A stretch of DNA of 56,779 bases from Streptosporangiales bacterium (GCA_009379955.1 WHST01000032.1:1-56779); one strand, 5' to 3'; positions 1-56,779 are shown, counted from the stretch's first letter. Program-made: numbers and translations. The notes: generated by a model from the sequence alone, not told the origin.

Positions 1-51
1 CCGCTTCGAACGCCGGCCAGCACGGTCGGTACCACGGTCGAGTTCGGACAT
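1..51 (-). CDS. N-terminus of an unidentified protein (cut by window edge)
   Basis: The first 17 codons of a minus-strand gene are visible, starting at an ATG at 51 and reading MSELDRGTDRAGRRSKR. A GGAGG ribosome site lies 8 bases upstream, which makes the start convincing. The fragment is too short to assign a family. The palindrome at 93-105, about 40 bases upstream, would suit an autoregulated gene such as a GntR-type regulator, but that is inference only. Confidence 0.55.
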   Translation of the reverse strand, partial: MSELDRGTDRAGRRSKR

Positions 52-92
52 GATCAGATCCTCCGGGAGAGGTCGGAGAACCCGTCGGATGT

Positions 93-105
93 TGTCTGAT
101 AGACA
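93..105. promoter_or_regulatory. Palindromic operator candidate TGTCT-GAT-AGACA
   Basis: A perfect inverted repeat, TGTCT and AGACA separated by GAT, lies about 42 bases upstream of the ATG at 51. Its size and spacing resemble operators of GntR/FadR-type regulators. The binding protein is unknown. Confidence 0.4.
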
Positions 106-180
106 CGCCGATCTGCGTCACGAAGTCAGGCGCAAAACAGCGCCCAGAGAGCTGCCTCACCCCGTAGATGCGCGCTTTTC

Positions 181-270
181 GGGGTCGGGTGCCGGGTGTC
201 AAGAAACCGCCAGACCACAAACACAACAAACAAACGCCACGCGGTTTCTTGACACCCGGCACCCGACCCC
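181..270. repeat. Perfect 30-bp inverted repeat with 30-nt loop
   Basis: Bases 181-210 are the exact reverse complement of 241-270. The 30-base loop is rich in A and C on the plus strand. The structure sits just beyond the 3' end of the hydroxyacid dehydrogenase gene, in a 262-bp gap without a gene. It would fold into a very stable hairpin and may be a terminator or a small palindromic element. Each arm carries TTGACA or its complement; on the plus strand TTGACA at 249-254 is followed after 16 bases by CACAAT, a weak antisense promoter candidate. Confidence 0.8.
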
Positions 271-313
271 CACAATCAAGAAAGGGGCGAGGCAGCGGAC
301 CCCAAGCCAGCGG

Positions 314-1306
314 TCAGGAAGGGAGTGGCCAAGAAGCCACATCAGCCGGAGCGACATCAGCCCGCCGACCGGCAAGCACGGCTGACACGTTCCGCGCCGC
401 CCGCTCAGCAACCCGAGGGAAGTTGTTCGCCACCGCCCCGCCGATGTGCGGCGTGACGACGACGCGTTCGAGGTCCCACAACGGCGACGTGCGCGGCAAT
501 GGCTCCACCGAGGTGACGTCTAGCCCCGCACCGAGCAGGTGCCCGGAAGCGATCGCCGCCGCGAGCGCCTCGTCGTCCACGAGCGTCCCGCGCGCAGTGT
601 TGACCAGCATCGCCCCCTGCTTCATGCCGGCCAGGAACGCAGGCCCGACGAGACCCCGGTTGTCCGCCGTGGCGGGCAGGTGGAGCGACACGATGTCCGA
701 GCGGGCAGTCAGGTCGCCGAGCTCCGCGTACGTCACCCCGCAGGCGCGCTCGTCGTCGGCCGATGCCCGTACGACGTCGTGGTACAGGACCGTCACCCCG
801 AAGGCGGCGAGGCGGCGCGCGACGGCGCGGCCGATGTGGCCGAAGCCGACGAGTCCCGCGGTCTTGCCGGTGAGCTGGAACGCACGGGCCCGCACCTCCT
901 CCTTCGGGAAGCCGCCGCGCCGCGTCTCGTCGACGGCACGACCGAGGTCGCGCGCCACCGCGAGGATCAGCAGCAGGGTCATCTCCGCGACTGCGTCGGC
1001 GTTGATACCGGCCGCGCGCAGCACGGGGATCCCGCACCGCGACGCGGCGTCGAGGTCGATCTTGTCCACGCCGACGCCGAGCTTCTGCACGACACGACAG
1101 TGCCGCGCGGCCTCGAAGACGGACGCCTCGACGGCCGACCACATGACCAGCGCGGCCTCGGCGTCGGCGATGACCCGACGACGCTCGTCCTCGGTGCTCT
1201 CGGTCACGTGGACGAGGTCGTGACCCGGGAAGCTCTCGGCGAGTGCCGTACGCGACGTGTCCGGCAGCACGTCGAGGACCGCGAGTACGGGCCGCGACGC
1301 GTTCAT
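314..1306 (-). CDS. D-2-hydroxyacid dehydrogenase (phosphoglycerate dehydrogenase family)
   Basis: The 330-residue protein has the usual length and layout of NAD-dependent D-isomer-specific 2-hydroxyacid dehydrogenases: a split substrate-binding domain around a Rossmann domain. Visible motifs are GFGHIGRA (dinucleotide binding), NTARG (substrate arginine), a GLDVTSVEPLP segment (catalytic glutamate region) and TPHIGG (catalytic histidine). Such enzymes interconvert 2-oxoacids and D-2-hydroxyacids in the cytoplasm; the substrate cannot be read from sequence. Its ATG overlaps the stop of the TPP-enzyme gene by four bases, so the two are translationally coupled. Together they suggest metabolism of a 2-oxo or 2-hydroxy acid. 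Phosphoserine synthesis is less likely, because the ACT/ASB C-terminal domains of SerA are absent. Confidence 0.85.
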   Translation of the reverse strand: MNASRPVLAVLDVLPDTSRTALAESFPGHDLVHVTESTEDERRRVIADAEAALVMWSAVEASVFEAARHCRVVQKLGVGVDKIDLDAASRCGIPVLRAAGINADAVAEMTLLLILAVARDLGRAVDETRRGGFPKEEVRARAFQLTGKTAGLVGFGHIGRAVARRLAAFGVTVLYHDVVRASADDERACGVTYAELGDLTARSDIVSLHLPATADNRGLVGPAFLAGMKQGAMLVNTARGTLVDDEALAAAIASGHLLGAGLDVTSVEPLPRTSPLWDLERVVVTPHIGGAVANNFPRVAERAARNVSAVLAGRRADVAPADVASWPLPS

Positions 1307-2943
1307 CCCCGGAGCAGCTCGAACGTCGGCGGCGACGTCGCGGCGTCGACGTGCACGCCGATCAGCAACGCCTCACCTGCGGCCCAGGCGTCTCGCATCA
1401 GCGGGGCGATCGCGTCGGCGGTGTCGACGTCGGCGCCACGGATGCCGAGCGCTGTCCCGAGGTCGGCGCACGAGAGCTCCGGCAGGCCGACGCCCACCGT
1501 CGTGAGGCTGCGCCGCGCCTGCTTGATCTCGATCTGCGACAGCGAACGGTCCATGAGGGCGACGAACACCGGTGGCACGTCGAGGTCGCGCGCGATCGCC
1601 AGCTCCGACGCCCGCATCAGCAGCGAGCCGTCGCCGAGGAACCCGACGACCCGGCGCCCTGTCGCGTACGCCGCCCCGATCGCCGCCGGCACCGTGAAGC
1701 CCATCGTCGACAGGCCGTTCGAGGAGAGGAAGTGCCCGGGTCTGGCGGTGTCGGAGAGCAGCGCCACGAGCGGCTTGCTGAAGCCCGCGTCGGCGGCCAC
1801 GACCGTGTCCTCGTCGCACGCGCCGAGTGCCGCGTCGACGGCGGCGGCCACCGACAGGCCGCCCTGCACTGGTGCGAGGAGGTCACGCCGGAGGTTGTCG
1901 CGGTACGTCGTGACGTCCTCGGGTCGCCACTGCGAGGAGGGGTCGATGACCCGCCGGGTCAGCTCCCGCAGGCACGTCTCGGGATCGGCCGTGACGCGTA
2001 GCGCGAACGGGATGCGCCACTCGGTCAGCGGCGTGCCGGTGACCGAGACCGTCGGCGCGTCGTACGGCCACGGCTTGTTGTAGACGTCGTACCCCTCGAG
2101 GTCGACGGTCACGATCAGGTCGGCCTCACCGAGGATCCTCGCCTCGACGTTGCCGCCGAGGAACGTGCCGGCGAAGTACGGGTGCTGCGAGTCGAGCACG
2201 CCCTTCTGTGCCGACGTCACGAAGACCGGGCAGCGGACCGCGTCGGCGAACCGCGCGAGGGTGTCGGAGGCGACGCCCGCGTGCCTGCCCCCGACGACGA
2301 GCGCGGGTCGGCGCGACTCGGTCAGGCGGCGTGCGAGGTCGGCGAGGGTCTCCGCGGACGGCACGAGCGTCCCGCGCGTGCCCGACCCGCCGTCGCGCAG
2401 CTCGGCGGCGAGCAGCTCGAGCGCAGGCTGACCCGCGCGGTCGGGCAGCTCGAGCGTGAGCACCTCATCGGGCAGCTCGACGTACACCGGTCCCGGCGGG
2501 CCCGTCACCGCGAGGTCGACCGCCTTGCACAGCAGCTGCGCGGGATCGACTCCCGCGGGCAGCCGGGTCGTCCACTTCGTCGCCGGGCGCACCATCTGCT
2601 CGACGTCGAACCCCTGCCGGACGACGAACGGCAGCCGCTTGGCCGCGTGCTGCCCGGACAGCACGAGCACCGGCAGTCCGTCGAGGTACGCGTGCACGAG
2701 CCCGTTCATCCCGTTGCTCACGCCGGGAGCCAGCGACAGCAGCGCGACGCCCGGCCGGCCGGTGAGCCGGGTGTCGGTGGCGGCCATGATGACGGCAGAG
2801 GACTCGTTGTACGCCGCGCGGTAGCCGATGCCGGCGCCGGCGAACGCGTCGAGCAGCGTCATGTGGTCCTCGCCGGGCAACCCGTACACCCGCTCGACGC
2901 CGAGCTCGGCCAGCACCGTCGCCACGCGCTCGGCGACCGTCAT
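1303..2943 (-). CDS. Thiamine diphosphate-dependent enzyme, acetolactate synthase/decarboxylase superfamily
   Basis: The protein has the three-domain TPP architecture: an N-terminal PYR domain (GLPGEDH, then the YNESSAV glutamate that activates the cofactor), a central domain, and a C-terminal PP domain with the GDGSLLM signature and the ALMDRS strand. Family members include acetolactate synthase, benzoylformate decarboxylase, oxalyl-CoA decarboxylase and sulfoacetaldehyde acetyltransferase, so the reaction is open. The start at 2943 (MTVAERVATVL) gives 546 residues and matches the family; an in-frame ATG at 2994 would add 17 atypical residues and run into the palindrome at 2983-2996. The gene heads a two-gene operon with the hydroxyacid dehydrogenase and is divergent from the ABC importer. 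Confidence 0.85.
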   Translation of the reverse strand: MTVAERVATVLAELGVERVYGLPGEDHMTLLDAFAGAGIGYRAAYNESSAVIMAATDTRLTGRPGVALLSLAPGVSNGMNGLVHAYLDGLPVLVLSGQHAAKRLPFVVRQGFDVEQMVRPATKWTTRLPAGVDPAQLLCKAVDLAVTGPPGPVYVELPDEVLTLELPDRAGQPALELLAAELRDGGSGTRGTLVPSAETLADLARRLTESRRPALVVGGRHAGVASDTLARFADAVRCPVFVTSAQKGVLDSQHPYFAGTFLGGNVEARILGEADLIVTVDLEGYDVYNKPWPYDAPTVSVTGTPLTEWRIPFALRVTADPETCLRELTRRVIDPSSQWRPEDVTTYRDNLRRDLLAPVQGGLSVAAAVDAALGACDEDTVVAADAGFSKPLVALLSDTARPGHFLSSNGLSTMGFTVPAAIGAAYATGRRVVGFLGDGSLLMRASELAIARDLDVPPVFVALMDRSLSQIEIKQARRSLTTVGVGLPELSCADLGTALGIRGADVDTADAIAPLMRDAWAAGEALLIGVHVDAATSPPTFELLRG

Positions 2944-2982
2944 CCCACCCACGTCCGCACCTGCCTTCTTCCGCCGCTCAGG

Positions 2983-2996
2983 GATTGCATGCAATC
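2983..2996. promoter_or_regulatory. Perfect 14-bp palindrome GATTGCATGCAATC in divergent promoter region
   Basis: The sequence equals its own reverse complement. It lies 40 bases upstream of the TPP-enzyme start and about 130 bases upstream of the ABC ATPase start, so one regulator could control both directions. TTGCATGCAA-like sites are typical of GntR-family repressors, and a GntR regulator is encoded at 10262-10993. The pairing is inference. Confidence 0.55.
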
Positions 2997-3127
2997 ATGT
3001 CCGCTCGACAACCTCAAGTCCCCCCAGGAGGCGTTCTCACGTGGGAATCACCTCCTCCTCTTGACCTTTGCCGCGTCCGGCCTGTATCCAAGTTGTACGC
3101 ACTGAGGCGTACCAGAACGGTGAACCC

Positions 3128-4216
3128 ATGGACATCGCGATCCGCGCGTTGACGGTCAGGTACGGCGACACCGTCGCCGTGCGCGACCTCGACGTCGACA
3201 TCGCCGACGGCGAACTGCTCGTCCTGCTCGGCCCCTCGGGCTGCGGCAAGACCACGACGATGCGCTGCATCGTCGGCCTGGAGACCGCGGGCGAGGGCAC
3301 GATCGAGATCGGCGACAGGGTCGTCTTCGACGCGGCCAAGGGCGTCAACGTCCCCGCGAACAAGCGCAACGTCGGCATGGTCTTCCAGTCGTACGCGATC
3401 TGGCCGCACATGACCGTCGCGGAGAATGTGTCGTTCCCGCTGCGGATGCAGAAGGTGCGCAAGCCGGAGATCCGCGAACGCGTCGCCGAGGCGCTCGCGA
3501 CCGTGGGGCTCGAGGGCTTCGGTGACCGCGGCGCCAGCCTGCTGAGCGGCGGCCAGATGCAGCGCGTCGCCCTCGCGCGGAGCCTGGTCATGCGCCCCAG
3601 CATGCTGCTGCTCGACGAGCCGCTGTCCAACCTCGACGCCAAGCTGCGCGAGAAGCTCAGGTTCGAGCTGCGCGAGATCCAGCAGACCCTCGGCATCACG
3701 ACCGTGTACGTGACGCACGACCAGCACGAGGCCCTCGCACTCGCCGACCGCATCGCCGTGATGCGCGACGGCGTCATCGTCCAGCTCGGCACGCCCACCG
3801 AGCTCTACCGCGAGCCCAACAGCGTGTTCGTCGCCGACTTCCTCGGCGTCGACAACATCCTGCCTGGCACCGTCGACGCGTCCGACCAGGACGGCACCAC
3901 GGTACGGGTCGGCGAGCACCGCGTCGTCGCGCCTCCCGGTGACCACGCGACGGGCAGCCAGGTGCACGTCTGCGTCCGCCCCGAGGACGTGACGCTCACC
4001 GCCGACGGCACCGAAGGCGCCGGCGGGACCTCCAACACGCTGCCCGCGACCGTGCTGTCGTCGAGCTTCCTCGGCGACCAGACCAGGTACCACATCGCCC
4101 TCGCCGACGGCCAGGACATGTACGCCACCTCGACCGACAAGCGCACGCAGTTCGCGCCCGAGACCAGGATCCTGGCCCGGGTCGCACCCGACCAGGTCCA
4201 GCTGCTGGTGGACTAG
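3128..4216 (+). CDS. ABC transporter ATP-binding protein, Fe3+/polyamine (FbpC/PotA) type
   Basis: The ATPase subunit of an importer has all canonical motifs: Walker A GPSGCGKTT at residues 35-43, Q-loop VFQSYA, signature LSGGQ at 139-143, Walker B MLLLDEP at 159-165 and the switch histidine in THD at 197. The region after about residue 240 is a TOBE-like domain, as in PotA, FbpC and MalK. The start at 3128 (MDIAIRALTVRYG) fits family alignments; the open frame extends upstream to 3068 without a good ribosome site. It is followed after 3 bases by the permease and then by the binding protein. Confidence 0.92.
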   Translation: MDIAIRALTVRYGDTVAVRDLDVDIADGELLVLLGPSGCGKTTTMRCIVGLETAGEGTIEIGDRVVFDAAKGVNVPANKRNVGMVFQSYAIWPHMTVAENVSFPLRMQKVRKPEIRERVAEALATVGLEGFGDRGASLLSGGQMQRVALARSLVMRPSMLLLDEPLSNLDAKLREKLRFELREIQQTLGITTVYVTHDQHEALALADRIAVMRDGVIVQLGTPTELYREPNSVFVADFLGVDNILPGTVDASDQDGTTVRVGEHRVVAPPGDHATGSQVHVCVRPEDVTLTADGTEGAGGTSNTLPATVLSSSFLGDQTRYHIALADGQDMYATSTDKRTQFAPETRILARVAPDQVQLLVD

Positions 4217-4219
4217 TCC

Positions 4220-5911
4220 ATGAACCGGACCCGACGGGTACTGCGCTATCTGCCGATGGCGTTCCTCTTCGTCGTGCTGTTCTTCCTCGTCGTCGTGCCG
4301 ATGGGCATCCTGCTGTACGCGACGTTCGTCGACACCCCGCCCCGACCGGGTGCGCCTCCCGCGAAGTTCACCCTGGACAACTACGCGCAGCTGCTGTCGC
4401 CCGACAACATCACCGCGCTCACCAACACTCTCGCCGTCGGCGTCGGCGGCACGGTCATCGCCGTGGTCATCGGCTGCGTGCTCGCCTGGCTCGCGGCGCG
4501 CACGAACGTCCCGGCCAAGCCGCTCGTGCAGATGGCCGGCATCATGCCGCTGTTCGTCTCGTCGCTCGTCGGGTCGATCGCGTGGGCGGTGATCGCGTCG
4601 CCCCGCCAGGGCTACGTGAACATCCTGATGCGCGACCTCGGCCTGCCCGAGTTCGTCAACATCTACTCGCGGCCCGGGCTCATCTTCGTCTTCGGGCTCT
4701 ACTACGCGCCGTACGTCTTCCTGTTCGTCAACAGCGCGCTCACGCTGCTCAACCCCGAGCTCGAGGACGCGGCGCAGGTGCACGGCGCCAACTCCTGGCG
4801 CGTGCTGCGACACGTCACGCTCAAGCTCGTCACGCCCGCCCTGCTCGGCGCGGCCACCCTGACACTGATGCTCATCATGGAGAACTTCACCGTTCCCCAG
4901 GTGCTCGGCTCACCGCGCGGCATCCAGACCATCCCCACGCAGATCTATCGGCTGATGGCGACGTCGCCGTCGCAGCCCAACGTCGCGAGCGTCGCGGGCA
5001 CCGTGCTCCTCGTCATCACCATCGCCATGGTGATCATCCAGCGCCGGCTGCTCGCCACGAGACAGTACGTCACCGTCACGGGCAAGGGTCTGCACCCGCG
5101 GGTCCGCAACCTCGGTCCGTGGCGCTGGGTCGGTTTCGCGTTCGCCGTCGGCTACATCCTGCTGGCCGTCGTACTGCCGATCTGGGCACTGGCACAGAGC
5201 GCGCTGCGACCCAACCCGTACACGCCGAACTTCGCCTCGCTGTTCGACCTCGACCAGTTCAACCTCGACATCATGCGCGAGGCGCTCGACTCGCAGTCGT
5301 TCCAGTTCGGGCTGATCAACAGCATCCTCGTCGGCATCGGCACCGCGCTCTTCGGCGGCGCGTTGTACCTGCTGCTCGCGTACATCGTGCACCGCACGGA
5401 CACGCCTGGGCGCCGGTACCTGCAGTACATCGCGATGTGGCCGATCGCCGTGCCCGCGCTCGTGATCAGCCTGGGCTTCCTCTGGACCTGGATCAGGTTC
5501 CCGCTCGTGTACGGCACGCTCGCGGTGCTGATCCTCGCCTACATCAGCCGCCTGATGCCGCAGGGGTTCCAGGGCGTCTCGTCGAGCATGATCCAGGTGC
5601 ACAAGGATCTGGAGGAGAGCGCCTTCATCTCCGGCGCGAGCCGGCTGCGCACGGTGTGGGAGATCCTCCTTCCCCTCATCCGCACTGGCGTCGCGTCGAC
5701 GCTGATGCTGATCTTCATCCTCTCGATGCGCGAGCTGAGCGTCGCGATCTTCCTGTTCACCTCGGAGACGCAGGTGCTCTCGATCGCCATCTACAGCGAG
5801 TGGGAGGGCGGCCGGCTGCCGCCCGTCGCGGCGATGAGCCTGCTCTACGTCGCACTGATGCTCGTCCTGACGCTGATCGGCAGGAGGTTCCTCGGGATCC
5901 GCGCGGGCTGA
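4220..5911 (+). CDS. ABC transporter permease, fused two-domain Fe3+/AEP type
   Basis: This 563-residue membrane protein contains two homologous permease halves. Each ends with an EAA-type coupling loop (ELEDAAQVHGA near residue 180 and DLEESAFISGA near residue 470) that contacts the ATPase. Roughly 12 membrane segments are visible, starting with a hydrophobic helix at residues 12-34. Such fused permeases (FbpB family) serve iron(III), thiamine, 2-aminoethylphosphonate or small organic-acid importers, so iron should not be assumed. It starts 3 bases after the ATPase stop. Confidence 0.92.
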   Translation: MNRTRRVLRYLPMAFLFVVLFFLVVVPMGILLYATFVDTPPRPGAPPAKFTLDNYAQLLSPDNITALTNTLAVGVGGTVIAVVIGCVLAWLAARTNVPAKPLVQMAGIMPLFVSSLVGSIAWAVIASPRQGYVNILMRDLGLPEFVNIYSRPGLIFVFGLYYAPYVFLFVNSALTLLNPELEDAAQVHGANSWRVLRHVTLKLVTPALLGAATLTLMLIMENFTVPQVLGSPRGIQTIPTQIYRLMATSPSQPNVASVAGTVLLVITIAMVIIQRRLLATRQYVTVTGKGLHPRVRNLGPWRWVGFAFAVGYILLAVVLPIWALAQSALRPNPYTPNFASLFDLDQFNLDIMREALDSQSFQFGLINSILVGIGTALFGGALYLLLAYIVHRTDTPGRRYLQYIAMWPIAVPALVISLGFLWTWIRFPLVYGTLAVLILAYISRLMPQGFQGVSSSMIQVHKDLEESAFISGASRLRTVWEILLPLIRTGVASTLMLIFILSMRELSVAIFLFTSETQVLSIAIYSEWEGGRLPPVAAMSLLYVALMLVLTLIGRRFLGIRAG

Positions 5912-5967
5912 GCAATGCAACGTCCGTACGAAGGCACACGACAGATCACCGCAACAAAGGGGTTGTC

Positions 5968-7071
5968 ATGCGAAGGAAGTCGACACTGGTCGCGGGGGCC
6001 TGTGCGATCGCGATGCTCGCGGCGTCCGCGTGCAGTGCGGGGTCGCTGTCCGACGAGGGCGGAGGCAAGGCGCTGGAGCTCGACGGCGAGACGGTCGCCT
6101 CGCAGAAGCTGTACGACGCGGCCAAGAAGGAAGGCACCGTCAATATCTACACCTCGGTCAACGAGGTCGCGACCAAGGCGATGCAGGACGCGTTCACCGA
6201 GGACACCGGCATCAAGGTCTCCGGCGTCCGCAGTCCCACCGGGCGGCTGAACGAGCGGATCCTGAGCGAGCACGGTGCGAAGTCGCTGCCCGCCGACATC
6301 ATCGCCATGCCCGACGACGCCCTGTGGAAGGACCTCGTCGACAAGAAGATGTTCGTCGCGCACAAGGTACCGAACGACGCGGACATCCCGGACGAGTACA
6401 AGGGCGCGGACTCGGTGTACTACGCGTTCATCTCCGCGCCGACCACGATCGCCTTCAACAAGGAGGAGCTGAAGAAGGCCGGTGTCGCGGAGCCGAAGAG
6501 CTGGCAAGACCTGCTCGACCCGAAACTGAAGGGCGAGAAGGTCGGCATCGTCCACGCCTCGCAGGGCGCGGGTGGCTGGAACCTCGCACTGTTCATGCGC
6601 GACAAGCTCGGTGACGACTACTGGCAGAAGCTCGCGGACCAGAAGCCGCTGCTGGAGTCGTCGGTCGGCTCGCTCGGCGAGAAGCTCGGGCGCGGCGAGG
6701 TCGCGGTCGCCGCGGCGAGGCCGGGTGTCGCGGGTGACCTCGCCGACCAGGGCGCGCCGGTGGGCTACGTCTGGGCGAGCGACGGCGTCCCGATGTTCAA
6801 CTTCTTCATCGGGCAGGTCGCGAAGAGCGAGCATCCCAACGCCGCGCAGGTGTACATGAACTGGGCGATGTCCAAGCGCGGACAGTCGGTGGCCGCGAAG
6901 GAGGGTGGCGACTACTCGGTGAACCCGAAGGCCGCCAAGCCGGAGACGGGCGGCAAGCCGATGCCGCCCATCGACGAGATCAAGCCGTACACGCCGACGA
7001 CGGAGAAGGCCATCGGGCTGCGCGAGGAGTGGATCGCGGAGTGGAACAAGGTGTTCGGCTACCGCGGCTAG
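5968..7071 (+). CDS. ABC transporter substrate-binding lipoprotein, Fe3+ family
   Basis: The 367-residue protein starts with a lipoprotein signal peptide; the lipobox LAASAC places the lipidated cysteine at residue 22. The mature part begins with the ligand-binding fold of FbpA-type proteins (LYDAAKKEGTVNIYTS). The start at 5968 is supported by AAAGGGG upstream; the much longer open frame reaching back to 4582 overlaps the permease in another frame. The substrate is unknown; neighbouring acid-metabolism enzymes make a carboxylate or phosphonate as plausible as iron. Confidence 0.9.
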   Translation: MRRKSTLVAGACAIAMLAASACSAGSLSDEGGGKALELDGETVASQKLYDAAKKEGTVNIYTSVNEVATKAMQDAFTEDTGIKVSGVRSPTGRLNERILSEHGAKSLPADIIAMPDDALWKDLVDKKMFVAHKVPNDADIPDEYKGADSVYYAFISAPTTIAFNKEELKKAGVAEPKSWQDLLDPKLKGEKVGIVHASQGAGGWNLALFMRDKLGDDYWQKLADQKPLLESSVGSLGEKLGRGEVAVAAARPGVAGDLADQGAPVGYVWASDGVPMFNFFIGQVAKSEHPNAAQVYMNWAMSKRGQSVAAKEGGDYSVNPKAAKPETGGKPMPPIDEIKPYTPTTEKAIGLREEWIAEWNKVFGYRG

Positions 7072-7110
7072 GACATAGGTCGTAGCCGAAGAGACGAGGA
7101 GGCGGGCCGG

Positions 7111-8244
7111 TTGGGTCAGTTCGAGCTGACACCCGAGCAGCAGCAGATGCGCGCCCTCGCGCGTGAGGTGTCGGAGGAGTTCAGGGACCGCTCGACGACC
7201 TGGGAGACGTCGGGTGAGTTCCCCTGGCAGAACATGTCGCGGCTCGCCGAGACGGGACTGCTCGGGGCCAGCGTGCCCGAGCAGTACGGCGGCGGCGGGG
7301 GCACCTGGCTCGACGCCGCGCTCATCCTCGAGGAGATCGGCCGGTGCTGCTACGTCACGGCGATGGCCGCACTCGGCGAGCTGGGTGTGCAGACCCGGGT
7401 GATCGCCGCGTACGGCAGCGAGTCCGTTCGGGAGCGGCACCTGCCCGAGGTGGCGCGCGGCGAGGCGATCTGCGCGATCTGCATCACCGAGCCCGACACC
7501 GGTTCCGACCTCAAGGCGATGCGGACGACAGCGCGCGACGACGGCGACCATGTCATCGTCAGCGGGCACAAGACGCTCATCTCGCGCGCCGACGTGGCGG
7601 CCGTGTTCGTCGTCTTCTGCAAGATCAAGGGTGCCTCGGGCGCGGACGAGGTCGGCGCGGTCGTCGTCGGCCGCGACACCCCCGGGCTGTCCGTCGGCCA
7701 GACGTTCCAGACCCTCGGCGGCGACACGCTGCACGAGGTGAGCTTCGACGAGTGCCGCGTGCCCGCCGACCACGTGCTCGCCAGGGACGACGGGCTGCGC
7801 CGCATGCTGAGCATGTTCAACGGGCAGCGCTGCCTCAACGCGTCGGTGTCGCTCGGCATCGCGCAGGGCGCGCAGGACCTCGCGGTCGACCAGGCGAAGA
7901 ACCGCAGGCAGGGCGGACGTCCCATCGGCGAGCACCAGGGGCTCGGCTGGCTGCTCGCCGACAACGAGGTGGCGATCGAGGCGGCGCGGCTGCTGATCTG
8001 GCGAGCCACCGCCAAGGCCGGCCAGGGCTTCCCCGAACGCCACGAGGCGAGCATGGCCAAGCTCTTCGCGAACGAGATGGCCCTGCGCGTCACGGACACG
8101 GCACTGCAGGTCTTCGGCGGGCACGGCTGGACCAAGGAGATGCCGGTCGAGCGCTACCTGCGATGGGCGCGGTACGGACCGCTCGGCGGCGGCACGCCAC
8201 AGATCCAGCGCAACGGCATCGCCCGTCACCTGCTGCGGGCATAG
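7111..8244 (+). CDS. Acyl-CoA dehydrogenase
   Basis: The 377-residue flavoprotein has the standard acyl-CoA dehydrogenase layout: an alpha domain, a beta domain with the flavin-binding CITEPDTGSDL segment, and a C-terminal helical domain with QVFGGHGWTKE. It introduces a double bond into an acyl-CoA and passes electrons to ETF. Translation probably begins at TTG 7111, with GAGGAGG 8 bases upstream; the next methionine is at residue 13. It is followed after 3 bases by acyl-CoA ligase subunits, suggesting that a carboxylate is activated to its CoA ester and then oxidised. Confidence 0.88.
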   Translation: MGQFELTPEQQQMRALAREVSEEFRDRSTTWETSGEFPWQNMSRLAETGLLGASVPEQYGGGGGTWLDAALILEEIGRCCYVTAMAALGELGVQTRVIAAYGSESVRERHLPEVARGEAICAICITEPDTGSDLKAMRTTARDDGDHVIVSGHKTLISRADVAAVFVVFCKIKGASGADEVGAVVVGRDTPGLSVGQTFQTLGGDTLHEVSFDECRVPADHVLARDDGLRRMLSMFNGQRCLNASVSLGIAQGAQDLAVDQAKNRRQGGRPIGEHQGLGWLLADNEVAIEAARLLIWRATAKAGQGFPERHEASMAKLFANEMALRVTDTALQVFGGHGWTKEMPVERYLRWARYGPLGGGTPQIQRNGIARHLLRA

Positions 8245-8247
8245 CGG

Positions 8248-9369
8248 ATGCAGCTGCTGGAGCACGAGGCCAAGTCACTCGCCGCCGCGGTCGGTCTGCC
8301 CGTACCCGACGGTCGCGTGGCGGGCGATCCCGCCGAGGCCGAGCACGTCGCCCGTGAGCTCGGTGGTCGCGTCGTGGTGAAGGCGCAGGTGCCGGCGGGA
8401 GAGCGCGGCAAGGCCGGCGGCGTGTGTACCGCCGACGACCCCACGCAGGCCTCGGCCGCCGCGGCGGAGCTGCTCGGTCGCCGCGTCGGCCGGCACGTGC
8501 CCACGTCCGTGCTCGTCGAGCGTCACGTCCCCCACGTGCGCGAGGTGTACGTCGCGGTCACCGTCGACGGCAGGGCACGCAGTGCCGCGTTGCTGCTCGG
8601 CGCGCACGGCGGCGTCGACGTCGAGGACGACCCGTCCCGCATCTCGGTGGTGCCCGTACCGGTCGCCAGTGGCCTGCGGCCGTGGCATGTCTGGAACGCC
8701 GCGCACGACCAGCCCGACCTCCCCGCCTCGCTCGTGGAGCGCCTCGTGCCCGTCGCCGAGGCCGCGTACCGGCTCTTCACCGAGCGACGCGCCGTGCTCG
8801 TCGAGCTGAACCCCGTGCTCGTGACCGAGGCCGGCGACGTGGTCGCCGCCGACGTCCGCGTCGTGCCCGAGGACGCGCTCACCGCACCGGCTGCCGACGA
8901 CCCGTCGGCGCGGGCCGCCAAGGAGTACGGCTTCGACTTCGTCACGCTCGACCCGGCGGCGAGGGTCGGCCTCGTCAGCACCGGTGCCGGCGGCTCCCTG
9001 CTGCTCGTCGACCTGCTGACCGGGGCGGGCGCGCCGCCGATCAACTTCTGCGACATCCGCAGCGGTGGCATGCGCGGCAGCACCGATCGGCTCGTCTGCG
9101 TACTCCGCGAGCTGCGCCGCTTCGACCACCTCGCCTGCCTCGCGGTGAACGTGTTCGCCGGCATCACCGACATCACCGAGTTCACCCGCCTGCTCGTCCG
9201 CGCGGTGGAGATCGAACCACCGACCGTCCCCCTGATCGTGCGCGTCGAGGGCAACGGCGCGGAGGACGCCAGGCGCCTGCTCGACGCGGCCGGCCTCACC
9301 TACGTCCGCTCGCTCGAGGACCTCGTCGACGCCGTCGCGGCGACCGTACGGAACGAGCCGGCGGCATGA
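8248..9369 (+). CDS. Succinyl-CoA-ligase-like beta subunit (ATP-grasp)
   Basis: The 373-residue protein resembles SucC: an N-terminal ATP-grasp domain (VGLPVPDGR and VVVKAQVPAGERGKAGGV segments) followed by a CoA-ligase flavodoxin-like domain (GFDFVTLDP, GAPPINFCDIRSGG). With the next gene it should form a nucleotide-dependent acyl-CoA ligase through an acyl phosphate. It is divergent from housekeeping SucC, so a substrate such as malate, itaconate or another dicarboxylate is possible. The stop overlaps the alpha-subunit ATG (ATGA). Confidence 0.83.
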   Translation: MQLLEHEAKSLAAAVGLPVPDGRVAGDPAEAEHVARELGGRVVVKAQVPAGERGKAGGVCTADDPTQASAAAAELLGRRVGRHVPTSVLVERHVPHVREVYVAVTVDGRARSAALLLGAHGGVDVEDDPSRISVVPVPVASGLRPWHVWNAAHDQPDLPASLVERLVPVAEAAYRLFTERRAVLVELNPVLVTEAGDVVAADVRVVPEDALTAPAADDPSARAAKEYGFDFVTLDPAARVGLVSTGAGGSLLLVDLLTGAGAPPINFCDIRSGGMRGSTDRLVCVLRELRRFDHLACLAVNVFAGITDITEFTRLLVRAVEIEPPTVPLIVRVEGNGAEDARRLLDAAGLTYVRSLEDLVDAVAATVRNEPAA

Positions 9370-10247
9370 GCCTCCTGGACGAGGTGCAGGGACCCGTGCT
9401 CGTGCACGGCATCACCGGCCGTGCCGGCCGCAGGTTCGCGCCGCACATGCGCGCGTACGGCACGGACGTCGTCGGCGGTGTGGCGCCCGGCCACGGCGGC
9501 GAGACCGTCGACGGCCTGCCGGTCTTCGACACGGTCGAGCGCGCCGTCGACGCGACGGGCGCACGCGTGGTCGTGGCCATGCTGCCGCCGGCGCGCGCGG
9601 CGGCCGGGCTGCTGGAGTGCGCGTACGCGGGCGTCCGGGTAGCGGTGTGCGTGACCGAGGGGATCGGCCAGCACGACCTGCTGCTCGCGCTGCAGGTGGC
9701 GGCGGACCACGGCATGCGGATCGTCGGGCCGAACACCGCGGGTCTCCTGGTGCCCGGCCGGGTCACCCTCGGCTTCCTGCCCACCGACTTCGCCGAGCCG
9801 GGACGCTGTGCGCTCCTCTCCCGCAGCGGCACCCTGTCGTACGAGGTCGCCTACGAGTGTGCGCGCACCGGCATCGGACTGTCCGCGTGGATCGGCGTCG
9901 GCGGCGACGGTCTCAAGGGCGCGGCGTTCGCCGACCTGTTCCCCGAGCTCGTCGCGCACGACGGCACCGGCGCGCTCGTCCTCGTCGGGGAGATCGGCAC
10001 CAGGGACGAGGAGGACGTCGCACCTCTCGTCGCGCGCTCCGCCGTGCCCGTCGTCGCGCTGATCGCCGGCAGGAGCGCGCCGCGCGGCGTCGCGATGGGG
10101 CACGCGGGCGCGTTCGTCGGTGGACCTGGAGGCGGCAGCTGGGAGTCGAAGGTGGACACCCTGCGCGCCGCGGGTGCGACCGTCGTCACGAGCCCGCGGG
10201 CGGCGGCGGACGCCGTGCGCGACGCCCTGGCGGGGACGGCGGCATGA
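9366..10247 (+). CDS. Succinyl-CoA-ligase-like alpha subunit
   Basis: The 293-residue protein has the SucD layout: a CoA-binding Rossmann domain starting with LVHGITGRAGR, a central VGPNTAG segment, and the ligase domain with MGHAGAF, where the histidine (H246) is the expected phosphohistidine. It overlaps the beta subunit by four bases and ends the importer-dehydrogenase-ligase operon that begins at 3128. The specific acid cannot be read from sequence. Confidence 0.85.
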   Translation: MSLLDEVQGPVLVHGITGRAGRRFAPHMRAYGTDVVGGVAPGHGGETVDGLPVFDTVERAVDATGARVVVAMLPPARAAAGLLECAYAGVRVAVCVTEGIGQHDLLLALQVAADHGMRIVGPNTAGLLVPGRVTLGFLPTDFAEPGRCALLSRSGTLSYEVAYECARTGIGLSAWIGVGGDGLKGAAFADLFPELVAHDGTGALVLVGEIGTRDEEDVAPLVARSAVPVVALIAGRSAPRGVAMGHAGAFVGGPGGGSWESKVDTLRAAGATVVTSPRAAADAVRDALAGTAA

Positions 10248-10261
10248 TCGACATCGTGTGG

Positions 10262-10993
10262 CTACGTCGAGAACATGCTGCGAATGCGGACGTCCCTGGC
10301 ACTGCGCATGTGCTCGGCCGCGTTGCTGCTGGCAGCGTCGGCGTCGCCGGACGCGACGGCCTCGATGATCGCGCGGTGCTCCGCGAGCATGTCGCGGATG
10401 CGGCCGGGCACCAGCAGGTTGCTGCGGCCGAAGCGGCGCACCGCGTGCTCGATCTGGGTCAGGAAGCGTTCGAGGTACGGGTTGCCGCACGCGTCGCGCA
10501 ACACCCGGTGGAACTCGAGCTCGAGCTTGATCAGGGCGACGGGCTCGTCGTCGTCGATGTGCTCGGTCATCTCCCTGTGCACCCGCGACAGGTCGTCGAC
10601 GAGACCGGCGGGCCGGCGCCTGGTCGCCTGCGCGGTAGCCATGCCCTCGAGCATCTCGCGCACCGCGTAGACCGCGAGGATGTCGTCGACCGTCATCGGT
10701 GCCACCAGGCTGCCGCGGTGCACGTTGCGGACGACGAGACCCTCGTCGGAGAGCCGGCGCAACGCCTCGCGCACGGGAGTGCGGCTCACCGACAGCTCGT
10801 CGGCGAGCTCGCCCTCGCGCAGCCAGGTCGACGGCGGCAGCACGCCGTCGAGCACCGCCTCGCGCAGCGCGTCGGTCACGACGTCCGTGGTCGAGCCATG
10901 CTTCGGCACGGTGGCAAGATACGCCCGCAACACCTCGTGCCGCGCCGACTGCGGTACGGGTCCACGCCCGCTCGCACCAGAAATGCGTACCAC
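10262..10993 (-). CDS. GntR-family transcriptional regulator (FCD domain)
   Basis: An N-terminal winged helix (LREGELADELSVSRTPVREA near residues 58-77) is followed by an all-helical FCD ligand-binding domain with the family's conserved polar residues. FCD regulators bind carboxylates and repress catabolic operons, which fits the neighbouring acid genes. The start is uncertain: GTG at 10993 has GGGAGG almost touching it, and only 35 bases separate it from the divergent dehydrogenase, so a later start is possible. The convergent stop at 10247 lies 14 bases away. Confidence 0.88.
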   Translation of the reverse strand: MVRISGASGRGPVPQSARHEVLRAYLATVPKHGSTTDVVTDALREAVLDGVLPPSTWLREGELADELSVSRTPVREALRRLSDEGLVVRNVHRGSLVAPMTVDDILAVYAVREMLEGMATAQATRRRPAGLVDDLSRVHREMTEHIDDDEPVALIKLELEFHRVLRDACGNPYLERFLTQIEHAVRRFGRSNLLVPGRIRDMLAEHRAIIEAVASGDADAASSNAAEHMRSARDVRIRSMFST

Positions 10994-11028
10994 CTCCCAC
11001 TGACGCGCGATGGAAACTGAAACTCATC

Positions 11029-12123
11029 ATGAACCAAGATCGGCCAATTGACAAGACGACGGTCTACGCGGCATCCGATGAAGTGATTTCGTACACCGGC
11101 GGTTTATTCATGGCATATGGCGTGCCTCCTGACGACGCCGAGACGACGGCGCGATGCTTGGTACGAGCCGATCTTCGCGGTGTCGAAAGCCATGGCATTA
11201 CCCGCATGGCGGGCTACCTGGACCGACTGGAACGAGGTCTGGTCAAAGCCAAGCCAAATCTCCAGGTCGAACAAGTCACCGCCGCCGCCGCACGGCTCGA
11301 CGGTGACGACGGTCTCGGTTTCGTCGTCGCCACCCGGGCGACCGGCGAGGCGGTCCGCATGGCCTCCGACATCGGCATCGGCATCGTCGGCGTGCGCCGC
11401 AGCACCCACTTCGGCATGGCCGCCAACTACGTCCTGCAGGCCGTCGACGCCGGCTACGTCGCGCTCGTGTTCACCAACGCGTCCCGCGCGATGCCGCCGT
11501 GGGGTGGTCGCGAGGCGCTGCTCGGCACGAGTCCGATCGCTGCCGGCGCACCGTCGGGATCGGAGCACCCGTTCGTCCTCGACATGTCGCCGGCGGTCGC
11601 CGCGCGAGGGAAGATCAGGCGGGCACTCAAGCTCGGCCACTCGATCCCCGCCGGCTACGCGCTCGACGCCCAGGGTCGCGAGACCACCGACCCGGCCGCG
11701 GCACTCGCCGGCGGCGTCGTCCTCCCCGCCGCCGGCCCGAAGGGGTCGGGACTCGCCCTGCTGATGGACGTCCTCGGCGGCGTCCTCACCGGCGCGGCGT
11801 TCGGTGGTGACGTCGGCGACCAGTACAAGGACTACGACCGGCCGCAGAACGTCGGCCACACGTTCGTCGCCGTGCGTCCCGACCTGTTCGTCTCCGACTT
11901 CGACGACCGGATGGCGACGCTGTTGACCCGCGTCACCGGGGTCGAGCCGGCGGAGGGCTTCGACGAGATCCTGACCCCCGGCGAGCCGGAGCAGCGGACC
12001 GAGGACCAGCGACTCAGTACCGGCATCCCATACGTGGCGGAGGACCTGCGCCCCCTACAGGACCTGGCCGAGACCCTCGGCGTCCCACCGCTGCGCACGT
12101 CCCCGACCCCGCTGGATCCGTGA
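11029..12123 (+). CDS. Ldh-family (malate/L-sulfolactate-type) NAD(P)-dependent 2-hydroxyacid dehydrogenase
   Basis: The 364-residue protein belongs to the LDH2/MDG1 family (YlbC/ComC/AllD), recognised by DLRGVESHGITR near residue 50, SPIAAGAP and GPKGSGLALLMDVL. Members reduce 2-oxoacids or oxidise 2-hydroxyacids and are unrelated to the enzyme at 314-1306. The start at 11029 gives family length; upstream in-frame sequence is antisense to the GntR gene. The first 80 or so codons are poorer in GC than the rest and contain a TTA leucine codon at 11104-11106, rare in actinobacteria. It is divergent from the GntR gene. Confidence 0.87.
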   Translation: MNQDRPIDKTTVYAASDEVISYTGGLFMAYGVPPDDAETTARCLVRADLRGVESHGITRMAGYLDRLERGLVKAKPNLQVEQVTAAAARLDGDDGLGFVVATRATGEAVRMASDIGIGIVGVRRSTHFGMAANYVLQAVDAGYVALVFTNASRAMPPWGGREALLGTSPIAAGAPSGSEHPFVLDMSPAVAARGKIRRALKLGHSIPAGYALDAQGRETTDPAAALAGGVVLPAAGPKGSGLALLMDVLGGVLTGAAFGGDVGDQYKDYDRPQNVGHTFVAVRPDLFVSDFDDRMATLLTRVTGVEPAEGFDEILTPGEPEQRTEDQRLSTGIPYVAEDLRPLQDLAETLGVPPLRTSPTPLDP

Positions 12124-12199
12124 GGGGCACCCTCACCGTGGCCCAGCGCGGTGAGGGTGCCCCTCACGGGCGTGGGAACACGGTGAGGGTGCCCCTCAC
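12120..12199. repeat. Three copies of a palindromic unit GTGAGGG-N3-CCCTCAC; terminator-like
   Basis: Palindromic units lie at 12120-12136, 12151-12167 and 12183-12199; each can form a 7-bp hairpin. The first is in inverse orientation to the other two, so 12120-12138 also pairs perfectly with 12149-12167 over 19 bp. The array separates two convergent genes and starts inside the stop region of the dehydrogenase, so it probably works as a bidirectional terminator. Confidence 0.75.
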
Positions 12200-12226
12200 G
12201 GGCTCCCGGTCGCCCGGCGGCCGTGG

Positions 12227-13489
12227 CTACCCGCCTCCCGGCACCGCCAGGGGCGTGTGGGACGTCGGGTCGGCGAGGACGCGCTGGGTGACCGTGCCGG
12301 CGGCTCCGCGGACGGCGGCGTCGGGGCCGAGGCGGGAGATCTCGATGCGGATCGGCTCCCAGGACGACGCGATCGTGTGCTGCCTGAGCGCCTCGGTGAA
12401 CGGTTCCGCCAGCCAGGGCGCCAGCGGTGAGTAGATGCCGCCGAGGACGACCGTCTCGACGTCGAGCAGGTTGACCGCACCCGCCACTCCCCGACCGAGG
12501 GCCGTGCCCGCCTTGCGCACGGCACGCACCGGGCGGGCGCGACCCGCCTCCAGGGCGGCGAGGAGTCCCGCCAGCGAGCCGTCCGGCCGGCCGGTGGCGG
12601 TGGTGGGCGTGGGATCGAGGCCCGCGGCCTGGAGGATCGCCTCCTGCCCGCAGTAGCGTTCCAGGCATCCGCGGCCACCGCACGGGCAGGCAGGCCCGCT
12701 CATGTCGAGCGAGAGGTGGCCGACCTCGCCGGCGAAGCCGCGTGCCCCGCGCGAGACGCGCCCGCCGGACACGATGCCCGCACCGACGCCGATCTCGCCC
12801 GACACGTGCAGGTAGTCGCCCCAGGTCGCCCCCTCGCCGAACCAGAGCTCGGCCAGCGCCGCGAGGTTCGCCTCGTTGTCGAGCATCACCTGCGCGGGCT
12901 CGATCCCCAGGCGCGCGCCGAGCAGGTCCGCCACCGGCACGTCACGCCAACCGAGGTTGGGCGCGTGCAGCAGGACGCCGTCGGCGTCGACCACGCCGGG
13001 CAGTGCCACGGCGAGCCCGCTCACCACGAGGCCCTGGGCAGCCGCGGCGTCGAGCGCCGTACGCGCCATGTGCGCGAGGCGGTCGATCGCTCGCCCGGGT
13101 GAGTCCCGGTTGTCGACGCAGTCGACGCGGTGGAACCGCGTCTGCCGACCGAGGTCGATGACGCACACTGCCAGGTAGTCGACGTTGATCTCGAGGCCGA
13201 GACCGGCGCTGCCGGCGGCGTCGATCGTCAACACGCTGCCAGGACGGCCGATCTCACCCTGCGCACGCACACCCAGCTCCGCCACCAGCCCCGCGTCGAG
13301 CAGCTCGGCGACGATGCTCGATACCGTCGCCTTCGTGAGGCCCGTCGCGGCGGCGAGCTGCGCCCGACTGCGCGGTCCCGTCGAAGCGAGGTGGCGCAGC
13401 ACCAGACCGAGGTTGTGCCGCCGGACGCCGTACGGCCGCGCCGGCGCGGCTCGCGCTCGCGCATCGGAGTAGTCGATCTCGGATGTCAT
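12227..13489 (-). CDS. ROK-family transcriptional repressor (XylR-like)
   Basis: An N-terminal winged helix (SRAQLAAATGLTKATVSS, residues about 40-60) is joined to a sugar-kinase-like ROK domain containing the zinc motif CPCGGRGCLERY. ROK repressors of this type release DNA on binding a sugar. The divergent xylA gene points to D-xylose or a xylooligosaccharide as ligand (inference). The start at 13489 (MTSEIDYSDARARA) is preferred over an in-frame ATG at 13507 because the extra residues are unlike the family; neither has a strong ribosome site. Confidence 0.87.
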   Translation of the reverse strand: MTSEIDYSDARARAAPARPYGVRRHNLGLVLRHLASTGPRSRAQLAAATGLTKATVSSIVAELLDAGLVAELGVRAQGEIGRPGSVLTIDAAGSAGLGLEINVDYLAVCVIDLGRQTRFHRVDCVDNRDSPGRAIDRLAHMARTALDAAAAQGLVVSGLAVALPGVVDADGVLLHAPNLGWRDVPVADLLGARLGIEPAQVMLDNEANLAALAELWFGEGATWGDYLHVSGEIGVGAGIVSGGRVSRGARGFAGEVGHLSLDMSGPACPCGGRGCLERYCGQEAILQAAGLDPTPTTATGRPDGSLAGLLAALEAGRARPVRAVRKAGTALGRGVAGAVNLLDVETVVLGGIYSPLAPWLAEPFTEALRQHTIASSWEPIRIEISRLGPDAAVRGAAGTVTQRVLADPTSHTPLAVPGGG

Positions 13490-13552
13490 GTGGCCAGGAT
13501 CGTACACCTACCGGATCATCGCCTCGGCCATTGTCACCGAAGGCATTCACTC

Positions 13553-13598
13553 TTGACAGGACCAGTCGGCCGCGCGTTTAGTTTGGCTCCTAGACGAA
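13553..13598 (+). promoter_or_regulatory. Candidate xylA promoter with overlapping ROK half-site
   Basis: TTGACA at 13553-13558 is followed after 18 bases by TTTAGT at 13577-13582, a plausible vegetative promoter. The -10 overlaps TTTAGTTTGG (13577-13586), a ROK-operator-like half-site, with a weak inverted partner CTAGACGAAG at 13590-13599. The layout suits repression by the divergent ROK protein. Confidence 0.5.
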
Positions 13599-13616
13599 GT
13601 CGTCCGAGGAGCAGCC

Positions 13617-14789
13617 GTGGCCACGACCGACGAGTTGGTTCCCACCGCCGAGCACCGGTTCGCCTTCGGTCTCTGGACCGTCGGACACCCGGGGCACGAC
13701 CCCTTCGGCGCAGCCGTACGACCGCCGCTCGACCCGGCGGAGGTGGTCCGCCGGCTCGCCGACCTCGGCGCGTGGGGCGTCTCGTTCCACGACGACGACC
13801 TCGTGCCACCCGACCTCGACGCCGGCGAGCGCGCGGAGCGCCTGAAGCGGTTCCGTCGCGCGCTCGACGACACCGGCATGGTCGTGTCGATGGCGACCAC
13901 GAACCTGTTCTGGAACCCCGTCTTCAAGGAGGGCGCGTTCACGGCGAACAGCCGCGAGGTCAGGCGTCTCGCCCTGACGAAGACGATGCGGGCGATCGAC
14001 CTGGGCGCGGAGTTCGGCGCGGCAACGTACGTCTTCTGGGGCGGCCGCGAGGGCGCCGAGGCCATGGCCGCCAAGCCCGGAGGCGATGCCCTCGACAGGT
14101 ACAAGGAGGCCATCGACTTCCTCTGCGGCTACGTGCGCGACCACGCGTACCCGATGCGCTTCGCCCTCGAGCCGAAGCCCAACGAGCCGCGAGGCGACGC
14201 GCTCCTGCCGACCGTCGGGCACATGCTCGCGTTCATCGAGCGCCTCGACGACCCCGCGATGGTGGGCGTCAACCCCGAGGTCGCGCACGAGACCATGGCC
14301 GGGCTGTCGTTCCACCAGGGAGTGGCGCAGGCCCTGTGGGCGGACAAGCTCTTCCACATCGACCTCAACGGCCAGAAGATCGGCCGTTACGACCAGGACC
14401 TGCGCTTCGGGTCCGAGGGCATCAAGGACGCGTTCTTCCTGGTGCGCCTGCTCGAGTCGTCCGGGTACGACGGCCCGCGCCACTTCGACGCCCGGCCCTA
14501 CCGCACGGAGACCGGTGAGGGCGTCTGGGACTTCGCCGCCGGCTGCATGCGCACCTACCTCGCGCTCGCCGCCGCGGCCAGGCGCTTCGACGCCGACCCC
14601 GACGTGAAGGCGGCCGCCGAGGCGGCGTACGTGCCCGAGCTCGCCGTCCCCACCGCAGGACCGTACTCGGCCGAGACCGCGGCGCAGCTGCGCGACGCGG
14701 CGGCCGACACCGACGCGCTCGCCGCCCGCGGGTACGAGAACGAACGCCTCGACCAGCTCGTCGTCGACACCATCCTCGGACTGCGCTGA
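13617..14789 (+). CDS. xylA: Xylose isomerase
   Basis: The 390-residue protein matches actinobacterial xylose isomerases in length and motif order: SFHDDDLVP with catalytic His58, the metal-binding [10 protein letters not shown] segment near residue 183, and HIDLNGQ further on. It converts D-xylose to D-xylulose with divalent metals in the cytoplasm. The start is GTG 13617, preceded by GAGGAG. It leads the xylan-utilisation cluster and is divergent from the ROK repressor. A xylulokinase gene, often adjacent, is missing from this window. Confidence 0.96.
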
Positions 14790-14856
14790 CCGCGGTCGGC
14801 ACCGGTTCCAGGTCACAACGCCGTGACGGCACCGAACGAGAGAAGGCTGATCGCCA

Positions 14857-16173
14857 ATGCGGATCACCTCGATGAGAAAGAGACCATGGGCAGCCGCGAT
14901 CGGGCTCCTCGCCGTCGCCGGACTCGTCGCCTGCGGGTCGACAGGACCCAGCCGGGGCGGTGCGGGAGGTGACTCCGACGCCCCGCTCGTCTGGGCCGTC
15001 TCCGGCGCGGCCGACGCCATCTACAAGCAGTCCGTCACGCGCTACAACAAGGCGAACGACGGCGCGCAGCTGCGGATGCAGCTGTTCCAGAACGACCCGT
15101 TCAAGCAGAAGCTCCGGGTAGCGATGGGGGCGGACCGGCCGCCCGACGTCTTCTTCGGCTGGGGCGGCGGCATCCTCGACTCGTACGTGCAGGCCGGTGA
15201 CGTGCACGACCTGTCCGCGGAGATGAAGACCGACGACTGGCAGCAGCGGTTCTTCCCCAACGTCATGGACGCCGTCACGTTCGACGACAAGGTCTACGGC
15301 GTGCCGATGAACGGCGTGCAGCCGGTCGTCATGTTCTACAACAAGGACGTCTTCCGCGAGCACGACGCACAGCCGCCGAAGACGTGGCCCGAGTTCCTCG
15401 CCCTGGTGAAGAAGTTCAAGCAGGCAGGCGTGCAGCCGGTCGCGCTCGGCGGCGCCAGCAAGTGGCCCAACCTGATGTACGAGGAGTACCTCGTCGACCG
15501 CATCGGCGGCCCGCAGGTCTTCGAGGACGTGCTCGCCGGCAAGCCCGACGCCTGGTCGCATCCCGCGTTCCTGAAGGCGAACACGATGATCCAGGAGCTC
15601 GTCGACCAGGGTGCGTTCGGCAAGGGCTTCGCGTCGGTCGACTACGACATCGGCCAGCAGAGTGCCCTCCTCTACACCGGCAAGGCCGCGATGGAGGTCA
15701 TGGGCACCTGGGAGTTCGGCAGCATCCTCGACGCGCAGCCCGACTTCATCAAGAAGGGAAAGCTCGGCTGGGCGTCGTTCCCGACGGTGCCCGGTGGCAA
15801 GGGTGACCCCGCGAACATCGTCGGCAACCCGGCGAACTTCTACTCGGTCTCGCAGAAGTCCACCCACAAGGAGGCTGCGGTCGACTACCTGCGCAACGGC
15901 ACCATGGACGACACGTACATCGACGCGCTGATCGGTGTCGGCCAGGTGCCGCTGGTGACGGGCATCGACGAGAGGTTCGCCGACGCCGACAACGGCGAGT
16001 GGCTGAACTACGTGTACGACACGACGGAGTCCGCGCCGAGCTTCCAGATGTCGTGGGACCAGGCGCTGCCGCCCGAGCAGGCCGAGGCGCTGCTCACCAA
16101 CCTCGACCAGCTCTTCCTGAAGAAGATCACGCCGCGGCAGTTCTCGGCCAACATGAACAAGACGCTGGCATGA
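14857..16173 (+). CDS. Sugar ABC transporter substrate-binding lipoprotein (family 1)
   Basis: The 438-residue protein has a lipoprotein signal with lipobox LVAC and cysteine 26. The mature part shows the MalE-like fold: WAVSGAADAIYKQSV at the start, PDVFFGWGGG, and GVPMNGVQPVVMFYNKD in the hinge region. It should capture a xylooligosaccharide or related sugar outside the membrane. An AGAAGG site supports the ATG at 14857; ATG 14872 is an alternative. Two permeases follow with overlapping stops and starts. No ATPase is encoded beside them, so a shared MsiK-type ATPase elsewhere is likely, as in other actinobacterial sugar importers. Confidence 0.92.
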   Translation: MRITSMRKRPWAAAIGLLAVAGLVACGSTGPSRGGAGGDSDAPLVWAVSGAADAIYKQSVTRYNKANDGAQLRMQLFQNDPFKQKLRVAMGADRPPDVFFGWGGGILDSYVQAGDVHDLSAEMKTDDWQQRFFPNVMDAVTFDDKVYGVPMNGVQPVVMFYNKDVFREHDAQPPKTWPEFLALVKKFKQAGVQPVALGGASKWPNLMYEEYLVDRIGGPQVFEDVLAGKPDAWSHPAFLKANTMIQELVDQGAFGKGFASVDYDIGQQSALLYTGKAAMEVMGTWEFGSILDAQPDFIKKGKLGWASFPTVPGGKGDPANIVGNPANFYSVSQKSTHKEAAVDYLRNGTMDDTYIDALIGVGQVPLVTGIDERFADADNGEWLNYVYDTTESAPSFQMSWDQALPPEQAEALLTNLDQLFLKKITPRQFSANMNKTLA

Positions 16174-17063
16174 GCACGGGCGGCGCGACGAGGGCCGGGC
16201 CCAGCCCGGTCCTCGTCCTGCCCGCCCTCGGCTTCTTCGCGGTCTTCGCTCTCGCACCCATGGCGATCGTGGCGGTGCTCAGCTTCTTCTCCTGGGACGG
16301 TCTGAACACGCCGCGCCTGATCGGCTTCGGCAACTGGACGCGGTTCGCGCAGGACTCCGTCACCCACCAGGCGATCGGCCGGAGCCTCCAGGTGATGGCG
16401 CTCAGCTGGCTGGTGCAGACGCCGGTGAGCCTGCTGCTCGGCGTGTTCCTCGCCGGCCGGCAGCGCTACCGGGCGGTCTTCGGCACGCTCTACTTCCTGC
16501 CGCTGCTGCTGTCGTCCGCGGCGATCGCGATCACCTGGAAGAACGTCCTCGACCCCAACTTCGGCCTGCTCGGCCCGCTGGGCAGGCGGTGGGAGGCATT
16601 CTCGGAGAACTGGCTCGGCAACCCCGACCTCGCGCTGTACGTGGTGATCCTGGTCGTCAGCTGGCAGCACATCCCGTTCCACACGCTGCTGTACCAGGCT
16701 GCCGCCCGCCAGGTGCCGGCGTCGCTGTACGAGGCGGCGTCGCTCGACGGCGCGGGTCGGTGGGCGCAGTTCCGTCACGTCACGCTCCCCCAGTTGCGCT
16801 ACACGGTGGTGACCTCGTCCACGCTGGTGCTCGTCGGCTCGCTCACCTACTTCGACCTGGTGTTCGTGCTCACCGGCGGAGGTCCGGGGTACGCCACGCG
16901 CATCCTCCCGCTCGACATGTACGTCACCGGGTTCGCCAAGTACCAGATGGGGTACGCGAGCGCGATCGCGGTCGTGCTGGTGCTCGTCGGGGTCCTCATG
17001 TCTCTCGCCCTGGTCAGGTTCAGCGGCTTCGCCCGGATGCGCAGCAGGCTGGAGGGCGACTGA
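16170..17063 (+). CDS. Sugar ABC transporter permease (MalF type)
   Basis: The 297-residue protein has six membrane segments and the EAA loop YEAASLDGAGRWAQFRHVTL near residues 188-207. It starts in an ATGA overlap with the binding-protein stop. Residues 11-40 form the first hydrophobic helix. With the next gene it forms the membrane channel of the xylan-derived sugar importer. Confidence 0.93.
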   Translation: MSTGGATRAGPSPVLVLPALGFFAVFALAPMAIVAVLSFFSWDGLNTPRLIGFGNWTRFAQDSVTHQAIGRSLQVMALSWLVQTPVSLLLGVFLAGRQRYRAVFGTLYFLPLLLSSAAIAITWKNVLDPNFGLLGPLGRRWEAFSENWLGNPDLALYVVILVVSWQHIPFHTLLYQAAARQVPASLYEAASLDGAGRWAQFRHVTLPQLRYTVVTSSTLVLVGSLTYFDLVFVLTGGGPGYATRILPLDMYVTGFAKYQMGYASAIAVVLVLVGVLMSLALVRFSGFARMRSRLEGD

Positions 17064-17962
17064 TGGTCGACACGGCGCACAGGCCCGACTCCCCGCCTCG
17101 TGACGGGCAGGCGGCACGGACGTCCGTCGCCGCCGGGCGCGGCACCCGCACGGCGCCGAACGTGCTCGGCGGGCTCGCCGGCCTGCTCTGGCTGGTCATC
17201 GTCGTCGTCCCCGTGTACTGGCTGGTCGTCACCAGCCTGAAGGACCAGGCGGGGTTCCTCGGCGGCAACCCGCTACTGCCCGGCGAGGGCCTGACGCTCG
17301 ACAACTACCGCGACGTGCTCGCCGCGGGCTTCGTCAGGTACCTGGCCAACAGCGTCGTCGTCGCGTTCGGAACCGTCGCGATCGTGGTGCTCACGTCGCT
17401 GATGGCCGCGCACACCATCGTGCGGTCGCCGAGCCGGTTCGTCCGCACCGCGTTCAAGATCTTCCTGCTGGGACTCGCGATCCCCGCGCAGGCGACGATC
17501 ATCCCCGTCTACTTCGTGATCACCCGACTGCACCTGTACGACACCCTGCTCGCGCTCGTGCTCCCGTCCGCGGCGTTCGGCATCCCCCTGACCGTGCTGA
17601 TCCTCACCGGCTTCCTGCGGGACGTGCCGACCGAGCTGTTCGACTCCATGCGCATCGACGGGGCGACCGAGTGGCAGGTGCTCTGGCGACTCGCCGCGCC
17701 GCTGAGCAGGCCCGCGCTCATCACGGTGACGATCTACAACGCGCTCCAGGTGTGGAACGGGTTCCTCTTCCCGCTGATCCTCACCCAGAGCGCGGAGGCC
17801 CGCGTACTCCCGCTCGCGCTCTGGAGCTTCCAGGGGGAGTTCACCATCAACGTGCCCGCCGTCCTCGCCGCCGTCGTGCTGTCCACGATCCCGTTGCTGG
17901 TCCTGTACGTCGTCGGCAGGCGGCAGCTGATCAGTGGTCTGACGGCGGGGTTCAGCCGATGA
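17063..17962 (+). CDS. Sugar ABC transporter permease (MalG type)
   Basis: The 299-residue protein pairs with the preceding permease. A charged N-terminus of about 35 residues precedes the first membrane helix (GLLWLVIVVVPVYWLVV), and the EAA loop reads FDSMRIDGATEWQVLWRL. The start shares one base with the preceding stop (TGATG). It ends against the GH5 gene. Confidence 0.93.
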   Translation: MVDTAHRPDSPPRDGQAARTSVAAGRGTRTAPNVLGGLAGLLWLVIVVVPVYWLVVTSLKDQAGFLGGNPLLPGEGLTLDNYRDVLAAGFVRYLANSVVVAFGTVAIVVLTSLMAAHTIVRSPSRFVRTAFKIFLLGLAIPAQATIIPVYFVITRLHLYDTLLALVLPSAAFGIPLTVLILTGFLRDVPTELFDSMRIDGATEWQVLWRLAAPLSRPALITVTIYNALQVWNGFLFPLILTQSAEARVLPLALWSFQGEFTINVPAVLAAVVLSTIPLLVLYVVGRRQLISGLTAGFSR

Positions 17963-18024
17963 CATCCCGACCCGACGCCGACAGTGCCAACTGCCTTCGG
18001 CGGTCCGACGACAGTGGAGGTCTC

Positions 18025-19413
18025 GTGAACGACCAGGTGCAGCTGCGGACGAGCGGTTCCCGCCTCGTCACCCGCGACGGCACGCCCGTCGTCCTGCGCG
18101 GTGTCGGCCTCGGTGGCTGGATGAACATGGAGAACTTCATCACCGGCTACCCGGCCACCGAGTCGCAGCAGCGGCGGGCGTTGCGCACGGTCCTCGGGGA
18201 GGACGGCGCCCGGCACTTCCTCGACCGCCTGCTCGACGCGTTCTTCACCCGCGACGACGCCGCGTTCCTCGCGTCGCTCGGCATGAACTGCGTGCGGATC
18301 CCGGTGAACTACCGGCACTTCGAGGACGACGCCGAGCCGTTCGAGCTGAAGGAGGAGGGCTTCGCGCGGCTCGACCGCGTCGTCGACGCGTGCGCCGCGG
18401 AGGGCGTCTACACGATCATCGACCTCCATGCCCTGCCCGGCTTCCAGAACCAGCACTGGCACAGCGACAACCCCACACACTGGTCGTTCTTCTGGACCCA
18501 CCGGCACTTCCAGGACCGGGTCGTGCACCTGTGGGAGGCGTTCGCGGCGCGCTACCGCGACAACCCCTGGGTGGCCGGCTACAACCCGGTCAACGAGCCG
18601 GCCGACGTCTCCGGCGAGGTGATCGGCCCGTTCTACGAACGGCTCGTGACCGCCGTGCGCGCGATCGATCCCGACCACATCCTCTTCCTCGACGGCAACA
18701 GGTACTCGACCGAGTTCCAGATGTTCGGCGACCCGTGGCCGAACACGGTCTACACCGCGCACGACTACGCGCTGCCCGGCTTCGTCGACGGCGGACCGTA
18801 CCCGGGCACCTCTCGCGGCCAGTACGTCGACCGCGACCAGGTGGAGGCCACCTTCCTCGCGCGCACCGCGTACATGCGCGAGACGGACACCCCGGTCTGG
18901 ATCGGCGAGTTCGGCCCGGTGTACACGGGCGACGCCGACCGGGACGAGCAGCGCTACCGGTTGCTCGAGGACCAGCTGGAGATCTACGCGCGGCACGGCG
19001 CAAGCTGGTCGATCTGGACCTACAAGGACATCGGGCTCCAGGGCCTCGTGCACGCGGCACCCGACTCGGCGTACCTGCGCCGCATCGCGCCGGTGCTGGA
19101 CAAGAAGGCCCGGCTCGGCGTCGACGCCTGGGGCAGCGTGGACGACGGGGTGCGGCACATCCTCGGTCCGGTCGAGGAGACGTTCGCCAAGGAGTTCCCC
19201 GACTTCGACCCGTTCCCGTTCGGGCAGCAGCAGTGGTTCAACGTGCTCGTCCGGCACATCCTGCTCGCCGAGCCGCTGGTGCGGGACTTCGCACGCTGCT
19301 TCGACGGGGCGTCGACGGACGAGTTGGACGAGGCCGCCGGCTCGTTCGCGCTCGCCGCGTGCGTACGCCGCGAGCGGCTCTGCCGGATCCTGGCAGAGGC
19401 GGCAGGACGATGA
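18025..19413 (+). CDS. Glycoside hydrolase family 5 enzyme, probably cytoplasmic
   Basis: The protein has the GH5 (beta/alpha)8 pattern: VVLRGVGLGGWMNMENF, HALPGFQNQ, the acid/base glutamate in NPVNEPAD and the nucleophile in WIGEFGP. It lacks a signal peptide, so it probably acts on imported oligosaccharides. GTG 18025, preceded by GGAGG, is the preferred start (462 residues). ATG 17959, overlapping the permease stop, would add 22 residues of low similarity to the family. The beta-linked substrate is unproven; the setting suggests a hemicellulose fragment. The last 90 or so residues form an extra helical region after the barrel. Confidence 0.85.
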   Translation: MNDQVQLRTSGSRLVTRDGTPVVLRGVGLGGWMNMENFITGYPATESQQRRALRTVLGEDGARHFLDRLLDAFFTRDDAAFLASLGMNCVRIPVNYRHFEDDAEPFELKEEGFARLDRVVDACAAEGVYTIIDLHALPGFQNQHWHSDNPTHWSFFWTHRHFQDRVVHLWEAFAARYRDNPWVAGYNPVNEPADVSGEVIGPFYERLVTAVRAIDPDHILFLDGNRYSTEFQMFGDPWPNTVYTAHDYALPGFVDGGPYPGTSRGQYVDRDQVEATFLARTAYMRETDTPVWIGEFGPVYTGDADRDEQRYRLLEDQLEIYARHGASWSIWTYKDIGLQGLVHAAPDSAYLRRIAPVLDKKARLGVDAWGSVDDGVRHILGPVEETFAKEFPDFDPFPFGQQQWFNVLVRHILLAEPLVRDFARCFDGASTDELDEAAGSFALAACVRRERLCRILAEAAGR

Positions 19414-20513
19414 GCGCCGCACTCGACCGGCGTGCGCTGCTCCGCCTGGCCGGTGGCCTGACGGCGACAGCCGCGCTCGGCAGCACGCTGCCGGCGACGG
19501 CGACGGCGACGGTGGACGAGCGGGCGGGCGGACGCCGGCGCGGACTCCGTGACCTCGCCGCACGCCGCGGCCTGGCCGTCGGCACGGCCGTCGACATGGC
19601 CGCACTGGTCGACGACGCGCGCTACCGCGACGTCGTCGTCCGCGAGTTCGACAGCGTCACCGCCGAGAACGTCATGAAGTGGGAGGCGGTCGAGCCCGAG
19701 CGCGGTCGGCTCGACTTCGCCGCCGCGGACGCGCTCGTCCGCTTCGCTCGGCGGCACCGGCAGGTCGTGCGCGGCCACACCCTGGTGTGGCACAACCAGC
19801 TGCCGTCGTGGCTGACGGATGGCGGGTTCGGCGACGCGGAGCTCCGCTCGATCCTGCGCCGGCACGTCCACCAGGAGGCCGGCCACTTCCGCGGCCGGCT
19901 CACCGCGTGGGACGTCGTGAACGAGCCGTTCGAGGAGGACGGCTCGATGCGCGACACGATCTGGCTGCGCGCGCTCGGTCCTGAGTACGTCGAGGACGCA
20001 CTCCGCTGGGCGAGTCACGCCGACCCGCGCGCCAGGCTCTACGTCAACGACTACAACGTCGAAGGGCTGGGACCCAAGAGCGACGCGATGTACGCGCTCG
20101 TGACGAGGCTGCGGCGTCGCGGTGTCCCCGTCCACGGCGTCGGCATCCAGGGACACCTGTCGATCGCGTACGACTTCCCCGCCGGGGTCGTCGAGAACGT
20201 CCGGCGCTTCACCGACCTCGGTCTCGAGGTCGCCCTCACGGAGGTCGACGTCCGCATGCCGCTGCCGGTCACCGAGGAGAAGCTCGCGGTCCAGGCCGAC
20301 TACTTCGACCGGCTCCTCCGCGCGTGCCTCGCCGAGCGGCGCGCCGTCTCGTACACCGTGTGGGGCTTCACCGACCGCTACTCCTGGGTGCCCGGCACGT
20401 TCCCCGGCGAGGGCGCCGCGACACCGTTCGACGCGGACTACCGGCGCAAGCCGGCGTACCTCGCGCTGCGCGACGCGCTCACCGACCACCCGCGATCCGC
20501 CCTCCCCAGTTAG
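19410..20513 (+). CDS. Exported endo-1,4-beta-xylanase, glycoside hydrolase family 10
   Basis: The 367-residue protein begins with a twin-arginine signal (DRRALLRLAGG, then a hydrophobic stretch to about residue 35). The GH10 barrel shows VTAENVMKWE, GHTLVWHNQLP, the acid/base glutamate E172 in WDVVNEP and the nucleophile E278 in LTEVDV. It cleaves internal bonds of xylan outside the cell. There is no carbohydrate-binding module. Its ATG overlaps the GH5 stop. It supplies substrates for the importer encoded upstream. Confidence 0.95.
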   Translation: MSAALDRRALLRLAGGLTATAALGSTLPATATATVDERAGGRRRGLRDLAARRGLAVGTAVDMAALVDDARYRDVVVREFDSVTAENVMKWEAVEPERGRLDFAAADALVRFARRHRQVVRGHTLVWHNQLPSWLTDGGFGDAELRSILRRHVHQEAGHFRGRLTAWDVVNEPFEEDGSMRDTIWLRALGPEYVEDALRWASHADPRARLYVNDYNVEGLGPKSDAMYALVTRLRRRGVPVHGVGIQGHLSIAYDFPAGVVENVRRFTDLGLEVALTEVDVRMPLPVTEEKLAVQADYFDRLLRACLAERRAVSYTVWGFTDRYSWVPGTFPGEGAATPFDADYRRKPAYLALRDALTDHPRSALPS

Positions 20514-20522
20514 GAGACCGCC

Positions 20523-23500
20523 ATGGACGGTCTTGCCCGCCGCACGTTCCTGCAGGGCGGCCTCGGTGCCGCCGTCGCCGCCCCCGCCGCCCGGTGGTTC
20601 GCGTCCGGCGACGCCGCGCCTGACCGCTTCCCGCTCGTCGCCGGACGCCGGGCCGCGCCGCTGGTGGTCGGTGCGCAGGACCATCCCGGCGTCGTCCGCG
20701 CGGTCGACGACCTGCGCGACGACGTGGAGCGGGTGACCGGCGTACGCCCCGACGTCACCGGCACGGCACCGCGCGGACGCGACGTGGTGCTCGTCGGCAC
20801 GGTCGGCAGGAGCCCGCTCGTCGACGGGCTGGTCGACTCCGGCCGGCTCGACGTCGCCGGGATCCGCGGGAAGTGGGAGACGACGCTCCTCCAGGTGGTC
20901 GAGGACCCGTTGCCTGGCGTGCACCGCGCGCTCGTGGTCGCGGGCAGCGACCAGCGCGGCACCATCTACGGGATCTACGAGCTGTCCAGGCATATCGGCG
21001 TCTCGCCCTGGTACTGGTGGGACGACGTGCCGCCGCGGCACCGCGACGCGTTGCACGTACCGGCCGGACGTCGCACGCTGGGACCACCGGCGGTGAAGTA
21101 CCGCGGCTTCTTCATCAACGACGAGAACCCCGCGCTCGACAGGTGGGTGCCAGGACAGTTCGGACCGGGACTCGCACCCGACCACCCGAACGGGTTCAAC
21201 AGCAGGTTCTTCGCGCGGGTCTTCGAGACGATGCTCCGGCTGCGCGCCAACTACCTGTGGCCCGCCGTGTGGGGCCGGGCGTTCGCCGAGGACGACCCGG
21301 AGAACCACGCGACCGCGACGAGGTACGGCGTGGTGATGGGTACGTCGCACGAGGCGCCGATGATGCGCGGGATCGAGGAGTGGAACCGGCACGCCGTCCC
21401 TGCCGTGCGGGACGAGGAGGGCAACATCACCGAACCCGGCAGCGACCCGTACGGCGGCACCGGCGAGTGGAGCTTCCGCCGGAACCGCGAGGCGATCGAG
21501 GCGTACTGGACCGACGGCATCGAGCGCATGGTGCGCGACGACTTCGAGGGCGTGGTCACCCTCGGCATGCGCGGCAACGGCGACGTCAGCCTGCCCGACG
21601 GCGACGGCATCGACCTGATGCGCGAGATCCTCGCGAGCGAGCGCAGCATCCTCGGTGACGTCTCCGGAGGGGACGTCACCGAGGTGCCGCAGGTGTGGAC
21701 CCTCTACAAGGAGGTGCAGCGCTACTGGGACAAGGGACTGCGGGCACCCGACGACGTCACGGTCGTCTTCTGCGACGACAACTGGGGGAACATGCGCAAG
21801 CTCCCCGACCAGAGCCTGCCAGAGCGCGCGGGCGGCTACGGCATCTACTACCACTTCGACTACGTCGGCGGCGGGCGCAACTACAAGTGGGTCGACACCA
21901 ACCTGCTGCCGAACATCTGGGACCAGCTGCACCAGGCGTACGAGTACGGCGTCGACCGGCTGTGGGTCGTCAACGTCGGCGACCTGAAGAACAACGAGCT
22001 GCCGCTGCAGTTCTTCCTCGACTACGCCTGGGAGCCTGAGCGCTGGCCCGTCGAACGACTCGGCGAGTGGGAGCACGGGTACGCGGCGGAGAACTTCGGC
22101 CACGAGCACGCCGCCGAGATCGCCGAGGTGCTGCACACGTACGCGCAGCTCCAGGCCCGGCGCAAGCCGGAGCTGCTGAACCGCAGGATCAGCCTCGATC
22201 CTGACAAGGACCTCGCCACGGACTCCTCTGCGGTGGTGTACGACGACGAGGCGACTCCGTACAGCCTGGTGTCGTACCACGAGATCGAGTCGGTGACGCA
22301 GGAGTGGCGACGGCTGGCGGAGCGCGCGCGACGGATCGGGCGAGCGCTGCCCGCCGAGCTGCAGGACGCGTACTACCAGCTGGTGAGCTACCAGGTGCAG
22401 GCCACCGCGAACCTGTACGACCTGCGCCTCGCCGAGTTCACCAATCTGCACTACGCGGCGCAGCGCCGTGCTGCCACCAACCACCACGCGGCCGTCGCCG
22501 AGGCACGGTTCGACGACGACCAGGCGATGTCGGCGTACTACGACGAACGGCTCGCGGGCGGCAAATGGAAGGGCTTCCAGACGCAGCCGAAGATCGGATA
22601 CGGGGACGTCGAACGGTACGGCCCCAACGCGCCGTGGCAGCAGCCCGAGCTGAACGACGAGGCCCTGCCGGACGAGATCTTCCCCGCGGTGCGCAGGATC
22701 CGGCTCCCCCGTCGGGCCGAGCTCGGCGTCGCCGTCGAGGGCTCGGCGGCATGGTGGCCGGCGGAGGAGCAGCCGGCCGTCCTGCCGGTGCTCAGCCCGT
22801 ACCGCAACGGCCCGCTGCCGTACGTCGAGGTGTTCAACCGCGGCTCCGTCGCGTTCGACTACCGGATCGAGTCGGCGGAACGGTGGCTGACGGTCACGCC
22901 CGCGCGCGGCCGGGTGCACCGGCAGCGGCGCGCCGTCGTGCGCGTCGACTGGTCGCGTGCGCCGAAGGGACGTACCGAGGTGCCGATCACGGTGCACGGT
23001 CCGGGAGGTGGCACGGTGGAGGTGACCGCGGTCGTCGACCGCCCGAGCCTGCGGCGTCCACGCGGCTTCGTCGAGGCCGACGGGTACGTCTCGATCGACG
23101 CCGAGAACCACACCCACGCCGTGGACGCCGGTGGCGTCACGTGGACGCGCATCCCGGACATCGGCAGGACCGGCTCGGGCATGGAGCCGTTCCCGGTCAC
23201 CGCCGCGAGCCGCACGCCCGGCGGCGACGGCCCGCGACTGGATTTCACGACGACGCTGTTCACGACCGGTGAGGTAACCGTCTGGGCGTACCTCTCGCCG
23301 AGGAACAACGTGCTCTACACCGACGGGCTGCGCTACGCCGTGTCGTTCGACGACGCGCAGCCACAGGTGGTCGACATCGTGGCGGCGACCGGCTCGGACG
23401 ACACCGCGATGAACCGGCAGTGGGAGCGCAACACCTCCGACAACGTCAACAGGACGAGCACGACGCACACGATCGCCGAGCCCGGCGTCCACCGGCTGAC

Positions 23501-23606
23501 GTTCTGGATGGTCGACCCGACCGTCGTCCTGCAGCGGCTCGTCGTCGACACCGGTGGCCTGCGCACCAGCTACCTCGGCCCTCCGGAGAGCCTCCGGCTC
23601 CCCTGA
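20523..23606 (+). CDS. Exported glycoside hydrolase family 115 (xylan alpha-1,2-glucuronidase)
   Basis: The 1027-residue protein has the length and domain order of GH115: an N-terminal alpha/beta domain (RGTIYGIYELSRHIGVSPW), the catalytic barrel (YRGFFINDENP, LRANYLWPAVWG, GMRGNGD, FCDDNWGNMR), a helical domain, and a C-terminal beta domain (residues about 780-1027). Members remove glucuronic or 4-O-methylglucuronic acid side chains, including internal ones. A twin-arginine signal (ARRTFLQGGLGAA) predicts export in folded form. It follows the xylanase after 9 bases, with AGGAG before the ATG. Confidence 0.93.
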   Translation: MDGLARRTFLQGGLGAAVAAPAARWFASGDAAPDRFPLVAGRRAAPLVVGAQDHPGVVRAVDDLRDDVERVTGVRPDVTGTAPRGRDVVLVGTVGRSPLVDGLVDSGRLDVAGIRGKWETTLLQVVEDPLPGVHRALVVAGSDQRGTIYGIYELSRHIGVSPWYWWDDVPPRHRDALHVPAGRRTLGPPAVKYRGFFINDENPALDRWVPGQFGPGLAPDHPNGFNSRFFARVFETMLRLRANYLWPAVWGRAFAEDDPENHATATRYGVVMGTSHEAPMMRGIEEWNRHAVPAVRDEEGNITEPGSDPYGGTGEWSFRRNREAIEAYWTDGIERMVRDDFEGVVTLGMRGNGDVSLPDGDGIDLMREILASERSILGDVSGGDVTEVPQVWTLYKEVQRYWDKGLRAPDDVTVVFCDDNWGNMRKLPDQSLPERAGGYGIYYHFDYVGGGRNYKWVDTNLLPNIWDQLHQAYEYGVDRLWVVNVGDLKNNELPLQFFLDYAWEPERWPVERLGEWEHGYAAENFGHEHAAEIAEVLHTYAQLQARRKPELLNRRISLDPDKDLATDSSAVVYDDEATPYSLVSYHEIESVTQEWRRLAERARRIGRALPAELQDAYYQLVSYQVQATANLYDLRLAEFTNLHYAAQRRAATNHHAAVAEARFDDDQAMSAYYDERLAGGKWKGFQTQPKIGYGDVERYGPNAPWQQPELNDEALPDEIFPAVRRIRLPRRAELGVAVEGSAAWWPAEEQPAVLPVLSPYRNGPLPYVEVFNRGSVAFDYRIESAERWLTVTPARGRVHRQRRAVVRVDWSRAPKGRTEVPITVHGPGGGTVEVTAVVDRPSLRRPRGFVEADGYVSIDAENHTHAVDAGGVTWTRIPDIGRTGSGMEPFPVTAASRTPGGDGPRLDFTTTLFTTGEVTVWAYLSPRNNVLYTDGLRYAVSFDDAQPQVVDIVAATGSDDTAMNRQWERNTSDNVNRTSTTHTIAEPGVHRLTFWMVDPTVVLQRLVVDTGGLRTSYLGPPESLRLP

Positions 23607-23651
23607 GCGCACCTTCCGTCGCGCACGGACGGGACCGATAGCGTCCTCTCC

Positions 23652-25280
23652 GTGACTCACCCCACCGAACACCAGGACCAGCGGACGTACCGGGTAGCGG
23701 TCGTCGGGAGCAGCGGCGGCAACCTGCGCAGCCATGGGGGCGACGACCCGGCCGCGCTGCTGGAGGAGATACGTCGGCAGCTCGACGCCGCGGGCATCGA
23801 GCTCGCGGCCGTGCAGTTCGTCGCGGCGTCCGGGTCGATGGACACCGCGCGCGACGACACGTCCGCCGCCCTGTGGCAGCTCGTGTCGGGTGTGCCGGCG
23901 CCGACCCACGAGGGCGACCTCGCGACGGTCAACGACGCCGCACGCTCGGCCGACCAGGATCTCGCGGCGGCGGTACGCGCCGGCGAGCTGCACGGGCTCG
24001 TGCTCGTCAGCGCCGACCCCGATGACACCAACAGCGCGGTCGTCGCGGCAGCGGTCGAGGCCGGCCTCCCCGCCGCGGGCACCGGCGGCACGTCACTCGC
24101 CCGCGCCCAGGCCTCCGGCCTCGACCTCGTCGCGGCGTCCGGCACCACGGGTACGACGAGCAGGACGCGCGCGGTGTCGTACGCCGCCGGCCTGGCCAGG
24201 CACTGGGACCTGCCGTACCGCCCGATCATCGGCGGGACCGACGCGCGGCACGGGGGCGACTGGCGCGACCCGTGGCGGCGGGTGAGCATCCGCGGGATCA
24301 TGGTGAGCTGCCTGCCCGCGTTCATCGCGATGGCGCTGACCCTCGCGCTCAGCAAGATCCCCGGGCTCGACGTGCTCACCAAGGTCTTCGAGCTGCTGAT
24401 CGCCGGCATCCCCGTCGTCGTCGCGGCGATGGCGGCGCGCCGGGTGTCCGGCCTCGGCGAGGTCGGCGTGATCGCGGGCATCGTCGCGGGCCTGCTCTCC
24501 GTATCCGGCGGCATCCTCGGCGGCCTCGTCGGCGGCATCCTCGCCGGCGCCCTGGCGCACTACCTGCTGACGGCGACGGTCCGCTGGCGCTTCCCGGCCA
24601 CGACGGCGAACATCGTGTCCGGCGGCCTGTCCGGACTCGCGGCCGGCCTGCTCGTCCACTTCGCGCTCGCGCCCGTCACCAGCGCCGCGGGACGCGGCAT
24701 CAAGGCCGGCATCGAGGCGCTCGTCGACTTCAACCCGCTCCTCGCGGGCGCCGTCGCGGGCCTGGTGATGTGGCCGGCGATCATCGCCGGCATCTACCAC
24801 TCGGTGGTGCTGCCGCTGGTGCTGCTGGAGATGTCGCAGAAGGGCCACAGCTTCTTCGGCGGCATCGACATGGTGGGCCTGGTCATGGTCTCGTTCGGCA
24901 TCACCCTGGCCAACACCCTCGCGCCCCGCGACAAGGGCGAACGCCCGCTCGCGGCGTCCGGCGCACTGGTGAACTTCGGCTTCGGCACGTTCGTCGAGGC
25001 CGCGTACCCGTTCATGTTCGGCGACAAGCGCGTGTTCGCCGCAGCGATCGTCAGCGCGACGGCCGGCGGCGCCGTCGCCGGCGTCTTCGGCGTCGAGGCC
25101 ACCGCATACGTCCCGACGGTCGTCGCGCCGTTCGTGTCGACGTCCGCGCTCGGCCTCGTCGCCGCGATGCTCGTCAGCGGAGGCAGCGCGTTCGTCCTGA
25201 CCTTGCTGGCCAACCTGCATGCGCGACGCCGCGCCGCTCGGGCCGCTCGCGTCGGGTCCGCCGCCTCACCCCTTTCTTGA
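23652..25280 (+). CDS. PTS EIIC-like membrane protein with an unidentified N-terminal domain
   Basis: The 542-residue protein starts at GTG 23652. Residues about 12-195 form a soluble alpha/beta domain (RVAVVGSSGGNLRSHGG, LVLVSADPDDTNS, GTGGTSLARAQ) that I cannot assign. Residues 215-535 form about nine membrane helices resembling the fructose-type EIIC: glycine-rich GGILGGLVGGILAGALAHY, GLVMWPAIIAGIYHS, and VEAAYPF where true EIIC has TEGAIPF. I see no EIIA or EIIB domain and no phosphorylatable cysteine or histidine motif. It may be a sugar carrier independent of the PTS, or one using partners elsewhere. It lies 45 bases after the GH115 gene and may belong to the xylan operon. Confidence 0.65.
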   Translation: MTHPTEHQDQRTYRVAVVGSSGGNLRSHGGDDPAALLEEIRRQLDAAGIELAAVQFVAASGSMDTARDDTSAALWQLVSGVPAPTHEGDLATVNDAARSADQDLAAAVRAGELHGLVLVSADPDDTNSAVVAAAVEAGLPAAGTGGTSLARAQASGLDLVAASGTTGTTSRTRAVSYAAGLARHWDLPYRPIIGGTDARHGGDWRDPWRRVSIRGIMVSCLPAFIAMALTLALSKIPGLDVLTKVFELLIAGIPVVVAAMAARRVSGLGEVGVIAGIVAGLLSVSGGILGGLVGGILAGALAHYLLTATVRWRFPATTANIVSGGLSGLAAGLLVHFALAPVTSAAGRGIKAGIEALVDFNPLLAGAVAGLVMWPAIIAGIYHSVVLPLVLLEMSQKGHSFFGGIDMVGLVMVSFGITLANTLAPRDKGERPLAASGALVNFGFGTFVEAAYPFMFGDKRVFAAAIVSATAGGAVAGVFGVEATAYVPTVVAPFVSTSALGLVAAMLVSGGSAFVLTLLANLHARRRAARAARVGSAASPLS

Positions 25281-25355
25281 TGGTGTAAGTCGATCGTCGG
25301 GTGCCGTTCACAGGTGCGCTCCGAGGGTCATCGGCGGAGCTTCACCTCACCGACA

Positions 25356-25391
25356 TGGACTTCACCTCGTCCCGGCACGAGGTGAAGTCCA
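25356..25391. terminator. 15-bp stem hairpin between convergent genes
   Basis: Bases 25356-25370 pair perfectly with 25377-25391 around the loop CCCGGC. The hairpin lies between the converging EIIC-like and SDR genes and probably terminates transcription, though no T-run follows. Confidence 0.6.
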
Positions 25392-25393
25392 CG

Positions 25394-25415
25394 TTGATCA
25401 CGTGCACGTGATCAA
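25394..25415. repeat. Perfect 22-bp palindrome centred on GTGCAC
   Basis: The left half TTGATCACGTG is the exact reverse complement of the right half CACGTGATCAA. It follows the hairpin at 25356-25391 by two bases, in the 235-bp gap between convergent genes. It may be part of a bidirectional terminator or a protein-binding site. Confidence 0.65.
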
Positions 25416-25515
25416 ACAGTGCGGGCGCGAGCCTAGTGACGATTCAGTGTCAGGCGTCGCCATAGCCACGCCTGGCACTGATTGACAACGTTGCGGAAGT
25501 CGACCCACGGAGCGG

Positions 25516-26211
25516 TCAGGTGTCCTGGGCCGTGGGGCGGAGGAAGATCTCGTTGACGTCCACATCCGGCGGCTGCGACACGGCGTACAGCACGGCGGAC
25601 GCGACGGCGTCGGGAGCGAGGCGGCCGGCCGCCGGCTCGCCGAGCAGCGGCGTGTCGACCAGGCCGGGCTCGATCACGGTGACGCGGACACCGGTGCCGT
25701 TCAGCTCCAGCCGCGCCGCCTCGCCCATGCCGGTGACGGCGCACTTGGTGGCGCCGTACAGGCTGCCCGCCAGCGCGCGGCGGCCCGCGGCCGAGCTGGT
25801 GAGGACGAGGTGGCCGCGCGACGCCTCGAGCGCGTCGAGGGTCGCCCTGATCGTCAGCGCGGTGCCGTAGACGTTGGTCAGCACCATCGTGCGCCAGCGG
25901 TCCGCGGTGTCGGCGCGGAAGCCGGGGGTCACCGTGACGCCGGCGTTCGCGACGGCCACGTCGATACGCCCGAACGCCGCCAGCGCTTCGTCGACCATCC
26001 GCCGCTGGTCGTCCCACTCCGCGACGTCGCAGGTCACGGCGAGCACGCGCTCAGGACCGCCGAGCTCGTCACGCAGCTCCGCCAACCGTTCGGACGACCG
26101 GGCCGCGGCGACGACGCGGTAACCGGCCGCCGCCGCACGGCGCACCGTCGCCGCGCCGATCCCGCTGCTCGCTCCCGTGACGAGCAGCACCGGGTCACCG
26201 GTCGGCGTCAT
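25516..26211 (-). CDS. Short-chain dehydrogenase/reductase
   Basis: The 231-residue protein is a classical SDR: cofactor motif TGASSGIG near the N-terminus, NAGVTV, and the active-site serine and YGATK (Tyr and Lys of the catalytic triad). The arginine-rich turn after the glycine motif suggests NADP(H). It starts in an ATGA overlap with the aminotransferase stop and is the last gene of the importer operon. The substrate is unknown. Confidence 0.88.
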   Translation of the reverse strand: MTPTGDPVLLVTGASSGIGAATVRRAAAAGYRVVAAARSSERLAELRDELGGPERVLAVTCDVAEWDDQRRMVDEALAAFGRIDVAVANAGVTVTPGFRADTADRWRTMVLTNVYGTALTIRATLDALEASRGHLVLTSSAAGRRALAGSLYGATKCAVTGMGEAARLELNGTGVRVTVIEPGLVDTPLLGEPAAGRLAPDAVASAVLYAVSQPPDVDVNEIFLRPTAQDT

Positions 26212-27446
26212 GCGGGCGAACGCGTCGTCAGCTGCTCGATCGCGGTGAGAGCGCGGTCGACCTCCGCTGCCGTGTTGTAGTGCAGTAGGCCGATGCGCAC
26301 CGCGCCGCCGGTGTCGTCGAGGTCGAGGAGGCGCATCAGCTCGTACGCGTAGTAGTTGCCGCTCCAGACACAGATCCGCTCGTCGGCGAGGGCCTCGGCG
26401 ACCGGGCGCGCCGTCCAGCCGTCGATGCGGAACGCGAGCGTCGGCGTGCGCCTGGCGGCCGCGCCGTACACGGTGACGCCGGGCATCGACCGCAAGCCCT
26501 CGAGCAGGGTGGCGAAGAGCTCGCCGCAGTACGCCTCGATCGCGTGCGCCGCCACGAGCAGGCGGGCACGACGCGTGCCCCGCGCGGCGGTCAGGTCGGC
26601 GAGGTGGTCGACCGCCGCGTCGAGCCCGGCGTACAGCTCGAACGGCGGCGTGCCCCACTCGAAGCGCGCGGGCACGTCGTCGGAGGCGGGCACGAGCTTC
26701 GCCGGCCGCAGAGCCTCCAGCACGGCGGGATCGGCCGCGACGCACCCGAGGTGCGGCCCGAAGAACTTGTACGACGAGCACGCGTACAGGTCGGCGCCCA
26801 GCTCGGCCATGTCGACCGGGCCGTGCGGTGTCGCGTGGACGCCGTCGACGTAGACGACCGCACCGGCGGCGTGCGCGCGGTCGGCGACGCCGCGCACGTC
26901 GGGACGCGTGCCGACCGCGTTGGACGCGGCGGTCACCGCGACGAGCCTCGTGCGCTCGCCGATCAGGTCGTCGTACTGCTCGACCGGGAGCTCGCAGGTG
27001 ACCGGGTCGACGTCGGCCCAACGTACGGTCGCACCGGCGCGCTCGGCGTGGATCACCCACGGCCGGACGTTGGCGTCGTGGTCGAGCCTGCTCACGACGA
27101 TCTCGTCGCCGGGCTGCCAGGACTGCGCGAACGCGTCGGCGAGCCGGAACGTCAGCGCCGTCATGCTCGACCCGAGGACGACACCGGCAGGATCGGCGCC
27201 GACGAGGTCCGCGACCGCGCGCCTGGCGGCCTCGACCGTGGCGTCGGAGCGTCGACTCGCCGCGAACGCCCCGTGCTCGTTCGACATGGCCTCGTGCATC
27301 GCGCGATCGACCGCGTGGATCACCGGGAGCGGCGCCTGGCTGCCCCCGGGACCGTCGAAGTACGCATGACCGTCACCGAGCGCCGGATACAGCGACCGTC
27401 GCTGGTCCAGGGGTCGCAGGCTCGTCGCATCGACGTCGATCGTCAC
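26208..27446 (-). CDS. Class V aminotransferase / cysteine-desulfurase-like PLP enzyme
   Basis: The 412-residue protein starts at GTG 27446 with AAGGAG upstream. It shows the fold-type I PLP pattern: AYFDGPGGSQAP near the N-terminus, VVYVDGVHATPHG, and the probable PLP lysine in SSYKFFGPHLG. The active-site cysteine loop of true cysteine desulfurases is not evident, so it may be an aminotransferase, lyase or epimerase-type member. It lies between an M20 hydrolase and an SDR in the amino-acid importer operon. Open frame upstream of 27446 overlaps the hydrolase gene and is not family-like. Confidence 0.85.
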   Translation of the reverse strand: MTIDVDATSLRPLDQRRSLYPALGDGHAYFDGPGGSQAPLPVIHAVDRAMHEAMSNEHGAFAASRRSDATVEAARRAVADLVGADPAGVVLGSSMTALTFRLADAFAQSWQPGDEIVVSRLDHDANVRPWVIHAERAGATVRWADVDPVTCELPVEQYDDLIGERTRLVAVTAASNAVGTRPDVRGVADRAHAAGAVVYVDGVHATPHGPVDMAELGADLYACSSYKFFGPHLGCVAADPAVLEALRPAKLVPASDDVPARFEWGTPPFELYAGLDAAVDHLADLTAARGTRRARLLVAAHAIEAYCGELFATLLEGLRSMPGVTVYGAAARRTPTLAFRIDGWTARPVAEALADERICVWSGNYYAYELMRLLDLDDTGGAVRIGLLHYNTAAEVDRALTAIEQLTTRSPA

Positions 27447-27480
27447 GCTGTCTCCTTCGCTGTGCACTCCGTCGGTTCTG

Positions 27481-28791
27481 TCACGCCACACCGCACCAGT
27501 CCAGCACGGCGAGCGCGTACGTGCGGGCGGCGAGATGGACCTCGTCGAGCGCCACCGACTCGTCGTCGGCATGGGCCGCGGCGAGCGCGCCGGGCCCGAA
27601 CACGACGGCCGGCGTGCCCGCCGCCTGCAGGTGGGCCGCGTCGGAGACCCCCTGGCTCGCCGCGAGCTCCAGTCGCGCGTCACCGGACGCCGCGCGCGCG
27701 AAGCTCTCCCGCATGCAGGTCACGCCCGGGTGGTCGGACGGGGTCGACAGCGGCGGCCAGCGGAACTCCCACCACTCGATCTCCGGCGGGTGCTCGCGCA
27801 GCCACGGGTCGAGCCGCGCCGCGCGCGCCACGTGGGTCTCGATCTCGCGCTCGACGTCCTCCGGCGCCTCGTCCGGATGGTGGATGACGCTGTAGTGCGT
27901 CGACATCCAGTTGGGCAGGATCGCGGGGACGGGGGTGTCGTCGGCCTGCGCGCGCACGACCGCGGGAGACAGGGCGAAGTGCCCGTTGCGGAAGAGCGGA
28001 TGGCGCTTGGTCTCGGCCCACTCCTGTTCGAGCTGGCGCAGCGCGGAGTAGACGTAGAACCCTTTGTCGATCGCATTCACCCCGGCCGCGGAGCCCTGGT
28101 TGGTGGGGTGCACGGTCTCTCCACGCAGGCAGCCGTGCGCCCGCCTGCCCCGCACGGTCACGGTGAACCGGCGCAGTCCGGGCGACGCGATCTGCAGCGT
28201 CCTGGTGCCGTCGACGAGGCCCGAGGGCTCCGCGACGATCGCCAGGTCGGCCGCGAAGCCGCGCCCGATCGCAGCCCTGATGCCCGCGTCGTGCTCGCCG
28301 GTCTCCTCGCCGACCACGGCCTGCAGCTGCAGGTCACCCGCGAGCGTGATGCCGGCACGCCGCAACGCGAGCACCGCGAACGCCTGCGCCACGAGCCCCG
28401 CCTTCATGTCGGCGGTGCCGCGGCCGTACAGCCGTCCGCCCTCGACGTGGGCGTCGAACGGCGGGTGCGTCCAGCCGGCGGCGTCTCCCGGCGGCACGAC
28501 GTCGACGTGCCCGTTGAGGACGAGCGAACGCCCGCCACCGGTGCCACGCAGCGTGCCGAGGGCGTTGCCGCGACCCGGCTCGACCTCGACGATCTCGGTC
28601 GTCGCACCGGCTTCGGCGTAGACACCGGCGAGCAGCTCGGCGACCTCGGTCTCGCGACCGAGCCAGTCGGTGCGCTCGACACCCGGGTACGCCGGGCTCA
28701 CGCTCGGGATGCGGACGGCCGCCCGCAACGTCGTCTCCAGCCGCTCGCTCAGGGCGTGCAGCTCGGCGACCACCGCCTCGACCTCGGTCAC
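27481..28791 (-). CDS. M20-family metallohydrolase (ArgE/DapE/ACY1 type)
   Basis: The 436-residue protein starts at GTG 28791, overlapping the ATPase stop. Metal-binding and catalytic elements are visible: [20 protein letters not shown], the catalytic glutamates in [10 protein letters not shown], and a C-terminal HADDESV segment. M20 enzymes hydrolyse N-acyl amino acids, N-succinyl compounds or dipeptides with two metal ions. Being in an operon with an amino-acid importer, it probably trims the imported compound in the cytoplasm. Confidence 0.9.
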
Positions 28792-29579
28792 AGGGTGTCG
28801 GCCTCCTGCCAGCCCCACCGGGCGAGGACGTTCCTGAGGAACGCCCGCGTCCGTTCGCTGTCCGGCGACTTGAAGACCTTGTCCGGCGTGCCCTCCTCGA
28901 CGATACGGCCCGCGTCCATGAACACGACGCGGTCGGCGATGTCGTAGGCGAACGACATCTCGTGCGTGACGAGCACCATGGTCATGCCGGAGTGCTCGGC
29001 GAGCTCCTTGATCACCTGCAGCACCTCCTCCACTCGTTCGGGGTCGAGGGCCGAGGTCACCTCGTCGAACATCATGATCTGCGGCTGCATGGCGAGCGCC
29101 CGCGCGATGGCCACGCGCTGCTGCTCCCCGCCCGACATCTGCCGCGGGTACGCGTGCGCCCGTTCGCGCAGTCCCACCCGGGTGAGCAGCTCCATGGCCT
29201 GCGCCAGGGCGGTGCGCCGCGGCACGCGCAGCACCTGGGTCGGCGCCTCGGCGACGTTCTCGACGGCGGTCAGCCGGGGGAACAGGTTGAACTGCTGGAA
29301 GACCATGCCGATCTTCCCACGGATGCGCCGGGTCGCCCGCTTGTCGGACAGCACGAGCGGCTCGCCGTCGATCTCGATCACGCCGGCCGTGCACTCCTCC
29401 AGCGTCATGAGCAGCCGCAGCAGCGTCGACTTGCCCGACCCGCTCGGGCCGATGACGGCGATGCGTTCTCCCGGCCGGACGGCGAGGTCGATCTCGTCCA
29501 GCACGCGCAGGTCGCCGAACGACTTCGTGACGCCGCTCAGCCGGATCGACGGCACCTCGGGTGCGTCAGGTTCGGACAT
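28788..29579 (-). CDS. Polar amino acid ABC transporter ATP-binding protein (GlnQ/HisP type)
   Basis: The 263-residue ATPase has Walker [11 protein letters not shown]-loop VFQQFNLFP, signature [15 protein letters not shown], Walker [15 protein letters not shown] and switch histidine VTHEM. This is the compact amino-acid importer ATPase without a C-terminal domain. Its start overlaps the preceding permease by 14 bases and its stop overlaps the M20 gene. Confidence 0.95.
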
Positions 29580-30219
29580 CGAGCCTTGCCTCCAGCCGGC
29601 CGACGAGCAGGGACACCGGGATGCAGATGACCAGGTAGATCAACGCGACGAGCGTGAACGGTTCCAGGTACTTGTACGAGAGCCCGCCGACGTTGCGTGC
29701 CGCGTTGACCAGCTCCACGACGCTGATCGTGGCGAGCAGCGAGCTCTCCTTGAACATGGCGATCAGGTAGCTGCCGAACTCGGGGACCAGCGGCGGCGCG
29801 GCGTACGGGAGCGTGATCCTGCGCCACGTCACCCGCGTCGGCAGGTTCAACGCGGCCGCGGCGTCCCACTGGCCGCGCGGCACGGCATCGATGCCGGATC
29901 GGTAGACCTCTGCCAGGTACGGACTGAAGTTGAGGCCGAGCGCGATGATGCCGGTCAGCACCGCGGGCAGCTTGATGCCGTAGGTCGGGAGGATGTAGAA
30001 GAGCACGAACAGCTGGATGAGGAACGGTGTGTTGCGCACCACCTCGACGTACGCGCGCACCAGGCCGCGGACGACCGCCTGCCGCGACCTCGCCAGCGCC
30101 GCGAGCACCAGCCCGCCGAGCAGCGCCAGCGCGAACGCCGTGCAGGTGGCGTACACCGTGACCCACGCACCGCGGATCAGGTACGGCAGGCTCTCCCTGG
30201 CGAACTCGAGATCGAACAT
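29566..30219 (-). CDS. Amino acid ABC transporter permease (HisM/GlnP family)
   Basis: The 217-residue protein has about five membrane segments, the [14 protein letters not shown] motif typical of polar amino-acid permeases, and the coupling loop [20 protein letters not shown]. It forms a heterodimer with the permease at 30221-30874, one base away. An arginine-rich end ([11 protein letters not shown]) faces the cytoplasm. Confidence 0.94.
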
Positions 30220-30220
30220 G

Positions 30221-30874
30221 TCAGGCCCCTGCCGCTCGTACGCCGACGCGCCGCTCGAGCCACCGGACGCCGAGGCTCAGCGGGAAGCAGATGCAGAAGT
30301 ACATGAGCAGGACGAGGGCGTAGACGCGGCCGGCGTCGTCGGTGAGCACGAACAGCTGCTGTCCCTGGAACGCCAGGTCGGCCACCGTGATGAGCGACAC
30401 CAGCGAGCTCTCCTTGACGAGGATGATCGCCCGGTTGCCGAACAGCGGCACCATCGGCAGCAGCGCCGTCGGCACGACGATGCGGCGGAACGTCAGCGCC
30501 GGCGACATGTTGAGCGCGGTGGCCGCCTCCCGCAGGCCGGGGTCGACCGCGAGGATCCGCGAGCGCACGATCTCGGCGCCGTACGCCGCGGTGTTCGCGG
30601 TCAGCGCGAGGACCGCCGTGGTGAACGGCCCGAGGCCGGGGACGACCAGGGGCAGGACGTAGTAGAAGTAGAAGAGCTGCACGAGCAACGAGGTGCCGCG
30701 GAACAGGTCGCAGTAGACGCGGGCGACCGCGCGCACGGGCCACCACGGCGCCACCCGCGCGAAGCCGACGAGGAACGACGCCACGAGCGAGCACGCGCCG
30801 GACACCACCGTGATCTGGACGGTGACCCACGCACCGCGGAGCAGCGCGGGCAGGAGCTCGATCCACGAGGACAT
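30221..30874 (-). CDS. Amino acid ABC transporter permease (HisQ/GlnP family)
   Basis: The 217-residue protein is the second permease of the importer. It shows FRGTSLLVQLFYFYY and the coupling loop REAATALNMSPALTFRRIV. It lies 22 bases downstream of the binding-protein gene and one base before the next permease. Confidence 0.94.
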   Translation of the reverse strand: MSSWIELLPALLRGAWVTVQITVVSGACSLVASFLVGFARVAPWWPVRAVARVYCDLFRGTSLLVQLFYFYYVLPLVVPGLGPFTTAVLALTANTAAYGAEIVRSRILAVDPGLREAATALNMSPALTFRRIVVPTALLPMVPLFGNRAIILVKESSLVSLITVADLAFQGQQLFVLTDDAGRVYALVLLMYFCICFPLSLGVRWLERRVGVRAAGA

Positions 30875-30896
30875 CGTGATCAGACGTCTCGCGCCG

Positions 30897-31790
30897 TCAC
30901 TTCGCCTGGCGGAGACTCTTGCTGGTCAGCCCGTCCTCGGAGAGGTTCTCCTCCGTGAGGCCGTAGCGTTCGAGGATCTTCAGCACCGTGCCGTCCTCGC
31001 GCATCGCCGCGAGGCGCTCGTCGAGCGCCTCCCGCAGCGAGGTGTCCTTCGACCTGATGGCGAGCGCGCCGTGGTTGAACATCGGCTTGCCCGCGTCGTC
31101 GTGGATCTGCTCGTACGGGGTGGCGATCGCGAGCTCCGGCCGGCCCTTGACCACACCGGCGGCCTCGGGCTGCGGCAGGTAGACAGCGTCGACGCGCTTG
31201 CTCTCCAACGCACGGACGGCCGTCTCAGGAGCGGGGAACAGGACGGTCCTGTTCTCGGGCACCTTCGCGGTCTTCAGGTCCGTCACCTGCGTCGTGCCGA
31301 CGAGGGTCGCCACCTTGACCTTGTCGTCCTTCGCGATGCCGGCGACGCTCCCGATGCCCTTGGGGTTGCCCTTGTGCACGACCATCGCCATGCCGGCGCG
31401 GTAGAACGGGTTCGTGAAGCCGACCTGCGCGCACCGCTCCGGCTTGATGTACATGCCGTTCGCGATGACGTCGTACTTGTCCGCGTTGAGGCCGGGGATG
31501 TAGGCGCTCGTGTCGCCGACCCACGTCGGCACCACCTTGTCGACGCCCAGCGGCTTCATCGCCGCGGAGATCATGTCGATGACGAAGCCCTCGAGCTTGC
31601 CGTCCGTCGTCGAGTACGAGTACGGCTTGAAGTTCGCCGTGCCGATGCGGATGCTCTTGCTCTTCTTGATCTTCGCCAGCGCGTCGCTGCCGCCGCCGGA
31701 GCCCGATCCGCAGCCGGTCGCGAACGCACCGACACCGCCCGCGAGGACGACCGCCGTTCCGAGGAACCGCCGTCTCGACATCTCGGTCAT
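30897..31790 (-). CDS. Amino acid ABC transporter substrate-binding lipoprotein
   Basis: The 297-residue family 3 binding protein starts at ATG 31790 with GGAAGG 9 bases upstream. The signal combines a twin-arginine motif (SRRRFLG, residues 5-11) with a lipobox ending at cysteine 27. The mature part shows RIGTANFKPYSY and GFVIDMISAAMKPLG, typical of polar amino-acid receptors. An upstream in-frame ATG at 31859 would add 23 unlikely residues. It leads the seven-gene operon running to 25516. Confidence 0.92.
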   Translation of the reverse strand: MTEMSRRRFLGTAVVLAGGVGAFATGCGSGSGGGSDALAKIKKSKSIRIGTANFKPYSYSTTDGKLEGFVIDMISAAMKPLGVDKVVPTWVGDTSAYIPGLNADKYDVIANGMYIKPERCAQVGFTNPFYRAGMAMVVHKGNPKGIGSVAGIAKDDKVKVATLVGTTQVTDLKTAKVPENRTVLFPAPETAVRALESKRVDAVYLPQPEAAGVVKGRPELAIATPYEQIHDDAGKPMFNHGALAIRSKDTSLREALDERLAAMREDGTVLKILERYGLTEENLSEDGLTSKSLRQAK

Positions 31791-31868
31791 GGGGCACGAC
31801 CTTCCGCTGCAACCGCCGGGAGCCCGGCGGGCCTTGACTCGACCACCCGAGAATGACACGGTTCATGA

Positions 31869-32837
31869 ATGCGGTCAATCGAGCAGACTGAATCGAAGGA
31901 TTCAGTCGCGGCCCGCGAGGTCCTGGAGACGATCAGGGCGGAGATGGCCGGCTTCTCGCCCGGCGAGCGGAAGGTGGCCAGGGCACTCCTGGCCGGGCCG
32001 CCGACGATCGGGCTCGAACCGTCCGCGCGACTGGCGAGCCAGGCCGGCGTCAGCGGTCCCACCGTGATCCGCTTCGCGAACCGGCTCGGCTTCGCCAGGT
32101 ACGGGGATTTCCAGGACGCCCTGCGCGGCGAGCTCGGCGCGCGCCTACTCTCCCCGGTCGCGCGCTACGCGGAGCAGTCCGGCAGGTCGCGGCCGGCGGA
32201 GCAGGGGACGTCACCGTCGGTCGGCGACACGCTGAGCACGGTCGTCGCGGACTCGCTGCGTGACCTGCCTCCCGACGAGCTGCGTCGCGCGGTGTCCCTG
32301 CTCGGTGACCAGCGCCGTACGGTCACCGTCTTCGGGGGATGGTTCAGCAGCATCCTCGGCCAGTACCTCGCGGCGATGCTCCAGGAGATGCGGTCCGGCG
32401 TGCGCTATGTCGGCCACACCTCCCGCGAGCGCACGGTGGCGATCATGGAGGCCAGGGCCAAGGATGTCGCCGTCGTCTTCGACTACCGCAGGTACGACGA
32501 GGTGACGGTCGAGTTCGCCCACGCCCAGCACGACGCCGGCGCGACCCTCGTCCTGCTCACGGACCGCTGGCTCTCCCCCATCTCCGACATAGCCGACGTG
32601 GTCCTCCCCACGGCGGGCGAGACCTACTCGCCGTTCGTCACGCTGACGCCCGCGATAGCGATCGTCGAGGTCCTCGCGGTCGGGATCATCAACAGCGGCG
32701 GCGACCGGGTCACGTCCCGGTTCGAGCGGTTCAACGCGGTGGCCGATCGGCTCGACCCGAGGTGGGGCGTGACGACCGAGGAGGACGAGGGAACCGCATC
32801 TCCGCGGGTGGACCCGCGGCCGAGGAGAAGGAGCTGA
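31869..32837 (+). CDS. RpiR/MurR-family transcriptional regulator (HTH plus SIS domain)
   Basis: The 322-residue protein has an N-terminal RpiR helix-turn-helix (FSPGERKVARALL, then SGPTVIRFANRLGFARYGDFQ) and a SIS domain after about residue 120 (VTVFGGWFSSILGQYLA). SIS domains usually sense phosphosugars, yet the divergent operon imports an amino-acid-like compound, so the effector is unclear. The start at 31869 has a weak ribosome site, and an inverted repeat (31887-31906) lies within the first codons. Residues about 14-30 already align with the family, leaving little room for a later start. Confidence 0.88.
   Translation: MRSIEQTESKDSVAAREVLETIRAEMAGFSPGERKVARALLAGPPTIGLEPSARLASQAGVSGPTVIRFANRLGFARYGDFQDALRGELGARLLSPVARYAEQSGRSRPAEQGTSPSVGDTLSTVVADSLRDLPPDELRRAVSLLGDQRRTVTVFGGWFSSILGQYLAAMLQEMRSGVRYVGHTSRERTVAIMEARAKDVAVVFDYRRYDEVTVEFAHAQHDAGATLVLLTDRWLSPISDIADVVLPTAGETYSPFVTLTPAIAIVEVLAVGIINSGGDRVTSRFERFNAVADRLDPRWGVTTEEDEGTASPRVDPRPRRRS
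31887..31906. promoter_or_regulatory. Inverted repeat ACTGAATC-N4-GATTCAGT, probable autoregulatory operator
   Basis: Two perfect 8-bp arms are separated by GAAG. The site overlaps codons 7-13 of the RpiR-type gene and lies about 100 bases upstream of the divergent binding-protein start. It is a good candidate for the regulator's own binding site. Confidence 0.5.
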
Positions 32838-32861
32838 CGGCATGGACACGAGGAACCGCTC

Positions 32862-33800
32862 ATGGCGATGACGGTGGCCGACGGTGCGCGGCGCATCGTC
32901 ACGGTCTGCGCCGGCGTGCAGCCGGGCGAGCGCGTGGCGGTGCTGCTCGACGACGACGTGCGCGAGGGTGTGGCCGGCGCGCTGGCCGACGCGGTCAGCG
33001 CGGTCGGCGCGCAGCCGGTCCTGCACCGGATCGACCTGGCGGAGGCGTACGACGACGACCTGCTCGGCCACGACGTCATGCTGGGGCTGACCGGTTCGAG
33101 CCTGTACCACAGCGATCTCGGCCGCGCCGCCGCCGCGCGGGGCACCAGGGTGCTCGCCCTGACGGCGTGCGACGAGGGCACGTTCAGCGGGGGCGCCATC
33201 GAGGCCGACTTCGCGGCGCTCGAGCCACGCGCGCTCGACCTGTCCGACCGCCTCGGCCGCGCCGACGCGATCGAGGTCACGACACCCCGCGGCTTCCACC
33301 TCACCGCCGACATCTCCGGACGTGAGGGCTACTCGTGCACGGGTCGTGCCACCACGCCGGGGTCGCGGTCGGGCTGCCCCGACATCGAGGCGTACATCGC
33401 CGCGGTCGAGGACTCGGTCGAGGGCACCGTCGTCGTCGACGGCAGCAGCACGCCGTACGGGCTCCTCGACGAGCCGGTGACGATCACGGTCGCCGGTGGG
33501 CGCGCGACCGACGTCAAGGGTGGCGAGCATGCCGACCTGCTGCGCGACTTCCTCGACGCCAACGGGCCGGACGCGCGGACGTTCGCCGAGTTCGGCTTCG
33601 GCCTCAACCCGTGCGCCAAGGTCATCGGCAAGATCATCGAGGACGAGGCGACGTACGGCACCGGACACGTGGCGTTCGGCAGCAACGAGTCGTTCGGCGG
33701 GCACACGCGGGCGCCGATCCACCTCGACCTCGTGTACTGGCACCCCACGCTGACCCTCGACGGCGTCGTCGTCATGCGTGGCGGCGTGCTGGAGGTCTGA
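32862..33800 (+). CDS. M29 aminopeptidase / NicX-like metalloenzyme
   Basis: The 312-residue protein resembles the family containing leucyl aminopeptidase M29 (AmpS) and 2,5-dihydroxypyridine dioxygenase NicX. The C-terminal metal site region GTGHVAFGSNESFGG followed by HLDLVYWHPTL is the best landmark. It is shorter than classical AmpS (about 410 residues). The start at 32862 lies 24 bases downstream of the RpiR-type gene, so the two may be co-transcribed. It could be a peptidase for the imported compound or a ring-opening dioxygenase; sequence alone does not decide. Confidence 0.65.
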   Translation: MAMTVADGARRIVTVCAGVQPGERVAVLLDDDVREGVAGALADAVSAVGAQPVLHRIDLAEAYDDDLLGHDVMLGLTGSSLYHSDLGRAAAARGTRVLALTACDEGTFSGGAIEADFAALEPRALDLSDRLGRADAIEVTTPRGFHLTADISGREGYSCTGRATTPGSRSGCPDIEAYIAAVEDSVEGTVVVDGSSTPYGLLDEPVTITVAGGRATDVKGGEHADLLRDFLDANGPDARTFAEFGFGLNPCAKVIGKIIEDEATYGTGHVAFGSNESFGGHTRAPIHLDLVYWHPTLTLDGVVVMRGGVLEV

Positions 33801-33809
33801 CCCTAGCCG

Positions 33810-35498
33810 TCACGCGAGGTGGTGTAGGCGCGTCAGCGGCAGCACCGTCGCGGGCGGCAGTCCGGTCGGGCGGTCGTCGACGAGCACGGCACTGCCGTCC
33901 CTCGGCACCGTCACCCGCGGCACGTAGTCGTTGTGGAGCATGTCGGCGCGGGTCAGGTCGCGTGACGCCGTGACGGGCAGGTAGCTCACACCGGCCGGCA
34001 GCCGCCGCAGCGCGGCCGCGTCGTCGAGCGCCTCGCGCGCGACGAACACGTGCGCCAGCTGTCGCGGCGCGCCACCCATCGCACCGAAGTACGGGCGGTA
34101 GGTGCGCGGCTGGCCGAACCTCGTCGACGCCGAGCCCGGCGCGCTCACGCCCCACGCGACGGACCCCGACTTCAGCACCAGCTCCGGTTTCGCGCCGAAC
34201 CATCCGGGCTGCCAGAGCACGAGGTCGGCGACCTTGCCCGGCGCGATGCTGCCGATCTCGTGCGCCATGCCGTGCGCGATCGCCGGGTTGAGCGTGATCT
34301 TCGCCAGGTAGCGCAGCACGCGTGCGTTGTCGTGGCCGTCCGCGCCGGCGCCGTTAACGACCTCGGTCGCCTTCGCGTGGGACGCGACCTGCCACGTGCG
34401 CCGTACGGTCTCGCCGACGCGTCCCATGCCCATCGAGTCGGAGTTGACGATGCTCACGGCGCCGAGGTCCTGCAACGCGTTCTCCGCCGCGATCGCGTGC
34501 GCGCGTACGCGGGACCTGGTCACCTCGACGTCGCCGGGCAGCAGGGCGTTCTGCCGGTGCACCGTCATCGTCATCGGGAACAGCTCGGCCGCGGTGTTCA
34601 CCGTGTACGGCAGCGTCGGCGTCGTCGACGACGCGAGCACGTGCGGGTGCGCGAGGATCTCCAGCAGGTCGGGATGGCCGCCGCCGCCCTCGACGTGGTA
34701 CGCGTGCACCGTGCGGCCGCGGGTCGCGTCGAGGGTGTCGTGCAGCAGGCCGGACTCGTTGAGCGAGTCGGTGTGCAGCGCGACGGGGAGGTCGGCGGCG
34801 TCGGCGACTGACAGGCAGGTGTCGACGACGGCCGGCTGCGCGCCGAAGTCCTCGTGCACCTTGAACCCGCCGGCGCCCGCGAGCACCGCCGCCTCCAGCG
34901 GGCCGCGGCGGACGGACGAGCCACGCGCGAGGAACGCGACGTTGACCGGCACCTGCCGCCACGCCTCGATCATCAGGTCGAGGTTGCGCTTCGGATTCAC
35001 GCCGACGTCCCACACGCCGCCGATGCCCATGCCCACGACCGTGGTCACGCCGGACGAGAGCGCCACGTCGAGCAGCGCGGGGCTCGACAGGTGGACGTGC
35101 GAGTCGACGACGCCGGGCGTGACGATCATGCCCTCCGCCGGCACGATCGCCGTGTGCGGACCCACCGCGAGCACGACGTCGTCGACGGCATCGGGTGACC
35201 CAGCCCGTCCGACGCCGACGATGCGGCCGTCCTTGACGCCGATGTTCGACTTCCGCACGCCGAGCAGCGGGTCGAGGATCAGCGCGTTGGTCACGATCAG
35301 GTCGAGCTCGGACGCCCGGCCGCCGCTCGTCGACAGCAGTCCCTCACGCACCGTCTTGCCACATCCGCCGAGCAGCTCGTCGCCCGCCTCGGTGTCGTCA
35401 CGCTCGACCTCGACGACGAGCCCCGTGTCGGCGAGGCGTACGCGGTCACCGGTCGTCGGGCCGTAGACCTGCGCGTAGGTCGTGCGATCGAACGTCAT
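33810..35498 (-). CDS. Urease alpha subunit homologue (UreC-like)
   Basis: The 562-residue protein aligns with urease alpha over its full length, beginning YAQVYGPTTGDRVRLADT. Expected nickel and active-site residues are present by motif position: H134 and H136 (DSHVH), K213 and H215 (FKVHED), H242 (LHTDSLNES), H268 (YHVEGGGGH), H314 (flap) and D354 (NSDSMGMGR). The flap cysteine of classical ureases (MVCHH) is replaced by valine (MTVHR). The start at 35498 follows GAGGAG. It is 10 bases downstream of the gamma-beta gene. No ureD, E, F or G lies in the window, so nickel insertion would depend on genes elsewhere. Urea hydrolysis is likely but another ureido substrate is possible. Confidence 0.88.
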   Translation of the reverse strand: MTFDRTTYAQVYGPTTGDRVRLADTGLVVEVERDDTEAGDELLGGCGKTVREGLLSTSGGRASELDLIVTNALILDPLLGVRKSNIGVKDGRIVGVGRAGSPDAVDDVVLAVGPHTAIVPAEGMIVTPGVVDSHVHLSSPALLDVALSSGVTTVVGMGIGGVWDVGVNPKRNLDLMIEAWRQVPVNVAFLARGSSVRRGPLEAAVLAGAGGFKVHEDFGAQPAVVDTCLSVADAADLPVALHTDSLNESGLLHDTLDATRGRTVHAYHVEGGGGHPDLLEILAHPHVLASSTTPTLPYTVNTAAELFPMTMTVHRQNALLPGDVEVTRSRVRAHAIAAENALQDLGAVSIVNSDSMGMGRVGETVRRTWQVASHAKATEVVNGAGADGHDNARVLRYLAKITLNPAIAHGMAHEIGSIAPGKVADLVLWQPGWFGAKPELVLKSGSVAWGVSAPGSASTRFGQPRTYRPYFGAMGGAPRQLAHVFVAREALDDAAALRRLPAGVSYLPVTASRDLTRADMLHNDYVPRVTVPRDGSAVLVDDRPTGLPPATVLPLTRLHHLA

Positions 35499-35508
35499 GT
35501 CGGGCTCC

Positions 35509-36120
35509 TCACCGCTCACCGAGACCGAGGTCTGGCGCGGTCGCGTCGCCGCCGAGCGCCACCAGCCGCACCCGCACGGTCGCGCCCGCCGGCAGGCACA
35601 GGCTGCTCCCCGCCGGCACGTCGAGGTGGTATCCGCGCGCGGCGTCCCGGTCGAACGACAGCACGGGGTTGGTCTGCCAGAAGGGATAGTGCGACGACAC
35701 GTGCACATCGACGTCGGCAGTGTTGGTGACGTCGAGCTCGCGCCTGTCGCGGCCGGGACTCAGCCGCAGCTCGGCGTCGCGTGCCACCACCGCACCCGGC
35801 TGGTCGTCGCCGTACGCGCCACCGAGAGGCTCGTCGACGGCGACGAGCGAGGTGCCGCTGGGGAAGAGGGCGTCGACCTCGACGTGCCGGACGAGCGCCG
35901 CGACACCCGGCAGGGCCTGGTCGGCCGCGACGGCACCTCGTCCCGCCTCGACCACCGCGTCGAGGTCGAGGCCGTCCCACGCTGCCTCGTGGACCGCGTC
36001 GGTGACCAACGCGACGACCTCGGGTGCGGACAGCAGCGCGCCGCGGTCACGACGCCTGCGCGCCAACTCCGCCACGGTGAAGACGGTGAGCCTGTCCTGC
36101 TCGGCCGGTGTCAGGTGCAT
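35509..36120 (-). CDS. Fused urease gamma-beta subunit homologue (UreAB-like)
   Basis: The 203-residue protein joins a gamma part (MHLTPAEQDRLTVFTVAELA, residues 1-100) to a beta part (DVHVSSHYPFWQTNPVLSFDR, residues about 120-203). The beta part ends soon after VRVRLVALGG and lacks the usual C-terminal FGFRGEVMGPL-type tail. Fusions of this kind are known in some ureases. It is translated just before the alpha homologue and just after the deiminase-fold gene. Confidence 0.88.
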   Translation of the reverse strand: MHLTPAEQDRLTVFTVAELARRRRDRGALLSAPEVVALVTDAVHEAAWDGLDLDAVVEAGRGAVAADQALPGVAALVRHVEVDALFPSGTSLVAVDEPLGGAYGDDQPGAVVARDAELRLSPGRDRRELDVTNTADVDVHVSSHYPFWQTNPVLSFDRDAARGYHLDVPAGSSLCLPAGATVRVRLVALGGDATAPDLGLGER

Positions 36121-36129
36121 GGACCACCC

Positions 36130-37152
36130 TTACCAGTCACGCACCAGCTCCATGGTGGAACAGTGGATACCGCCGCCGTTCTTCAGCACCTCGTCGTACG
36201 GCACCGGCACGATCTCGACGCCCTCGGCGGCGAGCCGGTCGGCGGTCCGCACGCAGTGCGCGGGGAACAGCAGGCGCCGCGGCCGTACGGTGAGCGAGTT
36301 GCAGGCGTACTGCTCGTCGGGGTGCGGCGAGACCACCGTGATGCCCATGGCCTCCAGCCGGTCGAGGAACTCGTACGGCAGCCGGTGGGTGTTGGCGAGC
36401 GCGAGGTCGTCCGCGATCATGTGGAACTGCCCGTCGGTGTGGATCGTGTAGCCGGGCAGCGGCAGGGTGACCAGGTCGATGCCGAGCGGTTCGAGGAACC
36501 CGGCGAGCTGCCGCGCCCCCTCGCGGTTACAGCGGATCGACAGGCCGTACACCGCGAGATCGCGGCGCAGCTTCACGAACGTCCCACCCTCCGCGAGACC
36601 GTGGCCCGTCACGGTGCCGAGGATCGGCATCCCGAGGCCCGCGACCGTCGCGGTGACCGACGCCTCCTCGCCGCGACGCATCCGCGGGGCGAGCCTGGTG
36701 ATCACGGCGCCACCGGGAACGGTCACCAACGGGTCGCGGGTGAACACCGCCTTGGTGTACGAGTCCGGAAGGTCGGGCGCCTCGATCACCTCGACGCCTT
36801 CGGCGCGCAACGCGTCGAGCAGCCCGGCGTGCTGCTCGTCGACGAGGTCGAGATCCGGTGCCGTGTCGCTGCGCCAGTACCAGCGCCGACCCGGGTCGAC
36901 GAGTGCGCCGGCGCGAGGGTCCCACGCGTCCGCCGTGATCGCGGCCAGGCCGCGGCTCGGCCGACGGACGAGCACGGTGCGCAGCGGGCTCACCTCGTCG
37001 GCCGCGCCCCACCGGCGACCCCAGTAGCGTTCGACCTCATCGTGGAACTCCGGCGTCGGCTCGGGTCCGACGAGACGGTGGTAGTAGTGCTCGGGCTGCG
37101 CACCGTCGTCGGTGGGCGATGCGGTCACGGTCTCCCCCTCAGGTCCTTCCAT
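36130..37152 (-). CDS. Arginine deiminase/amidinotransferase-fold hydrolase (DDAH-like)
   Basis: The 340-residue protein has the five-bladed amidinotransferase-fold landmarks: a TRDPLVTVPGGAVI segment, GHGLAEGGTFVKL, the histidine region YTIHTDGQFHMIAD, and a C-terminal nucleophile cysteine C331 in GGGIHCSTMEL. Such enzymes hydrolyse or transfer from guanidino groups (arginine, methylarginines and similar). Its ATG overlaps the MHS transporter stop by one base, and it precedes the urease-like genes by 9 bases, so transport, guanidino chemistry and ureolysis appear linked. GTG near residue 9 is an alternative start. Confidence 0.83.
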   Translation of the reverse strand: MEGPEGETVTASPTDDGAQPEHYYHRLVGPEPTPEFHDEVERYWGRRWGAADEVSPLRTVLVRRPSRGLAAITADAWDPRAGALVDPGRRWYWRSDTAPDLDLVDEQHAGLLDALRAEGVEVIEAPDLPDSYTKAVFTRDPLVTVPGGAVITRLAPRMRRGEEASVTATVAGLGMPILGTVTGHGLAEGGTFVKLRRDLAVYGLSIRCNREGARQLAGFLEPLGIDLVTLPLPGYTIHTDGQFHMIADDLALANTHRLPYEFLDRLEAMGITVVSPHPDEQYACNSLTVRPRRLLFPAHCVRTADRLAAEGVEIVPVPYDEVLKNGGGIHCSTMELVRDW

Positions 37153-38444
37153 CAGAGTTCCACGACCTTCAGCCGGCGTGCGGCCACCGCGGCGGCGAGC
37201 GTCACGAGCGAGAGCACGAACAGCAGGCTGGCGACGGCCCACAGGCTCCCGCCGGTCGCCGCGATGAGCGCCGTCGCCGCCAGCGGGGCGAAGCCGCTGA
37301 TCGTGCCAGACACGTTGTACGAGAGGCCGACCCCGGAGTACCGCACCGCTCCGGTGAACGTCTCGCTGAGCAGCTGACCGCAGGCCGCGTAGCTCACCGA
37401 CACGAGCACGACGCCCGCCACGATCCCGGCCGCGACGCCGTACGGGCTCTCGAGCCCGACGAGCAGGAAGATCGGGTACGCCGCGACCGCCGACGCGATG
37501 GCGCCGCCGATCGCGATCGGCGCGGCGCCCGTACGGTCCGCGATCCGCCCGAACACCGGGTATGCGAGCAGGTTGATCACCGACGCCACGATCGCCGCGT
37601 TCAGCAGCAGCGTGCGGTCGATGCCCGCGGTCTCGGAGCCGTAGCTGATGAGGAACGTGCCGCACAGGTAGTACCCGCCGATGCCGAGCAGCGACACCGC
37701 GATGCCGACGACCAGCCGCGGCCCACTCGACCTGAGCAGCTCGACCACGGGCAGCTTGTGCGCGCCCTGCTCGGCGAGGAGCTCGCGGAACACCGGCGAC
37801 TCGTCCACCTTGCTGCGCACCCACAGCGCGAGCAGCAACAGCGGGAAAGCGAGGAGGAACGGCAGCCGCCAGCCCCACGACTCGAACTGCGGGTCGGGCA
37901 GCAGGCTCACGACCGCGAAGACCCCCGTCGCCGTCAGCGAGCCCACGGGCGAGCCGAGCTGCGGCATGACGCCGTACCTGCCGCGCTTGTCCGGCGGCGC
38001 GTGCTCGACGGCCAGCGTCGCCGCACCGCTCCACTCACCACCGACGGAGATTCCCTGGAGCACGCGCAGTACGGCCAGCAGGATCGGTGCGGCCACGCCG
38101 ATCTGCGCATACGTCGGGAGCAGCCCGATGCACCCGGTGACGAGTCCGATGAGCACGACGGTGATCAGCAGCATCCGCCGCCTGCCGTACCTGTCGCCGA
38201 GGTGACCGAAGATGAGCGCACCGACGGGGCGGGCGACGAAGCCGACCGCGAAGGTGGCGAACGACGCCATCGTGCCGGCCACCGGGCTGAGCGAGGGGAA
38301 GAACTGGCTGTCGAAGACCAGCGCCGCCGCCGCTCCGTAGACGTAGTAGTCGTACCACTCCAGAGCAGTGCCGGCGAACGCGCCGGCAGCGACGGTACGA
38401 GGGTTCGAGGTCTCGCGCCGCGTGTTCCGAGCCGTCGATGACAT
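37152..38444 (-). CDS. MFS transporter, metabolite:H+ symporter (MHS) family
   Basis: The 430-residue, 12-helix protein shows the MHS signatures FAGTALEWYDYYVYG at the start, the loop GHLGDRYGRRRML and RVLQGISVGGEWSGA. Family members import small osmolytes and organic acids such as proline betaine, shikimate and dicarboxylates. It probably imports the substrate of the downstream deiminase-fold and urease-like enzymes. The start at 38444 (MSSTARNTRR) is chosen because residues further upstream overlap the regulator's promoter region. Confidence 0.9.
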   Translation of the reverse strand: MSSTARNTRRETSNPRTVAAGAFAGTALEWYDYYVYGAAAALVFDSQFFPSLSPVAGTMASFATFAVGFVARPVGALIFGHLGDRYGRRRMLLITVVLIGLVTGCIGLLPTYAQIGVAAPILLAVLRVLQGISVGGEWSGAATLAVEHAPPDKRGRYGVMPQLGSPVGSLTATGVFAVVSLLPDPQFESWGWRLPFLLAFPLLLLALWVRSKVDESPVFRELLAEQGAHKLPVVELLRSSGPRLVVGIAVSLLGIGGYYLCGTFLISYGSETAGIDRTLLLNAAIVASVINLLAYPVFGRIADRTGAAPIAIGGAIASAVAAYPIFLLVGLESPYGVAAGIVAGVVLVSVSYAACGQLLSETFTGAVRYSGVGLSYNVSGTISGFAPLAATALIAATGGSLWAVASLLFVLSLVTLAAAVAARRLKVVEL

Positions 38445-38512
38445 CACGCCACTGTGGCCGCCGCGACCGCGGCGGACAAGCACCTGTCGACACTCGTCTC
38501 GCGGGCCTAGGA

Positions 38513-38526
38513 TGTGCAGCTGCACA
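38513..38526. promoter_or_regulatory. Perfect 14-bp palindrome TGTGCAGCTGCACA
   Basis: The self-complementary site lies 16 bases upstream of the regulator's ATG and about 69 bases upstream of the divergent MHS transporter start. It is a candidate operator for the PucR/CdaR-type protein or another regulator of the urease-like operon. Confidence 0.5.
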
Positions 38527-38542
38527 ACCGAAGGGAGGCGCG

Positions 38543-39697
38543 ATGCCATCGTCCACGGCCGGCGACACCCTGGTGCGCCTGGCCCGCACGCTGCTGCGCG
38601 ACGTCACCGGGCTCACCGACTCGTTCCTCGCCGAGCTGCGGTCCGTCGAGCCCTACGCGCACGGCGCCGTCGCCGCGGACACCGTGCGCGCCGACGCCAG
38701 GCGCAGCCTCGAGCTGGTCCTGCGGCTCGTCGCACGCCTGCCGGTGCCGGACCGGATCGCGAGCGTGTCCGCCGACGTCGGTCGGGCGCGTGCCGAGGAC
38801 GGCGTGCCCCTGGAGGCTCTGCTCCATGCCGTCCGCCTCGACTTCCGCGTGGTGTGGCAGGCGTTGCACGCCGCCGCCGACGAGGCCGACCTGGCGAGCC
38901 TCGTCGTCGAGGGTCCCCGCGTCTGGGAGGCGGTGGAGCAGCACTCCATGGGCGTGCTCGCCGCGTACCAGCAGCGCGTGCTCGAGATGGCCAGGGCCGA
39001 GCAGGACGAACGCGTTCGGTGGTTCGCGCGGCTGCTGGAGTGCGACGGCCGGCACTCCGACATCCGCCGCCAGGTGGCCACCGTGCTGGGCTTCGACGAA
39101 CACGCCTCGTTCACGGTGGTGGCGTTCCCACCCGACCAGCTCACGGCCCTGCGTACCGCCGCGGACCGGCTCACCACCCGAGGTGTGCCGCTGCACATGC
39201 ACGAGCGGTCGGCGAGCAGCGCCGTCGCCCTGCAGCTGCCAGCGCGCGGCCGGGGACATCCCGAACAGTGGTTCCGTGGCATCCGCTGCGCGGTGAGCCC
39301 GGTCGTCGAGGGTCTCGCCGACCTGCCGCGCGCGGTCCGCCTCGCCGAGCTCGCCCTGTACGCCCTGCACGAGGACGCGAAGGGACCGACCCACGCGCGC
39401 GACCTGTGGCTGGCGATCGCGGCCGGCGAGCTGGGCGAGTACCGGGCCGACCTCGAGCGCGACATCCTCGGCGGTCTCGCCGACCTACCGGATGGCGACG
39501 TGCCCCGGGTGCTGGAGGCGGTGCGGACGTACCTGCGCACGGGATCGGTCGCACGCACGGCACGCGACCTCTACTGTCACCGCAACACCGTGCTCAACCG
39601 GCTGCACCGCTTCGCCGGCGCGACGGGCCGCGACGTCACGTCGTCGACCGACGCCGCCGTGGTCACCCTGGCGCTGCACGCCCGACCGCGACCGTAG
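38543..39697 (+). CDS. PucR/CdaR-family transcriptional regulator
   Basis: The 384-residue protein has an N-terminal RsbRD-type helical domain (about residues 1-165), a middle GGDEF-like sensor region and a C-terminal PucR helix-turn-helix (TYLRTGSVARTARDLYCHRN). The start at 38543 follows AGGGAGG. PucR-type activators control purine and urea nitrogen use in other Gram-positives; here the gene is divergent from the MHS-deiminase-urease operon, the likely target. Confidence 0.87.
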   Translation: MPSSTAGDTLVRLARTLLRDVTGLTDSFLAELRSVEPYAHGAVAADTVRADARRSLELVLRLVARLPVPDRIASVSADVGRARAEDGVPLEALLHAVRLDFRVVWQALHAAADEADLASLVVEGPRVWEAVEQHSMGVLAAYQQRVLEMARAEQDERVRWFARLLECDGRHSDIRRQVATVLGFDEHASFTVVAFPPDQLTALRTAADRLTTRGVPLHMHERSASSAVALQLPARGRGHPEQWFRGIRCAVSPVVEGLADLPRAVRLAELALYALHEDAKGPTHARDLWLAIAAGELGEYRADLERDILGGLADLPDGDVPRVLEAVRTYLRTGSVARTARDLYCHRNTVLNRLHRFAGATGRDVTSSTDAAVVTLALHARPRP

Positions 39698-39700
39698 CGA

Positions 39701-40189
39701 TCAGGCGCTGGTGGCTGAGACGTCGAGGTTGCGGAAGGTCGCCTCCCCGTCGGCCAGCTTGGCCATCTGCTCGGCCAGCGCCTTGGTGGCCGCGTGCTCG
39801 GAGTTGGCCATCGCCTGCTCGTAGTTCGGGAACTCGACGATCTGCACGTACGTACCCGGGCGGTCCCTGTCCGCGCCGGTGACCGCCCACCTCGCCGTGC
39901 GTGCCGAACCGATCTCTGCCTGCCACTTGTCCACGAGCCCGGTGAAGTCGTCGATGCGGTCCGTGCGGAGCTCGATCAGCTGGACGAACGCCCCCTCCTC
40001 CGTCGGCGCCTCGTCGCTGGTCAGGTTCTTCCTGAGCTCCTCACGGAGCTGCGGGGTGTCCTCGTGCCCGTGCACGGTCGCCGTGTGCATCGCGGCGGTG
40101 TCGACCACCTCGTCGGCCGTCCCCGTGATGGTGAGCGAGCAGTTCGACTCGCTCGGCATGATCCGGCAGTCCAATCTCATCCGCGTCAT
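39701..40189 (-). CDS. DUF1059-like domain fused to an ABM-type barrel domain
   Basis: The 162-residue protein joins two small domains. Residues 1-57 resemble DUF1059 (RLDCRIMPSESNCSLTITG, then a DTPQLREELRKNL helix). Residues about 65-162 look like a dimeric alpha/beta barrel, as in antibiotic-biosynthesis monooxygenase-type proteins (FVQLIELRTDRIDDF, YVQIVEFPNYEQAM). Neither domain gives a firm function. The start at 40189 has GGGGGA upstream. The gene converges on the PucR-type regulator with 3 bases between stops. Confidence 0.7.
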   Translation of the reverse strand: MTRMRLDCRIMPSESNCSLTITGTADEVVDTAAMHTATVHGHEDTPQLREELRKNLTSDEAPTEEGAFVQLIELRTDRIDDFTGLVDKWQAEIGSARTARWAVTGADRDRPGTYVQIVEFPNYEQAMANSEHAATKALAEQMAKLADGEATFRNLDVSATSA

Positions 40190-40382
40190 GTGGTCCCCCA
40201 CCGTCGATCGCGTCCCCCGGCGAAGCTCCATCGAACGCGCACACCCGCGGTGAGTCGAGGGCGGAGCGGTCGGGTACCGGCGCGGCGTTCCCGCCGGTCG
40301 CAGCACGTTCCCGGCGCGCGCGGCGGATAGCGGCGGGGGCCCGAGCGACGACACACGGTCGCCGACCCGTAACGTCCGAACG

Positions 40383-41549
40383 GTGACCACGACTCCACGC
40401 CGCGAGCCGCGCGCGTGGCTCAGCGTCGCCGGAATCGTCGTCATCGCGCTCAACATGCGGGCCTCGCTCGCCGCGTCGAGTCCGCTGCTCCCGGACATCC
40501 GCGACGACCTCGGACTCAGCGCCAGCGTCGCGAGCCTGCTCACTACCCTGCCACTGCTCTGCTTCGGCGTCCTCGCCACCGCGGCGGTCGCGGCCGGGCT
40601 CCACCTCGGCAGCGAACGCGTCCTCCTCCTCGCCATGGTCGGTGTGGCGGCCGGCAGCGCCCTCCGTGCCGTCCCTGCGGCACTGTGGCTGCTGCTCGGC
40701 ACGGTGGTCATCGGTGCCGCGATCACCGCGGGCAACGTGCTCGTGCCCGTCGTCGTCAAGCAGTACTTCCCGCGGGACGCGTCGGTGGTCACCGGTCTCT
40801 ACACCGCCGCGCTCGTCGGCGGCGCGGCACTGACGTCCGGCATCAGCGCGCCGCTCGCGCACGACACGGCGCTCGGGTGGCAGGGCGTGCTCCTGGTCAT
40901 GGGCGTGCCCGCGCTGCTCGCCGCGCTGGTCTGGGCGCCGCAGCTGCGGCGGCGGCACCTGCCGCCCACCGTCGGCGCCGTCCGCGTGCTCCGCGACAAG
41001 ATCACCTGGGCGCTCGCGGCGTTCATGGGCATGCAGTCACTGATGTTCTTCGCCACCCTGACCTGGCTGCCGACACTGCTGCACGACGCGGGCGTCTCGG
41101 TCGCCAAGGCCGGCATCGCGCTCGCCGTCTTCAACCTGGTCGGCGTCGGGAGCTCGCTGGTCGTCCCCAGCCTGGTCTCGCGCCGGCCCAGCCAGGTGCC
41201 CGCGGTGCTCGCGCTCTGCGTCACGTGGGCGGTCGCGTACGCCGGCCTGTACGTCGCCCCCTCCCTGTACCTGGTGTGGTCGGTCGTCTCCGGAGTCGCG
41301 CAGGGAGCGGGCATCAGCCTCGCCCTGACGCTCATCGTGCTGCGGGCCAGGACACCCGAGGTCGCACGCAGTCTCTCCGGCACGGTGCAGGGCATCGGCT
41401 ACCTCATGGCGGCCACCGGCCCGCTCGTCGTCGGCGCCCTTCGCGACGTCACCGGCGGCTGGACCGCCCCGTTCGTCGCGCTCGGCCTCGCCGTCGCGGT
41501 GATGGCCGCGACGTCCCCCTGGTCCGCCGGCGCCCGCCAGGTCGGCTGA
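40383..41549 (+). CDS. MFS transporter, CynX/NimT family
   Basis: The 388-residue protein has 12 hydrophobic helices and the family start LNMRASLAASSPLLPDIRDDLG. CynX/NimT proteins transport cyanate, nitroimidazoles or related small molecules. It starts at GTG 40383 and is divergent from the DUF1059-like fusion gene, with 193 bases between them in which I see no clear operator. Its neighbourhood with urease-like genes makes a nitrogen compound plausible. Confidence 0.88.
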   Translation: MTTTPRREPRAWLSVAGIVVIALNMRASLAASSPLLPDIRDDLGLSASVASLLTTLPLLCFGVLATAAVAAGLHLGSERVLLLAMVGVAAGSALRAVPAALWLLLGTVVIGAAITAGNVLVPVVVKQYFPRDASVVTGLYTAALVGGAALTSGISAPLAHDTALGWQGVLLVMGVPALLAALVWAPQLRRRHLPPTVGAVRVLRDKITWALAAFMGMQSLMFFATLTWLPTLLHDAGVSVAKAGIALAVFNLVGVGSSLVVPSLVSRRPSQVPAVLALCVTWAVAYAGLYVAPSLYLVWSVVSGVAQGAGISLALTLIVLRARTPEVARSLSGTVQGIGYLMAATGPLVVGALRDVTGGWTAPFVALGLAVAVMAATSPWSAGARQVG

Positions 41550-41577
41550 CCCGCACCAGCGCGAAGCCCCGGACGAG

Positions 41578-41659
41578 TGATCATGTTAAGTGGGTGAGTA
41601 CGCACTTCCCACGGCGCATGCGCCATGTTCGGTACGGCTTGACCAACTGAACATGATCA
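41578..41659. repeat. Long branched inverted repeat after the CynX-type gene
   Basis: Bases 41578-41591 pair with 41646-41659 at 13 of 14 positions (TGATCATGTT arms). The 54-base interior contains the perfect palindrome GGCGCATGCGCC at 41613-41624 and a small hairpin AAGTG/CACTT at 41588-41607. The 299-bp gap 41550-41848 holds this structure and the SOS box, but no convincing gene. It may terminate the transporter transcript. Confidence 0.6.
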
Positions 41660-41829
41660 TTCGCGCGAGGGCAGGCCGCACCGCGTCCCACGCGCCCGGC
41701 TCGACCGACGCCCCCGATCCCTCCCCGCCGAATTGTCAAGACATGTCGAACCGTCGGTGACGCGGTCGCACCGGCGCGCAGGGTGATCCGGTGCGGGCTG
41801 TCCGTCCCAGGGGTTTCGCGGGCATCCAT

Positions 41830-41845
41830 TCGAATGTATGTTCGA
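41830..41845. promoter_or_regulatory. LexA-binding SOS box
   Basis: TCGAATGTATGTTCGA differs by one base from the actinobacterial/Bacillus-type LexA consensus TCGAAC-N4-GTTCGA. It ends 3 bases before the ATG at 41849. TGTATGTT within it could be an extended -10, giving a leaderless transcript that LexA would block directly. Confidence 0.7.
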
Positions 41846-41848
41846 GTC

Positions 41849-42205
41849 ATGGCACGGCAGGAACACCTCGACGGCATCGTCGTCGCCCGGTTGCAGGGGA
41901 TCGCGAAGAGGCACGCCGGATGGACGGAGCCGCAGGGCGACAGACGGGCGGACGCACTGACCGAGCTGCGGCAGGTCGGCGGTGACCGCGGCGATCTGAT
42001 GGCACAGGCCGCCGGCCTCCTGCTCGGCTTCTACCCATCCGACCACATCGCGTACGAGCACCACCGCATCGCCGCGCAGCTCGTCATCGACGCCGGTGCC
42101 GACGTCTCGCGGCTCGAGCACTGGATCCAGATCGGCGCAAAGCGCGGTGAGCGCGCGCGCTCCTCCCGCGGCTACTTCAGCCCGCGCAAGGACGACGAGG
42201 GCTAG
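41849..42205 (+). CDS. Small protein of unknown function, probably SOS-induced
   Basis: The 118-residue, soluble, mostly helical protein starts MARQEHLDGIVVARLQGIAK. I do not recognise a domain. A histidine-rich HIAYEHHRIAA segment lies near residue 70, and a basic tail rich in Arg and Ser follows. The start at 41849 is set by the LexA box directly upstream; no ribosome site precedes it, consistent with leaderless translation. A DNA-damage-related role is inference from the promoter only. The TAG stop is part of a CTAG at the junction with the next gene fragment. Confidence 0.7.
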   Translation: MARQEHLDGIVVARLQGIAKRHAGWTEPQGDRRADALTELRQVGGDRGDLMAQAAGLLLGFYPSDHIAYEHHRIAAQLVIDAGADVSRLEHWIQIGAKRGERARSSRGYFSPRKDDEG

Positions 42206-42247
42206 TGTCCTGAGTCAGAAGTACGTGCCCCCCTGCCGACGCCCAGG
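42206..42247. other. Junction segment between two CTAG sites
   Basis: CTAG occurs at 42203-42206 and again at 42248-42251. The segment between begins TGTCCTGAGTCAGAAG and replaces the missing 5' part of the kinase gene. CTAG is the target of IS630-type elements, and the real IS630-like end at 56642 also reads CTAGTGTG, so this may be a scar of such an element. Confidence 0.35.
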
Positions 42248-42250
42248 CTA

Positions 42251-42481
42251 GTGATCGACCCGAAGCCGTACGTCGGCGACCCGACGTACGACGCGCTGCA
42301 ACACATGCTCAACCACGACGACCGGCTCACCGCCGACCCGGCGGGGTTCGCCGAGCGGATGGCCGGCCTCCTCGACCTCGACCCCGAGCGGCTGCGGCTG
42401 TGGCTGTTCGCCCGGTGCGTCCAGGAGTCACCTGCACGGCCGGCGCTGCGCGACGCGGCGGTCGCGCTCGCCCCGGCGTGA
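42251..42481 (+). pseudogene. C-terminal fragment of a streptomycin 6-kinase-like (APH(6)/StrB family) gene
   Basis: The 76 codons encode VIDPKPYVGDPTYDALQHML and the helical end typical of the aminoglycoside/hydroxyurea resistance kinase family (PF04655 type). The N-terminal two-thirds, with the nucleotide-binding and catalytic residues, is absent, so the product cannot be an active kinase. The open frame continues upstream to 42206, but those residues are not family-like. This is a gene remnant, possibly truncated by an insertion event. Confidence 0.75.
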
Positions 42482-42533
42482 TGCGGGCCGGACCCGTATC
42501 CGGGTCCGGCCCACGCCGTGCGGCCTGCCGCGC

Positions 42534-43091
42534 TCAAGCCTCCCGCGGGGTGGCCCGGTAGCGGAGGACGACGATCCCCGATGTGAGCACCTGGCTTCCG
42601 GCGAGCGTGAGGTGCGGCTCGAAGCCCTCGGACGCCAGCAGGTGCTCGGACTTCGTGGTGCCGGCGAACGCCGGGTGCAGCCAGAACCTCGCCTCGTCGA
42701 GCAGTCCATGCTCGACGAGCGTGCGTGCGACCGGACCGAAGCCGTACATCAGGATGTCCTTGCCGTCCTGCTTCTTCAGCCGGGCTATCTCGTCGACCAG
42801 GTGGGCGCGCCTGATGATCGTCACGTTGTTCCAGCCCGCCTCCTGGAGGCTGTCCGAGACGACGTACTTCGGCATGGCGTTGAAGTGGTCGGCGAACTCC
42901 CCGGTCTGGTCCGGCCAGGCGGTCGAGAAGCCCTCGTACGTGGCCCGGCCCATCAGCAGCGCGTCGCTGGCGAACAGCTGCTCGTCGGCGACAGCGCCGG
43001 CCTCGTCGTCGAAGTACATGAAGTGCCAGCGCTCCATCTCGTCGATCGCGCCGTCGAGGCTGAGGTTGGCGGAGGTGATGATGCGACGCAT
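42534..43091 (-). CDS. Dihydrofolate-reductase-fold protein (RibD C-terminal domain family)
   Basis: The 185-residue protein starts MRRIITSANLSLDGAIDE and contains LLMGRATYEGFSTAWP and KDILMYGFGPVARTLVEHG, standard for the stand-alone RibD-C/YyaP family. These are predicted NADPH-dependent reductases of unknown substrate. GAGAG lies upstream of the ATG at 43091. It is 39 bases downstream of the DHA2 exporter and may be co-transcribed. Confidence 0.9.
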   Translation of the reverse strand: MRRIITSANLSLDGAIDEMERWHFMYFDDEAGAVADEQLFASDALLMGRATYEGFSTAWPDQTGEFADHFNAMPKYVVSDSLQEAGWNNVTIIRRAHLVDEIARLKKQDGKDILMYGFGPVARTLVEHGLLDEARFWLHPAFAGTTKSEHLLASEGFEPHLTLAGSQVLTSGIVVLRYRATPREA

Positions 43092-43130
43092 CGCTTTCTC
43101 TCTTTCCGTGTGGAGGGTCTCGTCCACCGG

Positions 43131-44609
43131 CTATCGGCCGGCGGGCACGGGTGGGGCCTCGGACACCGAGGCGTCGTCGGCGGCGACGGGCTGTGCCGGC
43201 GGACCCGAGGACCGCATCGCGAGCGCCGTGACGACCGCGAGGGCGAGCAGGATCGCGGCGCCCACGCCACCGACGACGTTGAGGCCGGCGGTGTACGCGG
43301 CGTCGGACGTGAGGCCGTCGGCGAGCTGCGCGCGATAGATCCAGCCGCTGAGCGTGCCGAGGGTCGCGATGCCCATCGCCACGCCGAACTCGCCGCTGGT
43401 CTCCGACACCGACGCGGCGGCGCCGGCCTTCTCCGGTGGCGTGGCGCCGAACAGGACGGTGACGACCAGCGTGCACGCCAGCATGACGCCGAACGAGGCG
43501 AGGACCATGCCGGTCGCGAGCAACGGCAGGCCGTCCACGGCGCCGACGCGGGCCTGCAGCAGCAGGCCGATCCCGCAGACCACCAGGCCGGTCACGACCA
43601 CCCGCACCGTCGAGATCCTGCGGGCGAGCGCCGGTCCGAGGAGCGCCCCGGCGAGCAGGCCGAGGTTCTGGGGGATCAGCCACAGCCCGGCGTGCAACGG
43701 CGTCAGCCCGGCGACGATCTGCAGGTACTGGCTCGTGACCAGGCTGATTCCCGCCATGACGACGCCGCCCAGCACGCTGACCGCGAGCGCGGTGCCCGCC
43801 GTCCGGTTGGCGAACAGCGACAGGTCGAGCAGCGGGTCGGCGAGCCGGCGCTGGCGCCGGACGAACACGACCGCGAGCGCCACGCCCACGAGGACGGTGA
43901 CAACGGACGTCACCGGGTCACCGCCCCGGGAGAGGCCCTTCAGCCCGTGGACGACGGGCAGGATCGCGGCGAGCGACAGGACGACGCTGGCGACGTCGAG
44001 CCGTCCGCCCGACGGGATGCGCGACTCGGGCAGGAGCGCGCGGCCGGCCACGAGGAGCAGGACCATGAACGGCACGCCGAGCAGGAACGCCGAGCCCCAC
44101 CAGAAGTGCTGGAGCAGCGCGCCACCGACGAGCGGGCCGAGCGCCATGCCGCCCATGAAGCACGCGTACCACGCACCGATCGCGGTGCCCATCTGCTTCG
44201 GGTCGGGGAACATCGCGCGGATCAGCGCCATGCTCGACGGCATGAGCGTCGCGCCGGCGACGCCGAGCGCGGCGCGTGCGGCGATCAGCATCGCGGGCGT
44301 CGTCGCGTACGCCGCGACGACCGAGCAGACACCGAACACCGCCGCGCCGATCAGCAGCAGCCGCCGGCGGCCGATCCGGTCGCCGAGCGACCCCATCGTG
44401 ACGAGGAAGCCGGCGAGCAGGAACGAGTAGATGTCGAGGATCCAGAGCTGCTGGGTGCCGTCGGCGCCGAGGTCGGCGCTCAGGTGCGGGAGCGCCAGGT
44501 ACAGCACGCTCACGTCGAGGGAGAGCAGCAGGCTGGTCAGCGCCAGGACGGCGAGGCCGCCCCAGGCGCGGCGGCCCGCTCGCGCGGTCGTGGTCGTCGG
44601 TTCGGACAT
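43131..44609 (-). CDS. MFS drug exporter, DHA2 (EmrB/QacA) family, 14 helices
   Basis: The 492-residue protein has 14 predicted membrane segments. It shows LDVSVLYLALPHLSADLG near the N-terminus, GDRIGRRRLLLIG in the 2-3 loop and GAWYACFMGGMALGPLVGG, the DHA2 antiporter motif C region. These pumps expel lipophilic drugs or cations using the proton gradient. It lies downstream of a degenerate hydrolase gene and opposite a LysR-hydrolase fusion regulator, its probable controller. Confidence 0.93.
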   Translation of the reverse strand: MSEPTTTTARAGRRAWGGLAVLALTSLLLSLDVSVLYLALPHLSADLGADGTQQLWILDIYSFLLAGFLVTMGSLGDRIGRRRLLLIGAAVFGVCSVVAAYATTPAMLIAARAALGVAGATLMPSSMALIRAMFPDPKQMGTAIGAWYACFMGGMALGPLVGGALLQHFWWGSAFLLGVPFMVLLLVAGRALLPESRIPSGGRLDVASVVLSLAAILPVVHGLKGLSRGGDPVTSVVTVLVGVALAVVFVRRQRRLADPLLDLSLFANRTAGTALAVSVLGGVVMAGISLVTSQYLQIVAGLTPLHAGLWLIPQNLGLLAGALLGPALARRISTVRVVVTGLVVCGIGLLLQARVGAVDGLPLLATGMVLASFGVMLACTLVVTVLFGATPPEKAGAAASVSETSGEFGVAMGIATLGTLSGWIYRAQLADGLTSDAAYTAGLNVVGGVGAAILLALAVVTALAMRSSGPPAQPVAADDASVSEAPPVPAGR

Positions 44610-44642
44610 CTCGGCACTCCTTCGTCGTGTGGGTGGGTGAGG

Positions 44643-45137
44643 TCAACGTGTGCGTCCGTGCCATGCGACTGGCTTCGAACGGCCGAGACCGGCGGCGAGC
44701 GCTTCGCGCAGGCGCGCCACGAGGTCGGCTTCGCCGAGCGCGGCGTCGACGAGCACGTGCGCTGCGAGCGGCGGCCACCCGTCCTCGCCGGCCCGGCGCA
44801 CGACGGCAGCCGCCGGGCGCGTGCCCGTACCGGTGCCCACCACGACGAGACGACGCGGGTCGGCGTCGAGCTCGGCGGCATGGTCGGCGACCCATCCGGT
44901 GACCGCCATCGCGTCGTCGGCGGACAGCGCTAGCGCCGGGACCACGACGACGCACCGCACGCGCGGGCAGAGGTACCGGGCGTACGCATCCGCGGTCCCG
45001 GGATCGGCGAAGAGGATCACCACCTCCGTCGGCCCGCCGGGGTTCCCGCGGTCCGGGCGGTACACATCGGTCCGCAGGACGCCCGCACGTCCGCGCAGCC
45101 GCAGCTCGTCGGGGGTGGTGTGGATGGCGTCGGTCAT
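44643..45137 (-). CDS. Alpha/beta-hydrolase-like protein without a visible nucleophile
   Basis: The 164-residue protein resembles the first half of an alpha/beta hydrolase: strands VVILFADPG and RLVVVGTGTGTRPAAAVV, where the nucleophile elbow normally reads GxSxG but here has no serine. The C-terminal half that would carry the catalytic acid and histidine is missing. It may be a ligand-binding pseudoenzyme or a decaying gene. ATG 45197 is an alternative start giving 20 more residues. It is divergent from the LysR-hydrolase gene and upstream of the DHA2 exporter. Confidence 0.6.
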   Translation of the reverse strand: MTDAIHTTPDELRLRGRAGVLRTDVYRPDRGNPGGPTEVVILFADPGTADAYARYLCPRVRCVVVVPALALSADDAMAVTGWVADHAAELDADPRRLVVVGTGTGTRPAAAVVRRAGEDGWPPLAAHVLVDAALGEADLVARLREALAAGLGRSKPVAWHGRTR

Positions 45138-45233
45138 GTCCCACAGCGTCGGGTCGGCGAGCGGGGAACGGAAATGCCGGCTGCGTATGGCACTCATGCG
45201 CACGTGACATGACCGCACGAGCGCATCCGCACG

Positions 45234-45239
45234 CATAAT
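45234..45239 (+). promoter_or_regulatory. Candidate -10 element (CATAAT) for a leaderless transcript
   Basis: CATAAT lies 6 bases before the ATG at 45246, the distance expected for a leaderless mRNA. A -35 is weak (TGACCG at 45210-45215). No ribosome site precedes this ATG, which supports the idea. Confidence 0.35.
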
Positions 45240-45245
45240 GACCGC

Positions 45246-46475
45246 ATGACCGAGGACGCGACGGGCGGCACCGTGTCGCCAATTCCAGCGGCGCCGGACG
45301 CCATCGAGCTCCGGCACCTGCGCGCGTTCGTGGCGGTCGCGGAGGAGCTCAACTTCGGCCGGGCGGCCACCAGGCTGTACGTGTCGCAGCCCGCGCTGAG
45401 CCGCCAGATCCGGGCGCTGGAACGCCTCCTCGGCTGCGACCTGCTCCGCCGTTCCACCCACCGGGTGGAGCTCACGCTCGCCGGCGAGTCGCTGCTCGCC
45501 CGCACCCGCGACCTGCTGAGCGACCTCGACGACGCCGTCTCCGCGACGCGGACCGTCGGCGGCGAGCACACGCGCCGCGCCGCCGTGCTGTGGGGAGCCG
45601 TCCAGGAGGCGTCCGTCATCGCGGATGCGGACCTGCAGCAGATGCGCGACGCGTACGAGTCCGTGCAGCAGCAGTTCGCGCCCCCGCCCGAGGTCCGCGT
45701 CCGTTCGGTCAACGCCGGCGGGGTGCCCTCCCTGCTGCTCGGTCCTGGCGAGGACCACCGGGCGACGACGCTCTTCCTGCACGGTGGTGGCGGCGTGATG
45801 GGCTCAGCATTCGGCTACCAGCCACTCGTGGGCGCTCTCGCCGCCGCGGCCGACACCGGCGTCATGGCGGCCGAGTACCGGCTGGCGCCAGAGCACCCGT
45901 TCCCGGCAGCGCTCGAGGACGCGCTGAGTGCGTACCTGTGGCTGCTCGACCGGGGCGTCGCGCCCGAGCAGGTGACCGTCGCGGGCGACTCCTTCGGCGG
46001 GAGCATGGCGCTCGGGCTGCTGCTCTCGCTGCGACGACGTGATCTGCCGCTACCCGGCGGCGCCCTGTTCCTGTGCCCCGGCCTAGACCCGCGGCTGACC
46101 GCGCTGGCGAAGACCCTGAGCGGCGAGGATCTCGCGAAGGCACGCAAGGTCACCGAGCTCTACCTCGACGGCCATTCCCCCGACGACCCGCTGGTCAACC
46201 CGCTGACCGCCGACCTCGCCGGTCTGCCGCCGCTGCTCGTGCAGGCGGCGACCCGCGACCCCAGCGTCGACGACGCGCACCGCCTCGTCGAACGCGCGAC
46301 GGACTGCGGCGTCGAGGTGAAGCTCGAGCTCTACCCGGTCGAGACGCACATCTTCCAGATCTTCTGGCCGTTCCTACCCGAGGCCGCCGACGCCGTCCAG
46401 CGTGCCGGGCGGTTCCTCCAGGCCGGGACGGCCAGGGCCACTGCCCCCGGCACCCTCGGGCGAGCAGGTCGGTGA
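45246..46475 (+). CDS. LysR DNA-binding domain fused to an HSL-type alpha/beta hydrolase
   Basis: The 409-residue protein joins two domains rarely seen together. Residues 20-105 are a LysR winged helix (ELNFGRAATRLYVSQPALSR, then RRSTHRVELTLAG) with its linker helix. Instead of the LysR effector-binding domain, residues about 145-395 form a hormone-sensitive-lipase-like hydrolase: oxyanion motif HGGGG (179-183), nucleophile S249 in GDSFGG, acid D338 in RDPSVDD and base H368 in ETHIF. All catalytic residues are present. It could sense esters by cleaving them, or be a repurposed enzyme. It is divergent from a degenerate hydrolase and a DHA2 exporter, and upstream of a second DHA2 exporter. Confidence 0.88.
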   Translation: MTEDATGGTVSPIPAAPDAIELRHLRAFVAVAEELNFGRAATRLYVSQPALSRQIRALERLLGCDLLRRSTHRVELTLAGESLLARTRDLLSDLDDAVSATRTVGGEHTRRAAVLWGAVQEASVIADADLQQMRDAYESVQQQFAPPPEVRVRSVNAGGVPSLLLGPGEDHRATTLFLHGGGGVMGSAFGYQPLVGALAAAADTGVMAAEYRLAPEHPFPAALEDALSAYLWLLDRGVAPEQVTVAGDSFGGSMALGLLLSLRRRDLPLPGGALFLCPGLDPRLTALAKTLSGEDLAKARKVTELYLDGHSPDDPLVNPLTADLAGLPPLLVQAATRDPSVDDAHRLVERATDCGVEVKLELYPVETHIFQIFWPFLPEAADAVQRAGRFLQAGTARATAPGTLGRAGR

Positions 46476-46514
46476 CAGCTCACGTTGACCACGAGCGGAT
46501 CCGGGGACCCAGCG

Positions 46515-46542
46515 GTCACACCACGGTGGGCGACGGTGTGAC
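46515..46542. terminator. Inverted repeat GTCACACC-N12-GGTGTGAC
   Basis: Two perfect 8-bp arms (46515-46522 and 46535-46542) lie 39 bases after the LysR-hydrolase stop. They may end that transcript or act as an operator for the exporter at 46692. Apart from this, the 216-bp gap shows nothing clear. Confidence 0.4.
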
Positions 46543-46691
46543 GACAGCTCGATGAACCGCGCGTGAGGAACGCGGGACGGAGGAAATTCGGTCGACAGGC
46601 TGTCGGTTACACCTCGTACGCTGATGATCAGTTCGGGGGCACACGACCCCTGGGTGATTTCTCTTCGACGCTGCGAACCCTTGGGAGCCGT

Positions 46692-48170
46692 GTGACCGAC
46701 CAGACTGGCCTGCGTGAGCTCGAGCCGACTCCCCTCGACCCGCAGCCCGAGAAGATGAGCGCCCGCGACCGCACGGTGATCGCGGTGCTGCTGGTGTCGA
46801 CGTTCGTCGTCATCCTCAACGAGACCATCATGAGCGTCGCGCTGCCCGTGCTCATGACCGACCTGCGGGTCGACGCGGGAGTCGGGCAGTGGCTGACCTC
46901 GGGGTTCCTGCTGACGATGGCCGTGATCATCCCGATCACCGGCTTCCTCATCCGCCGGGTGCCGACCCGAGCGCTGTACGGCGCCGCCATGATCCTGTTC
47001 AGCGCCGGCACGCTCGCCGCGGCGCTCGCACCCGGCTTCCCGGTTCTGCTCGGCGCGCGCATCGTCCAGGCGAGCGGCACCGCGATCATGCTGCCGCTGC
47101 TCATGACCACGGTGATGACCCTCGTGCCGCCGACGCGTCGGGGCGCCGTGATGGGCAACATCTCGATCGTCATCTCGGTGGCGCCCGCCATCGGCCCGAC
47201 GGTCTCCGGCATCGTGCTCGACCTGCTCGGTTGGCGGTGGATGTTCTGGCTCGTCCTGCCGATCGCCCTGGTCACCCTGCTGCTCGGGCTGCGCCGCATG
47301 GTCGACATCGGCGAGTCGAGCCACGCCCCGATCGACATGCTGTCGGTCGTCCTCTCCTTGCTCGGCTTCGGCGGCCTGGTGTACGGGCTCAGCAGCATCG
47401 GTCACGCGTCGGCGGCCCAGGCGTACATCCCGAGCTGGCTGCCGTTCGTCGTGGGCGGCGCGGGGCTGGTGCTGTTCATCGTCCGCCAGGTGGTGCTGCA
47501 GCGCTCCGACCGCGCGCTGCTCGACCTGCGCACGTTCCGGTCGCGCAACTTCACCGCGGCCGCGGGCCTGATGGCGTTGATGATGATGACCTTGCTCGGC
47601 ACGGTCATCCTGCTGCCGATCTACCTGCAGAACGTCCTACGGCTCGAACCGCTCACCACCGGGCTCATCCTGCTGCCCGGCGGCCTGCTCATGGGTCTGC
47701 TCGGTCCGGTGGTCGGGCGGCTGTACGACCGCCTCGGCGCCCGCGCGCTGCTGGTGCCCGGCATGGCCCTCGTGAGCCTCGCGCTCTGGTCGACCACGCT
47801 GTTCACCGAGTCGAGCGCGATCTGGCAGATCCTGGGCTTCCATCTGCTGCTCAGCGTCGGCCTGGCGTTCGTGTTCACGCCGCTGTTCACCGCGGGCCTC
47901 GGCGCCGTCGAGCCGCGGTTCTACTCCTACGGCAGCGCGATCATCGGCACGACCCAGCAACTCGCCGGCGCGGCCGGCGTGGCCCTGCTGGTGACGGTGA
48001 TGAGCCTGCGCTCGGCCGACCTCGCCGCGGCGGGCGCGACCGTGATGGAGCAGACCTCGAAGGGTGTGCACGCCGCGTTCCTCGTCGCCGCGGTCATGTC
48101 GCTGGTAGGGATCGTGGGAGCGTTCCTCGTCCGCACACCACCGGCCGAAGACGTCCCGGCCACCCACTGA
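46692..48170 (+). CDS. MFS drug exporter, DHA2 (EmrB) family, 14 helices
   Basis: The 492-residue protein shows LNETIMSVALPVLMTDL in helix 1 and GNISIVISVAPAIGPTVSG in the antiporter motif C position, with 14 membrane segments. GTG 46692, with GGGAG 5 bases upstream, is preferred over ATG 46563, whose extra 43 residues are polar and not family-like. It probably exports a toxic compound; control by the LysR-hydrolase fusion just upstream is plausible. Confidence 0.93.
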   Translation: MTDQTGLRELEPTPLDPQPEKMSARDRTVIAVLLVSTFVVILNETIMSVALPVLMTDLRVDAGVGQWLTSGFLLTMAVIIPITGFLIRRVPTRALYGAAMILFSAGTLAAALAPGFPVLLGARIVQASGTAIMLPLLMTTVMTLVPPTRRGAVMGNISIVISVAPAIGPTVSGIVLDLLGWRWMFWLVLPIALVTLLLGLRRMVDIGESSHAPIDMLSVVLSLLGFGGLVYGLSSIGHASAAQAYIPSWLPFVVGGAGLVLFIVRQVVLQRSDRALLDLRTFRSRNFTAAAGLMALMMMTLLGTVILLPIYLQNVLRLEPLTTGLILLPGGLLMGLLGPVVGRLYDRLGARALLVPGMALVSLALWSTTLFTESSAIWQILGFHLLLSVGLAFVFTPLFTAGLGAVEPRFYSYGSAIIGTTQQLAGAAGVALLVTVMSLRSADLAAAGATVMEQTSKGVHAAFLVAAVMSLVGIVGAFLVRTPPAEDVPATH

Positions 48171-48180
48171 GCCGGCGCGG

Positions 48181-48726
48181 TCAGCCGGTGAAGCGCCAGC
48201 GGGTGGGCGTGATCGACTCGCCGTCGGTGGGGAAGGCGAACGCCTTCGTCGGGGTGATCTTGTACACGTCGTAGGGCGGTCCGCCGGAGGTGGGCGCGCC
48301 GTACTCGGAGTCGAGCTTCCCGGCCACGACCACCGTCGGCCAGCCGTAGACCGTGTCGAAAGCCCCGGACGCGCGCTGCAGTCCGGCCTGGTCGGTCACC
48401 TGCCGGGCCTCGCCCTCGACGACGAGATGCACGTCGTCCTTGTCGGAGGACACGACGCACCGCCCGTCGGCCGCCAGGTTGCGACTCTTCCTCGCCGTGT
48501 CCTTCGACGCGACGTAGAACACCGACTCCGACCAGGCGGCGAACACCGGCATGACGTGCGGTGCGCCGTCGGGTCGGACGGTGGCGAGCCAGTACCACCC
48601 ACCCTGCGCCAGCCGTGCCTGGACATCGGCCCACGGCACGGGTCGCGAGTTGCCCTGCTCGCTCTCCGCGGCGGTGCCCTTGCCCTCCCGCGACATGGCC
48701 TCACCTGCGGGACTCTCGGATGTCAT
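48181..48726 (-). CDS. Pyridoxamine 5'-phosphate oxidase-fold flavin/F420-binding protein
   Basis: The 181-residue protein has the split-barrel pattern: WLATVRPDGAPHVMPVFAAW, then SVFYVASKDTARKSRNL and VVSSDKDDVHLVVEGEA. Such proteins bind FMN or F420 and often reduce or sequester small molecules; true PdxH activity is unlikely. GAGAGGAGT precedes the ATG at 48726. It converges with the DHA2 exporter (10 bases between stops) and is divergent from the ArsR-type regulator. Confidence 0.88.
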   Translation of the reverse strand: MTSESPAGEAMSREGKGTAAESEQGNSRPVPWADVQARLAQGGWYWLATVRPDGAPHVMPVFAAWSESVFYVASKDTARKSRNLAADGRCVVSSDKDDVHLVVEGEARQVTDQAGLQRASGAFDTVYGWPTVVVAGKLDSEYGAPTSGGPPYDVYKITPTKAFAFPTDGESITPTRWRFTG

Positions 48727-48902
48727 TGTGCGACTCCTCTCGATCGGGCCGGCAGCGCCGGAGCGTGTCGGGACGCGATCCACCACGCGGCGGTGGCGAC
48801 CACAGCGACGATCCCCGCGTCGACACCGTACATATCGCGTGGACGGCGCACCTACCACTTGCCACGATGAGCGCTCGCCCGTACGGCGCCGACAGGAGGA
48901 CC

Positions 48903-49460
48903 ATGACGCAGCGAAGCAACGACCTCGGTCATGCCGCGGCGCTGCTCGGCGTCCTCAGCACGCCGCGGCGCCTCGACCTGTTGGCCACGATCGTCAGGCG
49001 GCAGGCGTCCGGCGCGGACTGCTCGCTGGGAGCCGTCGCGACGGCGATGGACTCGAGCCAGCAGGCACTGGCCAAGGACCTGGTGCGGCTGCAGGAATGC
49101 GGCCTGCTGACGATCGAGAGCGGCGGTGTCTCCGCAGACCTGTCGGTGCTGCGGTCGGCCGCGGACGCCGTCGGCGAGACCCTGCCGATCACGCCGCACC
49201 TGGCCATCGATCCCGACCTTGCGCGCTTCTTCAGCCACGGCCGTCTCGTGACCGTGCCGTTCGACGCGGACCTGCAGCGGCGCATCGCGAAGGTCCTCGT
49301 CCGCCTGCTGCCGCTCGACGTGGAGATGTCGGAGGCCGAGGTCAACGACCTGCTGGGCCAGGTGCACCCCGACCACGCGCTGCTCCGCCGCCTCCTGGTC
49401 GACGAGCGACTGGTGACCAGGCACGCGAGCGCGGGCTACCGCAGGGTTCGCGCGGGCTGA
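48903..49460 (+). CDS. ArsR-like HTH regulator with DUF2087 domain
   Basis: The 185-residue protein has an N-terminal winged helix (ALLGVLSTPRRLDLLATIV, then MDSSQQALAKDLVRLQECG) and a C-terminal DUF2087 domain (residues about 115-185, ending LLVDERLVTRHASAGYRRV). AGGAGG lies 3 bases before ATG 48903; ATG 48867 is a weaker alternative. It may control the divergent FMN-binding protein. Confidence 0.82.
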   Translation: MTQRSNDLGHAAALLGVLSTPRRLDLLATIVRRQASGADCSLGAVATAMDSSQQALAKDLVRLQECGLLTIESGGVSADLSVLRSAADAVGETLPITPHLAIDPDLARFFSHGRLVTVPFDADLQRRIAKVLVRLLPLDVEMSEAEVNDLLGQVHPDHALLRRLLVDERLVTRHASAGYRRVRAG

Positions 49461-49506
49461 CGTCGGTGCACTTCTCGATCGCGCAGCGGCGTGCGATGGT
49501 GAGGTC

Positions 49507-49977
49507 ATGGACCGTGCCGACATGGAGATCCGCCGGTACCGGCCCACGGACCTGACGGCCGTCCTGGGCATCGCCCCGCGACTGACCGAGGGAGTCGCCG
49601 CCTGGCACGAGCCGCAGCGGGTCCTCGACGCGGTGACCGGCTGGGTCGGTGCGTACCCGGAGACCGCCGCCCGCGACTCCGTGGCGGTGTTCCTCCCCGA
49701 GGACGCCGGCGCCGTGATCGGCCTCATCGGAGTCTCGGAGCGCCGCCACTTCACCGGTGAGACCGAGGGCTACGTCGGCGAGCTGGTCGTCTCGTCGACG
49801 TCGGCGCGGCAGGGCGTCGGACGCGCGCTCATGGGTGCGGCTGAGGACTCGGCAAGGCAACGGGGACACGGGCGCGTCACCCTCGATACAGGGTGGGACA
49901 ACGCGACTGCCCGCGAGTTCTACGCCGCCCTCGGCTACGAGGCCGAAGGCGTCCGGCTGAGCAAGCCGGTGCACTGA
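49507..49977 (+). CDS. GNAT-family N-acetyltransferase
   Basis: The 156-residue protein matches the GNAT fold: beta-strand GYVGELVVSSTSARQGVGRA carries the acetyl-CoA-binding Q/R-x-x-G-x-G/A motif, and TAREFYAALGYE is the usual C-terminal strand-helix. The acceptor is unknown. The gene lies opposite to, and partly within, the open frame continuing from the truncated ATPase gene. Confidence 0.88.
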   Translation: MDRADMEIRRYRPTDLTAVLGIAPRLTEGVAAWHEPQRVLDAVTGWVGAYPETAARDSVAVFLPEDAGAVIGLIGVSERRHFTGETEGYVGELVVSSTSARQGVGRALMGAAEDSARQRGHGRVTLDTGWDNATAREFYAALGYEAEGVRLSKPVH

Positions 49978-51141
49978 CCCGCACCCCTCAGGAAGGGTTG
50001 CCCGCGGGGTGTCGTCTGGATGGGCGCCGGCGAGGTGCCCGCGCGCCGCCTCCCTGAGCAGGTCGGCGGTCAGCGGTGCCTGCAGGCCGAGCCGGCGGGC
50101 GTCGGCGGCGGCGTGGATGACGGCACGCTGGTCGTCGGTGGCCCGCTCGTAGCGGCCGAGGAGCTCGCGCGCACCGGCGAGGTGCTCGGTGACGCCGTAG
50201 TCGGGGTCGCCGAGCGCCTCCGCCAGTACCGGATCGGCCTCGGCGAGCTCCCGCGCGGCGGTCGTCTCGGACGTGGAGAAGGAGTCCAGAGGCAGCTCGC
50301 AGGACACGTTCGCCAAGGCGTCGAAGGCCTCGGGGAACCGGTGGCGGTGCTGGCCGGTGGCCGGGTCGCGCTCAGTGGAGCGCAGTTGCGCGAGGTTCTC
50401 CCGCCAGATCGCGGCGACGACGATCACCTTGTGCGGCGGCCGGAGCAGCCGGGTGACCACCGTCGGGTCGAGCGGGGTGTCGGAGGCACGCTGGTACGGG
50501 CCGGCGAGGAAGCGCTGCAGCTCGTCGAGCCACACGACGAACGTCGGCAGCGAGTCGGCGTCGTGGCCGATCCTGTTGACCAGCGCGGCGTTGCCGACCT
50601 CGGGCGCCAGTACCTCTAGGTCGCCTAGCTCGCTGCGAGCGGTCTCGTAGAGGAGCCGGGTCTTTCCGACACATGAGTTCCCCACCACCAGCAGGAAGCC
50701 GCCGGTCGAGCGGGCCTCCCGCATCCAGGACCGCAACCGCGGGCTCACGTCGCGATCGACGAACCCCGCGACCCGACGGACCGAGCGGCCGTCCTCGTCC
50801 ACCGGGTCGGGAGCCCGGTGGACGCTGGACCTGAGCGCCTCCCCGTCCGTATCGCCCATGGGGACCAGCGCGTCGCGCCAGTCGGCGTCCGCTGGTACCG
50901 CGGGGCCGATCGACGGCACGTCGGGTGCCGTCCGAGACCGCATCCATCGCACCAACCAGACCGTCGCCGGGAGCAGGACCGCGGCCACGGCCACCGCCAG
51001 TCCGGCGGCCTGGGCGATGTCCGCCCCCGCGCTCCCGAGCCGCACCAGTCGCACCACCATGACCACCAGGGCAGTGGCCACCGCCACCCAGGCCACGACG
51101 ACGGCGACCCAGCCCAGCACCCTCAGCCGTGACCATCGCAT
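49978..51141 (-). pseudogene. Membrane-anchored P-loop ATPase, 3'-truncated
   Basis: Two membrane helices (residues 9-32 and 46-66) precede a P-loop domain with Walker A GNSCVGKT (154-161) and Walker B FVVWLDE (201-207). Actinobacterial relatives of this STAND-like group continue into long repeat regions. Here recognisable similarity stops after TADLLREAARGHLAG, near residue 375. The frame stays open to 49342, but that part is only the antisense of the GNAT and ArsR-type genes. I infer loss of the 3' part; the end I give is a boundary, not a stop codon. The gene is convergent with the GNAT gene. Confidence 0.6.
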
Positions 51142-51196
51142 AAGGACCGATCATGCCGCGCTTCGAAGCGTTGCGCTGCCGATCACCGCGATCGGC

Positions 51197-53029
51197 CTAG
51201 AGGGCACCGCCGCCGGCGGGCCGCGAGCGGCTCCCGTGGTCCTCGGACGCAGGGCGGAAGCGGGCGATCGGGTTCTGCAGGGTGCCGACGATCTGCAGCG
51301 CGCCGACCGGGTCCTGCAGGTCGACCATCTGCCGGTTGTTGCGCAGCTGCAGCCGGTTCAGGCACGACAATCCGAACTCATCGGTGAAGATGTCGAACCT
51401 CGCGAACCGCGCCGCCAGGTCGGGGCGAGATCGCTGGTAGTCGGCGACACACGCGGCGACGGTCGACCAGAACGCGTCCTCGTCCAGGACTCCGGCCGTG
51501 CTCAGGATCCCGTTGAGGAAGCGCAGGAAGCAGTCGAAGACGTCCGTGAACAGGCACAGCAGCTTCAGGTCGTCCGTCACGTCCAGGCGGATCCGCTCGA
51601 CCTCGGGCGGGAGCACCGCGTCCGGATCCATGACGCCGATCTCCTCGGCGATGTCCTTGAAGACGGCGCGTTGCGGCGCGCCGCTCTCGTCGAGCACGAG
51701 GATCACGTTCTCGCCGTGCGGCATGTAGACGATCTGGTACGCGTAGAAGCAATGCAGCACCGGCGTCAGGTAGGCGTCGAGGTAGCGCTGCAGCCATGCC
51801 ACCGGCGTCAGGCCGGACTCCGCGATGAGAGCCGCCGCGAACGAGCCACCGTCGCGGTCAATGTGCAGCAGCGACGCCATCGTCGCCAGGCGGTGCCCGG
51901 GCTCGACCCGAGGCACCGGGCTCTCCCGCCACAGTGCGGCGAGCATCTTGAGGTATGGCGAGCCCTTGGACGCCGCCGCCTCGTACTGCTCGTGCCGGTA
52001 GCCGATGGTGGCGCGCTCACGGAGGATCGAGAAGCCCACGCCGGTCAGCACCTCGTCCTCGGCGATGAGCTCGGCGAGCCAGTCGTTGATCGCGGGGGTG
52101 CCCTCCATGTAGGCGGCGGAGAGGCCGCGCAGGAATCCCATGTTCAGCACGGACAACGCCGTCTTCACGTAGTGCCTGGACGGGTCGCTCGTGTTGAAGA
52201 ACGTGCGAATCGACTGCTGGGTCAGGTAGGCGTCGTCGCCGTAGCCCAGGCACACGAGGTTGCGGCGCGCGACCTCGGCCGCGAACGTGACCGACAGCGT
52301 GTTCCACCACTGCCACGGATGGACGGGGAACAGGTGGTAGTCGTCGAGCGACAGGCCGAGCCCGCTCAGGGTCTCGCCGAACCGTCGCAGCGTCTTCTCG
52401 CCCAGCTCGGACCGCATCAGCCCGTCGTAGTCGACGCCGGCGCCGGCGCTGAAGACCGAGCGGTCGCGGCTGGCGGCCAGCCAGATCAGGCGGACCGGAG
52501 CCGCCGCCTCGGGAGCGTAGGAGTGGAACTCGGCGATGTCGTATCCGAGTCGTCCGTTGTTGGCGACGAAGCACGGATGACCCTCGGTCATGCCGGTCTC
52601 GATCTCCTGGAAACCGGAGCGAGTCAGCTCGGCCGCGGTGACCGGCTTCGCCGCCAGCTTGTACGCGGCACTCGCCAGCGTGGAGCTGATCTCCTCCAGG
52701 TAGACCGGCAGCACCTCGTCGCTCAGGCCCAGGGTGCGGCGCAGCTCGATGAAGAACTCCAGGGCGTCCAGCGGAAGGTGCGCGCCGTCCCGGTGACGGG
52801 TGATGCTGGCCGTGTCGATGTGCCAGTGGTCCAGGCTCAGCACCCGCGCCGAGAAGCGGTACTCGACGCTGTCGTCGTCACTCCGCACGACATAGCGACC
52901 GTCGGCGAGCGGCTCGGGCTCCAGCAGGCGCTCGTGGGCGAACTCCGCGAGACCCTTGCGGACGAGGAGTCGCTCGGCGTGCGCCCAGGTCTCCGGTGTC
53001 AGGTGCGATACGGCGTCGGCGGGGGTCAT
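51197..53029 (-). CDS. desD: Desferrioxamine-type siderophore synthetase (IucA/IucC family)
   Basis: The 610-residue NIS synthetase catalyses ATP-dependent joining and cyclisation of N-hydroxy-N-acylcadaverine units. Family landmarks include GHPCFVANNGR, LFPVHPWQWWN, RTFFNTSDPSRHYVKTALS and HGENVILVLDESG. It is slightly longer than typical DesD. Its ATG overlaps the desC stop, with GGAGGGAG upstream. It is the last gene of the iron-controlled operon desABCD. Confidence 0.95.
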   Translation of the reverse strand: MTPADAVSHLTPETWAHAERLLVRKGLAEFAHERLLEPEPLADGRYVVRSDDDSVEYRFSARVLSLDHWHIDTASITRHRDGAHLPLDALEFFIELRRTLGLSDEVLPVYLEEISSTLASAAYKLAAKPVTAAELTRSGFQEIETGMTEGHPCFVANNGRLGYDIAEFHSYAPEAAAPVRLIWLAASRDRSVFSAGAGVDYDGLMRSELGEKTLRRFGETLSGLGLSLDDYHLFPVHPWQWWNTLSVTFAAEVARRNLVCLGYGDDAYLTQQSIRTFFNTSDPSRHYVKTALSVLNMGFLRGLSAAYMEGTPAINDWLAELIAEDEVLTGVGFSILRERATIGYRHEQYEAAASKGSPYLKMLAALWRESPVPRVEPGHRLATMASLLHIDRDGGSFAAALIAESGLTPVAWLQRYLDAYLTPVLHCFYAYQIVYMPHGENVILVLDESGAPQRAVFKDIAEEIGVMDPDAVLPPEVERIRLDVTDDLKLLCLFTDVFDCFLRFLNGILSTAGVLDEDAFWSTVAACVADYQRSRPDLAARFARFDIFTDEFGLSCLNRLQLRNNRQMVDLQDPVGALQIVGTLQNPIARFRPASEDHGSRSRPAGGGAL

Positions 53030-53595
53030 GCGCTCCCTCCTCGGGCAGCCAGGAACCGGTCACGGGTGCAGGTGCTGAGCAGGGCGTCCTTCTCGGGCTT
53101 CGCGACCGTGCCGACGACCTCGAAGCCGACCGCCTCGTTGAGGACGTGGACGGCCGTGTTGCGGACGTCGGGGTCGACGACGACACGGTGGACCGTCGGG
53201 TCTGCGAAGCACAGCTCCATGGCGGTGGTGATGACGGCGAGCGTGAAGCCGTGGACCGGTGAGTCCGTCGGCGCGCACAGGAAGTGCATGCCGACGTCGC
53301 CGTCCCGATGCGGGTACATGCCCACCAGCTCGACGTGGGCCGGGTCGTAACGCTCGATCACGAACGTGGGTGCGCCGTCGTGCAGGCCGACGAACGCGTC
53401 ATGGTGCGGACTGTCCGCGATCGCACCGAACTCCCGCTCCACGCCGGCGAGGTCGTGGTGCTGCATGAGCCAGAAGGCGCTCTTGGGATGCGTGAGCCAG
53501 CGGTGCAGCAGCTCGGCATCGCCGGCGGGGTCGACCGGCCGTACGGAGAGCTCACCGAGCTTCTCGTCGGCGTGGGAGAAGACCACGTTCGTCAT
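53026..53595 (-). CDS. desC: N-hydroxycadaverine acyltransferase (GNAT family)
   Basis: The 189-residue acyltransferase belongs to the IucB/DesC group: [11 protein letters not shown] and the C-terminal [20 protein letters not shown] are the main landmarks. It transfers an acetyl or succinyl group from CoA to N-hydroxycadaverine. The start at 53595 has GGAGG upstream and lies in an overlap with the desB stop. An in-frame ATG at 53703 lies inside desB and is rejected. Confidence 0.93.
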
Positions 53596-54914
53596 ACCGC
53601 CTCCACTGTGACCTGTGCGCCGGACGGAACTCCGAACTCCTGGAACGCGATGCTCTTCTCGACGGGGTAGACCTCGCGGCCGAGCATCTCGCGGATGATG
53701 CACGAGTTGCGGTACGCGCCCATGCCCAGGTCGGGCGAGGTGACGCTGTGCGCGTGCACGCCGGAGTTCTGCAGGAAGATGTCGTTCGCCGCCGCGCCGA
53801 TGCCGTAGTCGCGGCCCACCGCGAACCTGCCCTGCCCATCCCAGGAGATCCGGTCGGCGATGGGGGCGAGGAAGTCCGGAACGTGGTCACGGTAGCCGGT
53901 AGCGAGGATCAGCCCGTGTGTCGTGAGGCCGAAGTCCCGACCCAGCTCCTCCTGCCGCAACCCCAGCACGTAGGCGCCACGCGCCGAGTCGTACGACGCC
54001 GTCGTGAGCGCCGTGTTGGTCAGCAGCCGGGTCGGGCACGGTCCGCGGCGATGCTTGACGTAGAGCAGGTCGAAGATCTCGTTGATGAGATCGGAGTCGA
54101 TGCCCTTGTAGAGCGGCTTCTGCTCGCTCACCAGCCGATTGCGGCTTTCCTCGGGAAGCGCATGGAAGTAGTCCACGTACTCGGGCGATGTCATCTCCAG
54201 CGTCAGCTTGGTGTACTCGAGCGGGAAGAAGCGCGGCGAACGGGTCACCCAGCTCAGCTCGTACGCGTGCCTGTCGATGTCCTGCAGCAGGTCGTAGTAG
54301 ATCTCGGCGGCGCTCTGGCCGCTGCCCAGGACGGTGATGCTCTCCTTCGACTGCAGCGAGGACCTGGCACCGAGATACCCCGAGCTGTGGACCAGGTCAC
54401 CACCGAGATGCCGGCACGCCTCGGGAACGTACGGGACCGTACCGGTGCCGAGCACGAGCGTGCGACCGCGGTACGTCCGCAGGTCACCGGTGGGTACGTG
54501 CACAGCGGTGACCACGTAGACCTGAGCGCCCGCGTCGTACTCCACCGCGGTGACGCGATGTCCGAAGCGGACGCTGCTCAGCTTCCCCGCGGCCCAGCGG
54601 CAGTACTCCTCGTACTCGGTGCGCAGTGGATAGAAGCTCTCCCTGATGTAGAAGGAGTACAGGCGCCGCGACTCCTTGAGGAAGTTCAGGAACGAGTACG
54701 GAGACGTCGGGTCGGCCAGGGTGACGAGGTCGGACATGAACGGCGTCTGCAGGGTGCTGCTCTCGAGCAGCATGCCAGGGTGCCACTCGAAGTCGGGGTC
54801 GCTCTCGAGGAAGACGCCGTCGAGCTCGTCGATCGGCTCGGTGAGGCACGCGAGCCCCAGGTTGAAGGGGCCGAGTCCGACGGCGATGAAGTCGTGTTCG
54901 CGGGACGTGGACAA
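53592..54914 (-). CDS. desB: Cadaverine/lysine N6-hydroxylase (flavin monooxygenase)
   Basis: The 440-residue enzyme starts with the FAD-binding motif [10 protein letters not shown], has an NADPH-binding [14 protein letters not shown] segment near residue 200 and a C-terminal ATGYRDH motif, all typical of siderophore N-hydroxylases (IucD/DesB). In desferrioxamine synthesis it hydroxylates cadaverine. The start is probably TTG 54914 with GGGAG upstream. It lies 30 bases after desA. Confidence 0.95.
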
Positions 54915-54944
54915 GGAGACTCCCGAGGGGATCGCGGGGTTCGT

Positions 54945-56507
54945 TCAGCCGGCGCGCACGGCGCTGAGCGCCGGGCCGGCACACTCGGACAGGTACCGGC
55001 CGGCATGCTCGGCGATGAGGTCGAGGACGTCGGTGATGTCCCGCATGCCGGCCTTGGGATTGAGCATCGTGAACTTCAGGTAGTGGCTGCCGCCGACGAC
55101 CGTCCCGCCCACGACGGCGGCACCGGACGCGCGTAGCGCGTCGCGTGCGTGCAGGTTGACCCGGTCGACGACAGCGGGAGGTACCTCGCCCGGCGGTACG
55201 TAGCGGAACACCAGGGTGCTGAACTGCGACCGGGTGACGACCTCGAACCGGGCGTCGCCGTCGAGCAGCCTCCACACGTCCGCGGCCCTGTCGATCACGT
55301 CGTCGAAGAGCTGACCGACCGCGTCCGCTCCCATGATGCGCAGTGTCATCCACAGCTTCAGGGCGTCGAAGCGGCGCGTGGTCTGGATCGACTTGTCCAC
55401 CTGGTTCGGGATGCGTTCCTCGGCCATCCGCGCCGGATTGAGGTAGTCGGCATGGTGGGTGACGTGGTGCAGGACCGCACGGTCGCGCACCAGGAGGGCG
55501 CTGGAGCTGACCGGCTGGAAGAACGACTTGTGATAGTCGACGGTGACGGAGTCGGCGCGCTCGATGCCGTCGAGCAGGTGCCGTCGCCGCCGCGACACGA
55601 GGAGGCCACATCCGTACGCCGCATCGACGTGCAGCCATGCCCCCTGTCGCCGACACAGGTCGGCCACCTCGGGCAGCGGGTCGATGCTGCCGAAGTCGGT
55701 CGTGCCGGCGGTGGCGACGACGGCCATCACCACCAGCCCCTCCCGCTCGCAGCGTTCGAGCTCGACCGCCAGCGCACTCGCCCGCATCCTCATGTCGTCG
55801 TCGCACGGGATCGCGACGACCGCCTCCGTATCGAGTCCCAGGAGCGCGGCGGCCTTGACGATGCTGAAGTGGCTGACCGCGGAGGCGAGGATGCGCAGCC
55901 GCGGAACGACCGCGGCCCTGCCCGCCGTCTGCGCGGTCCGGCAGGCCTCGTCGCGAGCGAGGAGCATGGCCTGCAGGTTCGACTGACTGCCGCCGCTGGT
56001 GAAGATGCCGTCCGCCGCGTCACCGAGGCCCACGCGCTCGGCCGTCCAGTCGATGAGGCGGCGCTCGATCAGCGTCCCTCCGGCGCTCTGGTCCCAGGTG
56101 TCGAGTGAGGAGTTGACGGCCGACAGGATGGCCTCACCCAGCACGGCCGGGATCGCCACCGGACAGTTGAGGTGCGCCAGGTACCGCGGGTGGTGGAAGT
56201 AGAACGCATCGCGGAGATAGACGTCTTCCAGCTCGTCGAGCGCGGCGTGCGAGTCGCGCAACGGCCGATCCAGGTCGATCGCCTCGATCTCCGGTGCGAG
56301 CTGGGCGGGGGTGATGCCGCTGAACGGCTGATCTGTCCACGCGAGCCTCTCGGCCACGCGTTCCACGCCGGCGGCCAACAAGCGTCGGTAGCGGTCGACC
56401 GTCTCGCCATCCAGCAGGTGCGACCAGTGCGCCCTCCCGTCCGTTTCACCTGGCTCGTCATCCTCTTCCGGCGCCGCCCCGCCGCGAGGGGAATGGAAGC
56501 TCACCAA
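54945..56507 (-). CDS. desA: PLP-dependent lysine decarboxylase of siderophore synthesis
   Basis: The 520-residue group II decarboxylase makes cadaverine from lysine. It shows FTSGGSQSNLQAMLLARD, HVDAAYG (293-299) and the PLP lysine K327 in DYHKSFFQP. Two adjacent starts are possible, TTG 56507 and GTG 56504, with GGGACGGG upstream. It is the first gene of desABCD, about 50 bases downstream of an iron box. Confidence 0.95.
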   Translation of the reverse strand: MVSFHSPRGGAAPEEDDEPGETDGRAHWSHLLDGETVDRYRRLLAAGVERVAERLAWTDQPFSGITPAQLAPEIEAIDLDRPLRDSHAALDELEDVYLRDAFYFHHPRYLAHLNCPVAIPAVLGEAILSAVNSSLDTWDQSAGGTLIERRLIDWTAERVGLGDAADGIFTSGGSQSNLQAMLLARDEACRTAQTAGRAAVVPRLRILASAVSHFSIVKAAALLGLDTEAVVAIPCDDDMRMRASALAVELERCEREGLVVMAVVATAGTTDFGSIDPLPEVADLCRRQGAWLHVDAAYGCGLLVSRRRRHLLDGIERADSVTVDYHKSFFQPVSSSALLVRDRAVLHHVTHHADYLNPARMAEERIPNQVDKSIQTTRRFDALKLWMTLRIMGADAVGQLFDDVIDRAADVWRLLDGDARFEVVTRSQFSTLVFRYVPPGEVPPAVVDRVNLHARDALRASGAAVVGGTVVGGSHYLKFTMLNPKAGMRDITDVLDLIAEHAGRYLSECAGPALSAVRAG

Positions 56508-56555
56508 GAACCCGTCCCTTCCAACACGTGCATGACTGACGAGAGAGTGGAGGAA

Positions 56556-56574
56556 TGAGGTAAGGCTAACCTAA
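56556..56574. promoter_or_regulatory. Iron box (DmdR/DtxR-type operator) of the des operon
   Basis: TGAGGTAAGGCTAACCTAA matches the actinobacterial consensus TTAGGTTAGGCTAACCTAA at 17 of 19 positions. It lies 49 bases upstream of desA, so the iron-loaded repressor should block transcription. Confidence 0.88.
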
Positions 56575-56641
56575 CCACCTCGCGAGACGGAAGCCCTTGA
56601 TCACGGAGCGTCGCCGCTGCGTGGAGGAAGGAAGGTTCCGA

Positions 56642-56779
56642 CTAGTGTGTCCCGTCGTTAATTCGTAGGTTAAGTCGGTATGGTGGTGGCATGCCGAGAA
56701 CTGGGCGTCCGAAGGCGGAGTTGGTGTTGACCGGTGCCGAGCGGGAGCAACTGATCGGCTGGTCTCGGCGGGCGAAGTC
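56642..56779 (+). mobile_element. Left end of an IS630-family insertion sequence (cut by window edge)
   Basis: CTAG at 56642-56645 is the target sequence favoured by IS630 elements. The next 45 bases lead to a transposase start. The element lies about 70 bases upstream of the des iron box. The right end is beyond the window. Confidence 0.65.
56691..56779 (+). CDS. IS630-family transposase, N-terminus only
   Basis: The 29 visible codons begin MPRTGRPKAELVLTGAEREQ, the usual start of actinobacterial IS630-type transposases, followed by the first helix of the helix-turn-helix domain. The DDE catalytic domain lies outside the window. Confidence 0.75.
   Translation, partial: MPRTGRPKAELVLTGAEREQLIGWSRRAK

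Follow-up and report, generated by a model that had tools for sequence, protein, structure and literature searches.

Urease, the standard example of a nickel enzyme, acts specifically on urea and requires its own set of chaperones. The window, i.e. the whole stretch of 56,779 nt analysed here (contig 32 of the 6.6 Mb draft genome of a soil actinomycete), places urease-like genes in one operon with a transporter and an enzyme of the arginine deiminase (ADI)/dimethylargininase (DDAH) fold, which raises the question of what the urease-like complex hydrolyses. A preliminary description had suggested a dedicated route for a guanidino or ureido compound rather than for free urea. Comparative evidence, namely the linkage to deiminases and the relatives that lack accessory genes, lends partial support to such a route, and it is from these comparisons that we infer its substrate, metal and activity.

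The operon and its divergent promoter

The operon spans 33810-38444 on the minus strand and comprises four genes, transcribed in the order MHS, pentein, gamma-beta (GB) and alpha (C). The features of the locus are:

37152-38444, minus strand: MHS-type MFS transporter (Sugar_tr, TIGR00883 and shikimate transporter profiles)
36130-37152, minus strand: pentein-fold (ADI/DDAH-like) enzyme (Pfam ADI, AF2 model, catalytic residues)
35509-36120, minus strand: fused urease gamma-beta subunit, 203 aa (Pfam Urease_gamma, Urease_beta)
33810-35498, minus strand: urease alpha-like catalytic subunit, 562 aa (PRK13207, residue alignment, tree)
38513-38526, no strand assigned: palindrome TGTGCAGCTGCACA, putative operator in the PucR/MHS divergent promoter (motif count in the window, relatives)
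38543-39697, plus strand: PucR-family regulator (HTH_30 + GGDEF_2), divergent from the operon (Pfam; start from the sequence and relatives)

The MHS stop codon overlaps the ATG of the pentein gene (TGATG, 37154-37150), and gaps of 9 and 10 bp separate pentein from gamma-beta and gamma-beta from alpha, respectively. The run of overlapping or closely spaced minus-strand genes described earlier was confirmed by gene calls and by Pfam/NCBIfam identities. The MHS protein scored 121 bits with Pfam Sugar_tr (cut-off 22), 380 with the NCBIfam metabolite/H+ symporter profile TIGR00883 (cut-off 443) and 347 with the shikimate transporter profile (cut-off 538), and is a probable importer of a (guanidino) carboxylate. 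The fused subunit matched Urease_gamma and Urease_beta with 99.5 and 84.5 bits; its best PDB match was a beta-gamma fusion, 3qga, which we take to be the Helicobacter mustelae iron urease. For the alpha subunit, NCBIfam PRK13207 gave 689 bits (cut-off 354) and the urease_alph equivalog TIGR01792 gave 584 bits, under its cut-off of 680. Given the PRK13207 score and the recurrence of the gene order in other species, we do not consider the operon a chance find.

Convergent with the alpha gene, and beside an RpiR regulator, lies a gene for a short M29/aminopeptidase-T-like protein (32862-33800; Pfam M29 barely over cut-off). Further away (27481-31859), an amino-acid ABC transporter with an EhuB-like binding protein (197 bits, cut-off 191) is followed by an ArgE/DapE-type M20 deacylase. 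Neither these genes nor the RpiR regulator are conserved beside the operon in relatives, and we rejected them as members of the system.

The divergently encoded PucR protein matched Pfam HTH_30 with 55 bits and GGDEF_2 with 30 bits, and the divergent arrangement is conserved in loci L004-L008 and L053-L057. The 98-bp promoter region between pucR and the MHS gene contains the perfect palindrome. Allowing up to one mismatch, it matched the window twice against 0.05 matches expected: the promoter copy is exact and the second, at 39184-39197 within the pucR gene, has one mismatch. Identical copies of the palindrome occupy the equivalent position in five relatives (L005-L008 and the congener locus L054, some of which are represented twice), and L004 has a nearly identical one. 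PucR probably controls the operon by acting at the TGTGCANNTGCACA palindrome, with binding predicted from this pattern.

The alpha subunit and its relatives

An order-wide search with the alpha subunit returned 22 homologues at 62-100% identity, followed by a gap down to 52%. By gene context, the urease-like loci fell into four groups. Group A (the window, Nonomuraea and a congener, G002) has conserved the entire arrangement of PucR opposite MHS-pentein-GB-C. In group B, PucR and GB-C are accompanied by MHS and by a YtcJ-like amidohydrolase (Amidohydro_3), group C has LacI with GB-C-YtcJ-amino-acid permease, and group D has GB-C-AguA-like, its rows stemming mostly from one large family (f5/g64), probably Streptomyces, and also from the window's order. 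Canonical urease clusters, by comparison, contain accessory genes. In an unrooted tree of alpha subunits, the canonical (7), A+B (24) and C+D (38) sequences each formed a strongly supported block; the tree is compatible with A+B and C+D forming one clade against the canonical sequences.

Two further loci deserve mention. The congener holds a second, distant urease-like pair (L139, contig C36 of G002), with ∼47% identity in alpha and with 2-oxoacid dehydrogenase-like genes as neighbours. Locus L060 of group B (2579-10909) contains genes for an aminobutyraldehyde-dehydrogenase-like and a ThDP enzyme (PRK08199) alongside MHS, YtcJ and the urease-like pair; the genome, a single contig, is without UreD or UreF and has no UreG over cut-off. 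We rejected this ThDP enzyme as AruI-like, because PRK08199 scored highest for it (706 bits, versus 219 for AruI).

For the active site, we aligned 74 alpha rows, including the window protein, to K. aerogenes UreC (PDB sequence) as reference. Group A accounts for 13 of these rows, with 8 distinct sequences, some rows being one genome taken from two collections. The metal ligands H134, H136, K217, H246, H272 and D360 were invariant in groups A, B, C and D and in the canonical rows, as were the catalytic residues H219, H320 and R336 in every row. The earlier observation that the alpha subunit keeps all expected nickel ligands and carries valine for the flap cysteine (C319V) was therefore correct, and the window protein differs further by H321R, A363G and a shorter GGVWDVGVNP in place of the A167 loop GPAAGTHATTCTPG of K. 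aerogenes UreC. Valine was present at position 319 in 13/13 rows of both group A and group B, in 21 group D rows (alanine in three) and in one group C row (cysteine in four), whereas 7/7 canonical rows had cysteine. In groups A to D, the A167-region loop was shorter by four residues and mostly read VWxxGVN; since it was also shortened in the fused, otherwise canonical row L126, loop shortening alone is not diagnostic. At position 363, every row of groups A to D had glycine in place of alanine, as did one canonical row. All 13 group A rows combined valine at C319, the rewritten A167 loop and glycine at A363. The beta part, as previously described, lacks its usual C-terminal tail and stops ∼10 residues past the core; the tail is absent in groups A and B and kept in groups C and D and in L126.

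Judging from what is generally known of urease residue roles, A167, C319 and A363 presumably form the substrate side of the site and contact urea. Their replacement may alter substrate specificity, and we counted their change, with metal ligands, H219, H320 and R336 invariant, in favour of a ureido substrate. The same residues bear on another reading, in which the complex is an ordinary second urease that acts on free urea and owes its maturation to UreD, UreF and UreG encoded elsewhere in the genome. The preserved urease fold and full set of nickel ligands would suit such an enzyme, and Klebsiella urease retains activity when C319 is mutated to alanine; the change of the substrate-side residues in every group A row argues against it.

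Accessory genes and linked deiminases

Our accessory-gene searches covered UreD, UreF and UreG, the last counted at its curated cut-off. No urease accessory gene was found near the operon. The previously reported lack of ureDEFG thus holds for the locus but not for the genome, in which a single UreD/UreF/UreG set accompanies a canonical urease on another contig (C48). These proteins could serve the urease-like enzyme too, a point that we count against the ureidohydrolase reading and for an ordinary second urease. On the other side stand seven genomes that encode members of the urease-like family (G002, G060, G105, G206, G273, G291 and G909) and that yielded neither UreF nor UreG at the curated cut-off; UreD was absent from all six in which it was searched (the seven minus G909). 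G060 and G273 gave weak UreG-like matches below the cut-off, and G189, which had no UreD match but both UreF and UreG, was left out of the count. Draft gaps might explain one such genome, but hardly all of them, nor the nearly closed ones (one contig in G060, two in G105, three in G909). G002, moreover, is the congener with the same operon. This co-occurrence suggests that the urease-like complex is probably independent of UreD, UreF and UreG. Activation by the host's standard accessory proteins, named in the preliminary description as an outcome that would contradict a dedicated route, is weakened by these relatives but not refuted, given the UreD, UreF and UreG of the window's own genome. 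As the linked enzymes are deiminases, which make no urea, we consider an ordinary second urease improbable.

The linkage itself was observed twice. Group A operons encode the ADI-like pentein enzyme as partner; within the Streptomyces-type clade D, 23 of 26 members have an AguA-like gene next to alpha. The AguA-like proteins matched Pfam PAD_porph with 362 bits and, in copies adjoining the pair or close to it, the agmatine deiminase profile TIGR03380 with 254-348 bits (cut-off 381.8). No AguA-like neighbour was present beside the canonical clusters examined. The urease-like family is linked to a deiminase in two independent cases, which contradicts the absence of any such link that the preliminary description had listed as a possible refutation. 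None of 19 genomes tested had an AguB above the curated cut-off; the f5/g64 genomes encode a nitrilase-family protein (∼258 bits, AguB cut-off 410) that could perform the AguB step. An AguA-like gene immediately adjoins a ure(AB)C-type pair that has no accessory genes in L128, L129, L131, L133, L136, L150-L158, L160, L162, L163 and L166-L169.

What the pentein enzyme produces is central to the argument. Counting from the residue after the ATG, its catalytic residues D139, E187, H237 and C330 were invariant in 18 homologues. It matched Pfam ADI with 50.6 bits and fell far below the equivalog cut-offs for ADI (47.1 versus 414 and 37.7 versus 489) and DDAH (73.8 versus 340). The AF2 model (pLDDT 87.7) was structurally closest to arginine deiminase (Z 33-35), followed by DDAH (Z ∼32), amidinotransferases (Z ∼31) and ArgZ (Z ∼30.5); the modelled fold alone cannot tell a deiminase from a dihydrolase or a transferase. 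This spread of neighbours would also fit an arginine-dihydrolase-type (ArgZ/AstB-like) enzyme, a dimethylargininase or an amidinotransferase, with the urease-like complex acting on a different compound. We regard this as quite improbable, since ADI-type hydrolases give the best structural match and share the FTRD, EGG, HxD and GGxHC motifs, and since homologues in other genomes are coupled to HyuC-type carbamoylases, so that the pentein product would be a ureido compound. Its fold, its neighbourhood and the integrity of its catalytic residues make the pentein enzyme a probable guanidino-acid deiminase.

This coupling emerged from pentein homologues (48-59% identity) that have no neighbouring urease-like gene, in Microbacterium, Pseudactinotalea, Solirubrobacterales, Conexibacter and others. 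A HyuC-type N-carbamoyl hydrolase directly adjoins the pentein gene in four of eight such loci (L011, L013, L014 and L015), with TIGR01879 scores of 276-339 bits (cut-off 204), and overlaps it in L011, L013 and L015. UreC is absent from the genomes of L011, L013 and L014, and the L015 genome has a 48% UreC elsewhere. The substitution of the urease-like pair for HyuC at the same position is our main argument that the pair would hydrolyse a ureido acid. In Pseudactinotalea (L011), the ADI-like and HyuC genes occur with a GABA transaminase (over cut-off), an SSADH-like enzyme and an AruI-like decarboxylase (448 versus 500), a set that appears to spell a route from 4-guanidinobutyrate via GABA to succinate. 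In Microbacterium (L009/L010), an AruI-like gene lies ∼12 bp upstream of the ADI-like gene (489 versus 500 in L009). Both the AguA-like and the AruI-like neighbours mostly stay under curated cut-offs.

Guanidino-acid metabolism is probably also present in the window's genus, because one locus of the congener (L171 of G002, 3906-11077) unites an AruI-like gene (523 versus 500), MHS, a YtcJ-like amidohydrolase and an agmatinase-family ureohydrolase; a further hydrolase encoded there belongs to none of the scored families. An AruI-like enzyme (508 versus 500) is also encoded outside the window in its own genome; the neighbourhood of this gene (L170, contig C16 of G000) offered no pathway context. 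In Nonomuraea, AruI matches were weak (36%) or absent, for which reason we dropped an arginine transaminase route there; the substrate would need to be imported in this genus and not synthesised from arginine. The congener locus also offers a urea-releasing alternative. The complex might be an accessory-independent urease, its metal site filled without UreDFG as in the Helicobacter mustelae iron urease, and its urea derived from guanidino compounds, e.g. by an agmatinase-type ureohydrolase. The 3qga match of the gamma-beta fusion fits this scenario, as does G002, in which a locus that would make urea coincides with the absence of UreD, UreF and UreG. However, the enzymes linked to the operons themselves are of the deiminase type, with ureido compounds and not urea as products, and the urea-contact environment around A167, C319 and A363 has been rebuilt. 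We therefore consider such a urease unlikely, if somewhat less so than an ordinary one.

Proposed route and known systems

In the route that we propose, the MHS protein would import a guanidino acid, the pentein enzyme would convert the guanidino into a ureido group with release of ammonia, and the urease-built gamma-beta/alpha complex would cleave the ureido compound to the free amine, CO2 and ammonia, taking over the job done elsewhere by HyuC-type N-carbamoyl hydrolases or by the nitrilase AguB. The metal site of the complex would probably be loaded by some means other than the urease maturation proteins, and the metal might not be nickel. That the complex is a ureidohydrolase acting after a pentein deiminase is our preferred reading, held with moderate confidence. 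The favoured substrate pair, 4-guanidinobutyrate and 4-ureidobutyrate with GABA as the end product, is put forward tentatively, as a suggestion more apt to fail than to hold. Counted against the ureidohydrolase is also group B, with its YtcJ-like amidohydrolase in the deiminase's place; the deiminase is thus not universal in the family. For the wider proposition that a large actinobacterial urease-fold branch, including the ure(AB)C-only clusters of Streptomyces, consists of accessory-independent ureidohydrolases that finish guanidino breakdown after pentein deiminases, and not of ureases, we see the chances as evenly balanced. If true, a widespread, chaperone-free urease-fold family wired to guanidine deiminases would show that the fold can change its substrate, many 'urease' annotations of the kind used in ureC surveys to mark urea turnover would be corrected, and the incomplete urease clusters of Streptomyces and relatives would gain a concrete function.

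Our literature searches, with incomplete coverage, returned no paper tying urease-like genes to deiminases, and we do not claim priority; nor did they return anything on a bacterial 4-ureidobutyrate or guanidinobutyrate deiminase or on a urease-like enzyme acting on ureido substrates. With bacterial urease (UreABC, the K. aerogenes 1FWJ family) the operon shares three domains, an alpha subunit ∼46-48% identical to canonical ones, the metal ligands and H219, H320 and R336. It differs by C319V, H321R, A363G, the replaced A167 loop, the missing beta tail, a TIGR01792 score under the cut-off and a cluster without accessory genes, none of which are detectable in the genomes of several relatives. 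The Helicobacter mustelae iron urease UreA2B2 (3QGA/3QGK) has the same gamma-beta fusion plus alpha; it hydrolyses urea and is not known to have accessory genes of its own or a deiminase partner.

Arginine deiminase and dimethylargininase have the same pentein fold and catalytic residues, but the window enzyme scores far under their equivalog cut-offs and is linked to transport and putative carbamoyl hydrolysis instead of the ADI pathway. The proposed logic, guanidino to ureido followed by carbamoyl removal, is that of AguA/AguB (agmatine deiminase and N-carbamoylputrescine amidase) and of HyuC-type carbamoylases, whose second step is catalysed by a nitrilase or an M20 metallohydrolase, as opposed to the urease fold here. 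The Streptomyces ure(AB)C-only clusters of the SCO5525-5526 type likewise consist of a gamma-beta fusion and alpha without accessory genes, with C319 changed to valine (or alanine) and a VWxVGVN-type loop. Such clusters have been recorded and treated as ureolysis or urea-utilising genes (PMC2492869, PMC5489568, PMC3293853). They differ from the window's operon in forming a separate clade, of which SCO5525-5526 are putative members, in keeping the beta tail and in having an AguA-like rather than an ADI-like neighbour.
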